A stretch of 64,000 nt of DNA from Mesodorylaimus sp. YZB2_4 (lineage: Eukaryota; Nematoda; Enoplea; Dorylaimida; Dorylaimidae). Location: contig JASANH010000626.1 in the NCBI GenBank assembly GCA_030248295.1, positions 2,232,001 to 2,296,000 on the forward strand, written 5' to 3'. Of the stretch, positions 1 through 64,000 are shown in pieces; position 1 is the stretch's first letter, and every line of letters starts with the position of its first letter. A program made the position numbers and the translations under genes. The notes under the pieces are model-generated. The model ran no database searches and was not told the DNA's origin. It worked only from the letters and a program-made list of their open reading frames with translations.

Positions 1-919
1 TCGCAAGGCATGAGCCGTCTCGGGTTTCGCGGCGGGCGATACGGCCATTGCCCGTTTTTCGCTAACGGGCAGCGTAACAACAGTGATCATCAGCAACAAT
101 CTGCTGGCACTGAACAGCCTCGGGAACAACCGCAGCAACGTCCAAATGAAATCCCCGGGACCCAATTCTTACGCGATGTGGGACAAGCCGTCGCTGCCGT
201 TCTGAACGGGTTTGGTAAGTTGGGTGTCCAGCAGATGTTGTAGAGTGGAGTTCAAGAGCGTGGGCTAATCTGATCCTTGAAGGCCCCTCATATTTCACTG
301 TTCTGGGCTAAACACTCAGTAGCAGTGCAGTAAAGCTGCCACGTACGTATAAGTAAAGTGTGGCTGATGTGACAAAACCATATGTCCTTTGTGTATTAAG
401 GCTGGGTCTCTTTTCAGGCATTGACGTTGATATCGATGTGGAACAGCAGGACGGGCAGCGCACCAAGGTGACTCCGCCGAAACCCGAGGAACCACAGCAA
501 AAGACTGAAGAGAAAAAGGAAGAAGGCCAGTCCACTCCTATCGTGGATCATCCAATGGAAACCGTTGCTTCGCCAGCTCCAGTCGCTGAAACTATGGAAA
601 CTGGGGAAAAGGTACACATTTTATCAGTCCAAGCTTGTCTACGTTCACGCCTGTTCTCCCGTTTTAGACCCCTGATGCACCGCAAGATTGGATGATCCTT
701 GAAGCCGCCGACGCTACGGCCGCGCAGGAAACGCAAGTAGCTGCGGCTACTTCGCCATCGGCTCCTGCGACTGCTGGTTCGAGTGTGGACAGCGCTTTGG
801 CTTACATGACGGCTATGGGCTTTACGAACGAAGGCGGTTGGTTGACTCAATTGCTGGAGGCCAAGAATGGCGACATATCGGCCGTCTTGGATATTCTGCA
901 CCCGTCCAACAAACCGTGA
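1..919 (+). CDS. sqstm1: Sequestosome-1 (p62/ref(2)P), 3' part of gene
   Basis: Selective-autophagy receptor that binds ubiquitinated cargo through a C-terminal UBA domain. Three exons are visible: <1..214, 418..611 and 668..919, with GT..AG introns and matching phases (1, then 0). The motif VDIDVE across the first junction matches the conserved p62 block after FLRDVG. A PEST-like Glu/Lys/Pro-rich linker follows. At about 686-700 the peptide DWMIL fits a WxxL LC3-interacting region. The last exon ends in a UBA domain containing [20 protein letters not shown], almost as in human p62. The N-terminal PB1 and ZZ domains lie outside the window. The first 30 or so bases may be linker sequence; the 5' border of the exon cannot be seen. 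The family call is secure. Confidence 0.92.
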
Positions 920-1595
920 TCGGCATGATCAGAAGAATGGTGGCGAAGTGAGAAGGCTCGATGAGTTGTAAAGATATTTTTATATAGTCTAAAGCAGATG
1001 GTTATGAAAGTATAGAGCAAATGGTAAGACTTGGTATATGAGCTCGGTAAATAGTTAAAACATGGATAGATGGTTTTACCCATTAGATGTTTTACGTATA
1101 TACTATGGACTGACACATGTGGGTTTGCGTGCTCTTGTCTAGCAGTATCCTGTATTTCCGGTTTAGTGCGCCACAAAATATCTTTTCTTGAGTTTTGGTG
1201 AGATGAAATGTGTGAAGCGATTCCGGGTTTTGTGGTTATCACTTGTAATAAAGTGTGCTTACTGCATAATTCACATTGTGCACTGTCACTCATGTCAATC
1301 CGTACAAACTGCACATACCAGAAATGTTACAGTAAAGCACAGATCGATCACATAGCTAACAGGAAATTTCGACACACATGATATAACATGAGTCATAATG
1401 CCATAGTCGTGAACATAAAAAATGAGGAACCCACGACAGAAACAAATTTTGACCACAGAATTCTCAAAAGGCTGTTTTGTAACGTAGCATAAGCACCGCG
1501 TGCAACACGTAAGCATAATCTCCCCCCATCAGGTGATGACACACCTCAATTTAATCAGCGCATGACAAACTTATCAGCCCTTGACTCGAAGCTCT
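920..1595. other. Convergent intergenic region with poly(A) signal
   Basis: Space between the 3' ends of sqstm1 (+) and the arrestin-domain gene (-). An AATAAA at 1247-1252 on the plus strand is a plausible poly(A) signal for sqstm1, which would give a 3' UTR of about 340 bases. No coding exon or repeat is recognised; the ORFs across it are AT-rich chance frames. Confidence 0.6.
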
Positions 1596-3712
1596 TCATT
1601 GTTTACAAGCGACTGGCGGTGCCGAAGCGGTAGCTGCAGCCGTAGCAATTGGAACAGCAGGACGATGCAGGTCGGCGTAAGTCGGATATAAGGGACGATA
1701 AGTGGTGTCGCCAAACGTCTGCTCGTTATCTTCATGTTCGATATTGCCTTGGTCCATGTGAAGACATTCTTCGTAGCTTGGCAATGCTTAAGAAGTTGGA
1801 AAAGCAGATAGCCACAGTTAGTCTTCGATGAAAAGAGACAAACAAGAGGCACTTACGAGGCAGATCCAAAATGTCAGCAGCCGGAGGAGCAGATGGTTGT
1901 GTGGTGAGACGCGGTGCAGGTGTTGGTTGTTGCTGCTGATCGTGTGGCAACCAACTGATCGGCTGTTGATGCAGTGGAATCGTACCAATGACTATGGGAA
2001 TAGTCAATACAATCTTCGGCGAGTTCTCCACGTCAACAATGAACTAAAATAGAAAGCATTTATCAAAAAAACATGGAACTGACTAGTGAGCTCACACATG
2101 GAAAAGGAATTTCAGTTTTCATCTTCATTATACCTGAGTAGCCCTGCATTAAAAAAGATACCAGGGGGCGGATGGTCTAAACACCCATCAGGTAGAAGGC
2201 GCCTGAGACATCAGCCCGACGGGTTTCTGCCCTGCCCGAAGGTGCCTATCGAGCGGCCAACGAAGGCAACCAGGTACATAAACACACTTAGAACTGTGAC
2301 TTCGAGAACGTTTCCCTCTCCATTCCCATCAGCACAGGAACTAATTTGGCTACTCTCAAGCAGTCCAGTCGACTTACCTTGAACATATAATCGACATTGA
2401 TCAATCGACATCCTCCCAACTTGGACGGAGGCAAAGCGGGTATATTCAATGGTTCTTGGTGCCAAACTTGGACATCGCCGCATGTCACTTCGCCTTGACT
2501 GATGAGACCAATCTTCGTATTACCAGCGCAAAAGCAGCTGCCGCCGCTCGACGACAAGTAGATGACATTCTGAAACGAATAACGAAATAAAATAAATCAA
2601 ATTTATATGCACTTACGAACTGGGAAGGAATTATCTGTTAGATACCGTCTTAATTACTAAAAGTGCACCAATTAGCTCGAAAAAGTTGGCATACCTGTTG
2701 CAAGAAGGCTTCCACGCCTTTCACTCGTTTCGAACTGTAATTGGACACTTCGGCGTTAATCAACATCTTCTCGCCAGGCACGTACGCGCATCGATCCAAC
2801 TTGACAGTCACTGTCAGCCCGCCACGAACGCACGCCAGGATCCTGTCCGTCATGCTGAACCGCTTATCCGAATGGACATAGCCGGGAGTCTAAAATAAGG
2901 TAAAATTAACATAAAATAAAAATAGAAATTAATGGAATGACTCACAAATGCTTTTGGTTCTCCATTCAAATCCAAATTACTGACCAACGTAAATGCCTTT
3001 TTCGCGTTGACATTGAATACCCACGGGCGATGGATGATCGCTTTACATAAATATCGAACGTGACCCAAGGAACTTTCGAACGAGGACGGCGATTTTTGTG
3101 GTGGAGTGAACGAAAATGGGAATTCCACGTAGCCAGCGTTCAGCATAGTAGTATCACCCAAAAGCGATGTGTCAGCTAAAGTTTAGAAAAATTGTATTAA
3201 TGAAACGTAAACCACGAAAATCAAAATTTTCTTACCGCTGCCGAATAATACTACAGTTTCGTCAAAATACTTTTGAGTTTCAGAAACTTTCTTTTTTGAA
3301 TTTGTATCTTGAAAATTTACACTGGCTTCGCCCAACCATCGTAATTTTACAGCTGAAATAAAAGCAAATTTTTAGAATATATGAATCTAAGAAACCAGGA
3401 AAAAGTTTTCTGGATTTTTCGATAACAGCGATGTGCACAGGAACAACGATAAGTAATAGAATTTTAGAAATTTTGGCGAAATTTCCGTCGGAAGCAGAAA
3501 AATTTTTTAAAATTAAATTACAGAAATTTGAGACAACTTGAAATTTAAGACTCACAAAGTGAACAAAACAGAAACATCAACTTACATCTAACTTTCATAG
3601 CCTCGTTCAAATCGATGATTACTTTGCCACTGACCACTTGTCCAGCATAGAAAGCCCCGCTCGGGCTGTCGAACACGATATCGAATCGTTTCACAGGACT
3701 TCCACCGACCAT
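1596..3712 (-). CDS. Arrestin-domain-containing protein (alpha-arrestin, ARRDC type)
   Basis: Adaptor that links membrane cargo to NEDD4-family ubiquitin ligases. Seven exons join in frame: 3586..3712, 3236..3352, 2946..3175, 2695..2889, 2378..2569, 1857..2043 and 1596..1786, giving 412 residues, usual for ARRDC2-4. Arrestin N-domain landmarks are RFDIVF near the start, VKLRWLGEA, and GHVRYLCKAIIHRPWVFN. The C-domain has RILACVRGGLTVTVKLDRCA. The tail has PLPSYEE, a PxY-like site for WW domains (one proline short of PPxY at the exact position), and a Tyr/Pro-rich end. I chose the ATG at 3712 because the frame is closed upstream by a TAG near 3776. The gene lies head-to-head with RNF213. Confidence 0.9.
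2153..2287 (-). repeat. Fragment of TGTA-ended MITE family A
   Basis: In an intron of the arrestin gene. Resembles part of the elements at 10225-10499, 38211-38453 and 59311-59555: it shares the GCGGATGG..., CCTGAGACATCA and CCAACGAAGGCAACCAG blocks. Both ends are missing. Confidence 0.7.
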
Positions 3713-4858
3713 TCTCTCGAAATTATGTTGTAAGACTGACTTGGAAATGATGACCGGAGCCACTATATTCTATCCCGCTACAGAAAAACAACTCGCCACC
3801 ATGAACAGGCACAAAACAGCACAGCCTCGCCTCGATGAGTCACACGCGCGCACACCGTACAAGCACGTGGGTGGCCCCGCCCCGTCCCCCCCCCCGGCCG
3901 GTCATACAAAGGACTTTGACCTCGTCATTACCTGGCCCCAAGATAGGAAAAAACTCAAATCAATCGACCGGAACTTGCGCAAATGTAAAATTTGAACTTT
4001 GGTTGACCGTCAGAAGTTTTTATGGCTTTTATTTTTATGTTTTCGCGATAAATCGGTGCTACTCTGGATGGGAGCTTCCCTTTGATGTGCTAGTTTTCTG
4101 CTTGATATCAAAGGCGACTGTCCGAGGTTTTTGTTTTATGTTAGTGTTTTCAGCGAGCCGCTGACTACATAAAACGCGTGGGCATTCTGAATCGCCTAAA
4201 CATGAATCAGGGCTCAAAGTCCAGGTTCCACGTCAAACTATATCAAAGCATGAAGCCAAGCGCCTGCGGCCTGATTCGACCGTATCAACTGGACCAGGAC
4301 CAACCTGCATCTCATTTGCACTAACTGATAGCAAGTACTGTAGGAAAGTTCTATGCTGTTAAAAAGGCTTATGGTGAAAGATTTATAATATTAGTAGGAT
4401 ACAAACTCAGAGCGAATATATTAGCTAATTGAATACCAAAGTTGCCGCCGTTTGTGGCAACTGAAATATCAAATTAGCTTCTGTAACTTCGCTTCGAGTG
4501 CACCCTTTATGAGCGTCTTTAATTCACCTACATACTGCAATCGCGCAAGCTGGTGTGTCTGATCTGCCTGAAAATACTGGTTTATTTCAGTCCTGGTTTG
4601 TTTGCAAAAGGCGTTCCGTTGAAGCTGCATAATGCGAAAAGCACATTCAAAGTGTGATAAGCAATCAGTAACTCCAGCTCAGTTCACCTATTGGCTTTGT
4701 CACGCACTACAGAAATGCTGGGCTCGTCCGCGCAGGGTAAGTTGACAAAGAACACATTGAGTCATGGGTAAATACAGTAGCATGGGTCGACAGAATAGGC
4801 ACCTGTTAGAAGTGGGGCGAAACTTCCCTCACGTACAGTGTATGCTAGCACCTACCTG

Positions 4859-4975
4859 ATCAGCACTGTGCGTCTGCTTAGCTGATCGAATCAAGCACTG
4901 ATAAAATACACATGTGACTGTGCCAAACTAGGTCATAGAATACTCTAGAATAGTGATGGGAATGGACGTCCACTG
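4859..4975 (+). repeat. Dispersed repeat, copy 1 of 2
   Basis: Closely matches 9291-9403 in the same orientation. Shared blocks include TGTGCGTCTGCTTAGCTG, GTGCCAAACTA and AGTGATGGGAATG followed by GGACGTCC. No coding content and no clear terminal repeats, so the element class is unknown. Confidence 0.75.
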
Positions 4976-5182
4976 TATGAGAACGAATGGTAGTCAGCCA
5001 GCCAGCCAGTAGACACAACATGATGTTTGATATTAGCTCGAAGCGCCTAGCTAACCGTCGAACGCATAGCACCTGTTCTCACAATCTGGACGATCTACAT
5101 CATATACCCTTCGTTATCTTTGTTCATGCTCATGATGATCTGATGAGTCAGAGTTGCGCGTTTGCGCGATGGCGTAAAGCTG

Positions 5183-5312
5183 GAAGTATAGTTCGATGCG
5201 ATGCGTCAAATAAGCTTGCGATGCGACGTTTCAGGCACCTTTTTACATTGTCATTTGACCCAAAAGTGTCGCATCGCACGCTTATTTGACGCATCGCATC
5301 TAACTATACTTC
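5183..5312. mobile_element. MITE with 45-bp near-perfect terminal inverted repeats
   Basis: 130 bp in which the first and last 45 bases are inverted copies differing at about two positions (GAAGTATAGTT...GATGCGAC). Such a short element that is mostly inverted repeat is a non-autonomous DNA transposon. A diverged relative appears at 63866-63945. Confidence 0.85.
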
Positions 5313-5462
5313 GGGCTTAAGAGTGCGTCATTCACCGCTTTTATAAGAGCGAGCGCATAGATTCTAGTCTAGTGTATCCGTGAGCAGCGCTCGCGATGAG
5401 CGCTGTTTGGGCAACGATTGAGAAGGAAAGGTTGCTTTAGTTCTTTCTGCTGTGTTTGAAGC

Positions 5463-8400
5463 ATGGACGGCAAAAAGCGTGAGGCAAATGGCTCACGCAC
5501 GCCGTCGAGCAATTTGCTAGAAGATAAAAAGGAATTGACGGAAATGGAGATGGAAAAAGGTGAGGAGTAATTTTTAGACTTGCTCAGCGCAGATTTTAGC
5601 AGAAGTGCGCATGGGGTAGGCAGAGAAAGATTTATCCGTGTGACTTCTGAATATGCGACACAAGTTTCAAAAAGCTTTTTCGTTAACTGCCGCCAGAAGT
5701 GTCTAGCTGTTCATCTATCCCTTTGCTTGGTAGTAGAGTATGATGAGGCTATCGATGAAATTGCGCAATGTTGGGTAGCTGAAACTTTGCGCAATATTTT
5801 GCAAGGCATTTGCTGCCATTATCGATTGCACCTTTGTTTACCTCTGCCTGTCAACCCACCCTATAGGCTGGTAGGGGAGGGAGAAACGGGATTGGTGTCA
5901 GGACCAATATGTTCATTTTGCGATTTGGTGGCACTAAACTGGTGCCTACGTTTTATTGGAGTATACTCATGCAACCGCACACGCACTCATGGTACAGTTT
6001 AAAATGAGTATCGTTTCTAAAGCGATCACTTTTGAAAAAAATTTGAATTTCGGTTCATAGACAGAAACACTAAAGTTACAATCCCCGCTAGGCCGGGTCG
6101 TGGCCTAGCGCAGGAGCGTACGCAGGATTTGAAATATACACGGTGTCCCAAAAGTCTTCATACAACTTTATTTTTGAAATATTGCACGGTAAGAAACATT
6201 TGTATGAAGACTTTTGGGACACCGTGTATAGAGGTGCTCACCAAGAAAAAGTCGAAATTTATATAAATTTTAGGATTTTGCTATGGTGACAAGATGGCAT
6301 AATGTGAAGAGGCAAACTCGCACACCTTCTGGGGAAGGGGGTTCATTTGGACCCTTGCACCCCTCCGTACTCACCTGCGCCTGTTCTGGGTGCGCACTTT
6401 TACAGCAGAGGTTTTGACCACCACCTGGGTAAAAAATGATAAAATGTGTGCCCCTTAGCTCTCGAGTCCGCTCTATGGTGCTTGGCTATGGATAAAATAT
6501 GACATGACATGCCAAAGATTTAGAATTTTTTAATGAGGAAGTGAACTTTAATTTTGCTCTCTTTCTTGCGTCACTATTTACTCGTACTGTAGATTACTTT
6601 CGAATGAGCAACTGTGACCACACAGTGTAGCATGTGCCAGTGCAACAAGGCATGTGGTCTCTGACAAAGTGTTTGTGTTTGTTTAGGGACAGGTCAGGAT
6701 CACTTTTTCGGAATCAGGGCAAATCCCTACTTAGGTGCTTTATGTATACGGCTGATGTTAGTACCTACCAAGTATGAGCAAGGTCAGCTGGGATGGGGGG
6801 GGGGGGGGAGTACCAGAAATGGTGAAGATGAATGCTGGCCGCGCAGCAGCCAAGGAGCGTAGCTTAGGGGGTGAGGCGTGGGTCCCCCGCCCCGCTGGAG
6901 GCAAAACTTTTAGAAATTACTGATTTATAAAGCGCCTTTATGAAAGTTATGCTTCAAATTTTCCTCCAGTATTTCCTTGACTTGAATGCCTTCTTAGAAG
7001 CTCATGCTAGGAACTTGGTGAATCAAGCTTGTGAGTATATATAAACTGACATACACACACACTGACATACACTGATATACTCTGATATACATACTGACAT
7101 ACACACTGATATGCACTGACATACACTGACATACTGTACACTGACATACGCTGATATACACTGATGTACATACTGACATACACACTGATACACACACTGA
7201 TATACTCTGATGTACAGTGATATACATACTGATGTTATGGATTCGTGTGGCTTCCGAGTTCCGCAGCACCTTTCTTCCCCCAAGTTAACTCAACAGTGGC
7301 ATTTTTGCAACTGGCCTCTCTGTTGAATATGACCAGCTAACCTACCCCAAACTTCTCTACCTGCCAAAATCTATAATAACCATAAGTAATCTACTTGGCA
7401 CAGTATTCAATCGCCACTAGCATCACCGCTCCACTGAAAACTGGACCTATCGAAACATAATGACTATCAACTATCTTCTCGGTGCCAATGCCTGAATAAC
7501 ATGAAAACTTGTACCAGCTACAAAACAATGGCATAGATAGCGCCTCCAATGCATCTCACATTTATATACTTGTCACACTGATATGCATACTGACATACAC
7601 ACTGATACACACTGATATACACTAATATGCACTGACATACACCGACATACGCTGATATGCACTGATATAAATACTGACATACATACTGATTTGCACTGAC
7701 ATGCACTGATATGCACTGACATACGCTGATATGCACTGATATAAATACTGACATAAACACTGATATACACTGATATGCACTGATATGCACTGACATGCAC
7801 TGACATACACTGACATACGTGGACATACGCTGATATGCACTGATATACATACTGACATACACACTGATATACACTGATATGCACTGATATACACTGATAT
7901 GCACTGACATGCACTGACATACGCTGATATGCACTGATATACATACTGACATACACATTGATATGCACTGACATGCACTGACATACACTGACATACACTG
8001 ACATACGCTGACATACGCTGACATGCACTGATATACATACTGACATAAACACTGATATACACTGATATGCACTGACATGCACTGACATACGCTGATATGC
8101 ACTGATATACATGCTGACATACACACTGATATACACTGATATGCACTGACATGCACTGACATACGCTGATATGCACTGATATACATACTGACATACACAT
8201 TGATATGCACTGACATGCACTGACATACACTGACATACGCTGACATACGCTGACATACGCTGACATGCACTGATATACATACTGACATAAACACTGATAT
8301 ACACTGATATGCACTGACATGCACTGACATACGCTGATATGCACTGATATACATACTGACATACACACTGATATACACTGATATGCACTGACATGCACTG

Positions 8401-11400
8401 ACATACGCTGATATGCACTGATATAAATACTGACATGCACACTGATATACACTGATATGCACTGACATGCACTGACATACGCTGATATGCACTGATATAA
8501 ATACTGACATGCACACTGATATACACTGATATGCACTGACATGCGCCGACATACGCTGATATGCACTGATATAAATACTGACATGCACACTGATATACAC
8601 TGATATGCACTGACATACGCCGACATACGCTGATATGCACTGATATAAATACTGACATGCACACTGATATACACTGATATGCACTGACATACGCCGACAT
8701 ACGCTGATATGCACTGATATAAATACTGACATGCACACTGATATACACTGACATGCACTGACATACGCTGATATGCACTGATATAAATACTGACATGCAC
8801 ACTGATATACACTGATATGCACTGATATACATACTGACATACACACTGATATACACTGATATGCACTGACATGCACTGACATACACTGACATACGCACTG
8901 ATATACACTGATATGCACTGATATGCACTAATATACATACTGACATGCACACCGATATACACTGATATAGGCCAGGCTAGGCTCGCTTTCATGCGTGTGA
9001 GACAGGTCAGGCCAGGACAGGTTTGGGTCGAGTCGAGTGAGTGAGTTGTATTACTGTTTACATACAGTACTGTAGACTGGCTGGACAATTGGCCCACAGC
9101 CTACAGTACTGTAGGCCAGGGCCAGGGCTTGGTCTAGCCAAGATACAATTTGATCGCTTTTGCTTGCTTCCTTTTCTTTCTGGACCTGAGAAAGGGGGGT
9201 TTAGGGGGAGGATTCAGTGTCCTGGCTGGCCCAACGGGGGGTTTACCCCACCTACCCTTCTCCCTTGCGCGTACTTGGTAACTATCTGACCATCATTGTG
9301 CGTCTGCTTAGCTGGTCTAAGCAGGCGTGGATAAAATCCTCATGTGATTGTGCCAAACTACATGAAATATTGTAAAATACAGTGATGGGAATGTTGGACG
9401 TCCGCTTGTAGAGCGCACTTTTCAGTCATCCAGATTTTTCAAGCTTTTTCTTTGGCTGAATTTCAATCGTTTTATATAAGCTAAAATTGATAAGTACATT
9501 TCCAGTTTCGATGCACGTCCAGCAAGGTCAGCTTAAGCAAAATCAGTGTTTCTATCGTTATAATTGATTTGAGCTGATGTTGCTGTTTTCTCTTCATCGC
9601 TACTGCTCTCAGCCTCTAAACTATAATCTCCTCGAACGATGAATGAGCCAATATCTTCTGCTTCCTCTGTCGAGATATGATACGATAGATCAGAGTGTAC
9701 CTAGCGCGTGAAATCCTTGGCTCGCCCTAGGGCTATCTAGGGCTGACCAGAGGATGGCTCAAGCCACAGGAACGCAGTCCACGACGCCTTCCTATATCGT
9801 TTGTTAGCCACCCCACCACAAGGGCCGTGTAGACTCACAATTAGGAAAGCAGCCGCACGTGCCGGGCGTCGAAGGGGTTCTGACGGACCTGAGCCCGAAT
9901 GGCTCACAGAGCAAGTTCAGACCAGGAACTCAAGATTAGTTCTCTACCGGTGCCTGCAATCAGACCAGTTTCTCGACCTCGACCTCGCTCTCGGTCTCGT
10001 GCTGGCCCTGACTTAGGAGAAGCGGACCGGTTCCTTGAACCAGTGCACGAATAGGCCAGAGGGCATAGTACATGCCAAGCCCATGCCTTTTAAAATGTAA
10101 TATACATACCTTAAGCCCCCAAGTCCGAAGACCTGGCCTGTGAGCTACCCAGGCAAGGGAGTTGCCGACACGAGTCAACCTCGATGCTCGGTACACACCA
10201 TCACGCTCCTCCCGTGACGTCAAATGTAATAGGCGGAATAGCCCTAGAGAAGATACCGCGGGGAGCGGATGGACTCAAAACCCTCAAGGCAGGTCACCTA
10301 TTCCTAGGTGCCTGAGACATCAACCCACCGGGTTTTAGCCTCGCCTGGAGGAGAGTATCAGGCGCCAACGAAGGCAACTGATACGCTGTATGTGGCGGCC
10401 AGTCAAGGCAACCGCATACTGCTCCGTGCATAAGGCAGCCAGTAAAGGCAACCAGATGCACTACCTTCTCCACAAGCCAAATACACCTACCGTACTACAC
10501 GCGCTTATACTGTATACATGCAGAATCATAATGCCTCAATGTCGGGATCCCGACCTACCCCTCGTGTTTGTCGCAAAAACCTGCTTAGAGAAAAATTGTT
10601 TAACTCAAGCGATGCGGGAAGCTTTTGAAAGATGTGGTGTCAGGAATTGTGAGCTTTGTCTCGTGTCCACATCAAGTCTCAGGTGTGGCTTCAGACCTTG
10701 TAAAAACTGTAAGAGACTCGACCACTGTTTCAGAAAACGGTGCAGACATGGATGACGCGGGCTCATTCGAATTAATTGATTCAATTGAGCAGAATGACGA
10801 AGAGATGGACCTGGTTATCAGTGGTGATGGATCAATGGCCAGCAGTCTGTTGGACAATGCTGTGCAGGCAATTCACCATGGTGGTTCGGCACCGTCCAAT
10901 GTAGTGGAAGACGTCCAACGTGAATCGTCCACTGCCATTGCCCCAAAAGAGGCGCGAAGCGAAAAGCTGCAAAATCAAGTCCTCGCCGAAGGCAGTGCTG
11001 GCGGAGAAAGCGATGATTCGAAACCCGATCAAACTGATGTCAAAGAAGGACGAGAACTGCAGTTCAGTCGCAAAAATAAGGACGTCGAGGCACTGGCGGG
11101 TGCAAACGATGTCCAGCTGGATCACTTAGCTGATGGCGGAATCATCCTCAGCTGTGGACAAGGTGGCGAGGACGACGATGAGGAATGTAAGGCTTCTTTC
11201 AATACCAACGATTTAGATGGTAGCAATGTGGGTGGCACGACTGAATGTACGAAGTCGACCCCTGATTCTGGAGAAATATATGCGGACCCCGAAACGACTG
11301 TTAAGGGCAACGCCGACTGCGACCCTGATGCTGGTGGATTATTCAACGCCTGGGCAGCAGTGGCCAAAGATAAGGACCGAGTTGATACTGAGGAAAAAGA

Positions 11401-14400
11401 GCAGTTCGAATCGCAGGTAAAAACAAAATTTAAAAGAATTTGCTCTAATGGGAGTTTCTAGGAGGGGAAAGATTTATCACATACTATTGCGTCAATTGCT
11501 TGAGCATCAGTGCGGGTGGATTCAAATCCTGTGGCTCATTCTTTTCTCGGTTCAGGAGAGGAATAAGCAAAGTCTACTGACTTGTAGGACTTGTGTGCGC
11601 TTTCTTGCCCTGCAGCTAGCGCTGACGGGTCCTTTACAAGGATTATCAGTCCTCGTGGTGTTACGCCCTGCATAGTCTTGCTCTTCTGGGGTTGACGCAC
11701 ACCCTGTGCTTGCGAGGACAAATAGGAGCAGCTTGATTACATTTCCTCATCCATTATAACGAAAATTTTTCTAACTTCCAAATCTTGACGAAATCGAGGT
11801 AAAGCTCTGCCGCAAAATGGACTATTTCTTCCCATGGATCTGTCTGAATATTTTATTTCAGTTCCAGCACGGGACATTTACACCAGATCGGCAGGTGGCG
11901 GTAGGAGACGAGCTGATGTGCAGCCAAGGGTCACCAGTCGTCGTCCCAGGAACCGGCGGCTCCCAGGCGGTTCCTGAAACAGGCGAACAGGTCAGGTGAT
12001 GAAATTTCTCTCTTCGTCTCTCATTTCTTCCGTTTTCAGGGCGGCAATGCATCCATAACAGCGTCACGGACTCAAGATGGGTAGGGCACGCATTTGATTC
12101 CTTGTGTCATCCCTGGAATGTCCCCTCCCCGTCTCATAGCTGGATATACAGCACTTGAGTTTATGTCCCTCTCGACTTGTCACGTGGGGTCATCATTACC
12201 AATCACGTGGTTCTTTCAGCCCAGACGCATGGCTCTAGGCAGCAGTTTCTGCGTACCACCGTCTTTATAGCGGGCGGCTGGGTCGTTTCGAGTTCAACCC
12301 CCAGCTATGGAGCTCTTGTATGTAAAATTAATCAACCACGACCTTGCAAGCTAGCATGCAGCCACCCAGCACAGCAGTATATAGTAATACGTCTGGTTCC
12401 ACATCCAGCCCGAACTTCGACCCTACTGTGATAGTCAAAGATCAGTGAATTATCAACCTGCAGGTTGATAGATATGTCACCTCTCTCTACTGTCATCCTT
12501 CAGTGAGAAACACAGTGGGCTCCGTGTAGCCATCGTTACAGCAGGATTTGAGAAAATGGACGATCGCTAAAGCATTTAAATTTTTATGGCTGCCCTCGAA
12601 CGCGAAGAGCCCCATTTAGAGGACAATCAAATTATTGTCTTTACTAAATATATTCGAAGATATACCTCAATTCTACGCGTTTAGGCACAGAAAAATTTTT
12701 TTTGTCGTCATGACATCGCCATCATTTAAAGTCGATAGACTGGTGGTACAATACGACTACGACTACGCGCACAATTCCCGGCGCCGTCAGACATTCCCAT
12801 GCAAAATGACACTTATGAAAAAGTAAGCCACCATGACTAGTTTTTCCTGAGCGCTCCATTTTTTTGCTGGAATTCGGGGGATTTTTGTTGTTGATCAATC
12901 TCATCGATTTTACTGATCTAATATGAATATGCATATAACAGGACTTTGGGTGCCTGTGCATAAAGTGACCCGATTGACGCATGTTTGATCACAGATTCAA
13001 GTTGTCATAACGTTTTGCAGGTTTGATGGCGATTATGCTTTATTCGTCGGCAGCATTCTATTGCCAGTAGAAATCCAAAAAATCGAGTATTCGTACTACA
13101 AACTTCATTCGAACTGTAGCCAGGAAAAGGAGGCCATGTACGTACGAGGGCAAGATTCGAAGCGAGTTCTAACGATCCAGGATTCCTCGGGTAATTGCTT
13201 CTTACATCCATCGTGAGAGTAGACCATGGCGAAAATACTTTATTTTCAGCTGATGACTACTATCAGTTCGATGGTTGCTGCTATCCTCCCGGATTAGATA
13301 TAAACAGAAGGCAAGTTGAATCAGATTACGAGTTTTCCTGGAAAACATTGCTGCCGCGTTTTGAATCTAAAAAAAAAAAAGATGGCTTCGTGTATCATTT
13401 TGATTTCGACAACCCTGAACCGCCGAAGCGCCCGAATGTGGAAGTGCGATTGGAGTTGTTTCGAGCAGTTTCCATCTTCCGCTCTCTGCATCGCACGTAT
13501 AAAAATCTTTTTGGTGGTGAAAAGATTTTCGAAAGGGTAAGAGATCTTTTTTGAACCAAGGGACTGAAAATAGGATGGTACTGTAGAGGATAGAAAGAGG
13601 ACCGAGCCAGTCGACTTGTCGACATGCACTGCTTCGAATGGTGACGTAAAGCATCGTGTATGTACAGTATGTCCCTTCACCCTCGAGAGTGATACTTGCG
13701 TGTGGTGATTAGTTTACCACGTCGATAATGGGTAAAATATGAACACGATGTTGGGAGGTATTTCCAAGCGGGAATGAGTATCATCGCTTGTTTGTGTTTG
13801 CAGATGGTCGAGTGTGCCTTGGAGGACTTGTGGACTAAAGCTCAGATCAATTACTGTTCCATATCACCAAGTACGAGGCTCTCACTGGCCATGTACTTTT
13901 TGTACTGCATATGGCAAGTCAATAGCCGTGGCACTGACTCCATTCAACACCTGCTTTACGTCGACACCAATGCTTTGATTGGATTATGTCAGATGCTGTA
14001 TGTTTGTGGCAGCGGATTTCAAGAACGGCAGTCGGAATGGTTTAGTGAGAATGTCAAGTGAGTGTCCTGAATTTTGCGGCTTATCTGATAAAAGTTCCGA
14101 GCATTAAAAACGTGGCGAGTAGAACCATATTATTGATCAAACTTGTCTTCTTAGATCAAAACGCGATTTTGTCGATCCATACAATTTGCTTAAATGGCTG
14201 TCAAAAAAGTTATCCTTCCATCCGGCCATCATCGCTTTCATGCCGTTCTATCAATTGAACCAAGTCCGAGCTGATTATCGAAATTCGGGTTGGTGGTTTT
14301 CGGATCAGTTTCAAGATATCTTCTCTCCATCGCGCACATTTCCTGTTTGGTAAGTTTGGCAGTAGTCGCCAATACAGCCTGCTCGAAGAATAAGCTCTGT

Positions 14401-17400
14401 TAGCGGAGCTACAATTATAAGAATTTGCTGAAATGGGTTCTTGGGCATAATTCCAAATATGATAGACTCTCGACATACGGTACATGATACAAAAACAGGT
14501 AACTACAGAAACCAGCATGCGTACAGCCAAAAATTTGAATTTTTCTCTGTCAGTATGACAGTTTACATGCGTATATAAAGTCCCACGCTAGGCTGCACAG
14601 GCGCATTTTACACCGATGAAAAGTAGGGACTTCTCATCGATGCAAAACTGGCATAAACTTATCGAAAATTCAAATTTTGCGTTGTACGAGGCCTATGAAC
14701 TGGTTTATACTTGGGACTAACACCTGCGACTGTGGGACCATTTTGCCAAGGGCCGCAGCCACAGCCCGCGCTTGTGGTCCAGTACAGTATATCCGTATAG
14801 TCCACCTTCGGGTCGCAAGGCCTGCGACACATAGTAGTACCATAGTAATAGTAGTACATAGTACCTGCTGTACTAGTAAAAGGGGGCCTGCAAGTATCTT
14901 ATAAATTCAATAGTTGGTCAGTGACCATGTAAGCGGCAAGTATTCCGGACTGGCGGGAAATTTAAACTAGCGTCATATAGGGGTCATATATCACATGAAA
15001 CGGGAAGTACCCTTGACTTCAACTGACTCATAAGTCAGCCTTTGACGATCGTCTTCAAAAATTTGTTTAGGGTGGACGTCGGATAATGGTTGAACTATGC
15101 GCTCATCCTGAATTTAAAAACGTCGAAAAAGACGTTTGCCAGAAGATTTTGAAAGAATTATGCGATGCTGTCATTGATAAATTCGACCAGTTGGAAGTAA
15201 CTGAAAGCATGATTTTAGTCGTTGCAACATTTTTCAATTTTTTATTCTAGGAGAGGAATCAAGTTTTGGCCGCGATTAAAGACAACCTAAAAAAAGTTAA
15301 TGTCAAATCGACGTTCAGTGAGTTTTTCTCATCAATTCTCGTAAAAGCATGGCCGGCAGATGAAAGTATGAAGACTGTTGTCAAACACTTGACCGAGTGG
15401 CCTTTGATCCGGTTGTACATGAGCCAAGGTAAGCACATTGCTGTGGCCAAGAAATAAAAAGCTTATCCCGATCGGGAATCGAGCCCGCTCCTGTCATGAC
15501 CAGTGATCTCAGGCGTGGGGGTTCCATTCCCGCTCGGGGCTAACCTTTAATTTTTTATTTCTTCCACCTGAAAATACTGGTGCTCATTGTCCTAAGTCCT
15601 CACATTTTGCGTTAGAAGTTGAGTTTCCTTATTTCAGACGCGGTCGATTGGCATTACTTGACAGCTCAGGCACAGGAAAAACTGAAACATGGCAAGGAAC
15701 GAGTCGAATGGATGGCAACTCTTTGCCGGCTTGGAAATCTGAAAGTGTCGGTTGTGCGGTATTTGCAATCAAATCAAGACAGTTTTGTGGATTTAACTCG
15801 TTATTGCAAGTGTGACAATATCGAGGCCATTTTGGTGAACTCGTATCAGGTCGTTGCGCAGCTGGCCCAGCATGTCGATCGCTTGAAATTGTTGAAACGA
15901 TACTTGGAATCGTCGAGGAAGCTGATCGGTAGGTAGATTTCTTTTGTTCCGGGTATGGGCAAGGTCCAGAAACAGACTCGAAAAATTTAAGAAAATTGGT
16001 GCGAAATTTCCCGCCCTTCTGTAAATTTGATGTATTTCTCGCTACATTGTACAGAAGGCTCCTTATTTATCTTGTCGTTAGATTTCGCATCATACGGGGG
16101 CCTGTCCAAAATGGTCGATCAAGCCTAGGTAGATCATTTCTTGTGCCCATACGTACATACTCAACTCTCCCCCTCTGGAAAGGCTATGCTTGCTATCCTA
16201 CGAAATGTTGATTTTCACTCTATTTTTAGATGATTACGATGATTTCATGAAGCCGATAAACTTCATTGATCAGGATCTGACGATTCTAGAAATAGCTGAC
16301 CGAGATGCAATGACGGGCAAATTTCAGTTGAAGTGGTCACTATGCCAGGCCATGATGACGTTGATCGAGCGACTTCAGTCGGTGGGTGAAAATGTGATTT
16401 TCGCTCACTTTTGGAAAGCGGCCATGAATGGCATTCCATCGAACACACGAATTTCAGTCGTCGACGTGCTGAGTGTTCTGTCAGTCGCTGAAAAAAGAAT
16501 CGATGAATTATTGGAGTCGTTACAGAATTTGTCAATCCCTTTGCGAGATCTCGACGTACTATTAGAGTGGGCTGAGCCGACTTCACACTTCGCTCACAGT
16601 TTGGAACTTCTCTGTCGTGGGCTTCAGCGCGGGCACAAATGGATTAGGGCGACCATGGATCGTATTAGCATCTATCAAAAACTAAAAAAATGTAGACTCG
16701 TTAGTGATGGCCTCGTTAAATTGGGGGGCAAACTTGGTTTGAATCGATGTATCGAAGATTTAGAGCGAATCGCGTTGGTAAGTTTTGGATGGGTCGGGTA
16801 CTCGAAAACCTGAGTCCTGTGCGAGAATTGAACTGCTCCCTGGAGACTTCTGCGTAACATGCTCCTAAACCACTTACTGTGTGTGTACTATTAGGCCTTA
16901 CGACAGGTCGACAAGTCCGCTCGCACTTGCAGGCACGCAAAGTGTAGGTTGCAGCTAGTTCTCTTGTTAATCAGACTCGTTAATTTGGCACTTATCGAAT
17001 TTTACCGAGTCGAAAAGAGATAATATTGCAGGTCCAAGATGAAGGCAGCAACTGTCAGTTGGCCGATGTTCAAGACCATTTGTTGGACAGTTGCAAAGCC
17101 ATCAGCAAGCTCGAAGATGTCCAAGTTCAAATATTGGAAGCGCTGGTCAATTCATGGGATTTCGTCCAATGGACTCGCACATTTGAAGGTATGTGGGCTA
17201 GCTGATCTTCGTGGCTTATCCTGTTTGGGTTTCAGTCAACTTTGACCTGGAGGTCGAATGCCACGCCCACATCTGCTTTACAGCAAGAACAGAACGACCC
17301 ATGTTTACATTCTAGGTGAATCTGATTTCCAGAAGTTTGTGAGCATAGCGAGTACAAATGTGGTCGAGAATGATTATGAAGCAAGCCGAATTATTGATGC

Positions 17401-20400
17401 CGGGGATGTTGTGGCGGCCTGCGAGCCTATTATTTACAGTCGATTTCCAACCGACGGCTCCTTGCTCGATTTTGTGGCCCTTTTTGAACCAACCTGGAAA
17501 GCTTTGGCTGCTGATCCTAAGCTAATTGACAAAATAGTACGTTGAAAACAGGTTTCCCTCTGATAAGTCTAAGCTGCGGTATTTCATAGAAACAAGCCGG
17601 TTTGGACTGGCGTCAGTTGAAGGAAGATGAAGAACGCAGTACAAGCTTGGAAAAATCGACTTTAGCGCAGACGAGAAAAATCAATGAGCTCGGCGTCATC
17701 CTCGTTGCATATACAGATCCTAACAATGCACCGAAAGTATGTTTTTCATTGTTCCTTAGAAACTCTTGTCATGAAATCGTAATTATAGGACTCTGACGAA
17801 TGGATAACGATCACGGTAGAGGAAGAAGGAAAACCGAAGAAAACTTACTCGCCAACTGAATTACGTGATTTGCACAGCCGAGCAGTTTTGATCGATGCAC
17901 AGAAAGAAAAGGAAGTGAAAGCTAAAGAGCAGCTAGAGATTTTTAAAAATGTAAGCATTTGCAATTTTGGATTTGCTGGAAGAGGTGCGAGGCTTGCGGG
18001 GGGCTGCACATCAATGAACAGCAACATGGTGGTCCAGACCAGGATCTATGACATTGAACTTTTGTACTGGGCTTGTCTGAGGTCCTGCATAGGTGCTGGT
18101 AACCACTTGTGGTGGGTAAGGGGAGGAAAGTTGGGCATCTTAAACAGCAGATAAAGTACAGGTAAAGGTCTGGTCACGGGATGGAGGCTGAGCAGCAGGG
18201 TACGATTTGATCTCGCCGGACTAGGGCAGTCTGGTATGCTGTTATGTTCGAACTCCTTTGTTTCCAGCTTTACCAAGAAACACAGGACTTGGCGAAAGTT
18301 TGTCAACAGCATCAGGAAGCTGGTAACATTTTATTGGCCAATTGTCGATGCACATTTTCCATGGACCAAAGACAGGCCACTCGTGCGCACGCTAATTTGG
18401 GCGTCAAGGACCTGTTGAAGAGCACGTACTCGGACGACGATCAAAATAGGACGACACTCGAAGAGATCAAGGCCCTGCGTCGATGTATGGAAACAGCGCT
18501 GGTCGAATGGGCAAAGTACATTCAGAATGTGCGTACCGAATTCCCAATTCTCAATCTGTTCACGAATCGACAGATCGAGTTTCTGAGGCGTCGATTGGCA
18601 CAGAGCGATCAAGCATTGGGCGATGTCGTGGTCATGTACTTGTTGTGCATCATGAGTGCGGTGAAGGCGGACGACGTGAGAGAGGCGAATGAGCACTTCA
18701 AGAAGTATCAAGAGGAAGAAGAAAAGAAAAGGAAAGCGCATGGTGATGGCAGAAATGAAAATGAGAGGAGTGAATTGTGGAAAGAATCGTGTCTGCGAGA
18801 ACTGAAGATGGTCATGAACGCTGACACCGATTTGGCTCGTATCGCGCTTGAGGTGGCCAACTACGATGTGGACCAAGCTGTGCAGTGGATCCTGGCCAAC
18901 GGAAAACGATTGCGCGCCGAAGCAGCGACGGCGGCGGCGCAATCAGCTGATTCAGCTTCAGGAACGGAAATGGGTGTTCAAGAAAACAAGCCGTTTTCTG
19001 AAGCTCTTACTCGATTGGTCGAACGTATTCAAAAGGATCGACAAGGACTCTTGGCTAAGAAAATAGAAGCTGCTAGGCGATTTCATATTAACAATCACGA
19101 AAAAGGAAGTTTTAATGAATTTATCAGTTTAAAAAATTTGGGTTTCATTTTGGATTTCTGGTCGAAGCGGGTGGTTGAAACTCGTGATACAGTCTCGCCG
19201 TGTCGGGAACTGGAAGCTGGCCTAAAAACGAACGAACCGAATTTACTTCTGATCGATGAAAACGATTTGTATCGTCAAGTTTTGGAAATGTATCGTAGTC
19301 AGACCAGTGGTCGATTGCCCTCGTTCGATCAGGTCCTCGTTTGTCGCTCGACCACGACACCTGAAGTTATTCGCCTCTTTATCGATCGCGTTCGACAGGA
19401 ATCGAGCTTGCAGAAAGTGTTTTCGATCATCGACGTTCAAACCTTGGATTCGTCGGCTGCCAGTGAATTGGAGGCGGCTTTAAATAATTTAATGCACGGC
19501 AGTGATCGCCTCTTCTATCTTTTGATGTATGGCGCCAAAGAAAAGTTTGAAAATTGCCACGCCGCTGATATCTTGTTGCGATTTTTACGAAAATTGGTGA
19601 CTTCGATCAACGACGATTGGGACGATTCGCGGCGATTCTTGATTTCGAAACTGCTAAAAAACGGAATCGAATGGAATGGACACTGGGAAGGTTTGAAATC
19701 AGAAGAAATGCCTGTTCGTTTCAAATCGAGTTTGATTACGGCGATTGGATATGGTCACGGAAAATCGATGTGCGCTCAGCAACAATTCAAGATTATGAAA
19801 GAAAAGCAAGAAAAAGCCGGCCAGTTGAGTTACGCTAAAATCCCCATCCACAGTAAGACAATCGATTTCGATTTGCTGTTCGACGCATTTGAAAAAGCGT
19901 CGATGCAATCGTCTGCCTCGAATGGTAAACAGCGATTCTTCCATTTGGACATTCTGCATCATCAAACTCGAGGCGTTGATATTTTGCTATTTCAACTGTT
20001 TGCACTCGGTGGATTCACAACTTCGACTGGACGAGTTTGGCGAGTCATGGAAAATGACACGTACGTCGTGGAGATCGCGTCGACGCCGAACAAGTTGCTG
20101 GCACCGAATCGTGCCGACGAAATACCCGATGGCCGATCGATGAGATTCTTACTGCCGATCGTTGTCTGCCATAGTCCCACAGCAGCTCTGATCAAATCCA
20201 AGGATCCGTCGACTTATAAGAATACGAAAGTGGTTAGCCAATTCTGTGATTTATTGTGGTTAAAGAGTGAACACGCGCAACGATGCTATTTTTACTTATC
20301 GAGCGCCAGCGATCCAATGGATCGAAAAGCAGATGTGGTATTCGACCCGAAGACACCAGCGTGCATGAATGTATCTGTCGTATTGGGGACACTGTTGAAG

Positions 20401-23400
20401 CATTGCTCAGTTTCCAAGCCATCTTGGGCCGAGTTACAAAATTATACGAAGTTCCTGAACAAACAATTAGTGGCTTGCGAGAAATCGGTCTTTTGTCAAA
20501 AGGACGCAGCTGGCGATATTTTGCCTGGATTCCGACAGTTCGTTGTGCATTTTATGAAGTATATGTCCCGAGATTTCGCCACGCGGTCATTGGACATCGC
20601 CGAAGATGTGGCTGACTTGGATCGTGAGCGATTTCATCAACTGGAGGCCTACGAAATCAAGCATCGATGAGAGAAGCACCCACATCCTTATCTATTATTC
20701 AATCATGATGGGACGAGCATGTCATTTTTTGGATGCTGTTTCGATAACCAAGGAAACTTAATAGATCCGAAAAATCCCAGTCATATTTACGCGTCCAAAG
20801 TAGCCGCCATAAACCTGCTGTTCGGTCTTCTTGCGCAAGGTGTAGATTTGAGAGAATCATTCGATCTGAAAGAATGTGTTAAATGCAAGCGGCTGCTAGC
20901 GAGCCAATCAAAACCAAAATACTGCGTGGATTGTCGACGGGAGAAGATGAATACGCTGTGTCGAGTTTTGGGCGTCCCAGAGAGTTGCAGTGATCCCGAC
21001 CCGAATTACGAAATCACCGCTGATTGTGTACTGAAAATGTTGGCGATCGAGATGAGATTACGGTAAGCACATACAGTACTCTATGTGAGCGGGGTGTATT
21101 AGAGGTGTAACCCTCGTGTCTGGTAGGCCATGGCGAGTGGGAGAGAGTAATCGATACTCTCCCCTGGCTGGGAGACGTCAACCCCTCGGGTTGATGTTTC
21201 AGCCGTAGGTATAGTCGCAAGACTTGACTGCTCCAGTCGAAGTATTTGTCCCACCGACGAGAGGTCGGTTCGCGAACCCTCGACCGTCGCTGGCCTTGCA
21301 CTCCAGGCCGTGGGTGACTCACCTAGTACCGTCGAGATGCTCCGAGTGGAGAGACGGAAGCCAGTAGACAGTCTCGGCTGTCTTAACACCGACAGGGTTC
21401 ACAGATCGACGAGGAAGCCGATGCGCATTCCATCATGCCCTCGCGCGGAGGTGTTAAGACTGCGTTGAGTTGAGTCAAGACTGCGTGCTGGTCCCCGCAC
21501 AGCCTTTTTTATAAGGTTTGACTGCTTGGCATACGGAAATAGGATTTCAGCCGTAAATCGTACCAATTTGCTTAATTATTATCCCCCCCCCCCCATAGTT
21601 TCCCGGGGGTAGTGTGGGATAGTAACAGATCGAGGTAGTTCTGTACATGCTATGATTTATAATTAGTCCATGAACATTCTGTTAAAAATTCTCAATGGCC
21701 AAAAGGGTGCAGATGGGAGGAAACTGCTAATTGGGCGAATCACGCATACCGTACTGCGAGGGTGTCGCACTGCTTTTAAGAATAAAACCACCAGTCATTT
21801 GGGAGAGCTCCAATGCCAAAATGTGTTGCACATTAGTTCCCTCCCTTCAAACAGGTCCCCCTCGAATGTTTTTTCCCGCCTCAGACCCATTTTAAATATT
21901 AATTATTCCTGGGGTATTATTTGGCGTTGTTTGAGCAGTAGACCTCCCACGTTCAAGCGAGGATTTATGCAGGATACATACAAGATAGTGGTCGGCCGAG
22001 GGTGACTTTTGTCGAGGTCGAGGTCGAGGCTCAACTTTTTCGATCGCGCAATGTTTTACGTGAAACGAGCAGGCACGTGCCTGCTCGTCTCCAAACTGAG
22101 AAACAGCATCTTGCTTGTGAACCTCGAACCTCAGCTGTTTTTCCTCGAGGTTTAGGTCGGGGTCGAGGCCTCGGCCGAACACTAATACAATACGGCGACA
22201 TGAAGACAGTACCGGGTAGTGCTTCTACGTGTGCATCCAACATACTGGAGAAACGCAGGTTCGAAAAAATTTTAATATTTTTGTTCTACTGTAGATCCGG
22301 GATCCCTGTCATTCTTATGGGCGAAACTGGATGCGGCAAAACTAAGTTACTTCAATATCTGGCTGACCTGAAGCTTCGAGGTTTTCCTGAAATATGGCAG
22401 CAAAAGCGAGATATCGAAGTGCGCGAAGCTAAATTGGAGGAATACGCCAAGAAAGAGAAATCTCCTGTGGAACTGACTGAGGAGGAAGTGAAAGATCGGA
22501 AGGAAAAACAGGTGGAAATCAAAAAATTGAAAGCTGACGAAGCGCCAACAGTGGCTAGATTGAGAAACTTGATTATGCTAAGGGTAGGGAACAAAGAGTT
22601 CCTATTGTCGATTGTCTAATAGATTCCAAGCTGCCAATTTTCAGCTCCATGGAGGCGTAACGAAGCAGCGAATCGCTGATGTAGTTCGAGAAGCCTTGGC
22701 GTTGGCAAAACACAACTGGAACAAGCATAAAATGCAAACATATTTATTTTTCGACGAAGCCAATACGTGTCCTGATGTCAATTTTTTGAAAGAGATAATC
22801 TGCGATAATACGATGGATGGTATCCCACTGAACACTCGAGAGGACCATTTGTGCGTGATCGCTGCAGTGAATCCATATCGGAAGTAAGTAAGCCATAGTT
22901 TTGAGAGGGGACCGGAAACGACCAGCCGTGGACAGACCCCAGGCTGCTCTTGTGGGATGCAGTTGAGAGTTGGCTTGAACAGTATCCGAATCCTGATCTG
23001 AATGGTGTGAATGTAAGCCCATCTAATCTCCTTTGCAGACATAATCAAGAGGTCATTGAGCGGTTTGAATCTGCTGGTCTGGGATACCGTACAGAATCAG
23101 GACATTCGCAAGAGATGTTCGGTAAGACAATACTATTTGCAGAGTGATCGTTACTAAATGACTGCTTTGTGTGCAGGAGATACCCGTATGTGCAATTTGG
23201 TATACAGCGTGGAACCATTGCCGCCCAGTCTGCTAAAATTCGTAATCGATTTTGGTATTTTGGAATCAGATGTCTTGCGAGTATACATTCGACGAATGAT
23301 GGATCGATTCGTAGGGCTCTTGGAGCATTTACAGCACTTATATTTAATCCATTTTTGTCCTCTTAAGCTACAAGAAAGACCGCGTGCGTGTGCGGAAGAT

Positions 23401-26400
23401 GAGCAAACAGAAAACGATGTTTATGAGTTGTTGGCCGCAGTACATTGTTGGATGGTGCAACAGAAAGTATGTTTTACAGATCGGTCAGTTGGGTACTGTA
23501 TGAAATATCTGTTGTGACTTCAGGACGAATCCGGTTTTGTCAGCTTACGAAACGTGGAGAGAACTTTAAAAGCGACTGACTGGTTTTTGCGGCATTCCGA
23601 ATTCATTTTTGAAACAATGGTGGCCAGGAATGGAGCCAAGGTAAATGCCCGTTTTTTCGTGTGCTTGGTAGTTATTTAATTAGTTATCTTTAAGGAAATG
23701 CCCACGTTGAGCCGAGCAATGCTATTGGCTATTTTGGTTTGTTACCGAGCATCGTTACGCGGACGCAACGATGGAAAAGGCCCATCCAAGAGGAAGGAAT
23801 TCGACAAGTTCGTCCTGGACCATTGCGGGGATATGTTCCATGGAAACAAGGACTATACTCTGATCCAGAAGGAAATGGATGCGTAAGTTGATGTCGACTC
23901 TTACTAAGCATACTTATCGCGATGCTCCTTTTCAGATGTCAATCAGTTTTCCTCGATTCGGTCAAGTTGCCAGAGAATGTAGCGAAGAATGCGGCATTAA
24001 AAGAGAATGTGTTTTTGATGACATTGTGCATCGAACTGCGGATTCCGCTTTTCATTATCGGTCGACCAGGCTCCTCGAAATCGTTGGCTAAGATTATTGT
24101 GGAAGACAATATGCGAGGTCACTCTTCGCCCAGTGAAGCGTATAAGCGACTGAAGCAGGTGAGGTGCAGTCTACTTGGTAGGCTTGAGTCGAAAAACCGG
24201 TTAACACCATTTCAGGCATTTATGACTTCGTTCCAATGCAGTCCACACGCGACGGCTGACGATATCGAGGGCGTATTTCGTCACGCAGCCAATCGCCAGA
24301 AAGATCGCGATCTCAGCAAGCATGTCTCGGTCGTGGTGGCCGACGAGTTATGCCTGGCTGAAGAGACATTAGCTCTGAAGTCCCTGCACGGTCTGCTGGA
24401 CGAAGGGGCACCGATTATACTTGGAGGCGGGCAAAGCCAAGAAGACGTGAATCTGCTTCGACGAGCCAGCAGAGTCGGGTTTATCGGAATTTTAAATTGG
24501 CCTCTGGATCCGGCCAAAATGAATCGCGGTCTTTTCGTCACTCGTCCTCTACCCGATCAAGCCGAATTGGTAGAAACGGCACGTCATATCTGCCAGATTG
24601 GAAAACCCGTCTATTACCACGTCGACTTCTTGATCAAGCCGCTGGTTGCTGCCTACGACGAGGTGTATATTAATCAGTGTTCCAATGATGAGACAGCGGT
24701 TTCGGATAGTCAAGGGCAAAACAAAAAGAGACGCCGACTGGAATTCTTTGGTTTGCGAGATTTCTATAGGCAAGTACTCGTAATAAGTTAAGCCTTGCTT
24801 TGTTCCCTGACTGATCGGTTGTAGTTTGATCAAAGCCGTACACGATATTGCGTATGAGAATGGCGAAGCACCCAAATATGACCAAATCTTGACCGCTGTT
24901 GTGCACAACTTCAGTGGTCGAGAAGAAAACCATGCAGTGCTCGTGTTCAACAATCGGCTGCGCAATGCGATGCCTCACCAGGTACCTGTCTGGGTGCGAA
25001 CCAGAGCGCCCTGAAATGATGCACTTCCATTGCAGATTGATGTGGTGCGTTTCTTGAGTCAGCTGGAAACAACAGCGCTGATCAGAGAAAATCTGGTGGG
25101 CTACCCAGCGAGGGGTGAAAAGAGGTACGTGAGCTGATCGTTTGACATATGCCTTTGGAGTCACTTTTGGGAGTGGAATGCAGAAAGGCGTCCAGCACTA
25201 GTCTCAGCGGTCAATTTTGACTGAAGACCGCCCTTACAGGCCTTGCCTCAATCGATATCTACTCGTATTGACCGAAAATTACGCCGCTTTGCCTCTGATT
25301 CAAAATATCGACCAGATGAAAAAAGCGGAAGTGATCTTTGGAAGCGGGTTCCCGAAGGATGTCGAGTACAGGCATATCTGCCGGAACATTAATCGAATCA
25401 AGGTTTGCATGAACAAGGGCCGACCAGTCATCTTACTGAACTCGGATCTTCTCTACGAAAGTTTGTACGATTTGTTAAATCAGGCAAGTCCTTTTATGTT
25501 TGATTTTTTTGTTGATCTCTGATCAGTTTTATTTCAGTCATTTATCCAACGAGGCGGCAAGGATTTTGTGGACTTGGGATTGGGAATCGATCGGATCAAG
25601 TGCTATGTGCACGAGAACTTTAGGTATGCGAGTAGACAAACTCATCACCTACGTCCAGCTGGGTTATCGCCCTCGTGACAATTAGTCCAGGCGCTCAACA
25701 CCCATACGACCGATCCTTGGGATTGCGCAGGTGCTTAGGCGGGGGGCTCAGGCTCTTCACATAAAACTACTTTGTCAGAGCATCAGTTGTCTATGACTGG
25801 CGAAACATTAACCCAACTGGTTGAGCCCACTAGTGCCTATCGATGAGCACATTGCTGGCTCACGAGCACGGGCACACGTTGACTGTGTGGTGATCGGCTG
25901 CGTACGAAGCACAAACGTTGCAGGCTTGTGGTCGTGGCTGAACGAAAGACAGTCTTGGAGAAATTTCCAGCGCCTTTGATCAATCGATTGGAGAAACATT
26001 TTATTTCACTGAGTTCAGAATTAACGGACATCCAGATGGGGCTGGTTAAGAGGTCGGAAGAATGGGTGACCAAATTTGTATCGTATTTTGGCAACGAGTA
26101 AGCCGTGATTTGATTGCCAGGGATGCTTAGTGATCAGCTCTGAACAGAAGGGGGTGGCCAGAGAGCAGAAAGATGAGCACGATTGCTGCTCGCGCACAGT
26201 GAGTAACCAGCCTGCCTTCCATTTCAGATGCGCTAAACCAGCGGATGCGTTCATTGGCTACCACTCGGATACTTTGGCGGCGCTTGTTGTGGATGCGGAA
26301 AGATCTAATCCACACGAGGTACGAATGCACTGTGCGATTTTGATATGCAATGACTGCACACATCTACGCTTTTCAGAAGATTGAAGAAACGATCAAGCGG

Positions 26401-29400
26401 AAGTTGTTGCAGTGCGCTACTCCAGAATCGGTTCTAAGACTTGCAAAAAGTCATCTGGCTGCAGAGGCGGAAACAATCAAGGACATTTTCTTTCATCAGC
26501 AGAATCATAGTAGTTTCGCAGATTTCCTGGCCCCCTTCCTAAATATGGAGCGAAGTGAAATGTTGGTGCAGGTAAGCTAAAACCCTGGTTACCACAATGC
26601 TGTATGTCGTCGTAGTCTGATGCATGTTTCCTTTTTCAATTTTCTTGCAGATTACCACACATTCTCGCCTGCTAACATTTATTGATATTCAAAAGATTTG
26701 TAAAACAGTGAATATCGAACCGACTCGACTGCATATGGTCAACTTGCATCGATTTGACAGCGAAGAGGAATTTTTGGCTGAACTACAGTAAGCAGAATTG
26801 TGTTTGAGTTGCATGGATGTACATACATGTTGAGATCCCTGGACTCCGGATTCCATGGGCTTTGTTATGTAATAGGTGTGTCGACCTGCACAGGAGAGGG
26901 TAGTGTGTTCGGGTTAGATACTCAAGGGAGGCGGAAACATTCCGGGTTCACATCTCTAGCTGCTACGACTGGCAGTGTTCTTGAGTGTCCAACATCCTTT
27001 CCAACATACGGCCGTCCATACGGTAGTTCTACGTGGGATATATAGAATGGCGGTCCCAATTTTATTTGTCCTAGACAACAATACGAAAACAGCAGTTCCA
27101 GTCAAGTCTTGCAATTCGTGATCGTGCAGTGCGCATATAACGAAGGAAAGGATGACAATCTTGTGGCTTCGTGTCGATTTCATTTGGAAAATTTACGAAA
27201 ACGGGTCGCCTACTCTTTGTATCCAGTTCAGCCTATTCTGATACTTTGTCTGCCGAGGAAGAAAGGTGGTTGCTTCGTTGGTAAGATCGTTTCAGTTTTG
27301 CGAGTTGATTTTGTGATGAATACAGAGTTGGATTCTAGGCTTTCAAACTGGTAGTTGGGAGTGTACTCATATCGATGACTTTAATAAAGACCAGGACGAC
27401 GTTGTCGTACGTGGCTTACTGGACATCGAGAATAAGTCCATGGCCGAGTTGTTCGAGGAATACGTGGAACGTATAGAAAACAACGAGCGGCCAGACTGCT
27501 TGAACTTCTCGCCTATCATTTTGGATTGTTTTCAATCGTCTGCAGCAACAATTCGAGATTATTCGAATCGGAAAGTGGACAGAGCTAGACTGCTGTCGGA
27601 ATGCTGGGACAGAGATGGTAAGACTGCGGGAGGTTGCTGTCAAATGGTGTCTGATTAATGCTGCTTCTGTAGAGGGTGGATTCCGCCGGATCTTGTGTCG
27701 ACGACTTTTGCCACTGTTAAAGCAGAAAGAACGAAATCGAGGATCTGGTCGAAATTGGATGCTGGAAGAAGCTGATCGCGACGATTTCATTTTTGAGAAT
27801 CGTACATATTTGTAAGTTGTTTTCAGGAAATTTTGAAACGGGAGGAATATGATGCATTTTTTTAAGCCATGCAATGCGGAAATCGATCGAACTCATGCTG
27901 ACACCAATATTGGCTGGCATGATCAGCCGCTTGGACGTGGGAGATAATTTGAATTTGCTAAACGCGGATTCTCCAGTTTGGATGACTAACTTGTGGACTC
28001 GCTTGTTCCATGACGAATCATTTCTTCCGTTTCATTACGCTAATGATTCGGAACTTTATTTTGAACAAGGCCACGATGGAGAGTTTGCGGCGAGAAAAGA
28101 GTTCGGCATCGACGACAAAGCTCCTTTCAAGACTCCATTTTTTTCGATCGTGGCTGAGAAACTGCAAGGAGCCATCATTTCGCTAGAAACAGCTCGTGGT
28201 GCGTATTAGAGTGGGATATTAGAGTGCTGTTCTATAGTCTGTTTTTTTAGAGGACGCTCGAGACGTGGAAAGAGCAGTGGTGGAAATGTTGGGTGGACAT
28301 TCGGAAATGCCCAACTGGTTCAAACACGTTTTGGAGGCTTCGAAAGACCCTGAATTCATGCAGTACTATATGACCGATATGATAAGACAGTACTACGGTT
28401 CGGAAACGCCAGTGTTGAACCAGGTGGGGCCTTCTAAGTTGTGTGTACACTTATTAGCTTGAGTGTGCTCCTTTCAGTTATTGATCAAGTGGTTGGAACG
28501 GGAGTTGACCAAGGATGACCGTTACGAGTGCAAAGTCGTGGGCGTTCATTTGGCGCACCAGCAACTGGCTCGTCGAATGCGTTGGGCGATGGACATGTTC
28601 GCATCAGCACCGGAAATACTGTCAGCTTGGAATGAATGTCAGGAGCTGACGCAAGGTGATATGGCGGTATTGAATGACTTAAGTTTGGTAAAGGATCTGA
28701 TCTTTTTTAAATCCTTTCTCTTGCATCAAGAAAAACATGCTTTTCTTCAGGAGGTCGATCTGTTTTCTGCGCGTAAAGTCTGCGATTATTTGGCATCGAC
28801 GATAGAGGAACTTGATCGCGGTGACAAAAAAGTAAAGAGGGCCAAATGGTTGAAAATCGTGGCGCAAGTGTCGCCATTGATGAAACAAGTACTGTTCGAG
28901 TTTCCATTGATCAAAGAAGTCAAGTAAGACTTGTGCTCTCTGTTCAGGTTCAATATTAAGTCTAGACTTCTTGCTTAGAGATCTTTGGTTCTGCATTGAA
29001 TTCTGTCGCTCATTTTTGACTCATGTCGATGCATCGAATTATTCGTGTGCTGTTTGGCCCATTTGGAGGGTATGCGTAAGAATTGCGAGCATTTAAGTTT
29101 ATTTTGGAATAGGCCTCGTTTCATATTTCAGTTCGCTGAACAAAACAAAGACGTTCGTGAAATAAGCTTTTGGAAAAACCTACTGAGTGGTTCCCTGGCG
29201 GCGATCACACAAGCTGCATTCAAATATTATTTCAAGTACTCGAGCTTGCATTCGACCCCGCGTATTACCAATAAATTTTATTTATTTTGTAGCTCGGACT
29301 CTGCTTTGTGCCCAGTTTGCGATGACATGATCGCCGATAAGCCACGCCTCTTGGCGTTCATGCATGTTTTGCATGAGCGGTGTTATCAACGTCTAATCGA

Positions 29401-32400
29401 GGATTTAAATCGAAGACGTTGTCCAGTTGACAGATGTCCCGAACCAGATATTGATGTCAATGGTGATGCGACGACCAGTGCAGAACTAGAGTGAGCCAGT
29501 TTTGCTTTTCTGGATTGCTGAATACCTGTCATGGACGTGTGCCTTTTTAGGAGAAGAAAAATTGGCTACAGTGCAACTAGGCGATCGCTGATGGGGTTTG
29601 TGTTGGACGTTGTCTATGAAGCATTCCAAAACAGGGACTCACCGCCGACGGAGGAAGCGATCAAGCATCTGTTGACGTACACAGCTTTCGATAGAGAAGA
29701 CGGCCAGAATGGACGGGTCTTGCCTATTTTCCCAGACAACGCTGGGGTCCAACGATCTCCAGAACTGCGATCATTCCTGTTGCAAATTATTTCTCGGCAT
29801 GAGTAAGTATTGCCTCAGTATTCTGTTTTTTCAAAAGAGAAATTGATGAGTTTTTAGCCTAAATGCGATTCTCGCTCACGTCGAGTCTGTGCTAAAGCCA
29901 TTTGCAGCGAATGAAGAGCGTGAAGCTGACGATGAGCAGGGCAAAATGGTTACAGAATTTTTGCGCATGAGCTTCGATTGCGTTGAGGTAAATTTCTGTA
30001 AACTGCTGATGTAGTTCTGTTCTCATGCCGTATTTTTAAAGGACACGTTTCACGCTAAAATGGCGGCTGAAGAAGTTGGTGGTTCGGATTTCAGTTACCT
30101 GATTTCAACGATGTCGAGCTTGTTGGAATCACCCGACAGCGAATTACCGACGTCAATTGCTTTAAGCCTGGGAGCTCAGGCTCGGTTTGTCATCTGCACG
30201 TTGGTTGATTTTGAGTGGAAGCGACGGAGGAATGTGATTAGAGATGACAGCAAATGTAAAATAAGTAGTTGTTTCAGATCGATACAAACTAGTTTGGAGT
30301 TTTGCAAGCCTTTGTAGGGCGAGACCTCTGGCAATATTTGAATCGCCTTACCACTGATTCGGGCGGCACTCAGTTTGGGGAATTGTTTGGGCACTTTTTG
30401 GCATTGCGCTATGGGCAGGACACGTTGGATCAGATTATGGGACAGGAACAGTTCGGTTCAACTGTCATGCAGCTGACTGCAGCAGAGGTAAGGTGGGCGA
30501 CAAGACAGGCAGTGGTTGCTGTGCACTACTCATGCTGCACTAGTCTGAAACGCCTGACGCATAGAAACGTGGGAGCCTACGCCGTTACAGTCTTGTGGGT
30601 TAGTCGACTTCGTCACTTTGATCCTCATAGTAAGGAGTTTCTTGAGCCGAGATAAGTCAGTATTCAATCCTGACCAAAAGATCTTCCGGCGGCATTAACG
30701 GCACACAGCGTCTGGCTGAAAGCGATGGGGGAGACTTATTACTAAAAATTCACGCTGCTTTTCTCTTTGCAGAATCGTGGTCACATTGATCCATTTGCAA
30801 TCTACGGCCCAACTTACAGTATTGTGAAGAATGCGCTGATTCAAGCACTGGCGGCCAACAATGTCGACAAGTTCAAACAGCTGATTTCTACGCAGGTACT
30901 CGTTTATTATAGTTAGATTTTTTCTTAGAAACATCAAGTTTTTTCAGCCTATGGTCAATCATCCGAAACTACCGTCGTCAGTACCGTTGTCGTTGAGCTG
31001 CGCGTTGCATGCGTGCAAATCAATCTGCTTGGAAAAGGCTGACACGACCGATCGTATCGCTGAGGCTGAAAATCTCGGCCACTATTTGGACATGAGAACC
31101 TTATTAGAACGGCTGAGTCGGATCCCCGTTGGTCATGGAGTCAGTGGATTCATCTGGCACACCATTTGCATCGTTCGCTTGCTGCCGGATGGCGGAGTCG
31201 GACAGTTTTTCAAGGATTTATTATTGACGCCGAAGGAATGCCAAGTACGAAGGATCAGAAATGTGTTGACCAAAAGGGTGCAAATGACATGACCGTTTTA
31301 GAGAGCATGGTTCCCAACTATGGACGAGGAAAGAGGGAATGATGAAACAAGTGCGAAAATCTACGGTACGGCTTCGGTTCGCCTGCTCGACGTGTTCAGT
31401 TTCAGATTAGTTTTATTTTAGAATGCGCAAACGGGCATCGATATCTTATTCAAACAGCAAAGGACGGGCGAAATTCCTATTCTCATTGCCGCCAATGCAA
31501 TGTGAAAGTCGTGCCCGTGAAAGGAAATCCAGTGTTTGAGAGGTACTGTGTATCTAGAGATTTAATTTGGTTCAACTTCAGCGAGTAATTTTAAAATATT
31601 GTTAGGATCCGCGAAGTTCAAACTGGCCATTGTTTGGGGCCAACGAGCAAGTCGGCGAAGCCAGTTGACCAGATGAGCAATGCGAGTGTGGATGTCCTGC
31701 TGACTCGATGCGTGTTGCACGCGACCATGTTTGGGGCAGCGTTGTACAAAGGAATCGAGGTACAAGGGTTCGAAGTTTCTTGTTTTCATTCAAACACTTG
31801 TCCTTGCAGGATGTGATTCCTATGATAACTCCATCAATTCAAGATCAAGACCTGTATCAGTTTTTGGTAGACCATTTTGAGCGTGACATTTTATTGCTGT
31901 CAGGATACTTTGGCTGCACATTCGACGACACGCTCTTGCTGCTACATCAAATGCTGCGCCTATGGATTGAGGGCCAAGGTAGAATATGGATTGGTGTCTA
32001 CTTTTATTGGGGTCGACTCAATTGACCTGATTGATGCCTAATTTAGCCTACAAAAATGCCTTCTCATTTGCAGCTGGTCCATCCAGAAAAACCGAATGGG
32101 ATAGTCAAGAAGATCGCGTCGCCTGGGAGAAAAAATTTCGCGAAAAAGTCACAAAGCGTGTGGTTGTGGTAAGCTATGATTTGCTATGGTAATTATCTCT
32201 TATGCGATTCCTTAATTTTTAAGGAGAATCGTTCTTTGATAGCGGCGGCTCGTCAGAAGATTATTGAGAGTGGAGGTAGGCTTGAGCACTCCTCGGTTTC
32301 TGTCTTTTTCCAGTCGCATACCTATTCACCCAGGCGTAGTTTTTGAACGAGGGAAATATACCAATATAACTGCATACTTGTTTTGCATAAGGGAACTCAT

Positions 32401-34575
32401 AGCTACTGTTTTATCTGTGACTTTCCTACACCTGCATTTTTCTAGATGTCACTGAATTTTGGCGCAAGCTGTATACTGCTGATCAGGCAAGCTATGATTT
32501 GGCCGAGAACCCGTTTTATTACCGCCCAAGCAGCAGTTTGGATGCGATAAGACAACAAGCTTTAAGCTGTTTGCAATCGAGCGATTCAGCCATGCGATCA
32601 CGCTTCAATCTTTTGAAGAAGTTCTTGGAGCAGGTGAGGACAGCATATTAGATATCTTGGTATTAAGCGTCAGGGAGTTTCTTGTTGCAGATGCCATATT
32701 TGAGCGCACTTCGTCATTTATTGTCGATTCGAGACCTTCATCGAAAATTGGCAGCCCACTTTCACGGATGCATATCGGTGACTGCGGTTGAGAAAATGAA
32801 GATTGAACAGTTTTTGAAAAATTTGAATGGTAGGGATTTTCCAATCAAGGTTTCACTCCTGGAAAGTGTTCTTTTTCGGTTTAGATCCAGTCGAAGAGTC
32901 GACCTACAAGAAGTTGATCGACGCATTTTTCGATGCTTTCTTTGCGACTATGCCTTCAGCAAAGAAGAATGTTTTGTTGTCACACTACTCGGAGCGTGTG
33001 TACCAACTGCCCCTGATGATCCTACTACCATATCCCACTGGTCTGGGCCACAGGAGCTGCGAATTGGTGCGAAAACTAACTGCTTTGCAAAACGACCTTC
33101 TTAACGCGACTTTGGAAGACAATTTGGGGTGAGTAGGTTTTTTTTATCGCGTTTTTATTGCGTATTTAGCCTACATTGAATTTAGAACTATCGATTCAGT
33201 GGATTACAACGATTTGATTGCCGCTCAAGTCATCGATTTCGATCCTTGTCAGGATGGCCTGAAGCTGCTGATGTTACACCGACGATTCAGCGGAGAGAAC
33301 AGTCAGATTGACATGTGTCAAAGGGTGCATTTTGACTTAGAGTGGCTGCAGCAAAGAGTCCGAAGATTTGTGTTAGGATCAGCCGTATTGATTAAACCCG
33401 TGGTAAGTGGATTCGCTTTTTGTCAAATTTCTTTGCGTGAGGTCAAAACGGCCTGCTAGTTGGCGTATGAGAAAAACCTCATGACGGCCACATTGGCAGA
33501 ATGCCTACATAGTGCACCAGTACTCAATAGAGCGAGGCAAAAAGGCAAGTAAATCTGACCAATCAGAAATTAATGAGTGCCAACCTTCAAAAAGGGGTTT
33601 CTATTTCGCAATTTTTTTTAGTTTCCATTGTTGAAAGAAAAGGAAGCCTTGATTTTGGAATGCATCGGTCGATTGAGGTCTTACGGAGTGGTGAGTCCAT
33701 TGCCGTGTCTGTATGACAAGTAGCATAGGCATTTGGGTTTGTTTCAGGAGGAGTTGAGTCTAACACAAAGAAAAGACATTTTGGATCGATTGCGAAAAAG
33801 TTTACCAGAAACTAAGCAATTGTGCGACGATCTGGAATTAATGATACGATTTTCATCGGCTTTGAAGGAATCGGCGTTGAAGGAAACTTCTTTAGAGGAG
33901 TTCTTCCTGCGGTTGAAACCAGCAACTGATTATCCGGTAAGGTTGTTGGCCGTTTCTGCTTGCTTTAGAGCCTAAACTTTCTTATGTTGCAGATGCTGAG
34001 ATGCTACAAAATCGCGCATTTGCTTCCAATGTGGCAACTGGCAGCATTTTCGGTCAAGTGTCTGCTGATCGAGACCAAAATTGAGGTATGACGTGTAACT
34101 CACTTTAGCCAGGTATCTGCTGAGGGTTGCGCTTATGCCGACGCCTTCTACCTTTTTCAGGATCCATTCAACGAATTGAGTTCAGTGTTCAAAGAAAATT
34201 TGACCCATGCGGGGGAACGCGACTTGGAAGAGGCTCTAAAATGCACGGATACATTGCAGTTCTTGATGGATGCGACCGAGTTCATGCTGCTTGAATTGCA
34301 GCAAGTTTCTGGCAGTGCTTTCGAATGTCAAGCGCCTGGCAGAGCCGTCGAAGAACCGTAAGTATAGCATTTGCTGATTGACCGTTTTGAGGTCTAACAC
34401 ACGACCTTTTGTTAGGCTAAAAAAATACTTACCAAAGCGCCGTGAAAAGCAGCTGGTCAACGGCGAACAATCAGACGATGTCAAACTGTTGCCTGACTCG
34501 GTTATGGTCAAACACGTGGTACAAGTATGGAAATTCGCTACCAGCCGACAAGCTTGGCGCGTGAATTTAGAATAA
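5463..34575 (+). CDS. rnf213: RNF213 orthologue (AAA+ ATPase / E3 ubiquitin ligase), whole gene
   Basis: Giant dynein-like AAA+ protein that is also an E3 ligase, known in vertebrates for lipid-droplet and antimicrobial ubiquitylation. About 64 exons joined by phase give about 5,070 codons (human protein about 5,200), colinear with the human protein from the CBM20 region to the C-terminus. Landmarks in order: CBM20-like exons, helical stalk, GETGCGKT (AAA3), GRPGSSKS (AAA4), RING region, CANGH RZ finger, C-terminal domain. Exon 1 (5463..5559) is inferred from its good donor and exact phase match to 10734. One in-frame TGA (20668-20670) interrupts the long exon 18. Two junctions, 14349/15071 and 33544/33622, do not keep frame as read. 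If the TGA is real the gene is broken or read through; otherwise it looks functional. Confidence 0.88.
6139..6226. mobile_element. 88-bp Tc1/mariner-type MITE
   Basis: Perfect 27-bp terminal inverted repeats beginning CACGGTGTCCCAAAAGTC, flanked on both sides by a TA dinucleotide (inside TATA). TA target duplication and the CACGGTG terminus fit non-autonomous Tc1/mariner elements. Perfect arms suggest a recent insertion. Confidence 0.92.
6385..6515 (+). repeat. SINE-like fragment
   Basis: Inverted partner of 46150-46325. Shared tail includes a GTAAAAAATGAT block, CTCGAG near the middle and CTATGGATAAAATATGACATGACATG at the end, with gaps and substitutions. The tRNA-like head is poorly preserved in this copy. 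Confidence 0.65.
7041..7230. repeat. 10-bp satellite, short outlying block
   Basis: Degenerate tandem units of CTGACATACA / CTGATATACA. Same family as the main array at 7575-8969, separated from it by about 340 bases of unrelated sequence. Confidence 0.9.
7575..8969. repeat. 10-bp satellite array with 74-bp higher-order unit
   Basis: About 1.4 kb of CTGATATGCA / CTGACATACR units with occasional 12-base units. A 74-bp pattern (10+12+12+10+10+10+10) recurs, for example starting at 8407, 8481 and 8555. The unit lacks stop codons on the minus strand in any phase, so three overlapping minus-strand frames of about 460-490 codons stay open; these are by-products of the repeat, not genes. Confidence 0.95.
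9291..9403 (+). repeat. Dispersed repeat, copy 2 of 2
   Basis: Partner of 4859-4975, same orientation, with substitutions and short indels. Confidence 0.75.
10225..10499 (-). mobile_element. TGTA-ended MITE family A, intronic copy
   Basis: Inverted relative to the copies at 38211 and 59311. Starts TGTAATAGGCGG and ends CGTACTACA. It is about 30 bases longer than those copies because the GGCNGCCAGTNAAGGCAACC block is present twice. A matching target-site duplication is not evident. Confidence 0.8.
10734..12080 (+). CDS. rnf213: RNF213 module: acidic N-terminal region
   Basis: Exons 10734..11416, 11862..11990 and 12040..12080 (with exon 1 at 5463..5559). They encode an acidic Ser/Asp/Glu-rich, probably disordered segment, followed by a Gly/Pro/Val-rich stretch. 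Human RNF213 also begins with a long disordered acidic region, but residues are not alignable, so this part rests on splice phase alone. Exon 1 ends in phase 1 and exon 2 restores the codon GAA, giving MEKENGADMDD across the junction. Confidence 0.65.
12685..13536 (+). CDS. rnf213: RNF213 module: CBM20-like domain
   Basis: Exons 12685..12822, 13021..13190 and 13250..13536. The pattern KIFFVVMTSPSF, then YALFVGSI, IEYSYYKL and DDYYQFDG follows the human CBM20 region in order and spacing (FFHAIISLHF, DRVLVEGI, IPYKYVI, DWHQYYD). This carbohydrate-binding-like fold is placed before the stalk in the family. Sugar binding is not established for this protein. Confidence 0.75.
13804..17950 (+). CDS. 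rnf213: RNF213 module: helical stalk
   Basis: Exons 13804..14057, 14155..14349, 15071..15196, 15251..15428, 15638..15928, 16230..16777, 17032..17188, 17316..17536, 17590..17736 and 17789..17950. All are rich in Leu/Lys/Glu, as expected of an alpha-solenoid. The clearest match is ILVKAWPADESMKTVVKHL with the human VITKSWPRTADNFNDILKHL region. Exon 14155..14349 ends in phase 2 but 15071 is open only in phase 0; by alignment about 200 human residues have no counterpart there, so an exon between 14350 and 15070 was probably missed or lost. Confidence 0.75.
16803..16885 (-). repeat. tRNA-like sequence in RNF213 intron
   Basis: On the minus strand an A-box-like TGGTTTAGGAGCATG is followed about 30 bases later by a B-box-like AGTTCAATTCTC. 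Acceptor-stem pairing is poor, so a tRNA pseudogene or tRNA-derived SINE head is more likely than a working tRNA. Confidence 0.45.
18268..21062 (+). CDS. rnf213: RNF213 module: exon 18, UBA-like segment, AAA1/AAA2 core and linker
   Basis: A single 2,795-base exon, far longer than the others. It carries a UBA-like segment (18799-18903), then the AAA1-AAA2 core (FDQVLVCRSTTTPEVIRLF matches human YDEVLLCTPATTFEEVALLL; WAELQNYTKFLNKQL matches WSELRNFARFLNYQL; FVVHFMKYMSRDFATRSL matches FVVTFMIFMARDFATPSL). No Walker A lysine motif is visible in the AAA2 position; human AAA2 has GVGKS there. A TGA at 20668-20670 stands where human has Trp in RKRWESEPHPY. After it the same frame continues with HPHPYLLFNHDGTSMSFFG, clearly homologous, to the exon end. 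Confidence 0.82.
18799..18903 (+). other. UBA-like segment inside RNF213
   Basis: Encodes MNADTDLARIALEVANYDVD followed by QAVQWILANG. The pattern (hydrophobic helix, two-residue turn, D-x-x-x-A-V-x-W-I-L) is that of a ubiquitin-associated three-helix bundle. I know of no UBA domain in human RNF213. Inference only; the segment is short and could be a chance helical match. Confidence 0.5.
20668..20670 (+). other. In-frame TGA in RNF213
   Basis: Codon order is CAT CGA TGA GAG AAG. Both flanks are homologous to human RNF213 in the same frame, with TGA aligned to a Trp (TGG). The next base is G, not the CTA of the strongest readthrough context. A single G-to-A change or base-call error explains it. 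Confidence 0.85.
20875..20934 (+). other. Four-cysteine (CxxC...CxxC) insertion in RNF213
   Basis: Encodes CVKC, twelve residues, then CVDC, a spacing typical of a small zinc ribbon or knuckle. It sits just before the AAA3 domain, where human RNF213 has a lysine-rich linker without these cysteines. Confidence 0.65.
21100..21325 (+). repeat. Dispersed repeat family B, near-complete copy
   Basis: In RNF213 intron 18. Core GGCCATGGCGAGTGGGAGAG, then CTGGGAGACGTCAACCCCTCG and a tail with GTCGCAAGACTTG. Related copies or pieces: 35375-35420, 46793-46860, 47640-47672, 47995-48145, 59035-59195 and 63213-63790. The downstream part (21255-21325) is inverted relative to 35490-35585. No protein coding. 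Class not determined. Confidence 0.8.
21326..21985 (+). other. Intron 18 middle, repeat remnants
   Basis: Contains a GTGCTGGTCCCCGCACAGCC block near 21488 shared with 34790-34945 and 55735-55830, then poly-C and AT-rich sequence. No exon seen. Confidence 0.5.
21986..22184. mobile_element. 199-bp MITE centred on a 24-bp perfect palindrome
   Basis: Ends TAGTGGTCGGCCGAGG and, inverted, TAGTGTTCGGCCGAGG (one mismatch in 16). Near the centre (22065-22088) lies a 24-bp perfect palindrome, ACGAGCAGGCAC and its complement. Lies in RNF213 intron 18, about 110 bases before the AAA3 exon. Confidence 0.7.
22295..23466 (+). CDS. rnf213: RNF213 module: AAA3 ATPase
   Basis: Exons 22295..22583, 22645..22883, 23039..23121 and 23177..23466. 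Walker A GETGCGKT at 22320-22343 and Walker B LFFDEAN near 22746 keep the catalytic Lys and Asp-Glu. NPYRKHNQEVIERFESAGLG and YSVEPLPPSLLKFVIDFG match human closely. Between Walker A and LHGGVT there is a charged, coiled-coil-like insertion of about 55 residues that human lacks. The ATPase site looks active. Confidence 0.9.
23524..26571 (+). CDS. rnf213: RNF213 module: AAA4 ATPase and following AAA5/AAA6 region
   Basis: Exons 23524..23640, 23695..23882, 23936..24158, 24216..24769, 24825..24981, 25036..25124, 25240..25483, 25538..25623, 25924..26097, 26228..26318 and 26377..26571. Walker A GRPGSSKS (24060-24083) and Walker B VVVADE (about 24330) match human GKPGSSKS and VVVLDE. NWPLDPAKMNRGLFVTR, LRDFYSLIK, RYLLVLTENYAAL, FGSGFPKDVEYRHICRNINR and PLINRLEKHF are near-identical landmarks. 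Two introns have GC instead of GT donors (24770 and 25484). In DFYSLIK the Ser codon is split across the first of them, which fixes that junction. Confidence 0.9.
26651..28923 (+). CDS. rnf213: RNF213 module: hinge and E3 shell
   Basis: Exons 26651..26787, 27075..27280, 27339..27617, 27673..27811, 27867..28198, 28251..28423 and 28478..28923. ITTHSRLLTFID matches human ITTFSRLLTSHD; GFQTGSWECTHIDD matches GFHGGLWQSVHIDD; LTPILAGMISRLDVGDNLNL matches the human LTPLLASMISFIDRDGNLEL block. A 63-base in-frame piece near 28688-28750 has a GTAAAG start and TTCTTCAG end and may be an intron rather than coding. Confidence 0.82.
28979..29802 (+). CDS. rnf213: RNF213 module: RING region
   Basis: Exons 28979..29069, 29132..29490 and 29551..29802. 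RING-like sequence spans 29309-29437: CPVC, then FMHVLHERC, then CPVDRC. Against human RNF213 (CSIC ... CDHVHC ... CPYC) the third ligand is Phe (TTC, 29357-29359) and the last Cys of the final pair is Asp, with a Cys two residues later. The fifth ligand is His, acceptable in RING-H2 types. Two of eight zinc ligands therefore look altered. A 57-base in-frame piece (29236-29292) could be an intron. Confidence 0.8.
29858..31244 (+). CDS. rnf213: RNF213 module: E3 core between RING and RZ finger
   Basis: Exons 29858..29987, 30042..30255, 30318..30487, 30773..30895 and 30948..31244. KWRDLWQYLNRLTT aligns with human NDWHRVYLVRKLSS, and NRGHIDPFAIYGPTYSIVKNAL with HPGQMDRYLVYGDEYKALRDAV. Helical and without catalytic motifs of its own; it packs round the ligase module in the known vertebrate structure. 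Confidence 0.8.
31302..31759 (+). CDS. rnf213: RNF213 module: RZ finger
   Basis: Exons 31302..31365, 31422..31542 and 31606..31759. AWFPTMDEE matches human AFLPTMPED directly before the finger. The finger reads CANGHRYLIQ, then HCRQCNVKV, fitting C-x-N-G-H ... C-x2-C of RZ/ZNFX1-type zinc fingers. VQTGHCLGP follows, as human TQTGHVLGN. In vertebrate RNF213 this finger is required for ubiquitylation of lipid A. All expected Cys/His are present here. Confidence 0.9.
31810..34575 (+). CDS. rnf213: RNF213 module: C-terminal domain
   Basis: Exons 31810..31978, 32074..32168, 32224..32275, 32446..32633, 32691..32829, 32885..33128, 33186..33402, 33460..33544, 33622..33690, 33748..33936, 33993..34085, 34161..34357 and 34416..34575. 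LPDSVMVKHVVQVWKFA near the stop matches the human end FPEEILLASCVSVWKTA. The junction 33544/33622 does not keep frame: the donor CAAAAAG|GCAAGT ends in phase 1 but the next exon is open only in phase 0; one A fewer in the A5 run would repair it. An ATAAA-type poly(A) signal lies just after the stop (34580-34589). Confidence 0.82.
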
Positions 34576-36640
34576 GGAGACAAATAAACGATCAGTATTT
34601 GGTAGTGTTTGCGATTGGTGATTTCTTATCTATCATTCCATTGATAACCGTACCATATAAGCACCTATGATGATTTTTGCACTGATTACTTCAAATAGGC
34701 CTTGGAAGGCACTTCATGTTATTTGATTGTCTGATTATTTGGAATATTTTGTTCTTTAATTTTTTTGGGCCGTAGCTCGTTTTGCCTCAGCGGGCCAGCA
34801 GCCAAACCTTATTAGCACGGCTGTGCGGGGACCGGCACACACAGCAGCGTCCCTCTGTATGTCTCCACTAGAGGAGCACACGAGGGCATCCCCAGCATCG
34901 ACCAATCCGGCCCCAGGTCTGGATCCCGATCCGCTTCAAAAAATAGAAGATAGATGGGGATGACGTGTTTGGCACTGCGTCCTCACCAACCTGCCATTGT
35001 TCCTCGCTGTCGCTCTCTGTTAGACCACTCCAAAGGAGAGCTACGCAGCACGTAAAGCGGGATTACTGTAAATACTGATTTGAGAGAGCAAAACTGGATT
35101 TTCTCGTTATAGTTTGTCACATTTTATCATTTCCCAGCAGATAAAGCACGAAAAGACATAAGTTGCTGTCCTCCGATCCAGCAGATGGATCAGATCGGAA
35201 ATCGATCCTCCCGCCCCCTCCGTTCGGCCAGATCAGTGGATCGGTGGATGCTGGGGGCATCCTGGGCTTCCCCAGGCGATGGCGGGCGAGCTGCGAACCC
35301 TGTCGGCGTTGGACAACCGAGATCTGTCTATTCGTTTGCAAACGAGCAGACAGTCTTCCGGCAACCCTGGCGCCTGGTTGGCCATGGCGAGTGGGAGAGA
35401 GTAATCGATCTCCCCTCATCCTGGCTCAAGACACTCTGGTCAGCCCTAGTCTGTCCTAGGGCGAGCCAAGGATTATATTCCATCTCTCTACTTGGAGCAC
35501 TTCTACGGTACCGGGTGAGTCACCCACGGCCTGGCGTGCAAGGTCAGCGAGGGGTTGAGGGTTCATGGTTCGCAAACCGACCTCCGTCACCAGGGGGGTT
35601 TGAACCCAGGAGCACCCCAGTCACTCGGTACCAAGCAACACGGGTAGACGGGTGCCGAGCTGGCTCCACCGCGGCCACGCTCTTCAGTTGTTGATGATAG
35701 CCTTAACCCTGAGGAGGAGGGAGCTTTTGTATCTTCTGATGACTCAACGGTGTGGTCAACGAGATATTCGTCAGGGGCAGCCAAAGTTCTAGACCTCCAG
35801 CACTGATGCCAAAAAGTCGAAATTCTTGATTGCAAAGGTGGGCCATTGGGACATAAAAATTTCGACTTCCTAAATATTTGAGATAGGGGGGCCAAAAGTG
35901 TGGCTACTGCTTCAATGCGTGGGTGCTAAATCTGAATATCATATTCTTTCTTTAATATTATGACATCGACTCTATGTAAAGCGTACTTCGTTTCTAAAAA
36001 GTGCGTCGAGCGAGGCAGCGAAAAGCTCGTCGTTGTCGACGTACATGTGACACGTCGGGTCACGACATCATTATCGATCTGGCCGTGTGGAGGGCAGGGT
36101 CCGCCAGCCGACTCTTGGTATGGCGTCTCTGGATGGGTTATCAAGGTTTGAAAGTGAGAATACGGTTAGTGGTGGCCCTCATCTAGGTATAATATATGCA
36201 GTACGGATATATGATACGGCTTGAAAGTGATACTTGCTACACTGTTTTGCGTAGCAGTTAGTCCCTCAAGGGTAAAGTCACCCCATTATCGATGATTAGA
36301 TTGGGCGGTTGGCTGAATGACTTCGGTCTAGATTTGTGTACGTTCATACTACAAATGTTTAGGCTTCATCACACGCGATCATGGGAAGCAAATCTCCAGA
36401 ACTCCTCCAGGGGCAAAATTTTTTATTTACGCTCGAGTTGGTATGGCACCCAGTTGTAGTCATGGCGACTCCAGCTGGGCCGTGACCAGTATCAGCATCT
36501 TAGCTCCCGCGGCTAAAACCTGCTAAAACATGTTCTATAATATGCCGGGGACTATTATAGTGGCAACGCTTTGACAGAACCTATTATTCACTCTCACTCA
36601 ATAAAATTTGCGCCACATGAGCATTAAAATTCGTAAATTT
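34576..36640. other. Repeat-rich intergenic region
   Basis: No gene seen. 34790-34945 matches 56480-56700 (shared GCCAGCAG, CCCTCTG.GTGTCTCCACT and CGAGGGCATCC blocks). 35375-35420 is a family B fragment, and 35437-35475 is inverted relative to about 9720-9760. 35490-35585 is inverted relative to 21255-21325 and contains GGTTTGAACCC at 35597, a B-box-like word. 35700-36640 is unrecognised. Confidence 0.6.
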
Positions 36641-36689
36641 TCAAAAGAACACACATTATTCTCACTAAAACATCAATAGAGTGTCCCAA

Positions 36690-38990
36690 CCAAATCAAAC
36701 CATCTGAAAGATCAAATTACAACGATGCTCTTCCTCGACCTTTCTATTAAATGTATGAAATCCTGGGATCAAGAGATCTAAGACAAGCAAAAACAGTTCG
36801 AATATCACCGCAATTCCGATGTTGTAGCTGGCATTCATTGCATCGGTTGCTTCTGCTATTACATCGATGATCTACAGAGATTAGTGTTGATTAGGCAGAG
36901 GCTGAACAGCCATGAACGCTGTGGCTTACACTGAAAGCATGCGCCTCGTAATAGTATAACTCAAGCAGCCGGGTATAAAATATTTCCACGACAGCTACGT
37001 TTTTTTCTGAGGTTCAAAAGAGAGATCATGGTGCACTGCACTATTTGATGTCCAGATCAAATTCAACCCCTCCTTTTTGTATGCACTAGCCACGAAACCA
37101 GCGCCTTGTTTTTTTGCGCACAAAATATCAATGAGAAATCTTAATCACCCGCAAAAAGAGAACATACGTGTTGAAGTTGTAGCAAAGCGATTCAAAATAT
37201 CCACCAGTGTGACAGTACAACAGTTTTTTATTCCTTTAGCAGTTATTTAATATGGTCTTCACAAGAATGGTTATTGTTTGAATTCTCGCATATCTAAATA
37301 TGGTTTCAGAAATGGCCTAGAAAAATAATTGAAACTTTCAATCGATTCTTACAAACATGGAGCTATCCAAGCTAACGTCAGATGTGGTTATCGAAGTGCT
37401 GTAAGACACATCCCTGCAAGCCAACAGTGGTGGGATATGTATATTAGACCACGAGTGATAATGTGCTAACGAGCAGGGCTGGGGACAGCAGCAGTCGGTA
37501 TGCTTCATAATATTGATCTCGCCACAAGCCAGCGTGTATTCCAGGCACCCAACTGCAAAATAAAGGATCGAGACGTTGATATGTCACGGGATAATTAGCT
37601 TTTCCTACCATCACCTGTAGTATCTTCGGGTTGAACCTAACTGTACTGCAGCGCGCGACAAGCTCCCGGCGCGACAAGCATAAGATTAAACAGGTTGAAA
37701 ATGCCCCCTACCACACGCCGGTACCAATTAGTCATATCGCCCTGAAACACGACATAAACAGGTTTCAGGCAACTCCCTACGCCTAATCAATAAGACTAAC
37801 TGGTGTGTTAGTAAGGTAACAAACATCACTCTATCACATCATCCACTGAGCAAAATGTCGCATTCAATAATTTAGCAAATCTTGGATCAGCGCATCCACA
37901 TTGCTCTTGGGCGAATTTTTGGTAACATGCTCTCAGGCAGCCCTGAAGAGCGAACAAAAAGGTTAAGCTACAGGTACAACAGGCACAGTAGGTGACGCAC
38001 TCACCTCGACTCTGTAATCACCTGGAACTTAATTATTATTTGTTCGAGCTGGGTGGGACCTCTAATGCAGTTTTAAATTCCCGAAAATGCTCTCCAAATA
38101 AATGAAGTTTTGCGTCTCCGTCAACAAACATGCTGATAGATGTACTCTGGTCTCGACAACTGTTGTCACAACACCAGGAGTGACATAGAAACCTGTAGTT
38201 TCCGGAAATGTGTAGTAGGTGTGTTTGGCCTGTGGAGAAGGTAGTGCACCTGGTTGCCTTAACTGGCCGCCGCATACAGCGTATCAGTTGCCTTCGTTGG
38301 CCGCTCTGTACGCTCCTCCAGGCGAGGCTGAAACCCGTCGGGTTGATGTCTCAGGCACCTACGACTAGGTGACCTGCCTGAAAGGTCACTGTTAGAGTCC
38401 ATCCGCTCCCCGCGGTATCTTCTCCAATGTAGGGCTTTTGCGCCCTTTTACAGATGGATCCTCCGCTTGTTGTTGAAGACTGACTCGAAAACCTGCTGAA
38501 GCTTATGCACAAATATATTCATCGTGAGCTGCTCCTAGAACGAGTTTACAACCTTAAAAGGAAAGAGCGCCTAGCTGTGCAGGGCAGCTTGATGCAAGGT
38601 GCTGGGTACCACGGTTTCTTTAAGTTCTCCGCATGAGGCGCGGGCTCCGCGACATTGTAGTTGAATGTGTAACATGAGCCGAAAGATGCAGACATTGTGT
38701 TTTGGAAGTCAATAGGATACAACGATTGTAAAGGCTGATCAGACTTCCATAAGCTACCTTGCTGCTCTCGGAGACAGGAATCCCCTTCGTAAAAGCATCT
38801 GATAAATAAGCTGTGCCATTGCATGCCCGCTAAGGCCATCATCATCTCTGGCGAGAGGTGGGCGATCAAATATGGAAGGGCAGGATTGCCAACACTTGTC
38901 TTGCGCAGAGAATCACCGAGTTATTCTGATATGCCTGCACAACAAAACTGCATCAAAATGCTGATGAAATGCCTGCAACAACAAAGCTGA
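36690..38990 (-). pseudogene. DEG/ENaC-like channel gene, copy 1, disrupted
   Basis: Amiloride-sensitive sodium-channel family. Reading right to left: LPYLIAHLSPE, FGSCYTFNYN (family FGxCYTFN motif), FRVSLQQQAEDP, GFYVTPGV, then a Cys-rich block ending CCCPQPC, VAVVEIFYTRLLELYYYEA, and a final membrane segment after NASYNIG. Breaks: a 243-bp MITE sits inside an exon (38211-38453), and the frame shifts between NCIRGPTQ and GDYRVE (near 38030-38060). The paralogue at 41367-43060 lacks the MITE. Exon borders are approximate. Confidence 0.7.
38211..38453 (+). mobile_element. TGTA-ended MITE family A, insertion proven by empty site
   Basis: Starts TGTAGTAGGTGTG and ends CGCCCTTTTACA. The flanks GGAAATG and GATGGATCC are contiguous as GGAAATGGATCC in the paralogous exon (about 42611-42622), which is therefore the empty site. 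Flanking AATG/GATG suggests a 4-bp target duplication with one change. Confidence 0.92.
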
Positions 38991-39208
38991 TAAAGATATT
39001 CTGTTATAGGAACAATATTCGGCGCAGTGAAGTACGTAGAGAGTTCAAAAAGCTCTTGGCCTTCCGCATGAGCTGCAGCAGTAAAATTTGTAACACTTTC
39101 AATCATAGCACTGGAGCACATCGAAAAAATCATTCATTCATTCACTTACGCGTTCTTAAAATATGGTCAGGTGAGTCAGCGAAATTAAAAGTTGACAAAT
39201 CTTGCGCA

Positions 39209-40130
39209 TATGGTCTACCTGCAAGTTTTTAACAAAAAAAGGCCCACAGAAATTTATGATCGAATGGTCTCAGTGTATGGCAATGATGCACTTAAATTAC
39301 CGACAGTGAAAAATGGTCAGCTTTGTCCAAACATGGGGAGAATCAATTGAAGATTACCCAAGATCTAGACGACCAAATGAGGCGACACCAGACAACAAAT
39401 GTGATGTTGTGGCAAAGATTGTGAAAGAAGACCTTCGATTAAAACGTTGTCTAGATAGCGGAGGAAGTGGGCATTTAAGTAAGGAGCGTTGAAAAAATTT
39501 TACAGGAGAAATTGAATTTGTCCAAGGCCTGCGCGAGATGTGTGCCAAACGACCTGACAAACGCGCAAAGAGCTGTCAGAGTTCAAACCTCAAAGGAGCT
39601 TTTGCAATGATTGCGGCCGACCCAGATGATTTTTATCAAAGAGCGGGTATGGGCGATGAAACCTAGGCTCACTACTTTGATCTGAATCAAAATACGAATC
39701 GATCCAGCGTCTGCCAAAGGGTGCACAGCCGCCAAAATATTTCGCGTTCAGCAGCCGTAGGGCAAGGTCATGGCAACAATTTCTTGGGAATCCATTGGAA
39801 TGTGAATGACTGGTTGATGAGCAGCCAAGGCAACAATCACTGGACAATATTTTGCTGATGTTATCCGCCGATTGATCGAATCGCGATCAAATCGAAACGG
39901 TGCGCGATGATGAAAAAGCAGGTGCTGCTCCTGACTGACAATGAGCCAGTCCACAAAGCGCGCATTGATTAGGCTTCTATCGATGAATGCCGATGCGAAC
40001 GAATTGCTTATCCGCCATACAGTCCAGACCTAGTACCCAGCGATTACTACCTATTCGGGAAACCCCAAAAAAAAGTTTATGGAGAAAGATTTTCGGGTGA
40101 TGAGGAAGTGAAATCAGCGACAAAAGCGTT
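39209..40130 (+). pseudogene. Degenerate mariner transposase (D34D type)
   Basis: Cut-and-paste transposase of the mariner family. In several frames: EIYDRMVSVYGNDA near the start, RAGMGDET (first catalytic Asp region), LLTDNEPVHKA at about 39930 and YSPDLVPSDYYLFG at about 40020-40056. From the Asp of DNEP to the Asp of PSDYY there are 34 residues, the mariner spacing. Several stops and frameshifts make it dead. By comparison with the other duplicate it lies inside the segment between the mucin 3' end and the channel gene. Terminal repeats were not resolved. Confidence 0.85.
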
Positions 40131-40387
40131 TTTGTGGGGCGCGAGAAATCCTTCTTTTTACGGGTTTTTCACCCAGGTTTAACCCAAGTGCATTGGTCTC
40201 AGGGGATACTATGTCGAAAAAAGAATCACTATGGCATTGTATAGTTTCAATTAAACTATTTGACCTTCCTTCGTAACTTCTTGCTTGTCCGACTGCATTG
40301 CCGCCTGAGTTGTAGTCGACGATAACCCTAACCATAAGGCAGAGGAAGCTTCTCATGACCAAACGGATAGCTATTTGGCTTACTTAC

Positions 40388-40690
40388 CTTGTGGTGAGCG
40401 ACTAGTGGCGGGAGGAATGTTAGAACTGCCAGTCATCGCTTGGGGGTCTGCAGTTGCGTCAGCTGAGAAAGCTGGGGTTGTAATGACCGGTACCTCAACT
40501 TTGGTCTCGATTAGCAGTATCCTTTATTTCTTCAACAAGCATTCCACAAAGTCCCCAGACGCTGCAACGTCACCAGTCGATTCGATCAGCAGCGAGGTAG
40601 CTGGAATGAGCGTCGCGTCAGGTATTTTGCCTCAAGACGTGGCCATCAATGCCTCAATCAAAGCAATGCTCGAACCATACCCCTGATTAG
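40388..40690 (-). pseudogene. Truncated copy of mucin exon 3' end
   Basis: The minus strand encodes VEVPVITTPAFSADATADPQ, then AMTGSSN and SRSPQ up to a donor GTAAGTAAG at 40387. This parallels the end of the mucin exon at 43507 (VITDPTFSPAT, TMTGSNSS, SHSPS, donor GTAAGC). Only the 3' portion is present; upstream sequence is unrelated. It marks one edge of a segmental duplication. Confidence 0.7.
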
Positions 40691-40732
40691 TGGAGAGACA
40701 CTCGTTGACAATCGCGAACGTGGAAAAACGCG

Positions 40733-41121
40733 TGTCATCTACGGGGTCCTTCAAAAAGTAACAGGAATTTTATACCGGCAGGCTACGAATTTGATGATGA
40801 TTAATGAGCAATGCCAGCATTGAGTGTCAAGTCTACATACTGTATAGTCTTGACTATCACTTAAGGAAGTGACATCTTTTTCGGACTCTCCAGCAAAAAG
40901 TTGTATTTGCTTTTTAAAATTTTATGTACGAACTTTGACGGCTTCCCTCAAGTCACTTTTCACCATGGCTGATTCGGCGATGCTTGAGTTGAGGGCAAAT
41001 TCAAAATTTTAACTAAATTCGGATGGAAAGGAACCAAAAGAATTTCCAGTCTTCACACTGTAATCAGCAACTTCGTAGCGCATGACATTCCCATTACTTT
41101 TGAAAGACCCCGTAGATGACA
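40733..41121. mobile_element. MITE of about 390 bp
   Basis: Terminal inverted repeats starting TGTCATCTACGGGGTC, about 30 or more bases long with a few differences. No coding. The target duplication is not clear, so the superfamily is unassigned. Confidence 0.75.
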
Positions 41122-41366
41122 TTTGCGTAAGTCAAAAAACCCTGAAAGCTTGCCAGAAAATAAACATGATCGCCATCAAACTAGATCAAGGTAGAAAATG
41201 AAATATCGTACAGAATAGTCAACAGGTATTACGTGCCTATGCTGACAAGTATCTCTGTCCAGAAAACTAATACGCAAACTGAAACAGCGCGTGATTCGAA
41301 ATCGACCTGTCAAGTGACTCTAAATCGCAATATCTCAACTGAATCAAACCATCCGAATGATCACCA

Positions 41367-43060
41367 TTATTGCGATACTCTGCTGTATGGTACATCACCT
41401 ATTCTTCTAGTCAACCTCTGAAATCCTGGAATCACGAGCTCCAAGATCAAGATAAACAGCTCGAATATAATCGCAATGCCGATGTTGTAACTGGCATTCA
41501 TCACATCGGTTGCTTCTGCTATTGCATCAATAATCTACGCAGAAATTTAAAAAATAGGCGATATCTGGGTAGTGATTTTAAGCGAGCTTACAGTGAAAGC
41601 GGGAGCCTCGTAATAGTATAACTCAAGCACTTGGTTATAAAATATTTCCACGACGGCTACGTTCTTTCTAAAATTTATAAAACCGATCTTTGGGTACCGT
41701 CCTATGGTAGGTATTTAGTGTATTTTTGTGTGCACCCCAAACATGGTGCTTTGATTTGGGCGCTATGCAAAACGCCTCACTCCATCGTCCATTTGGACCA
41801 GATGGTTCAAATGCAAAATTGTGGCAATATGTGGCAGAAAGGGGTTTTTCCTTGCGCTTACTTACTTTATATGGTCTTCACAAGAATGGCTACTGTTTGA
41901 ATTCTCACATGCCCCAATCTAAAGTTTAAAATCGCTAACCAGATTACTGACAAAAATTTCTGGCGGTCACCTACCAGCGTAAAGCTATCCAAGCTGATGT
42001 CAGATGTGGTTATTGAAGTGCTGAAGGACACATCCCTGCAACCGGAAGTGCATGCACTACATAGGAGACTCTCGACTCTCTCTTATGAATTGCTTACAAA
42101 CAAGGCTGGGGGCAGTCGCAGCCGGTTTCCTTCAAAACGTCGATCTCCCCGCAAGCCAGGATGTGTTCAAGGCACACAACTGCAAAATATAGGATCAAGA
42201 TGTTAATAAGCCACGAGAATCTAGGCCCACCCACCATCATCCACCGTGCAAAATGTCGCATTGGACGGCTTAGCAAATCTTGGATCAGCGCATCCACATT
42301 GCTCCAGTGCGAATTTTTGGTAGCATGCTCTCAAACATCCCTGAAGAGAGACCGATAGCTTGAACGATAGGCACACTACAGTAAGTACAATACCGCAGAT
42401 AATGAAGGCTCTCACCTCGACTCTGTAATCCCCTTGGTAATACGATTTATTCAGGTTAGGGCCGCTGATGCAGTTCAGAATTCTCAAATATTCTTTCTGA
42501 AGAAATGTTGTTTTTCTGAGTGGTCCTCGATAAACATGCCGAAAGCATTACTCTGGTTACAATAACTGAAGTCGCAACTCCTGGAGTGACATAGAAACCT
42601 GAAGTTTCCGGAAATGGATCCTCCGCTTGTTGTTGAAGACTGACTCGAAAACCAGCTGAAGCTGATGCACAAACATATTCATCTTGAGCTGCTTCCAGAA
42701 TCAGTTTCAAACCTTGTAAGGAAACAGCACCTAGCTATGCAGGGCAGCTTAATGCGAAGATTCTAGGTACCTACCGTAATTTCTCCCAGCCCTCCGCATG
42801 AGGCGCGGGGTTGAGATATTGTAGTTAAATGTGTAACAGGCGCCGAACGATGCGGTCATTAGGGTTCGGAAGTCACTAGGATGCAACAACTTTTGAGGCA
42901 GATAACACCTTCGTCAAATGGTTTCTTACTGCTCTCTGAGACAGGATTCCCCTTCATAAAAACATTTGATAAATAAGCTGCTCCATTGCGTACTCGCGAT
43001 TGCCATCATCTCTGGCGAAAGGTGGGCGATCAAATATGGAAGGACAGAACTGACGAGACT
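41367..43060 (-). CDS. DEG/ENaC-like channel gene, copy 2, possibly a pseudogene
   Basis: Sodium-channel family member. From the 5' side: LIAHLSPEMM, FGACYTFNYN near 42850, FRVSLQQQAEDPFPETSGFY near 42600, then YYQGDYRVE joined to CLRACYQKFALEQCGCADPR (42240-42360), CGEIDVLKETGCDCPQPC, DVSFSTSITTS, exon 41592..41663 (VAVVEIFYNQ) and last exon 41367..41534 (NASYNIG, membrane helix, stop). The Cys-rich block is typical of the extracellular thumb. Doubts: the frame of TPGVATSVIVTRV does not continue into ISGPNLNKS, a TAA follows CLREQ near 42930, and the usual GxS filter and GLWLG helix are not clear. No first exon found. Confidence 0.6.
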
Positions 43061-43506
43061 CGTCCTGGCCAAGGAGTCGGTGGTTCCGAGCTACGCAAAC
43101 AAACATGTCATTCTGTTATGCCTGCACAAGGAAACTAGGCCTTTTCAGCTATGTTAAACACGTAGAATTTGAAGTTCCCGATTGGGCAGCTTATGACAAT
43201 GAGTTAAGGAAGATAGCTGATCTGCGTGAGATCTTATGCAGACTTTAGCGGACATGATTAAAATCATCATTTCTAACCAAATTTATTAATGATAGACCAG
43301 AAGGGAATTCAAAATTCTGTTTTCGCTGAAAAGGCCCATTGCTGTTGCAGCAACTAGTTTACTATAGCAGCAAGCATACTATACCACATTGAGCCGGTGA
43401 AACAAGGTATCTTCTGGCTTGTCCGTCTGTGTGGTAGTCGACGACAACCCTAACATAACGCGTGGGGAGCTTATGATGGCCAGGCGGAGTACTATCGCCT
43501 GCTTAC
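43061..43506 (-). other. Interval between mucin exon and DEG/ENaC copy 2
   Basis: Partly alignable with the interval downstream of the truncated mucin copy (40150-40387): both contain GTTAGGGTT.TCGTCGACTAC. A possible exon with a membrane segment for the mucin gene was looked for and not found. Confidence 0.4.
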
Positions 43507-46500
43507 CTGATGGTGAGTGACTTGCGCCGAGCGGAATCGAAGGCTCACGATCACTAATCGTCAGTGCTGAACTATTAGAGCCAGTCATGGTCTTGTCAGT
43601 CATGGTTTGGGGCCCCGAAGGTGTGGCAGGCGAGAAAGTTGGGTCTGTAATGACTGTTGAAGTCAGGAGGGTCTTTCCAGGTGAGTGTGCAGTGTCCTCG
43701 TTAAATGAAGTTACTCGAATGGAAGATGTCATTGCGACAGTTTCAGCAGTAGCCATATGTTCAGTAGGTTGGACGGTCGAAGGTATGATGAGAGTAGTTG
43801 GTGTATTTGGCGTATGCGGGGCTGCTGTGGATGCAGTCAGTGATCTAGGTGCATCTGTGGTGAGTACAGCAGTGATCGACGTAGTGCATGCGTCGGCGGT
43901 ACTTGCAGTGCGAGCGTTAGTTGCGAGGAACATTGCTGAGGCGGCAGATGCTGATGTGGCAGAGTCAGATATCGTGGTTATAGCAGGTGGGCTAGTCATG
44001 GGCGTGGTAAGCTGCGCAATCGATGATATGAGCGGGGAGGTTGCTGGAGCACTGAACAGGGTACTAATGAAAGTGAGAAGTGGTGGTGTCATGGATGAAG
44101 GGTGGTTTGCTGTGGGGATGATAGATGAAGTGGCGGTAGTCGATGCGGTGGATGAAGAGCCTGCATGTTTGATCCATGATACAGTAGTTGCCTGACTGGA
44201 TAGCGTAGAAGGAGTGATAGGCGGAATTGACTGCGAAGATGTGAGTGGGGCAGCCAATTTAGTAAAGCTCGGTGTGTACAAAAAGGATTGCGGGGATGTG
44301 GTGTGTGTAGTGGGATGGCTTGATGTGGATAAAGGGGTGATAACAGGTGAAATGGGAGAGGCAGAAGTGATTGATGGAGAATGGAAAGTTATCACTGGGC
44401 TTGGCGAAGTTGGGAACACCGATGTGGTAAAAATGGGAACAGCAGTAGAAGATACTGCAGCGGGGAATGTCGCGAAGGATGGAGGGGAATTCAGGGCAGA
44501 GAACGATATCACGGAGGATGGAGAAGAACCAGTCGAGGCAGAGAGGGATGTCGTGGAGGATGGAGTAGGAGAATTTGAGACAGAGAGGGATATTGTGGAG
44601 GATGGAGGCGGGACAGTCGAGGCAGAGGGGGATAGAGTGGGACTAGTGGAGGATAGAAGGGTACCAGTCGAGGCAGAGGGGGATAGAGTGGGACTAGTGG
44701 AGGATAGAAGGGTACCAGTCGAGGCAGAGGGGGATAGAGTGGGACTAGTGGAGGATAGAAGGGTACCAGTCGAGGCAGAGGGGGATAGAGTGGGACTAGT
44801 GGAGGATAGAAGGGTACCAGTGGAGGCAGAGGGGGATAGAGTGGGACTAGTGGAGGATGGAAGGGTACCAGTCGAGGCAGAGGGGGATAGAGTGGGACTA
44901 GTGGAGGATAGAAGGGTACCAGTCGAGGCAGAGGGGGATAGAGTTGGACTAGTGGAGGATAGAAGGGTACCAGTCGAGGCAGAAGGGGATAGAGTGGGAC
45001 TAGTGGAGGATGGAAGGGTACCAGTCGAGGCAGAGGGGGATAGAGTGGGACTAGTGGAGGATGGAAGGGTACCAGTCGAGGCAGAGGGGGATAGAGTGGG
45101 ACTAGTGGAGGATAGAAGGGTACCAGTCGAGGCAGAGGGGGATAGAGTGGGACTAGTGGAGGATAGAAGGGTACCAGTCGAGGCAGAGGGGGATAGAGTG
45201 GGACTAGTGGAGGATAGAAGGGTACCAGTGGAGGCAGAGGGGGATAGAGTTGGACTAGTGGAGGATAGAAGGGTACCAGTCGAGGCAGAAGGGGATAGAG
45301 TGGGACTAGTGGAGGATGGAAGGGTACCAGTCGAGGCAGAGGGGGATAGAGTGGGACTAGTGGAGGATGGAAGGGTACCAGTCGAGGCAGAGGGGGATAG
45401 AGTGGGACTAGTGGAGGATAGAAGGGTACCAGTCGAGGCAGAGGGGGATAGAGTGGGACTAGTGGAGGATAGAAGGGTACCAGTCGAGGCAGAGGGGGAT
45501 AGAGTGGGACTAGTGGAGGATAGAAGGGTACCAGTGGAGGCAGAGGGGGATAGAGTTGGACTAGTGGAGGATAGAAGGGTACCAGTCGAGGCAGAGGGGG
45601 ATAGAGTGGGACTAGTGGAGGATGGAAGGGTACCAGTCGAGGCAGAGGGGGATAAGGTTGAGGATGGAGCAGGAGCAGTTGAGACAAGGGGAGATGTTGT
45701 TGCTGTAGTGGGTGAAGTTAGCATGGTCGACGTTGTACGTAGGATACTCGTGTAAATAGTGCTTGGAGTTGAGGTCGATGCGAATGGTGCAGCACTTGTA
45801 GTTGTCGCAGATGATGTAGTTGTGGTTGTGATGGATTTAGTCGTTGAGGCGGAAGTGGTTGTTTGTAGCTGTGTCGCTAAAATAGGGCTGGAGGTATGTC
45901 AGTGTGATCGATTCTAATCATTCAGGCAATAACTTCAGGATTTAAAAGTTTCTGCGATGCATATAAAAAATCTCATTTCGATGTTTGTCAGAATGGGCTA
46001 ATAGCCAAAATATTGTGCGACTAACTTTGTAAGCTGAACACCCACCCAAACTTTTTAGCACGATGTCTTGTGTAGTAGACAATATCGGATCATATCTTAT
46101 ACCGTACAAAGACTGGGTCATATCTGATCGTTCTGTGTGTTACGGCTGCAGCACATATCATGTCATGTCATACTTTATCCATAGTCAAGCACTGCACAGT
46201 GCACTCGAGGGCTAAGGAACATATATTTCACAATCATTTTTTACTCCGGCGAGAGTCGAACCCTCCTCTGTAAGTGCGCTCGGCGTGGCTAGCTGACGCC
46301 TAAACAGCTAAGCCTAGTGCAAATCACACACAGGAGGAGCTAATTTAAGAAATCGGTGAAAAGTTGGCATCCAGAGAAAACTTTCCTCGAGAGCGGTAAA
46401 ACTCAGCATACTTACTCGCTGGCTAGCTATCATGAGAATTCCTCCTAACTACTGTTAGACATGATTTCCTAGATAAATGAGTGCTCTTTCAGATTACGCA

Positions 46501-48843
46501 GCCGTTTATCTCATTAAATTGTTTGGCAAGAAGAGGGATTTTTTGGATGTCGCATTTTCGGCTCACTTAAACGAGGCTTTTTTTGAGTTGGCATTCCAGG
46601 GTTGTTCTGAGGGAGACCTCTCTAAAACTCTTATTTTTTCTTTGAGCCGAAGAGCCAACTCTTTCGCACTTAAAGGTAATTAGTTTGACTCTCAGGCTAG
46701 AATCCAAAATGTCACAAGAAAAAAAAATTTAATAAAGAAACAGAAAAAGTTCTGGTTGATGTGTATTGTATAGAAAGTATTGTTGAGAGACAGTGTAACT
46801 CTCGTGACTGACAGACCATGGTAAGCGGGAGAGACTAATCGATATTCTCCCTTGGTTTATGCATGGTACGACGACATGCATTCCAGGCCCGCTGTTGCGT
46901 CGCCTATCAGTTCGACGCGCCAGTGGGACGCATGTTTTTCAGCCCTTCGCTTATTCGACAACGTTTGGGGTTTTTAAACAGGCGACACATAGCTTTGACG
47001 ATCAGTGTATCTGGTCAATTCGGTCTATCGGCAGCATCGCCAACCACGTAATGCGCGAGTAGCTTAGGAAGCATCAACTGACGAAAGCAAAGGAACATTC
47101 ATACTGCTGCAAACATGCAGCCACTATATGGGTGCTAACTCGAGGGTCATCAGGGCTGTTCTTTCCTGATTTGCTCCCCGATAGCTTTGTGATTCGTCCC
47201 TGTACATAACGTGTAACAAGTTTGCAGCTCTTCCCTCAGTGAGCTGATGCTCGCTCGGATATGTTGTTCGATTATAAAAAAGTATGAGCAAAGCTTCAAA
47301 ACTAGTTGCTTCAAATTTTAAACGTCTTCCACGGCGCACCAGTAAGCAGCAGCACCATCAAAATACAGTACACTTATTTCATCTGATCGAGTCCGTGTAT
47401 TTCAGTGTGCCCATTACTTGTATCAATGAAGTGACTGTAGACTCAGAAATGTTAGCGCTGTCATGAAAGCTGCTTTCGAATGTTTTCTTCTCTTATCTCA
47501 TAACGAAACGGACTCGAAACTTAAAAAAATCATGGTGAAATCATGTGGAATACCCTTTTGTGCAGCGCCAAATGGACACGTCGCTCTACGACACATGGCC
47601 ACTAGCAAGGCCTCCAAAGAAAAGTGGCACATGGCTGCATGGCTTTCCCCTGGCTGGGAGACGTCAAGGCCAGGGTCGACCGTACCGCCGTACTCGCCGT
47701 ACTGTACCTAACGATAAGGTTCGTGTTCAGTACTGAAAGCAGGCTGGTACGGCCGTCCTGACTTTTTATGTTTTGTGTGATGATTTGGTGTTGGAACACA
47801 TTTTTGCATCACAGGGGCCAGATGGACATATTTTAAAACCCCAAAAACAAAGACTTCACTCAGTATTGGAAAAGCTTTTCGAAATTTTTTAAATTAAAAA
47901 AAATGGGTTATGGAATCTTTTTGTTGGTACGAGTACGGTTACGGTTCCGTACGGCGTGCCAGGCCTCAGATACGGTACGGGTATGGTAGAAAAGTCGGTA
48001 CGGTCGACTCTGGCGTTAAGCCCTCGGGGTGATGTTTCAGCCGTACCCGTAGGTATGGTCGCAACACTCGCCGGCTCTAGTCGGAGTTTTTGTCCCGCCG
48101 ACTTCGGCCTGCAGCCTTCCTCCTACGCCTGCAAGGCTTGCTAACAACTGCCCACTTCCAGTCGAGGTTTTCGCCCCTGAGACCCAGGAGACTTTGTTTC
48201 TCCGATGGGTGCGCTGTTCACTCAGTTCTAACAGCCTTCGCTAAACTACTGTACAGCCTCTTACCGCTTGCAGTGACATTGGCGCAAACTACGTTCTGCG
48301 TAGTAGTAACTAATTCATGATCACAACTTCCTGTGCCGCCTGTTTTAAATTTGCACGCCGAGGCTGCTTGGACCTTGTTTGGATCAAGTACTTCGTTACA
48401 TTTAGGGCCCAGTAAAGAGCAGCTGGCTGCGTCATTGGTGTCCATGTAACGCCAAGGATCTCCCGCCTTCGAATTAAGTATTCCAATCCAAAAATCGTTG
48501 CTTGTGCATGAGTGCCTGCAAGTAGAGCATAAAGTGCAGTTTCGAAGAAGCGATAAAGTGGTATTAGAAAGAACCATCTTACGCAAAAGTATCGATTGCT
48601 TTAAGTTCATCCGCATTGTGCATGACGGGCAACGTGGCATTTATCCCCTCGCAGTATCGTTTGGCATTCGCCCATGTATCTTTCGGGGAACCACGACAAA
48701 AGCCCAGCGTAAAAGTTGGACAAACCTTGGCCAAGAGGCGGTTCGTATAGGCAGCTGAAAAATTCAAGTTTGGTTCTCAGTCCTACTTTACCAGAAAGTC
48801 AAGGCTTACCTAAAAGTATGTACAAAATGCCACACAGCTGCAT
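43507..48843 (-). CDS. C-type lectin domain plus mucin-like stalk, 3' end unresolved
   Basis: Exons 48810..48843, 48583..48754, 48265..48515 and 43507..45876 join in phase. Exon 1 starts MQLCGILYILL, a short signal-like hydrophobic segment. Exons 2-3 form a C-type lectin-like domain: CPTF, WANAKRYCEGINATLPVM, DFWIGILNS, then paired cysteines. The usual QPD/EPN calcium-sugar motif is not evident, so sugar binding is uncertain. Exon 4 encodes about 790 residues of Ser/Thr/Pro-rich sequence with 17-residue repeats, expected to be heavily O-glycosylated. It ends at a good donor (43506) in phase 1; the following exon, perhaps a membrane anchor, was not found. Probable secreted or surface mucin-lectin. 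Confidence 0.7.
44612..45650 (-). repeat. 51-bp mucin minisatellite with 306-bp higher-order period
   Basis: About 20 units of 51 bp encoding TLLSSTSPTLSPSASTG. The variant base run GAGTTGGAC recurs at 44944, 45250 and 45556, exactly 306 bases (six units) apart, as does the Leu/Pro pattern LLLLPP. Because 51 is divisible by three, other frames stay open on both strands (a Pro/Leu-rich frame on minus and an acidic frame on plus); these are not separate genes. Confidence 0.95.
46150..46325 (-). mobile_element. tRNA-derived SINE
   Basis: On the minus strand the head has an A-box-like TTAGCTGTTTAGGCG and a B box GGTTCGACTCT with tRNA-like spacing, followed by a tail shared with 6385-6515. It lies in the 2.4-kb intron of the lectin-mucin gene. 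The head differs too much from a cloverleaf to be a working tRNA gene. Confidence 0.65.
46793..48145 (+). repeat. Family B repeat pieces in lectin-mucin intron
   Basis: Three pieces in the order of the family B consensus: 46793-46860 (head), 47640-47672 (CTGGCTGGGAGACGTCAA) and 47995-48145 (GTGATGTTTCAGCCGTACCC through GTCGCAACACTCGCCGGCTC). They may be one copy interrupted by later insertions. The sequence between them is unrecognised. Confidence 0.55.
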
Positions 48844-49403
48844 TGCTGCAATGTATGCACTAGTGACAGTATCTGTGCCAGGCCTGCCAAACGATGACCT
48901 GTAAACGTTACTCCTCTAATCTGTCCTTTATATGGATTCGTACCCTTTGATTGACAGACATTAGTTGCTAGAGCTACCATCGGACACCAACCTGTTCTAT
49001 CCAATGAAAGGACATGTATTCTTCCAATAATCATAGCCAGGCTCACGTCAGAGGGACAGGGCTAACAAGCCACTTGACTAATTGGGATCCAATTTGCTAA
49101 GAACGACAGGCATTGTCACTGTGATAAGTGCTTTCAACCTGAAGGGCTCGTTTGTCATGAAATGTTCAAGCGCAGAACATCGCTCAACTATTTTCTCATG
49201 TTTTTGCTCTTTTCGACCGGTTTTCGTTCGTGTTACAGAGTTTGGCCGAAACGTTTGAGGCTCGAGAGTCAAAATTGTGAGACAAATCTACTGTGGGAAA
49301 TTCAGGTCTGCATGTATAGACCATATCTGATATCCCTCGCCCAACCTAACACAAACTGAACCGTTTTCATGCGGAACACACCAATGCACATGCACCTACC
49401 GCT
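48844..49403. other. Intergenic, nothing recognised
   Basis: Upstream of the lectin-mucin start and downstream of the SMPD4 stop, both on the minus strand. No repeat, RNA gene or exon seen; short ORFs only. Confidence 0.5.
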
Positions 49404-51827
49404 CTAACCAGAAACCTTAGGATGATACTCCAACACAACATAGGCCCATATCAAGCAGGCTATCACCGCAGTAATTAGGAACACAAAAATGGTGCCACAT
49501 CCAAAAATCAATCCCAAAAATAGAATCAACACAAAAAATTTAAACAAAAACTGATATTTTGCTAAAGGTCTCAAATTTAGTCTTGCTTTTAATTCCGTCG
49601 GTCTTCTTTCCACGATTGGACTATTCCTTCGAGAAATCCTCGTCGGTGGTGTCAAGCATTTCCGAAAAATCCAAGGCGCAAAGCCGTGCGGTTGGCGATA
49701 TATAATTTCAAATTTCCTTCCATATTTTGCATTGATTTTTGACGAAATGTTTTGCAAAATATGCGCTAAAAATCCAAATTCCATGGAGGGATCGACTGGC
49801 GCCAAATCGGACGGTCTTGGAACGCGGGCCAAGTCGAAACGTCGGTTGCCATTGAGCAACTGCCATCGCCCCAGAGGTGTCAATCGAAGACGACCATCCT
49901 CGCCAGTTTGACAATCTGGTTGCCTATCCGCGCGTTGACGCGTGTCGAACGGTTCCTCAACTTGTCCATTCACCTGTTCTCCCTCGCAAAGTCGAAATCC
50001 AAAGGCGTGCTGAAAATGCTGCACGGAGACGTACAAACAATCGCGAGCACGATCCAACTCGATCCACTGCGCATTTTCTGTATCTTCATTGAACAATTGA
50101 TTGAAAAACCACGTCGCCCAAGTTTCTTTCTTTTGGGCAGCACGTTGTTCAGCGACAACATTCTGACAAAATTCGGCCGCATCTCGAGCACGTTCTGTCA
50201 CCGAAATGACCAGTTTTCCAATATCTTCCCCAACGAGGCTATCCGAAGAATCGTTGAATCGTATTATCGAAATATTCTCAATATTAGCGCTCCAGCCCAA
50301 AGCTGATGTCAGATTGGGTTGACTGATAACGTGCGCCGTGCGATAAAGAGCAAATGCGTTCTTGTAGGCCGAGAGATCCATTCGTTGGAATCGTGTCATG
50401 GCTGCCCGAAAGAAAGTGGTATAAATTAGGAGATGTTCTTTGACGAATCGTTCCCAATGATCGTCGTAATTTCGTTCGACTTGAGCTTGAAAATTTCCAT
50501 AAGCGTATCGCCAAGGCTGGATATAGGCGAACCAAAGTTCTAATAGAAGTCGGAATGATGAATCCAAAGGCCATTTATCGAATGCGTTTAGCAAATAAAT
50601 CCAAATTCGGCCATCCAAAATTCTTGGCACGTGTCGTTCTTTGAAATCGCGAAATTGAGGATCTATGATGGAATTGGATGGACCATAGGCAAAACGATGC
50701 AAATGCTCGATTAGAGTCCGATTGACCATCGCAGCAACACCAGAAATCATTGAACTTCCTCGACCAGAACCAAATATTCCAACTTTTTCAGCACTGCTAA
50801 TGTGAGTAGGAGAGGAGGAATGTGACCGGGGATCGGCAACATTGAACCAGCTATCGACTAAAATGGAAAGCAACGCTACGCTTTTCCATAAAACATCCGA
50901 AAATTTTGTCGTTTGCGATTTCGAAGAAGAAAATGAACTTGGCGAAGTAGTTTCTCGAAAAAGTTCTCGTCTCAAGAGACCGAGCGGAGTAGAGCGAGCT
51001 CGATGCGGTTCGTATTCATCCAACAAATATCGCCCATTCCTGTGATCTACGCCCGTCGCTGTGGTGGTGATCGATGGCGATACCAGCCAACTTGGAAAGA
51101 TCCCATCGGCAGGAAGAAAACAAGTCAAATAGTCCATGAGCAAAGTGACATAAATGCAATCCAATCGATCGAAATCTGCGTGTGGATACGCACCGGCTGC
51201 AGATAATAAATGTTGAGCAAATCGATAGAAATAATATTCGAACGGATTCAATTCCAAGATATCCATTTGTATCGATTCATTGGTCGGACGATGCCCGTCG
51301 ATCGCTGTTCGCGAAACATTCATCTGGTCGAATATTTGCACACGATAACGCACATTCGGTTCCGATCGCATCAATCGATCGATAGCACGAAAAAGAGGGC
51401 CGTTCACGTTTAATAAGTCGTAATAGGCTTGATAATCGCTGATTGAATTCGGTGTCACAGTCAGCAGCGATAAATGAGGAGAGAATTGTTGACCAGCGCA
51501 TAAATCGGTGATCAAGTAAATATCGTCGATTGCACGTTGCAAATTTTCAATCAATTGACCGCCCGTACTCGAGTCTAACATGCAAGCTATGTCGTGACAT
51601 ATTTGCCACGATGTCGACACTGGTGTCGATGCAGGTGAAAATGGAGACCACGTCGAAAATGCAGACGATGCCATCATTAATGTTTCCTTGATCGACAAAT
51701 TACTGGACAGACTGTTTACTTCAGGATCGCGTTGAAAAATTGGCACAGCTAACAGAAATACTTTGAAATAACATGTTTGCGTCAAGTAAGATATTATAGG
51801 CTGATAATAAAGAGATTGTCGTTGCAC
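49404..51827 (-). CDS. smpd4: Sphingomyelin phosphodiesterase 4 (neutral sphingomyelinase 3)
   Basis: Endoplasmic reticulum/nuclear-envelope protein that hydrolyses sphingomyelin to ceramide. One long open frame of about 800 residues, as in the family. Human-like landmarks: LNPFEYYFYRFA, FLPADGIFPSW, WPLDSSFRLLLELWF then YIQPWRYA, EHLLIYTTFFRAAM, HVISQPNLT, and GEDGRLRLTPLGRWQLLNG. The C-terminus has strongly hydrophobic stretches (FKFFVLILFLGLIFGCG and VFLITAVIACLIWAYVVL), the expected membrane anchor. The 5' end is uncertain: an acceptor CTGTTAG near 51750 suggests a small upstream exon, perhaps starting MRLTEELT near 51945; another possible start is MMASSAF near 51675. Nearly intronless, unlike its neighbours. 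Confidence 0.88.
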   Translation of the reverse strand: MQRQSLYYQPIISYLTQTCYFKVFLLAVPIFQRDPEVNSLSSNLSIKETLMMASSAFSTWSPFSPASTPVSTSWQICHDIACMLDSSTGGQLIENLQRAIDDIYLITDLCAGQQFSPHLSLLTVTPNSISDYQAYYDLLNVNGPLFRAIDRLMRSEPNVRYRVQIFDQMNVSRTAIDGHRPTNESIQMDILELNPFEYYFYRFAQHLLSAAGAYPHADFDRLDCIYVTLLMDYLTCFLPADGIFPSWLVSPSITTTATGVDHRNGRYLLDEYEPHRARSTPLGLLRRELFRETTSPSSFSSSKSQTTKFSDVLWKSVALLSILVDSWFNVADPRSHSSSPTHISSAEKVGIFGSGRGSSMISGVAAMVNRTLIEHLHRFAYGPSNSIIDPQFRDFKERHVPRILDGRIWIYLLNAFDKWPLDSSFRLLLELWFAYIQPWRYAYGNFQAQVERNYDDHWERFVKEHLLIYTTFFRAAMTRFQRMDLSAYKNAFALYRTAHVISQPNLTSALGWSANIENISIIRFNDSSDSLVGEDIGKLVISVTERARDAAEFCQNVVAEQRAAQKKETWATWFFNQLFNEDTENAQWIELDRARDCLYVSVQHFQHAFGFRLCEGEQVNGQVEEPFDTRQRADRQPDCQTGEDGRLRLTPLGRWQLLNGNRRFDLARVPRPSDLAPVDPSMEFGFLAHILQNISSKINAKYGRKFEIIYRQPHGFAPWIFRKCLTPPTRISRRNSPIVERRPTELKARLNLRPLAKYQFLFKFFVLILFLGLIFGCGTIFVFLITAVIACLIWAYVVLEYHPKVSG

Positions 51828-52078
51828 TTCAGTTTAAAAAAGAATACTGTGGGATTCAAAAAAATTATTTTGATCTTTCGCACCAACTTGAATAGCTGTC
51901 TGACCTGTGTTCTCCCGTACGCGATGTGTGTGGAGAGTCAGTTCTTCTGTAAGCCGCATCTCAGCTGACTTGGCATTTCGGTTTCGGTAGGACTCCAAGA
52001 ACCAGCGATTTGTTCTAAAAGTCTAGCTCCGATAAAAATTTGTTCACTTCTGTTTTTTGTGAAGAAATAATAGGCAGC
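51828..52078. promoter_or_regulatory. Bidirectional promoter region, SMPD4 / PRRC1
   Basis: At most about 250 bases separate the SMPD4 open frame (-) from the PRRC1 start (+), less if the possible SMPD4 leader exon at 51905-51960 is real. Both genes must start here. No TATA box in a standard position was seen. Confidence 0.6.
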
Positions 52079-54117
52079 ATGCTGGCAGAAAGTGGCGATG
52101 ATGCAAATCACGAGTCGACTTTCGAAATCATAAATGCACATCAAGGTACGTGACACGGATGTTTTTTGGTATTTGCATGTTTATGAATGCGTTTGCTCTA
52201 TTTGGCATGCTGTTTGGTTTCACACTTGTAGCATATATTATGGTGTACGGGGGCATTTGAGTGTTTGTGGCAGTTCCGCAATTGGATGACGATGTGGTTT
52301 TATGCTTTCAATTTCAGATATGAACGTTCCTGTTGGAGACGGAGGTCAACCTCCGACTACTGCTCCCGCGTCCAATATTCCTCCACCGATGGCGCTACCA
52401 GCATTCGCTTCTTTGAGTGGTTCGACATTGACGCCACCGCCTTCTTCGATTCCTCCAGCCCAGCCCCCACCACCGCCAAAATCCCCGGGGACGACAAGCG
52501 GTGGTAATCCATTCAGCATCCGGGCCGCACCTTCGCAACATCACCAACCGGTTACGGCTCCACCGATGCCACCAACGGCGCCCAATGTGATGATGCCCAG
52601 TGCAGTGCCGCCTGTCGAAAGTGCGCCAGCAGCTACATTCATAAGTGGACAACCGTAAGTTGCCTTTGCCATAACTTCTTTTTTACCCTTCTAAGGCTTG
52701 ATGATCAGTGACCGCCACGTGATCGACAGCTGTTTCCTTTGGTTTTTTAGCCTTTTCAGACTTTGCAGTCCATTGAACAACCACTATGCTATTTCAGGCA
52801 GGCTGCTGGCGGAATTGAAATACCATTCGACATTTTATCGCACGGCTCTTCAATGCCTGTGTCCTCGCCCGAAGGAGCATCGGCTCAGCAACTAGCGGGT
52901 GCAGGCGGTGTGTGGGGCTGGGTCCGCGGGGCAGTGCATAGTTCTCCACTGCTGTCGAAAGTAGCCGAGACCGCCAAAGTAATGTTAACATTTTCGCTAT
53001 TAGCTTCTCGTAAGTGAAATGACGAAATTGTTTGTTTTAGAGTTCGGTCGACAGTGTGATTGCGACCCTGGACCCGCAAATGAAAGAGTATATGGGTAAG
53101 CACCATTTTCGATTATCCATTGGTTGTTTGCCTAATAAGTTCATTTTCCAGGCAGCCGAGGTCTCTTGGACGTAGTCATATCGTTGGACAGAGACGAGGA
53201 AATTCGTGGAATGAGAGAAGGCATCTCGCGCGTGTTTCCAGCTTCCAACATTCGACCGTTCGTCGTGGCTGCTGCTTTGCACGCGGCTGGCCAATCGGTC
53301 GGTTTTGCCAACGCCTTACAAGTGAGAACTCAGACGAGAGGCTTTTTGGAATACTCATAGTTTTCTCGGACTTCAGGCTGCGCAACAAAAGATAGCGTAC
53401 ATTCGAAATAGTGGTTACATTGAGCCAACAAGCCTGGTCATTGGAGGCGATGGTGTCGTTGTGGAAACTTCGCCGAACACGTAGGTTCCCACTAGATATG
53501 ACTGTGTCCAGTGCATGCTGTATTTCCCTTTGTAGATGGCACTACTTCGATTGTCTGGTTTTGGACGACGCAACTCGGCAAATCCAAGTTCATGCATTCA
53601 CGCAACCGGTTCAAGTGCCCAACGATATAATCCAGCTCCTCAAGGTATGCAGGCTGTCATATGTACAGTATATTTGCAGACTGAGGGGGTCGCCTTACCC
53701 TCCCCCTTCCCCCGGCTTGATCGCGGTCAAGGGCTGCAGGGTCTCCCCTGGAGTCAGGAAAATCAAATCATGTGTACCCAAGGATGATAAATTTAGGAAA
53801 ACTAATTATCGTCAGCCGGTGTAATTTTATAACTTGTAAAAACAAACCAGATTAAGAATTGGCGGGAAAATTTGCATCTGCAAATTACCCCTCCTTTTTC
53901 ACGGCGATAGGAAACACACGTTTTTTTTCAGGATCAAACCCAAGCCGATTACCCGTTCAAGGACCTTGGATACGCAGTTTCTGTCAGTCACGCAATGACC
54001 CACTTGTGGAGTCTAGGACCATTGGAGTGGCAAGAACGTCTCGCTGGAATTGCGAGGATGGAATTGTTAAGAACTGCTGCTTTGGCTTTAGCATATTCTT
54101 ATCGCAGTAAACTGTAA
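52079..54117 (+). CDS. prrc1: PRRC1 homologue (proline-rich, Golgi/ER-exit-site protein)
   Basis: Eight exons join in frame: 52079..52145, 52318..52654, 52798..52978, 53041..53095, 53152..53321, 53377..53480, 53536..53644 and 53932..54117, about 400 residues (human 445). The N-terminal third is Pro/Ala-rich. The C-terminal domain is recognisable: GGVWGWVRGAV, SVIATLDPQM, LLDVVISLDRDEEIRGMREG, VGFANALQAAQQKIAYIRNSG, WHYFDCLVLDD, VHAFTQPVQVP. This matches the human inosine/xanthosine-phosphatase-like fold. Vertebrate PRRC1 associates with PKA and COPII sites. An AATAAA lies at 54286-54291. Only 239 bases separate its stop from that of PAM. Confidence 0.92.
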
Positions 54118-54355
54118 TTTGGGATCGGGGCGAACGTTTCTTACGGTTTTCCTTAATTAGTTAGCGGTGAATGCTGTGTTTGGCTAGGATTGTAATATTG
54201 GGAAAGGGTGACCTGCTTGGGGCAATGGTCGAATAAAGGTCTTATGGATGTGCCCACATTTTGTATATTTTAATATTTTATAACCAATAAATATCTGGAA
54301 GGCCGCCCCTGCTATTCACAACCCTACTATGTACCTCTGAACCATTAAAAAACAT
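54118..54355. other. Convergent intergenic with PRRC1 poly(A) signal
   Basis: Short spacer between PRRC1 (+) and PAM (-) stops. AATAAA at 54286-54291 on plus serves PRRC1. The 3' UTRs of the two genes probably come very close or overlap. Confidence 0.6.
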
Positions 54356-57300
54356 TTATGCTTTTCTCGTTCCAAAATTTTTTTGTGCCAGGTATAAAAC
54401 ATGTTCGTCTTCGCTGTCGTCAGACTCCGCCGAAGCGTCCGCATCTTCTGTTCTGAGTGGAATAAAACCCTGAAAAAGAAAAATTCTGTATCAGTTTAAA
54501 TACATATTTTTTAATTTTACCTTGTGATCTCGATATCCATCAGAAAACAATCCTCCTTTGCCCTTTTTCCCATAACCACTATCCAACAAATTTTGACCTC
54601 TGTATCCACCTGAAACAAATGTTCTTTCGTTATTTTGACAGTAGAGAGGAGAGGACAGCAGGCACGCACAGAAGACGGTCCATAACGTTTCGGCGCCGCC
54701 GATTAGGCGCGGACGTTTCGGCGCCTACGTTTTGGCGCCAGGTCATTTCGGCGCCGCCGTTTAGGCGCGGACGTTTCGGCGCGAGTGTTTAGGCGCAAGG
54801 CATTTGGAAACCAGCGATGACTTTCATAATCGGTTAAGACGCGTGCTAACCTCATTTGTTTATTAACGTCCACGCATAAAACGAAAAACCGATAACATAG
54901 GTACAGTTTCTTCCGCTCTCCTTTTGATTCCTTGCTTCACGAAAGAAACTTGAACGTCAGCGGCGTTTGCATCATGATTGTGTTCATGCATGCGCAAAAT
55001 GACCTTATAAGGACTGCTGTGAAACTAACTTGAAGTCAAAAAGTTTTTTCAGTGTACTCACGCTATCGCTTTCGTCTGATCGTGAGTGCAATCTTGCTTT
55101 GCAACCATCACTTTTCTTCTCTCATCGCCAGAAATTTTTTGCACCGTCGCTGCTCTGCTTGTCAAAGATGTACATAAATCCGTTGTCAATAAGCTTAAGC
55201 CTTTCACGCTTCGATTGAGCGTACTGTGCCATCCTCCCAGTTAGCCCTTGCGTTCGCAGATCCACTGCAGGATGCCGTCGATGTTCTCCTAGCCGAGGTC
55301 CGTCTTGTAGCGTAGCGTGGTCAGGTAATCAAGATCTCGGAGTACTCCTTCGACGCCGATCGGATCAACTTGGACGGGTTCTTATGCAGCTTCTTCTTTT
55401 GGCGAATGAGAATGCGCAAAGCATCTGTTCTGCCCTTATATACTAAATATGTCTTTTGTCCTTGTGGTCCCCTTTGTTCTTTTTTCCGTGGTCAAAGGTC
55501 TGTTTCAAAAGTCTGCGCCGAGATGACCTTGCGTCTAAACGCTGGCGCCGAAACGTCCGCGCCTAAACGGCGGCGCCGAAATGACCTGGCGCCGAAACGT
55601 ACGCGCCGAAACGTCCGCGCCTAATCGGCGGCGCCGAAACGTCCTGCTCCGCACAGAAGAGCACTGCAAAGTTTCAGCTGCTTCAAGCCAGTGGTTGCGG
55701 CCAGGAATGTCTGACTGCGGTGCAGTGGTTGCTTCTACTAGAGACGCAGAGGGGTGCTTTGTGTGCTGGTCCCCGCCCAGCCTCATCCTCATTGCTAGGG
55801 GGTTTGGCTGCAGGCCGGCTATACTGTAGTTAAGCCGGGCTAAGCCCACATTTTTTAAAAGGAAGGACGACTGGTTCGGTTCAGTTCAGTTCCGACCTGG
55901 TGGTTAGATGTCTGCCTTCCACGCTCGGTGCGCACTGACTGGCAAGTGCTCATCTCGAGGTCAGGTATGTGTCTTATCGAGTGCACTTACCTGCTTTGTC
56001 ATGTGTTAAGCATGAGCATAACCAGGGTCGGACATTCAACACCGTTAACAGATAGTGACCAACCTTTGAGGACATATCGACCACTGCAGTCATGCCCATG
56101 GATATCTTATCTGCACCTTCAGTACAGCACACTGATTCAGGGAGCTGATCTGCCTTCCCTAAGTCAGGGCTTGGAGAGGCAGATCAGCTTGGAGAAGAGC
56201 CGGAAGAGGAAGAAAGACTTGGCCAAGGGCCCCAGGTCGAGTGACTGGTTTGGTTATCAGGCATTGGGTCATTGAGCGGTTGGTCTTGAGTTCCCGGTCT
56301 AAATTGTATTCCAGGCACTTTGGCCCTAGAACCCTCGGAACGTGCTTCACAGCCGACACGCGCGGCTGCTGCACGTGCTCGCGCAATTGTGATTTTAGTC
56401 GTTCTTTTTTGTGAGGTATTTTTTTAAAGAATTGTTTTGGGTTGAGCCTCATGCCGCCCCAGTTCCCTCGCGGGACTTCTAACCGGTCTCGCCTAGAGCC
56501 GGCCAGCAGTCATGTAATGATAAGCGAGGCCGTGAGGTAAACAGCTCTCACGGCAGCTTCCCTCTGCGTGTCTCCACTGGGAGCACTTCCACGCGAGGGC
56601 ATCCTCTGCCAGCACCAGCGTCCCAGGATGATACTGGGCGAGAAGGGAGGACCTTCCCGTATTTTGTGCGGCTGGTAAAAAACTAGGCACGAGGAGCCGC
56701 GGACTGCGTGAGACTGATCCTGGCTTGACCCCTCCTCTGGCCAGTCCTAGTTGGCCCTATGGACAAGGATTTCATGAGTTAACCTATGCAGGATCGGCCA
56801 CTTTGATCGCTAGGCATTCCTGACCACAAGGCCAGCTGCAGCAGCTAAAACTGGTCCCTAGTTCTCTATGTTTAGAATTTCTAGTTGTATCAGATTCAGT
56901 TCGCATAGTTTCCTAGTCAGTCAAGTGACCGTGAGTCTTACCTCGTCTTCGGCATCGAATGCAACAACACACGATGACGACCAGAAGTATTGGAGTGGCG
57001 ATGGCCACGAATAAGATCACGATTAATCGCAGCGTATTTTCAGCTTCTGTCCGAAATCGATTAGCATCCCGGAACTCGTCACTCGCCGTGTCTGGCTTAT
57101 GGCCCCCGTGGCCCATATGACTCATTTCGCCAGATTTCTCTCGATTTGCTGACAGAGCTCGTCGACCTAAATTGAAGAATTGTGAACACTAGAAACGAGA
57201 GATGGGAGTAGAAGATACCTGATGAGGTGATTTCGAATCGCCAAAGCCTGTTTGGACCGATTTGACCTGGGAAGATAGAAAATTTAAAAAAAAATAAGGC

Positions 57301-60300
57301 AATTACCAAGCTGCACTTACCGAGGCAAACGTGTGAACAGTCTTTGGAAGACAGAATAGCATGCGGTCTTTCGATGACCTGCAAAGGCACGCACGCTGGT
57401 AAGGCCCACCAACGTCCAAGGGGCCACAGTACTTACACCATCCTTGGGTTGCCACGAATACATTAGCCTCTGTGAGGAAGCGTCAAAGGCAAACACACGT
57501 TGATCCACGTCGCGCGAATAGGCGGGACCGTTGGCGACGAATAGCGTGTCAACTGAAAGGAAAACCTGTGCAGGCACATTCAAGGACAGACGGCCCTAAG
57601 ATCTCTTGGCGGCCTACAACGCACACAGGGCTTCTCCAGTCCATCTTGATCAAGATTATTTGGCCAAACTTTCAAACCTCCGAAGCTTTTCCCCGCAAAA
57701 AAATATCGTCCATATTTACATCAATCTCACAAGACCTGAAACCATATTTTACGCACACCGCAAGGCTGTGATACTTCCTGATTTCAGTTATATGACTGCC
57801 CAAGTCTAGGTTCCATTTCATATGCCAAATCCAGCCAGACCAGACGAATCTGATCTGAATCAGGCCACAAGTTCCACATTTTTCTACCGGGTGTGTAAAA
57901 TATAGTTTCCGATGGAAGCTTTGTATTCAAAGCTTTAGACCACGGGTCTTACTTACATGCAGGACAGTAGGATACGCCGTAAGCCGTATCCCCCAAGGCC
58001 GGATCGACAAACTGACCCAACGGAGTGCCATCATAGGTGAACATCTGCGCTCGACCATTCTCTCGATCCGCAACGAAGATACGTCGGCGAGAATCGTCCA
58101 AACTCAACCCGTGGGGAAGGAAGAATGTGCCCAGTTTGGGGTAACCATCTGAAAAGGAGTACACTGTACGCCATTGCTTCGATCAGTCTCAAAAGGACCC
58201 TGCTTACCGGGCATCCTCGGACCACTAGCTTCACCCCAAGATGTAACATATTTGCCATCGGAGGCGAATTTCATAATGCGATTATTGCAGTATCCATCCG
58301 CCACGAACACTGATCCCTCGCCAGCAGCCACTGCCACACCGGCCGGCTTACAGAAATGCTTCTCATCGCTGCCAGGAGTGAATTCCTGTCCCAGTTTCAA
58401 AAGTGGTTTCATCGCCTGCGATTTCATATCGAACTTGAAGACTTGATGGAGTGCTACATCCGTCAACCACACGAAATCGTGTTCGTCGATGAAGATGCCG
58501 TGTGGAAGATAGAAGCTGAGAATAAGTACATAATGAAGTATGGGGAATAGGGCACTGCTAGCCTACTTACAATCCTTTCCCCCAACGCGAAACCACCGCA
58601 CCATCGTCGGACAACGTAATCACAGTCTCGCTCGCAATTGGTCCCTTGTCCTTTTCTTGAAAATTGTTATTTAGATCAAAAGTCCTGAAACAGCGGAGTG
58701 CTTCATAAATTCAAATATTGAGATTATGAGCCTCGGAATACGAGACAGTGAAAATCCAATGGTCTCAGACATGGTTTCTTGGACCAAGTCAACTTGAGCG
58801 GCCCCAGTTGCACAGAGCCGGCCAGAATGAAAACGCCAAGGCAATAGGATTACAGGGCACTTTTGCACTTTGTTCCCCAATAGGCTTAGGGATAGGCCGG
58901 ATATAGGCTTAGTCTTAGCCTTAGGCTTAGGCAGGATAGGCTGGATTTGGGCTCAGTCTTATCGTTAGCCTTAGGCTTAGGCTAGGGTGGACTTGATTCA
59001 AGAGATCGGGGAACAAAGTGCAAAAGCGCCTGCTATGCCGAGTGGGAGGGAGAGCGTCGATCTCCCCTGGCTGGAAAACGTCAAACCGGCGGCTTGATGT
59101 TTCAGCTGCAAGTACAGTCGCAAGACTCGCATGATGTATCTGTCCCACCGACTTCGGTCGGCCACATTTCCTCCTGCGCTTGCCAGGCTTACAATTAGGT
59201 ACACTTCTAATCATAGGGCGAGCAAGCCTATGCGGAGACCAGGCACGACAGCTCCCTCTGCGTCTGCACCAACACCTTATGAGGACATCCTGGACCAGGC
59301 ACGAAACCAGTGTAGAAGGTGTGTTTGGCCTGTGGAGAAAGTAGTGTGTCTGGTTGCCTTAACTGGCCGCCTTATACACGGAGCAGTGTATTGGGTTGCC
59401 TTGGCTAACCAGTCGATACACTCCTCCAGGCGAGGCTAAAACCCGTCGGGTTGATGTCTCAGGCACCTACGACTAGGTAACCTGCCTTGAGGGATTTTGA
59501 GTCCGTCCGCTCCCCGCGGTATCTTCTTCAATGTAGAGCTAATCCGCCTATTACACCAGCATGGGCAAGGGTACAGGGCAGCGCCTGGCTTGGTCGGGTA
59601 AAAGGTTGTAAACAGTCCTCTACGCATTTTCTATCCCTCGCCCTAAGATGATGGATTCAAAACGAGCGAATTATCGCTAGCCAGTACCCTTACCCAATCT
59701 TGAGTAAAAATGAAAGGCCTGTTTTTAGTGTTGTAACAGCATTTTCCATCAAACCTTCAAATTGAATGATAACGGGAGAATTTGAGTGAATGCAATTCGA
59801 ATTACCCTTTCAAGTCAGCCATGGCCAGCGAGGCTTCATTGTTTTCACAACTCAACCTCCTCCGCCAGGAATTGAACCTGAGAAGAGCCCTGCCGACCTC
59901 CTGCCTTGGCCCGAACAACTGCACCGCAACGAACTCATAGGTCATACTTACATATTTCCCCACACTCGGTCTGCTCTGTGGAAAACAACCAAACGACCAT
60001 TCGAGTCCATTGTCAAGCCCGCTATTTGACCAAAAGGCACGTTCTCCGCTGGCCAATTGGCTTTTTCCACAACGCCTAAAACACGATGCGAGACTTAGTC
60101 ACAGTCAGACTGTGTTTACTGCAGGATTTACCGAAACTGATGTCGCTTTGTTTTCCCGATTCTTCCATTTCAGGATTGGGAGGGAAGCGCGAAGACGCCT
60201 CTAAGGGGTAGCTGTTGAACAAATCCGGCTGGTCCATCGAGCTGCAGTATTGAAACTGGTTCATGACAGCCTTTTGCTTGGCATCCACGTAATAGTACAT

Positions 60301-61900
60301 GTAGAAGTTGCACATTTCGTTGTGACCATGCGAGCTGAAACGAGAGGCGAGGTAAGGACAGAGACAGCGGGGGGAATTGAAGCGGCTCACCCCAAAGAGG
60401 TGGAATGCTCACGTCCAGTGGAATCGAAGTGACACTGGCCAGCCAACACATCTCCAGTAGTTATGGTTGGCGGGTTATCGATGGGATAAAATCTCTGAGA
60501 ATGGATGAGGGGTAATTGGGTACCTATATAGCTGTGTGCGCAGGAAGGGCACCATCCTCACCAGTCATCTCGACAAGAGGAACCGGCAAGGGGTCAAGTG
60601 GGCACACATCTTGAAGGGCGTACCTGAGGCCATTGTGGATTTCCTTTGCCAATCTTGGTCCACGTTCCATTGTACTTGTAAGCAGACACGACACGACCCA
60701 GGTGATGCGTGTGAGGGCGGAAGGCGAAAGGATGCAGCTCGGCTGGTAGATTATAGTTGCACGTGGCGTTCATGTAAAAATCTACAAATTGAAGAAACAA
60801 ACATGAAAACCATGGAGGAAATGAACAAAACCCTGACCTTTCGTGTTTGGTGGAATATCGCCTCCCATCGGGACAAACAAATAAATGCCGGCAAGATATG
60901 GAGGCTGCTGCGAAGAGACTCGAAGGCGAACACCAGAATTGTCGAAGACCTTTCCTGAAACAACCACAGTTCTGCCAAGGTCCTGTGGTGTAAAATGGGT
61001 AACACACTTAGAAAGGTGGGTTCGATCCCCACCAGGGACAATCCTTTTTTGGTCAGAAGGGCTCTACTGTATGTCAACAGTGTCAGAGACGCGGGAGGGA
61101 GTACCTCGCCGCGCAAGTGAGTGGTCCTATCACCTCGCAATCAGTGCTTCCATTTCGCACCCTTCACGTTGTAGACACACGAGTGTGTCACCTATGAGCT
61201 TTGAGTGCTTCCTCAAGCAGCGTCTCCACTTCTACTTCCTGCACTCTGCTTTAGGCATCCCATCCCCGGTTCCACCGACCACGAAACTCTGGCCTACCCC
61301 CGAACTTCTTGGCATAGTGCATTTGAAGCACGACATATCCAACGCCTTCGTCCTTTCCGATCGGCACTCCGACATTCTGCGGTAGGGCTAGAGGTGGCGC
61401 ATTTCTGGCCCAGGCGTACAGGATCTTTTGACTGTCACTGCACATGGGTGCGTGTTCGCAGACCCTGAAATCACCACCACCTGTTTCTATAGATATTGAG
61501 AACGGGAGGAGGCAAGCTCACCAGGGTTTGCCGTTCGTATATGATGGTCGATTACATCCGTAGGCCAACATGTGATGTGTGCGATCAGCCGTTGCCGACG
61601 GCAAAAATTCCACTGAAAATATCAATTCCAATAAATCATAAAGCCACAAAAAATATAGCTTTTACCGATATAACCGGGTGTCGTGACTTTGACTGCGAAA
61701 CAGACATATTGTTCATCCTGAAAATGGAAGCACGTGGTTCTATCAATGGTCATCATTTCATCGTCATTTACTTCATCAGGACTGTATCCAGGCATGGACA
61801 CATCCAAGAACGTGTCACTGGCAGAAACTGTTAGAAACAGACAACTGCCAAATACCAAAATAGAATAAAAATAATATCTTTCACTGGATAAAATAATCAT
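54356..61900 (-). CDS. pam: Bifunctional, membrane-anchored peptidylglycine alpha-amidating monooxygenase
   Basis: Makes C-terminally amidated neuropeptides in two steps (PHM hydroxylation, PAL cleavage) in the secretory pathway. 18 exons in phase give 802 residues: 61772..61900, 61666..61717, 61522..61612, 61298..61464, 60838..60954, 60624..60781, 60391..60494, 60132..60334, 59952..60075, 58571..58684, 58208..58515, 57957..58148, 57437..57552, 57321..57378, 57219..57266, 56942..57166, 54521..54609, 54356..54469. Signal peptide at the start. All PHM copper ligands are present: THHML, LQMHY, HTHHL and EMCN. The PAL part has YLPHG, KHFCKPAGVAV, DGYCNNRI, FLPHGLS and ADRENGR. One membrane helix (LIVILFVAIATPILLVVIV), then a basic and finally acidic cytosolic tail like that of vertebrate PAM. 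Fusion of PHM and PAL differs from Drosophila, where they are separate. Confidence 0.95.
54675..55650. mobile_element. Mutator-like element (MULE) with FLYWCH relic
   Basis: 976 bp flanked by a perfect 9-bp target duplication GCACAGAAG (54666-54674 and 55651-55659), the MULE hallmark. Inverted termini of about 120 bp are made of repeating GGCGCCGAAACG / GCGCCTAA modules. On the minus strand inside (about 55050-55240) a FLYWCH-type zinc finger is readable: LIDNGFMYIFDKQSS, then FWR, a TGA where the motif has Cys, then SDGCKARLHS. FLYWCH domains are common in MULE-encoded proteins. No transposase remains. Sits in the PAM intron between exons 56942..57166 and 54521..54609. Confidence 0.9.
55651..56941. 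other. Remainder of PAM intron: repeat remnants
   Basis: 55735-55830 shares GTGCTGGTCCCCGC.CAGCC with 21480-21500. 56480-56700 matches 34790-34945. 56050-56450 shows no recognisable feature. Confidence 0.55.
59035..59195 (+). repeat. Family B repeat copy
   Basis: In a PAM intron. GAGTGGGAGGGAGAGCGTCGAT, then CCCCTGGCTGG and a GTCGCAAGACTCGC tail, then CCCACCGACTTCGGTCGGCCAC. Preceded by a GGCTTAG-rich simple repeat (58880-58985). Confidence 0.75.
59311..59555 (+). mobile_element. TGTA-ended MITE family A, copy with 4-bp target duplication
   Basis: 245 bp starting TGTAGAAGGTGTG and ending CCGCCTATTACA, flanked by CCAG on both sides (59307-59310 and 59556-59559). Same orientation and nearly the same length as the copy at 38211-38453. 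In a PAM intron. Confidence 0.92.
60976..61046 (+). repeat. tRNA pseudogene or SINE head in PAM intron
   Basis: Starts GTCCTGTGGTGTAAAATGGG (acceptor strand and A box) and ends GGTGGGTTCGATCCCCACC with CAGGGAC. The T arm pairs perfectly and carries a consensus B box; 5' GTCC pairs with 3' GGAC. The anticodon arm is missing or collapsed, so it cannot make a normal tRNA. Confidence 0.65.
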
Positions 61901-62471
61901 TTTTTCGATCTTCTTAACACGTCAAGGCACAAAAAAATTTTGACAAGAATATTTAGAAAAATCTATACTATGTGGTCTAGAGCAGAGCTCGTGCCGCCAG
62001 CTCGATTAACAGTACGTGCTAGGCAGCTACCAATCGTCGTTTCACAGAAGCGAATGCAACCGGTGAGAAAATGGACGACGTCACGAACATATTCTCTCCC
62101 AACCAGCCGGCTGGCAACTGCGTACACAAACATTTGCCGCCGTCAGCGGACATCAGCAGAGACACGTGTCTGTGTAGGAACGACCCGACTCATGTGAGGC
62201 TGCATTGATTCGCCACGGGGACCACACTAATTAGGGGCAGTGACGCGGAGCGGAATGGGAAATGGGATGGAGGAAGCAGCAAGAATACAAGAGCCGAGGC
62301 ACTGGAATCAGCCCCCTCAAATACAGCGCCTATAGACCCCGCGGAAAGTGGTTCCGGGTACAGCATAGGACTGGGAAGACCACTTTTCAAGATGAGCTAT
62401 CGATTCTGCAATTCTCACATCAGACATCGCGGCATGCTCAGGATGCAGAGAGTGCGGCGTACATATTTGTA

Positions 62472-62831
62472 AGGGGCGACGTCAAAATTCATGCTTAAAA
62501 TTTCACGTAAATTCAACGGAAACTTCAAGTAGCCTGCCTCCTTATATTTTTTGCGGCCGAACGTTAGGTTTACGCTCTCATACTTCGACGAGTAAGTCCC
62601 ATCAACGTTGAGGTTTACGCGCGCAGGTTACGTGACCTCGCGCCGGCGCGTGAGACTGCATTGGAGGGGAAGGGAGGGAGAACAATAGCCTAATGGACGT
62701 CGAAGTTAGTAACCTCGACCTAGCAGTTTACGCCAGCCCGGCGTGAAGTTTACGAAGACCTCGGAAAAAATTTACGTAAAACATGAGAAAATTTTCGTAA
62801 AATTTTAAGCATGAATTTTGACGTCGCCCCT
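62472..62831. mobile_element. MITE of about 360 bp
   Basis: Terminal inverted repeats AGGGGCGACGTCAAAATTCA followed by TGCTTAAAATTT, about 35 bases with few differences. Internal sequence repeats AACCTCGAC and TTTACG words. Target duplication unclear (possibly TA). Confidence 0.8.
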
Positions 62832-63212
62832 ACATTACTTCAGGCAACAGCAGTGCAAAAGACCTGGGGTTTCAACCATACCCTAGTTAGGTCATAATCA
62901 GCACCGGCGTGTGTCATCGATCGTTGGGAGTGGAAGCGTGCTGGTTCCATACCCACAGGCCCGCGCATCGAAACCACGCTCTGCTACAAAGTAATTCTGT
63001 CGTCGATTATTGGCGCAGCGGAAATTTATTTCGTTGACGGCATAGTTACACGTTGATACGATATTTCGGAAAACACGCTTGATAAAACCGCACGCTTGGA
63101 TCACTGAAAACGACCGTCTCCCCTCTGATCTCCAGAATCATCCATCCTTTACACTCTCACTTTACACCACCATCCTGCCTAACCTATCATGACATCACTA
63201 TTTAGCTGGCAG

Positions 63213-63790
63213 TTTAACCCTCGTGCCTGGTAGGCCATGGCGAGTGGGAGAGAGTAATCGATACTCTCCCCTGGCTGGGAGACGTCAACCCCTCGGGTTG
63301 ATGTTTCAGCCGTAGGTATGGCTGTAGGAAGCTGACTGTAGCTTCCTCAGAGCTATTGCGAAATACGAAGCAACCCACGCTAGAGAGCAGTCTTTTACTA
63401 GCCACCTAGCGGGATCACGCACGAAACAACCACACACTAGCACACACAAAGCAATAACTGACCGAGTCACTCATGAGACGGCACGACGCCGAGCTGACAG
63501 GAAACAGGAAACAGGCTAGACAGGCAGACTAGGGTGCGGCCACGGGGCGGCAGGCAAGATACTGGGTCATGTCACTGGCATACATCCAATAAAGATGGGG
63601 GTGTCTTTCTGACATAGAAAAGAGTACGCAATGGCATAAGCTATGGCACTCATTGACATGGAATGATGCATTTCACAACAGTACACCCATCGCATGGCCG
63701 CAAGACTTGCCTGCTCCGCTTGGAGTTTTTGACCCGCTGACTTCGGTCGGCCACGTCCCTCCTACGCCTACCAGCACTGGTAACAGCAGG
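63213..63790 (+). repeat. Family B repeat interrupted by a later insertion
   Basis: 63213-63318 matches the head of the family to GCCGTAGGTATGG; the family continues at about 63697 with CCGCAAGACTTGCCTGCTCC to 63790. The roughly 380 bases in between (63319-63696) are foreign to the family. Confidence 0.65.
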
Positions 63791-63865
63791 GCGTCTCTGC
63801 TCTCATCGTCAGGCAGTTCGTGACAGGCGAATGCAAACCAGGGACGGGAAAGCTACAAGTAGACT

Positions 63866-63945
63866 GGTGGTTTGATGCGATGCGTCCAAGAAGCTAGCGT
63901 GTGTTGTCAGTTGTAAAAAAGAGTCGCATCTCATCGAACCTATAT
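63866..63945. repeat. Diverged relative of the 5183-5312 MITE
   Basis: Left part GATGCGATGCGTCCAAGAAGC resembles GATGCGATGCGTCAAATAAGC of the intact element; the right part has GTCGCATCTCATCGAACCTATA. Termini are eroded. Confidence 0.5.
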
Positions 63946-64000
63946 TTTAGGATTGACGATCAGACGATAGAGAGTGAGTATGTAACACAAGCTACTGAGT

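Follow-up and report, generated by a model that had tools for sequence, protein, structure and literature searches.

An RNF213 homologue in the genome of Mesodorylaimus sp. YZB2_4 is interrupted by one in-frame TGA, which stands at a tryptophan column invariant in all homologues compared. We consider this TGA to be, with reasonable probability, a recent nonsense mutation, so that the affected copy is a null allele or a null that has just become fixed. The gene lies in the window, the whole stretch of 64,000 nucleotides of DNA that was analysed, and it has a second, diverged copy elsewhere in the genome, on the contig that we call C304.

The TGA falls within one long exon of the homologue, between the codons for KHR on its 5′ side and those for EKHPHPYLLFN on its 3′ side (Table 1). 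Around it, the exon frame remains open for 819 codons upstream and for 131 codons downstream, up to the modelled splice donor at 21063. In the original prediction, this frame was described as clearly RNF213 on both sides of the stop, which independent PDB searches confirmed: the parts upstream and downstream of the TGA, searched separately, matched RNF213 with E-values of 1.9e-33 and 1.7e-10, respectively, and the matched positions in the RNF213 chain are consecutive. The first residue past the stop is residue 2260 in chain 7oik, and if this numbering is carried over from the match, the tryptophan of the stop column would correspond approximately to mouse residue 2259.

Alignment to the RNF213 of relatives had been proposed as a check. 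We aligned seven homologues from six species, obtained by protein search (lamprey, amphioxus, Nematostella with two isoforms, a gastropod, a sponge and pig), and all seven have tryptophan at the stop column, though no close relative is among them. A search with the TGA exon for close relatives gave no match among the 7994 scored candidates that shared most words with it, and a Pfam scan of the same exon assigned no family. The C304 copy likewise has tryptophan at this column, flanked by similar words (RERF..LEAY..KHRWE..PHPY). The in-frame stop at a conserved tryptophan was thus correctly predicted, as was the position of the next in-frame ATG.

Table 1 Features of the RNF213-like gene in the window (positions are those of the window).
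Feature	Position	Strand	Basis or remark
Aligned part of the RNF213-like gene	16640..34533	+	Spliced alignment; 3910 codons, 53 introns, 0 frameshifts, 1 stop
Exon containing the TGA (part of N-arm/linker, AAA1, AAA2)	18268..21062	+	Spliced alignment; PDB matches on both sides
AAA2-like nucleotide-binding loop GYGHGKS	19747..19767	+	Upstream of the TGA; AAA2 label putative
Short (48 nt) in-frame GT..AG stretch, the only one whose excision would eliminate the TGA; non-intron by score	20624..20671	+	Splice-site score -1.2
In-frame TGA at tryptophan column invariant in all homologues compared	20668..20670	+	Sequence; W in 7/7 homologues and in the C304 copy
Next in-frame ATG past the TGA	20719..20721	+	49 bases downstream
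AAA3 Walker A GETGCGKT, intact	22320..22343	+	Downstream of the TGA; putative position of mouse K2387
AAA4 Walker A GRPGSSKS, intact	24060..24083	+	Downstream of the TGA
RING, third Cys replaced by Phe, fifth ligand His	29309..29437	+	Ligand alignment, Pfam
RZ finger, nucleophile (human 4516) replaced by Ala, base His (4537) not found	31424..31494	+	Alignment, Pfam; roles from PMC11549300 and PMC12075652

The gene was modelled by spliced protein-to-genome alignment, with penalties for frameshifts and stops, GT/GC-AG introns and a profile of the seven homologues. In the resulting model of 54 exons, the TGA is the only stop; 1075 codons lie upstream of it and 2834 codons with 48 introns downstream. 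N-terminal exons further upstream are outside the model. Colinearity over the linker, the six-AAA core, the E3 shell and the CTD, seen in the alignment to the seven-protein profile and in the PDB matches, identifies the gene as a member of the RNF213 family by descent. Most introns are short, with 35 of the 53 measuring 50–63 nt. The intron directly following the TGA exon (21063–22294) is unusually long with 1232 nt, compared with 317 nt for the next longest, and contains an inverted repeat near 21377–21463 that may mark an inserted element.

The original prediction had also described the gene as otherwise open. This holds for the model, with the reservation that two of its introns, 24994–25062 (score 7.0) and 30912–30981 (score 4.3), are weak and unmatched in the C304 copy and may conceal a small lesion or a misplaced boundary. 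The several stops, frameshifts and broken splice sites of a decayed pseudogene were not found; the model has one stop, no frameshift and these two weak introns.

It is accordingly highly improbable that the gene is an old pseudogene or that the genome reads UGA as tryptophan. The stop itself would fit both, and the weak introns might hide further lesions; an old pseudogene would, however, hardly show a single lesion in its model, and the genetic code looks standard judging by three kinds of sequence evidence. We examined 31 columns with tryptophan in at least six of the eight other sequences. The window copy has a gap in six of them (the N-terminus upstream of the model) and the stop in one; in the remaining 24 it has 17 tryptophans, all encoded by TGG, seven other amino acids and no TGA. 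Among 144 kinase matches in the genome, the nine with the highest scores have no internal stop, and the three tRNA-Trp genes that were found all carry the anticodon CCA. None of this points to a nuclear code with UGA for tryptophan.

A base-calling or assembly error would leave the animal with a tryptophan codon and a whole gene. We regard this as unlikely, yet it is a rival to be taken seriously: one substitution suffices, the gene model is without any other lesion, and the assembly search lists one copy of the window locus, so there is none to compare. No second copy or allele of the window locus without the TGA was among the loci from the genome search. Against an error stands the quality of the surrounding sequence. 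The models of both copies together cover 7736 codons (~23 kb of coding sequence) and, doubtful introns apart, contain neither a frameshift nor a further stop, pointing to good assembly quality. Moreover, we inspected 21 kinase matches in 20 regions, hand-picked among the 144 listed for the presence of a stop and little room for introns and representing a subset of such matches. None of their stops lies inside conserved exon sequence; 19 are within nine codons of the match end and two in intron-like inserts.

Least probable among the explanations considered here is splicing, in which a short in-frame intron or exitron containing the TGA would be cut out of the transcript. The model introns are short, and a 48-nt GT..AG stretch spanning the TGA (Table 1) could be excised without loss of frame. 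For scoring, splice-site profiles were built on the model introns of at least 49 nt in both copies (102 in total), with two short C304 introns of 45 and 39 nt left out. The stretch reaches -1.2 (acceptor -5.5), less than any of these 102 introns (minimum 1.4, median 17.2), and the segment is conserved with the C304 copy (RERF..LEAY..KHR). The best of 171 in-frame candidates (GT..AG, 40–600 nt) scores 7.5, at about the 5th percentile, and would delete 119 codons.

Recoding would yield a full-length protein, either by ribosomal readthrough with insertion of tryptophan at the UGA or by A-to-I editing to a tryptophan codon. Readthrough at UGA has been reported to insert tryptophan, among other residues (PMC4207609), and in Fusarium in-frame stops undergo A-to-I editing (PMC4817773). 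The genome contains one gene with an adenosine-deaminase domain, conservation past the stop equals that upstream, and A20670 is predicted to be paired with a probability of 0.89–0.93 in four spans; it pairs preferentially with 20727 in the shortest span and with 20634 in the other three (0.40–0.49), which would be compatible with an editing duplex. The details of the site speak against it, and we judge recoding to be very unlikely. The context is UGA GAG and not UGA CU(A), the motif reported to be leaky in animals and fungi (PMC4207609). The 201-nt fold at the TGA is unremarkable, with a z of 0.37 and 127 of 200 shuffled sequences folding at least equally well, and the nearest listed inverted repeat is 15 nt long with arms 1 kb apart. 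Rfam gave no match in the window at the gathering threshold.

The three tRNA-Trp genes, sought by similarity to a generic tRNA-Trp, have 5-bp anticodon stems in addition to their CCA anticodons, although a suppressor of other sequence could be missed in this way. The deaminase gene may encode ADAT1 and not ADAR, and PDB searches with it gave nothing; we take its motif to look more like that of ADAT1. This gene (PF02137, at C2:1494176–1495665) is the only one of its kind found, and the animal may lack ADAR editing. Two further candidates were rejected. The idea of a four-bp anticodon stem in tRNA-Trp (PMC13092985) does not apply, as the stem has five pairs in all three genes. Selenocysteine insertion was dismissed on the lack of Rfam matches in the window at the gathering threshold and on the tryptophan present at the column in all sequences compared.

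For the second copy, we searched the genome (145 Mb in 1067 contigs) with the TGA exon and obtained two loci, the window with its one TGA and C304:1224–3962 with 46% identity and no stop. A search with the AAA4 region returned the same two loci only. After adding the window protein to the profile, the C304 copy (C304:61–15613) was modelled with 3826 codons, 51 introns, no frameshifts and no stops; it starts at the edge of its contig. A spurious 48-nt intron of an early model disappeared with the better profile. Introns at 42 of the 51 C304 positions match one of the 53 window introns in phase and position (within two columns), and the identity between the two copies is 42.8% upstream and 44.7% downstream of the stop.

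The C304 model is weakest where the RING would be expected. Three of its introns are weak (4864–4944, 5347–5400 and 10245–10289); in place of the last, which has 45 nt, a 78-nt intron at 10192–10269, whose sites are good, is preferable. Another intron, 10392–10430, also has good sites and, with 39 nt, is shorter than any other trusted intron. If it is left unspliced, an in-frame TAA results, and the open frame at the lost RING therefore needs this intron; the best-scoring splice pair of the region, 10192–10430 (239 nt), shifts the frame. Judging from these sites, the C304 copy may be damaged too, at C304 10180–10480. Its standing as a back-up is uncertain because the frame at the lost RING depends on the doubtful 39-nt intron.

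To place the stop within the domain layout, we compared the window copy with the mouse protein, in which the AAA core starts at residue 1775, AAA2 binds ATP and AAA3 and AAA4 are described as the competent units (PMC7311170). The nucleotide-binding loop upstream of the TGA is probably that of AAA2, given its order in the gene and the mouse description (PMC7311170), and the AAA3 Walker A lies downstream. Walker A and B motifs of AAA3 and AAA4 are all present in the window copy (GETGCGKT, LFFDEAN, GRPGSSKS and VVVADE). Its AAA3 Walker A lysine falls on 2387 when counted on from the end of the 7oik match via the pig sequence, and the mouse AAA3 Walker A lysine is K2387 (PMC12075652). A product truncated at the TGA would thus hold the N-arm, the linker, AAA1 and AAA2 and would be without AAA3–6 and the E3 module. 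The expectation of a stalk-only protein has to be revised, since the AAA core starts well before the stop column and AAA1 and AAA2 are included. The prediction that translation would end before AAA3/AAA4 and the E3 module was right about the AAA3/AAA4 motor, which would be removed; the E3 module was already without its predicted catalytic residues.

In human RNF213, the RZ finger binds metal through C4505, H4509, C4525 and C4528, with C4516 predicted as the nucleophile and H4537 as the base (PMC11549300). In the same report, none of three pathogen substrates was ubiquitylated by the C4516S variant, and RING inactivation was without effect on the two bacteria among them (PMC11549300). The catalytic pair described for mouse is Cys4462 and His4483 (PMC12075652). 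In the window copy, all four metal sites (C, H, C, C) are kept, but the nucleophile position is alanine and the base column is a gap. In the C304 copy, the metal sites and the nucleophile cysteine are kept and the aligned base column is tyrosine, likewise in the sponge; in the pig record, the RZ finger is incomplete. Against a cut-off of 27 bits, PF20173 (RZ) scores 15.2 bits in the window piece and 45 bits in the C304 copy. A genome-wide search with PF20173 listed C16, C304 and C18, and not the window. The two further RZ-finger matches (C16:317840–317953 and C18:903379–903432) are perhaps ZNFX1-like.

In the RING of the window copy, six of the eight ligands are as in the relatives; the best RING model scores 24.2 bits against a cut-off of 27, and PF00097 scores 19.8 against 21. 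The C304 copy lacks the RING segment. The window copy thus has neither the complete set of zinc ligands, Cys4516 and His4537 of an active RZ-type E3 ligase nor the eight C3HC4 metal ligands of a RING E3, and already before the stop arose, it probably had a motor but no working ligase. We consider these paired E3 losses the more interesting part of the result: the window copy is without the RZ nucleophile and a part of its RING, the C304 copy without the whole RING. The RNF213 motor seems to have been separated from its two ligase centres in this lineage, which, if so, would allow motor function to be tested without the ligase.

These losses also allow a more elaborate form of recoding, in which the window protein serves as a non-catalytic RNF213 partner or decoy of the RING-less C304 protein. 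Its UGA would be recoded to tryptophan, through readthrough or RNA editing, in some tissue or state, switching between a stub ending with AAA1–2 and the full-length protein. We consider this very unlikely. A recoded stop would be a rare instance of regulated termination midway through a giant protein.

Returning to a recent null, we looked for differences between the parts before and after the stop. No decay is seen in the part past the stop, which is conserved as well as the upstream part: the identity to the C304 copy is similar on either side, and so are the changes at outgroup-invariant columns and pN/pS. Changes confined to the window copy or to the C304 copy number 10 and 6 upstream and 36 and 31 downstream, respectively (Fisher p 0.59). 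Between the two copies, pN and pS are 0.383 and 0.804 upstream and 0.371 and 0.771 downstream, with pS saturated.

The lack of further lesions limits the age of the stop. With the window gene's own codons, 4.0% of random substitutions give nonsense. If nonsense, frameshift and splice lesions are counted and indels are assumed to amount to 10% of substitutions, the probability that a neutrally evolving copy has acquired no second lesion is down to 5% at 0.20% divergence; with nonsense alone, it does so at 0.64% neutral divergence. If real, the lesion would therefore be very young, ~0.2–0.6% neutral divergence at most, a bound that a hidden lesion would loosen. Divergence of 0.2–0.6% is in the usual range for alleles within a species.

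The replacement of the invariant tryptophan by the TGA would turn the window copy into a null or a just-fixed null in the following way. The transcript would be expected to undergo nonsense-mediated decay, because 48 modelled introns lie downstream of the TGA, and whatever protein is still produced would stop behind AAA2. A loss of this kind may be tolerated, as the C304 copy keeps the AAA3/AAA4 motifs and the RZ nucleophile. Before the stop arose, the window copy had probably been a paralogue without catalytic activity, with alanine at the nucleophile position and one RING ligand lost, and the loss of a copy that probably had no ligase activity would be easier to bear. A recent null in a duplicated gene, the most likely reading, is an ordinary kind of event. 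Among the options originally listed, namely sequencing error, null allele, recent pseudogenization and readthrough, the young loss of function is favoured, error is still a serious rival and readthrough lacks support.

RNF213 is an immune gene in mammals. The stop, if real, catches a giant gene at the very start of its loss, with a second copy present. Among the papers listed by broad term searches of the literature, none dealt with an RNF213 stop or an RNF213 paralogue pair in invertebrates, an absence that carries little weight for searches of this kind.

Outside the RNF213-like gene, the window contains an SMPD4-type open frame (PF14724) of 809 amino acids on the minus strand (49407–51833). 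It matches a metagenome protein with 62% identity and five others with 25–27% (octopus, Hymenoptera and one unnamed), suggesting a poorly sampled lineage. There are also two long tandem arrays, at 7575–8969 and 44595–45654. One is based on a 10-bp repeat, the other on 20.8 copies of a 51-bp unit that are 97% alike, and the array with the 51-bp unit sits in long open frames on both strands.

Compared with mouse and human RNF213 (mysterin), a giant AAA+ E3 ligase, the window copy shares the colinear arrangement of linker, AAA core, E3 module and C-terminal part and keeps the Walker motifs of AAA3 and AAA4. It differs in the TGA before AAA3, in the change of the RZ nucleophile from cysteine to alanine and in a RING that is one ligand short. 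The C304 copy represents the same gene by its identity and its 42 common introns but, in contrast to the window copy, has no stop in its model, keeps the RZ nucleophile and lacks the RING segment. In the PUK1-type genes of Fusarium, stops are removed by A-to-I editing (PMC4817773), and the window gene resembles these in that its stop is one A-to-I step from a tryptophan codon in an otherwise intact gene. Unlike them, it is an animal gene and without sign of unusual structure. With nonsense alleles and young unitary pseudogenes of animals, the window copy has in common a single point lesion, the introns and the frame being otherwise intact in the model.
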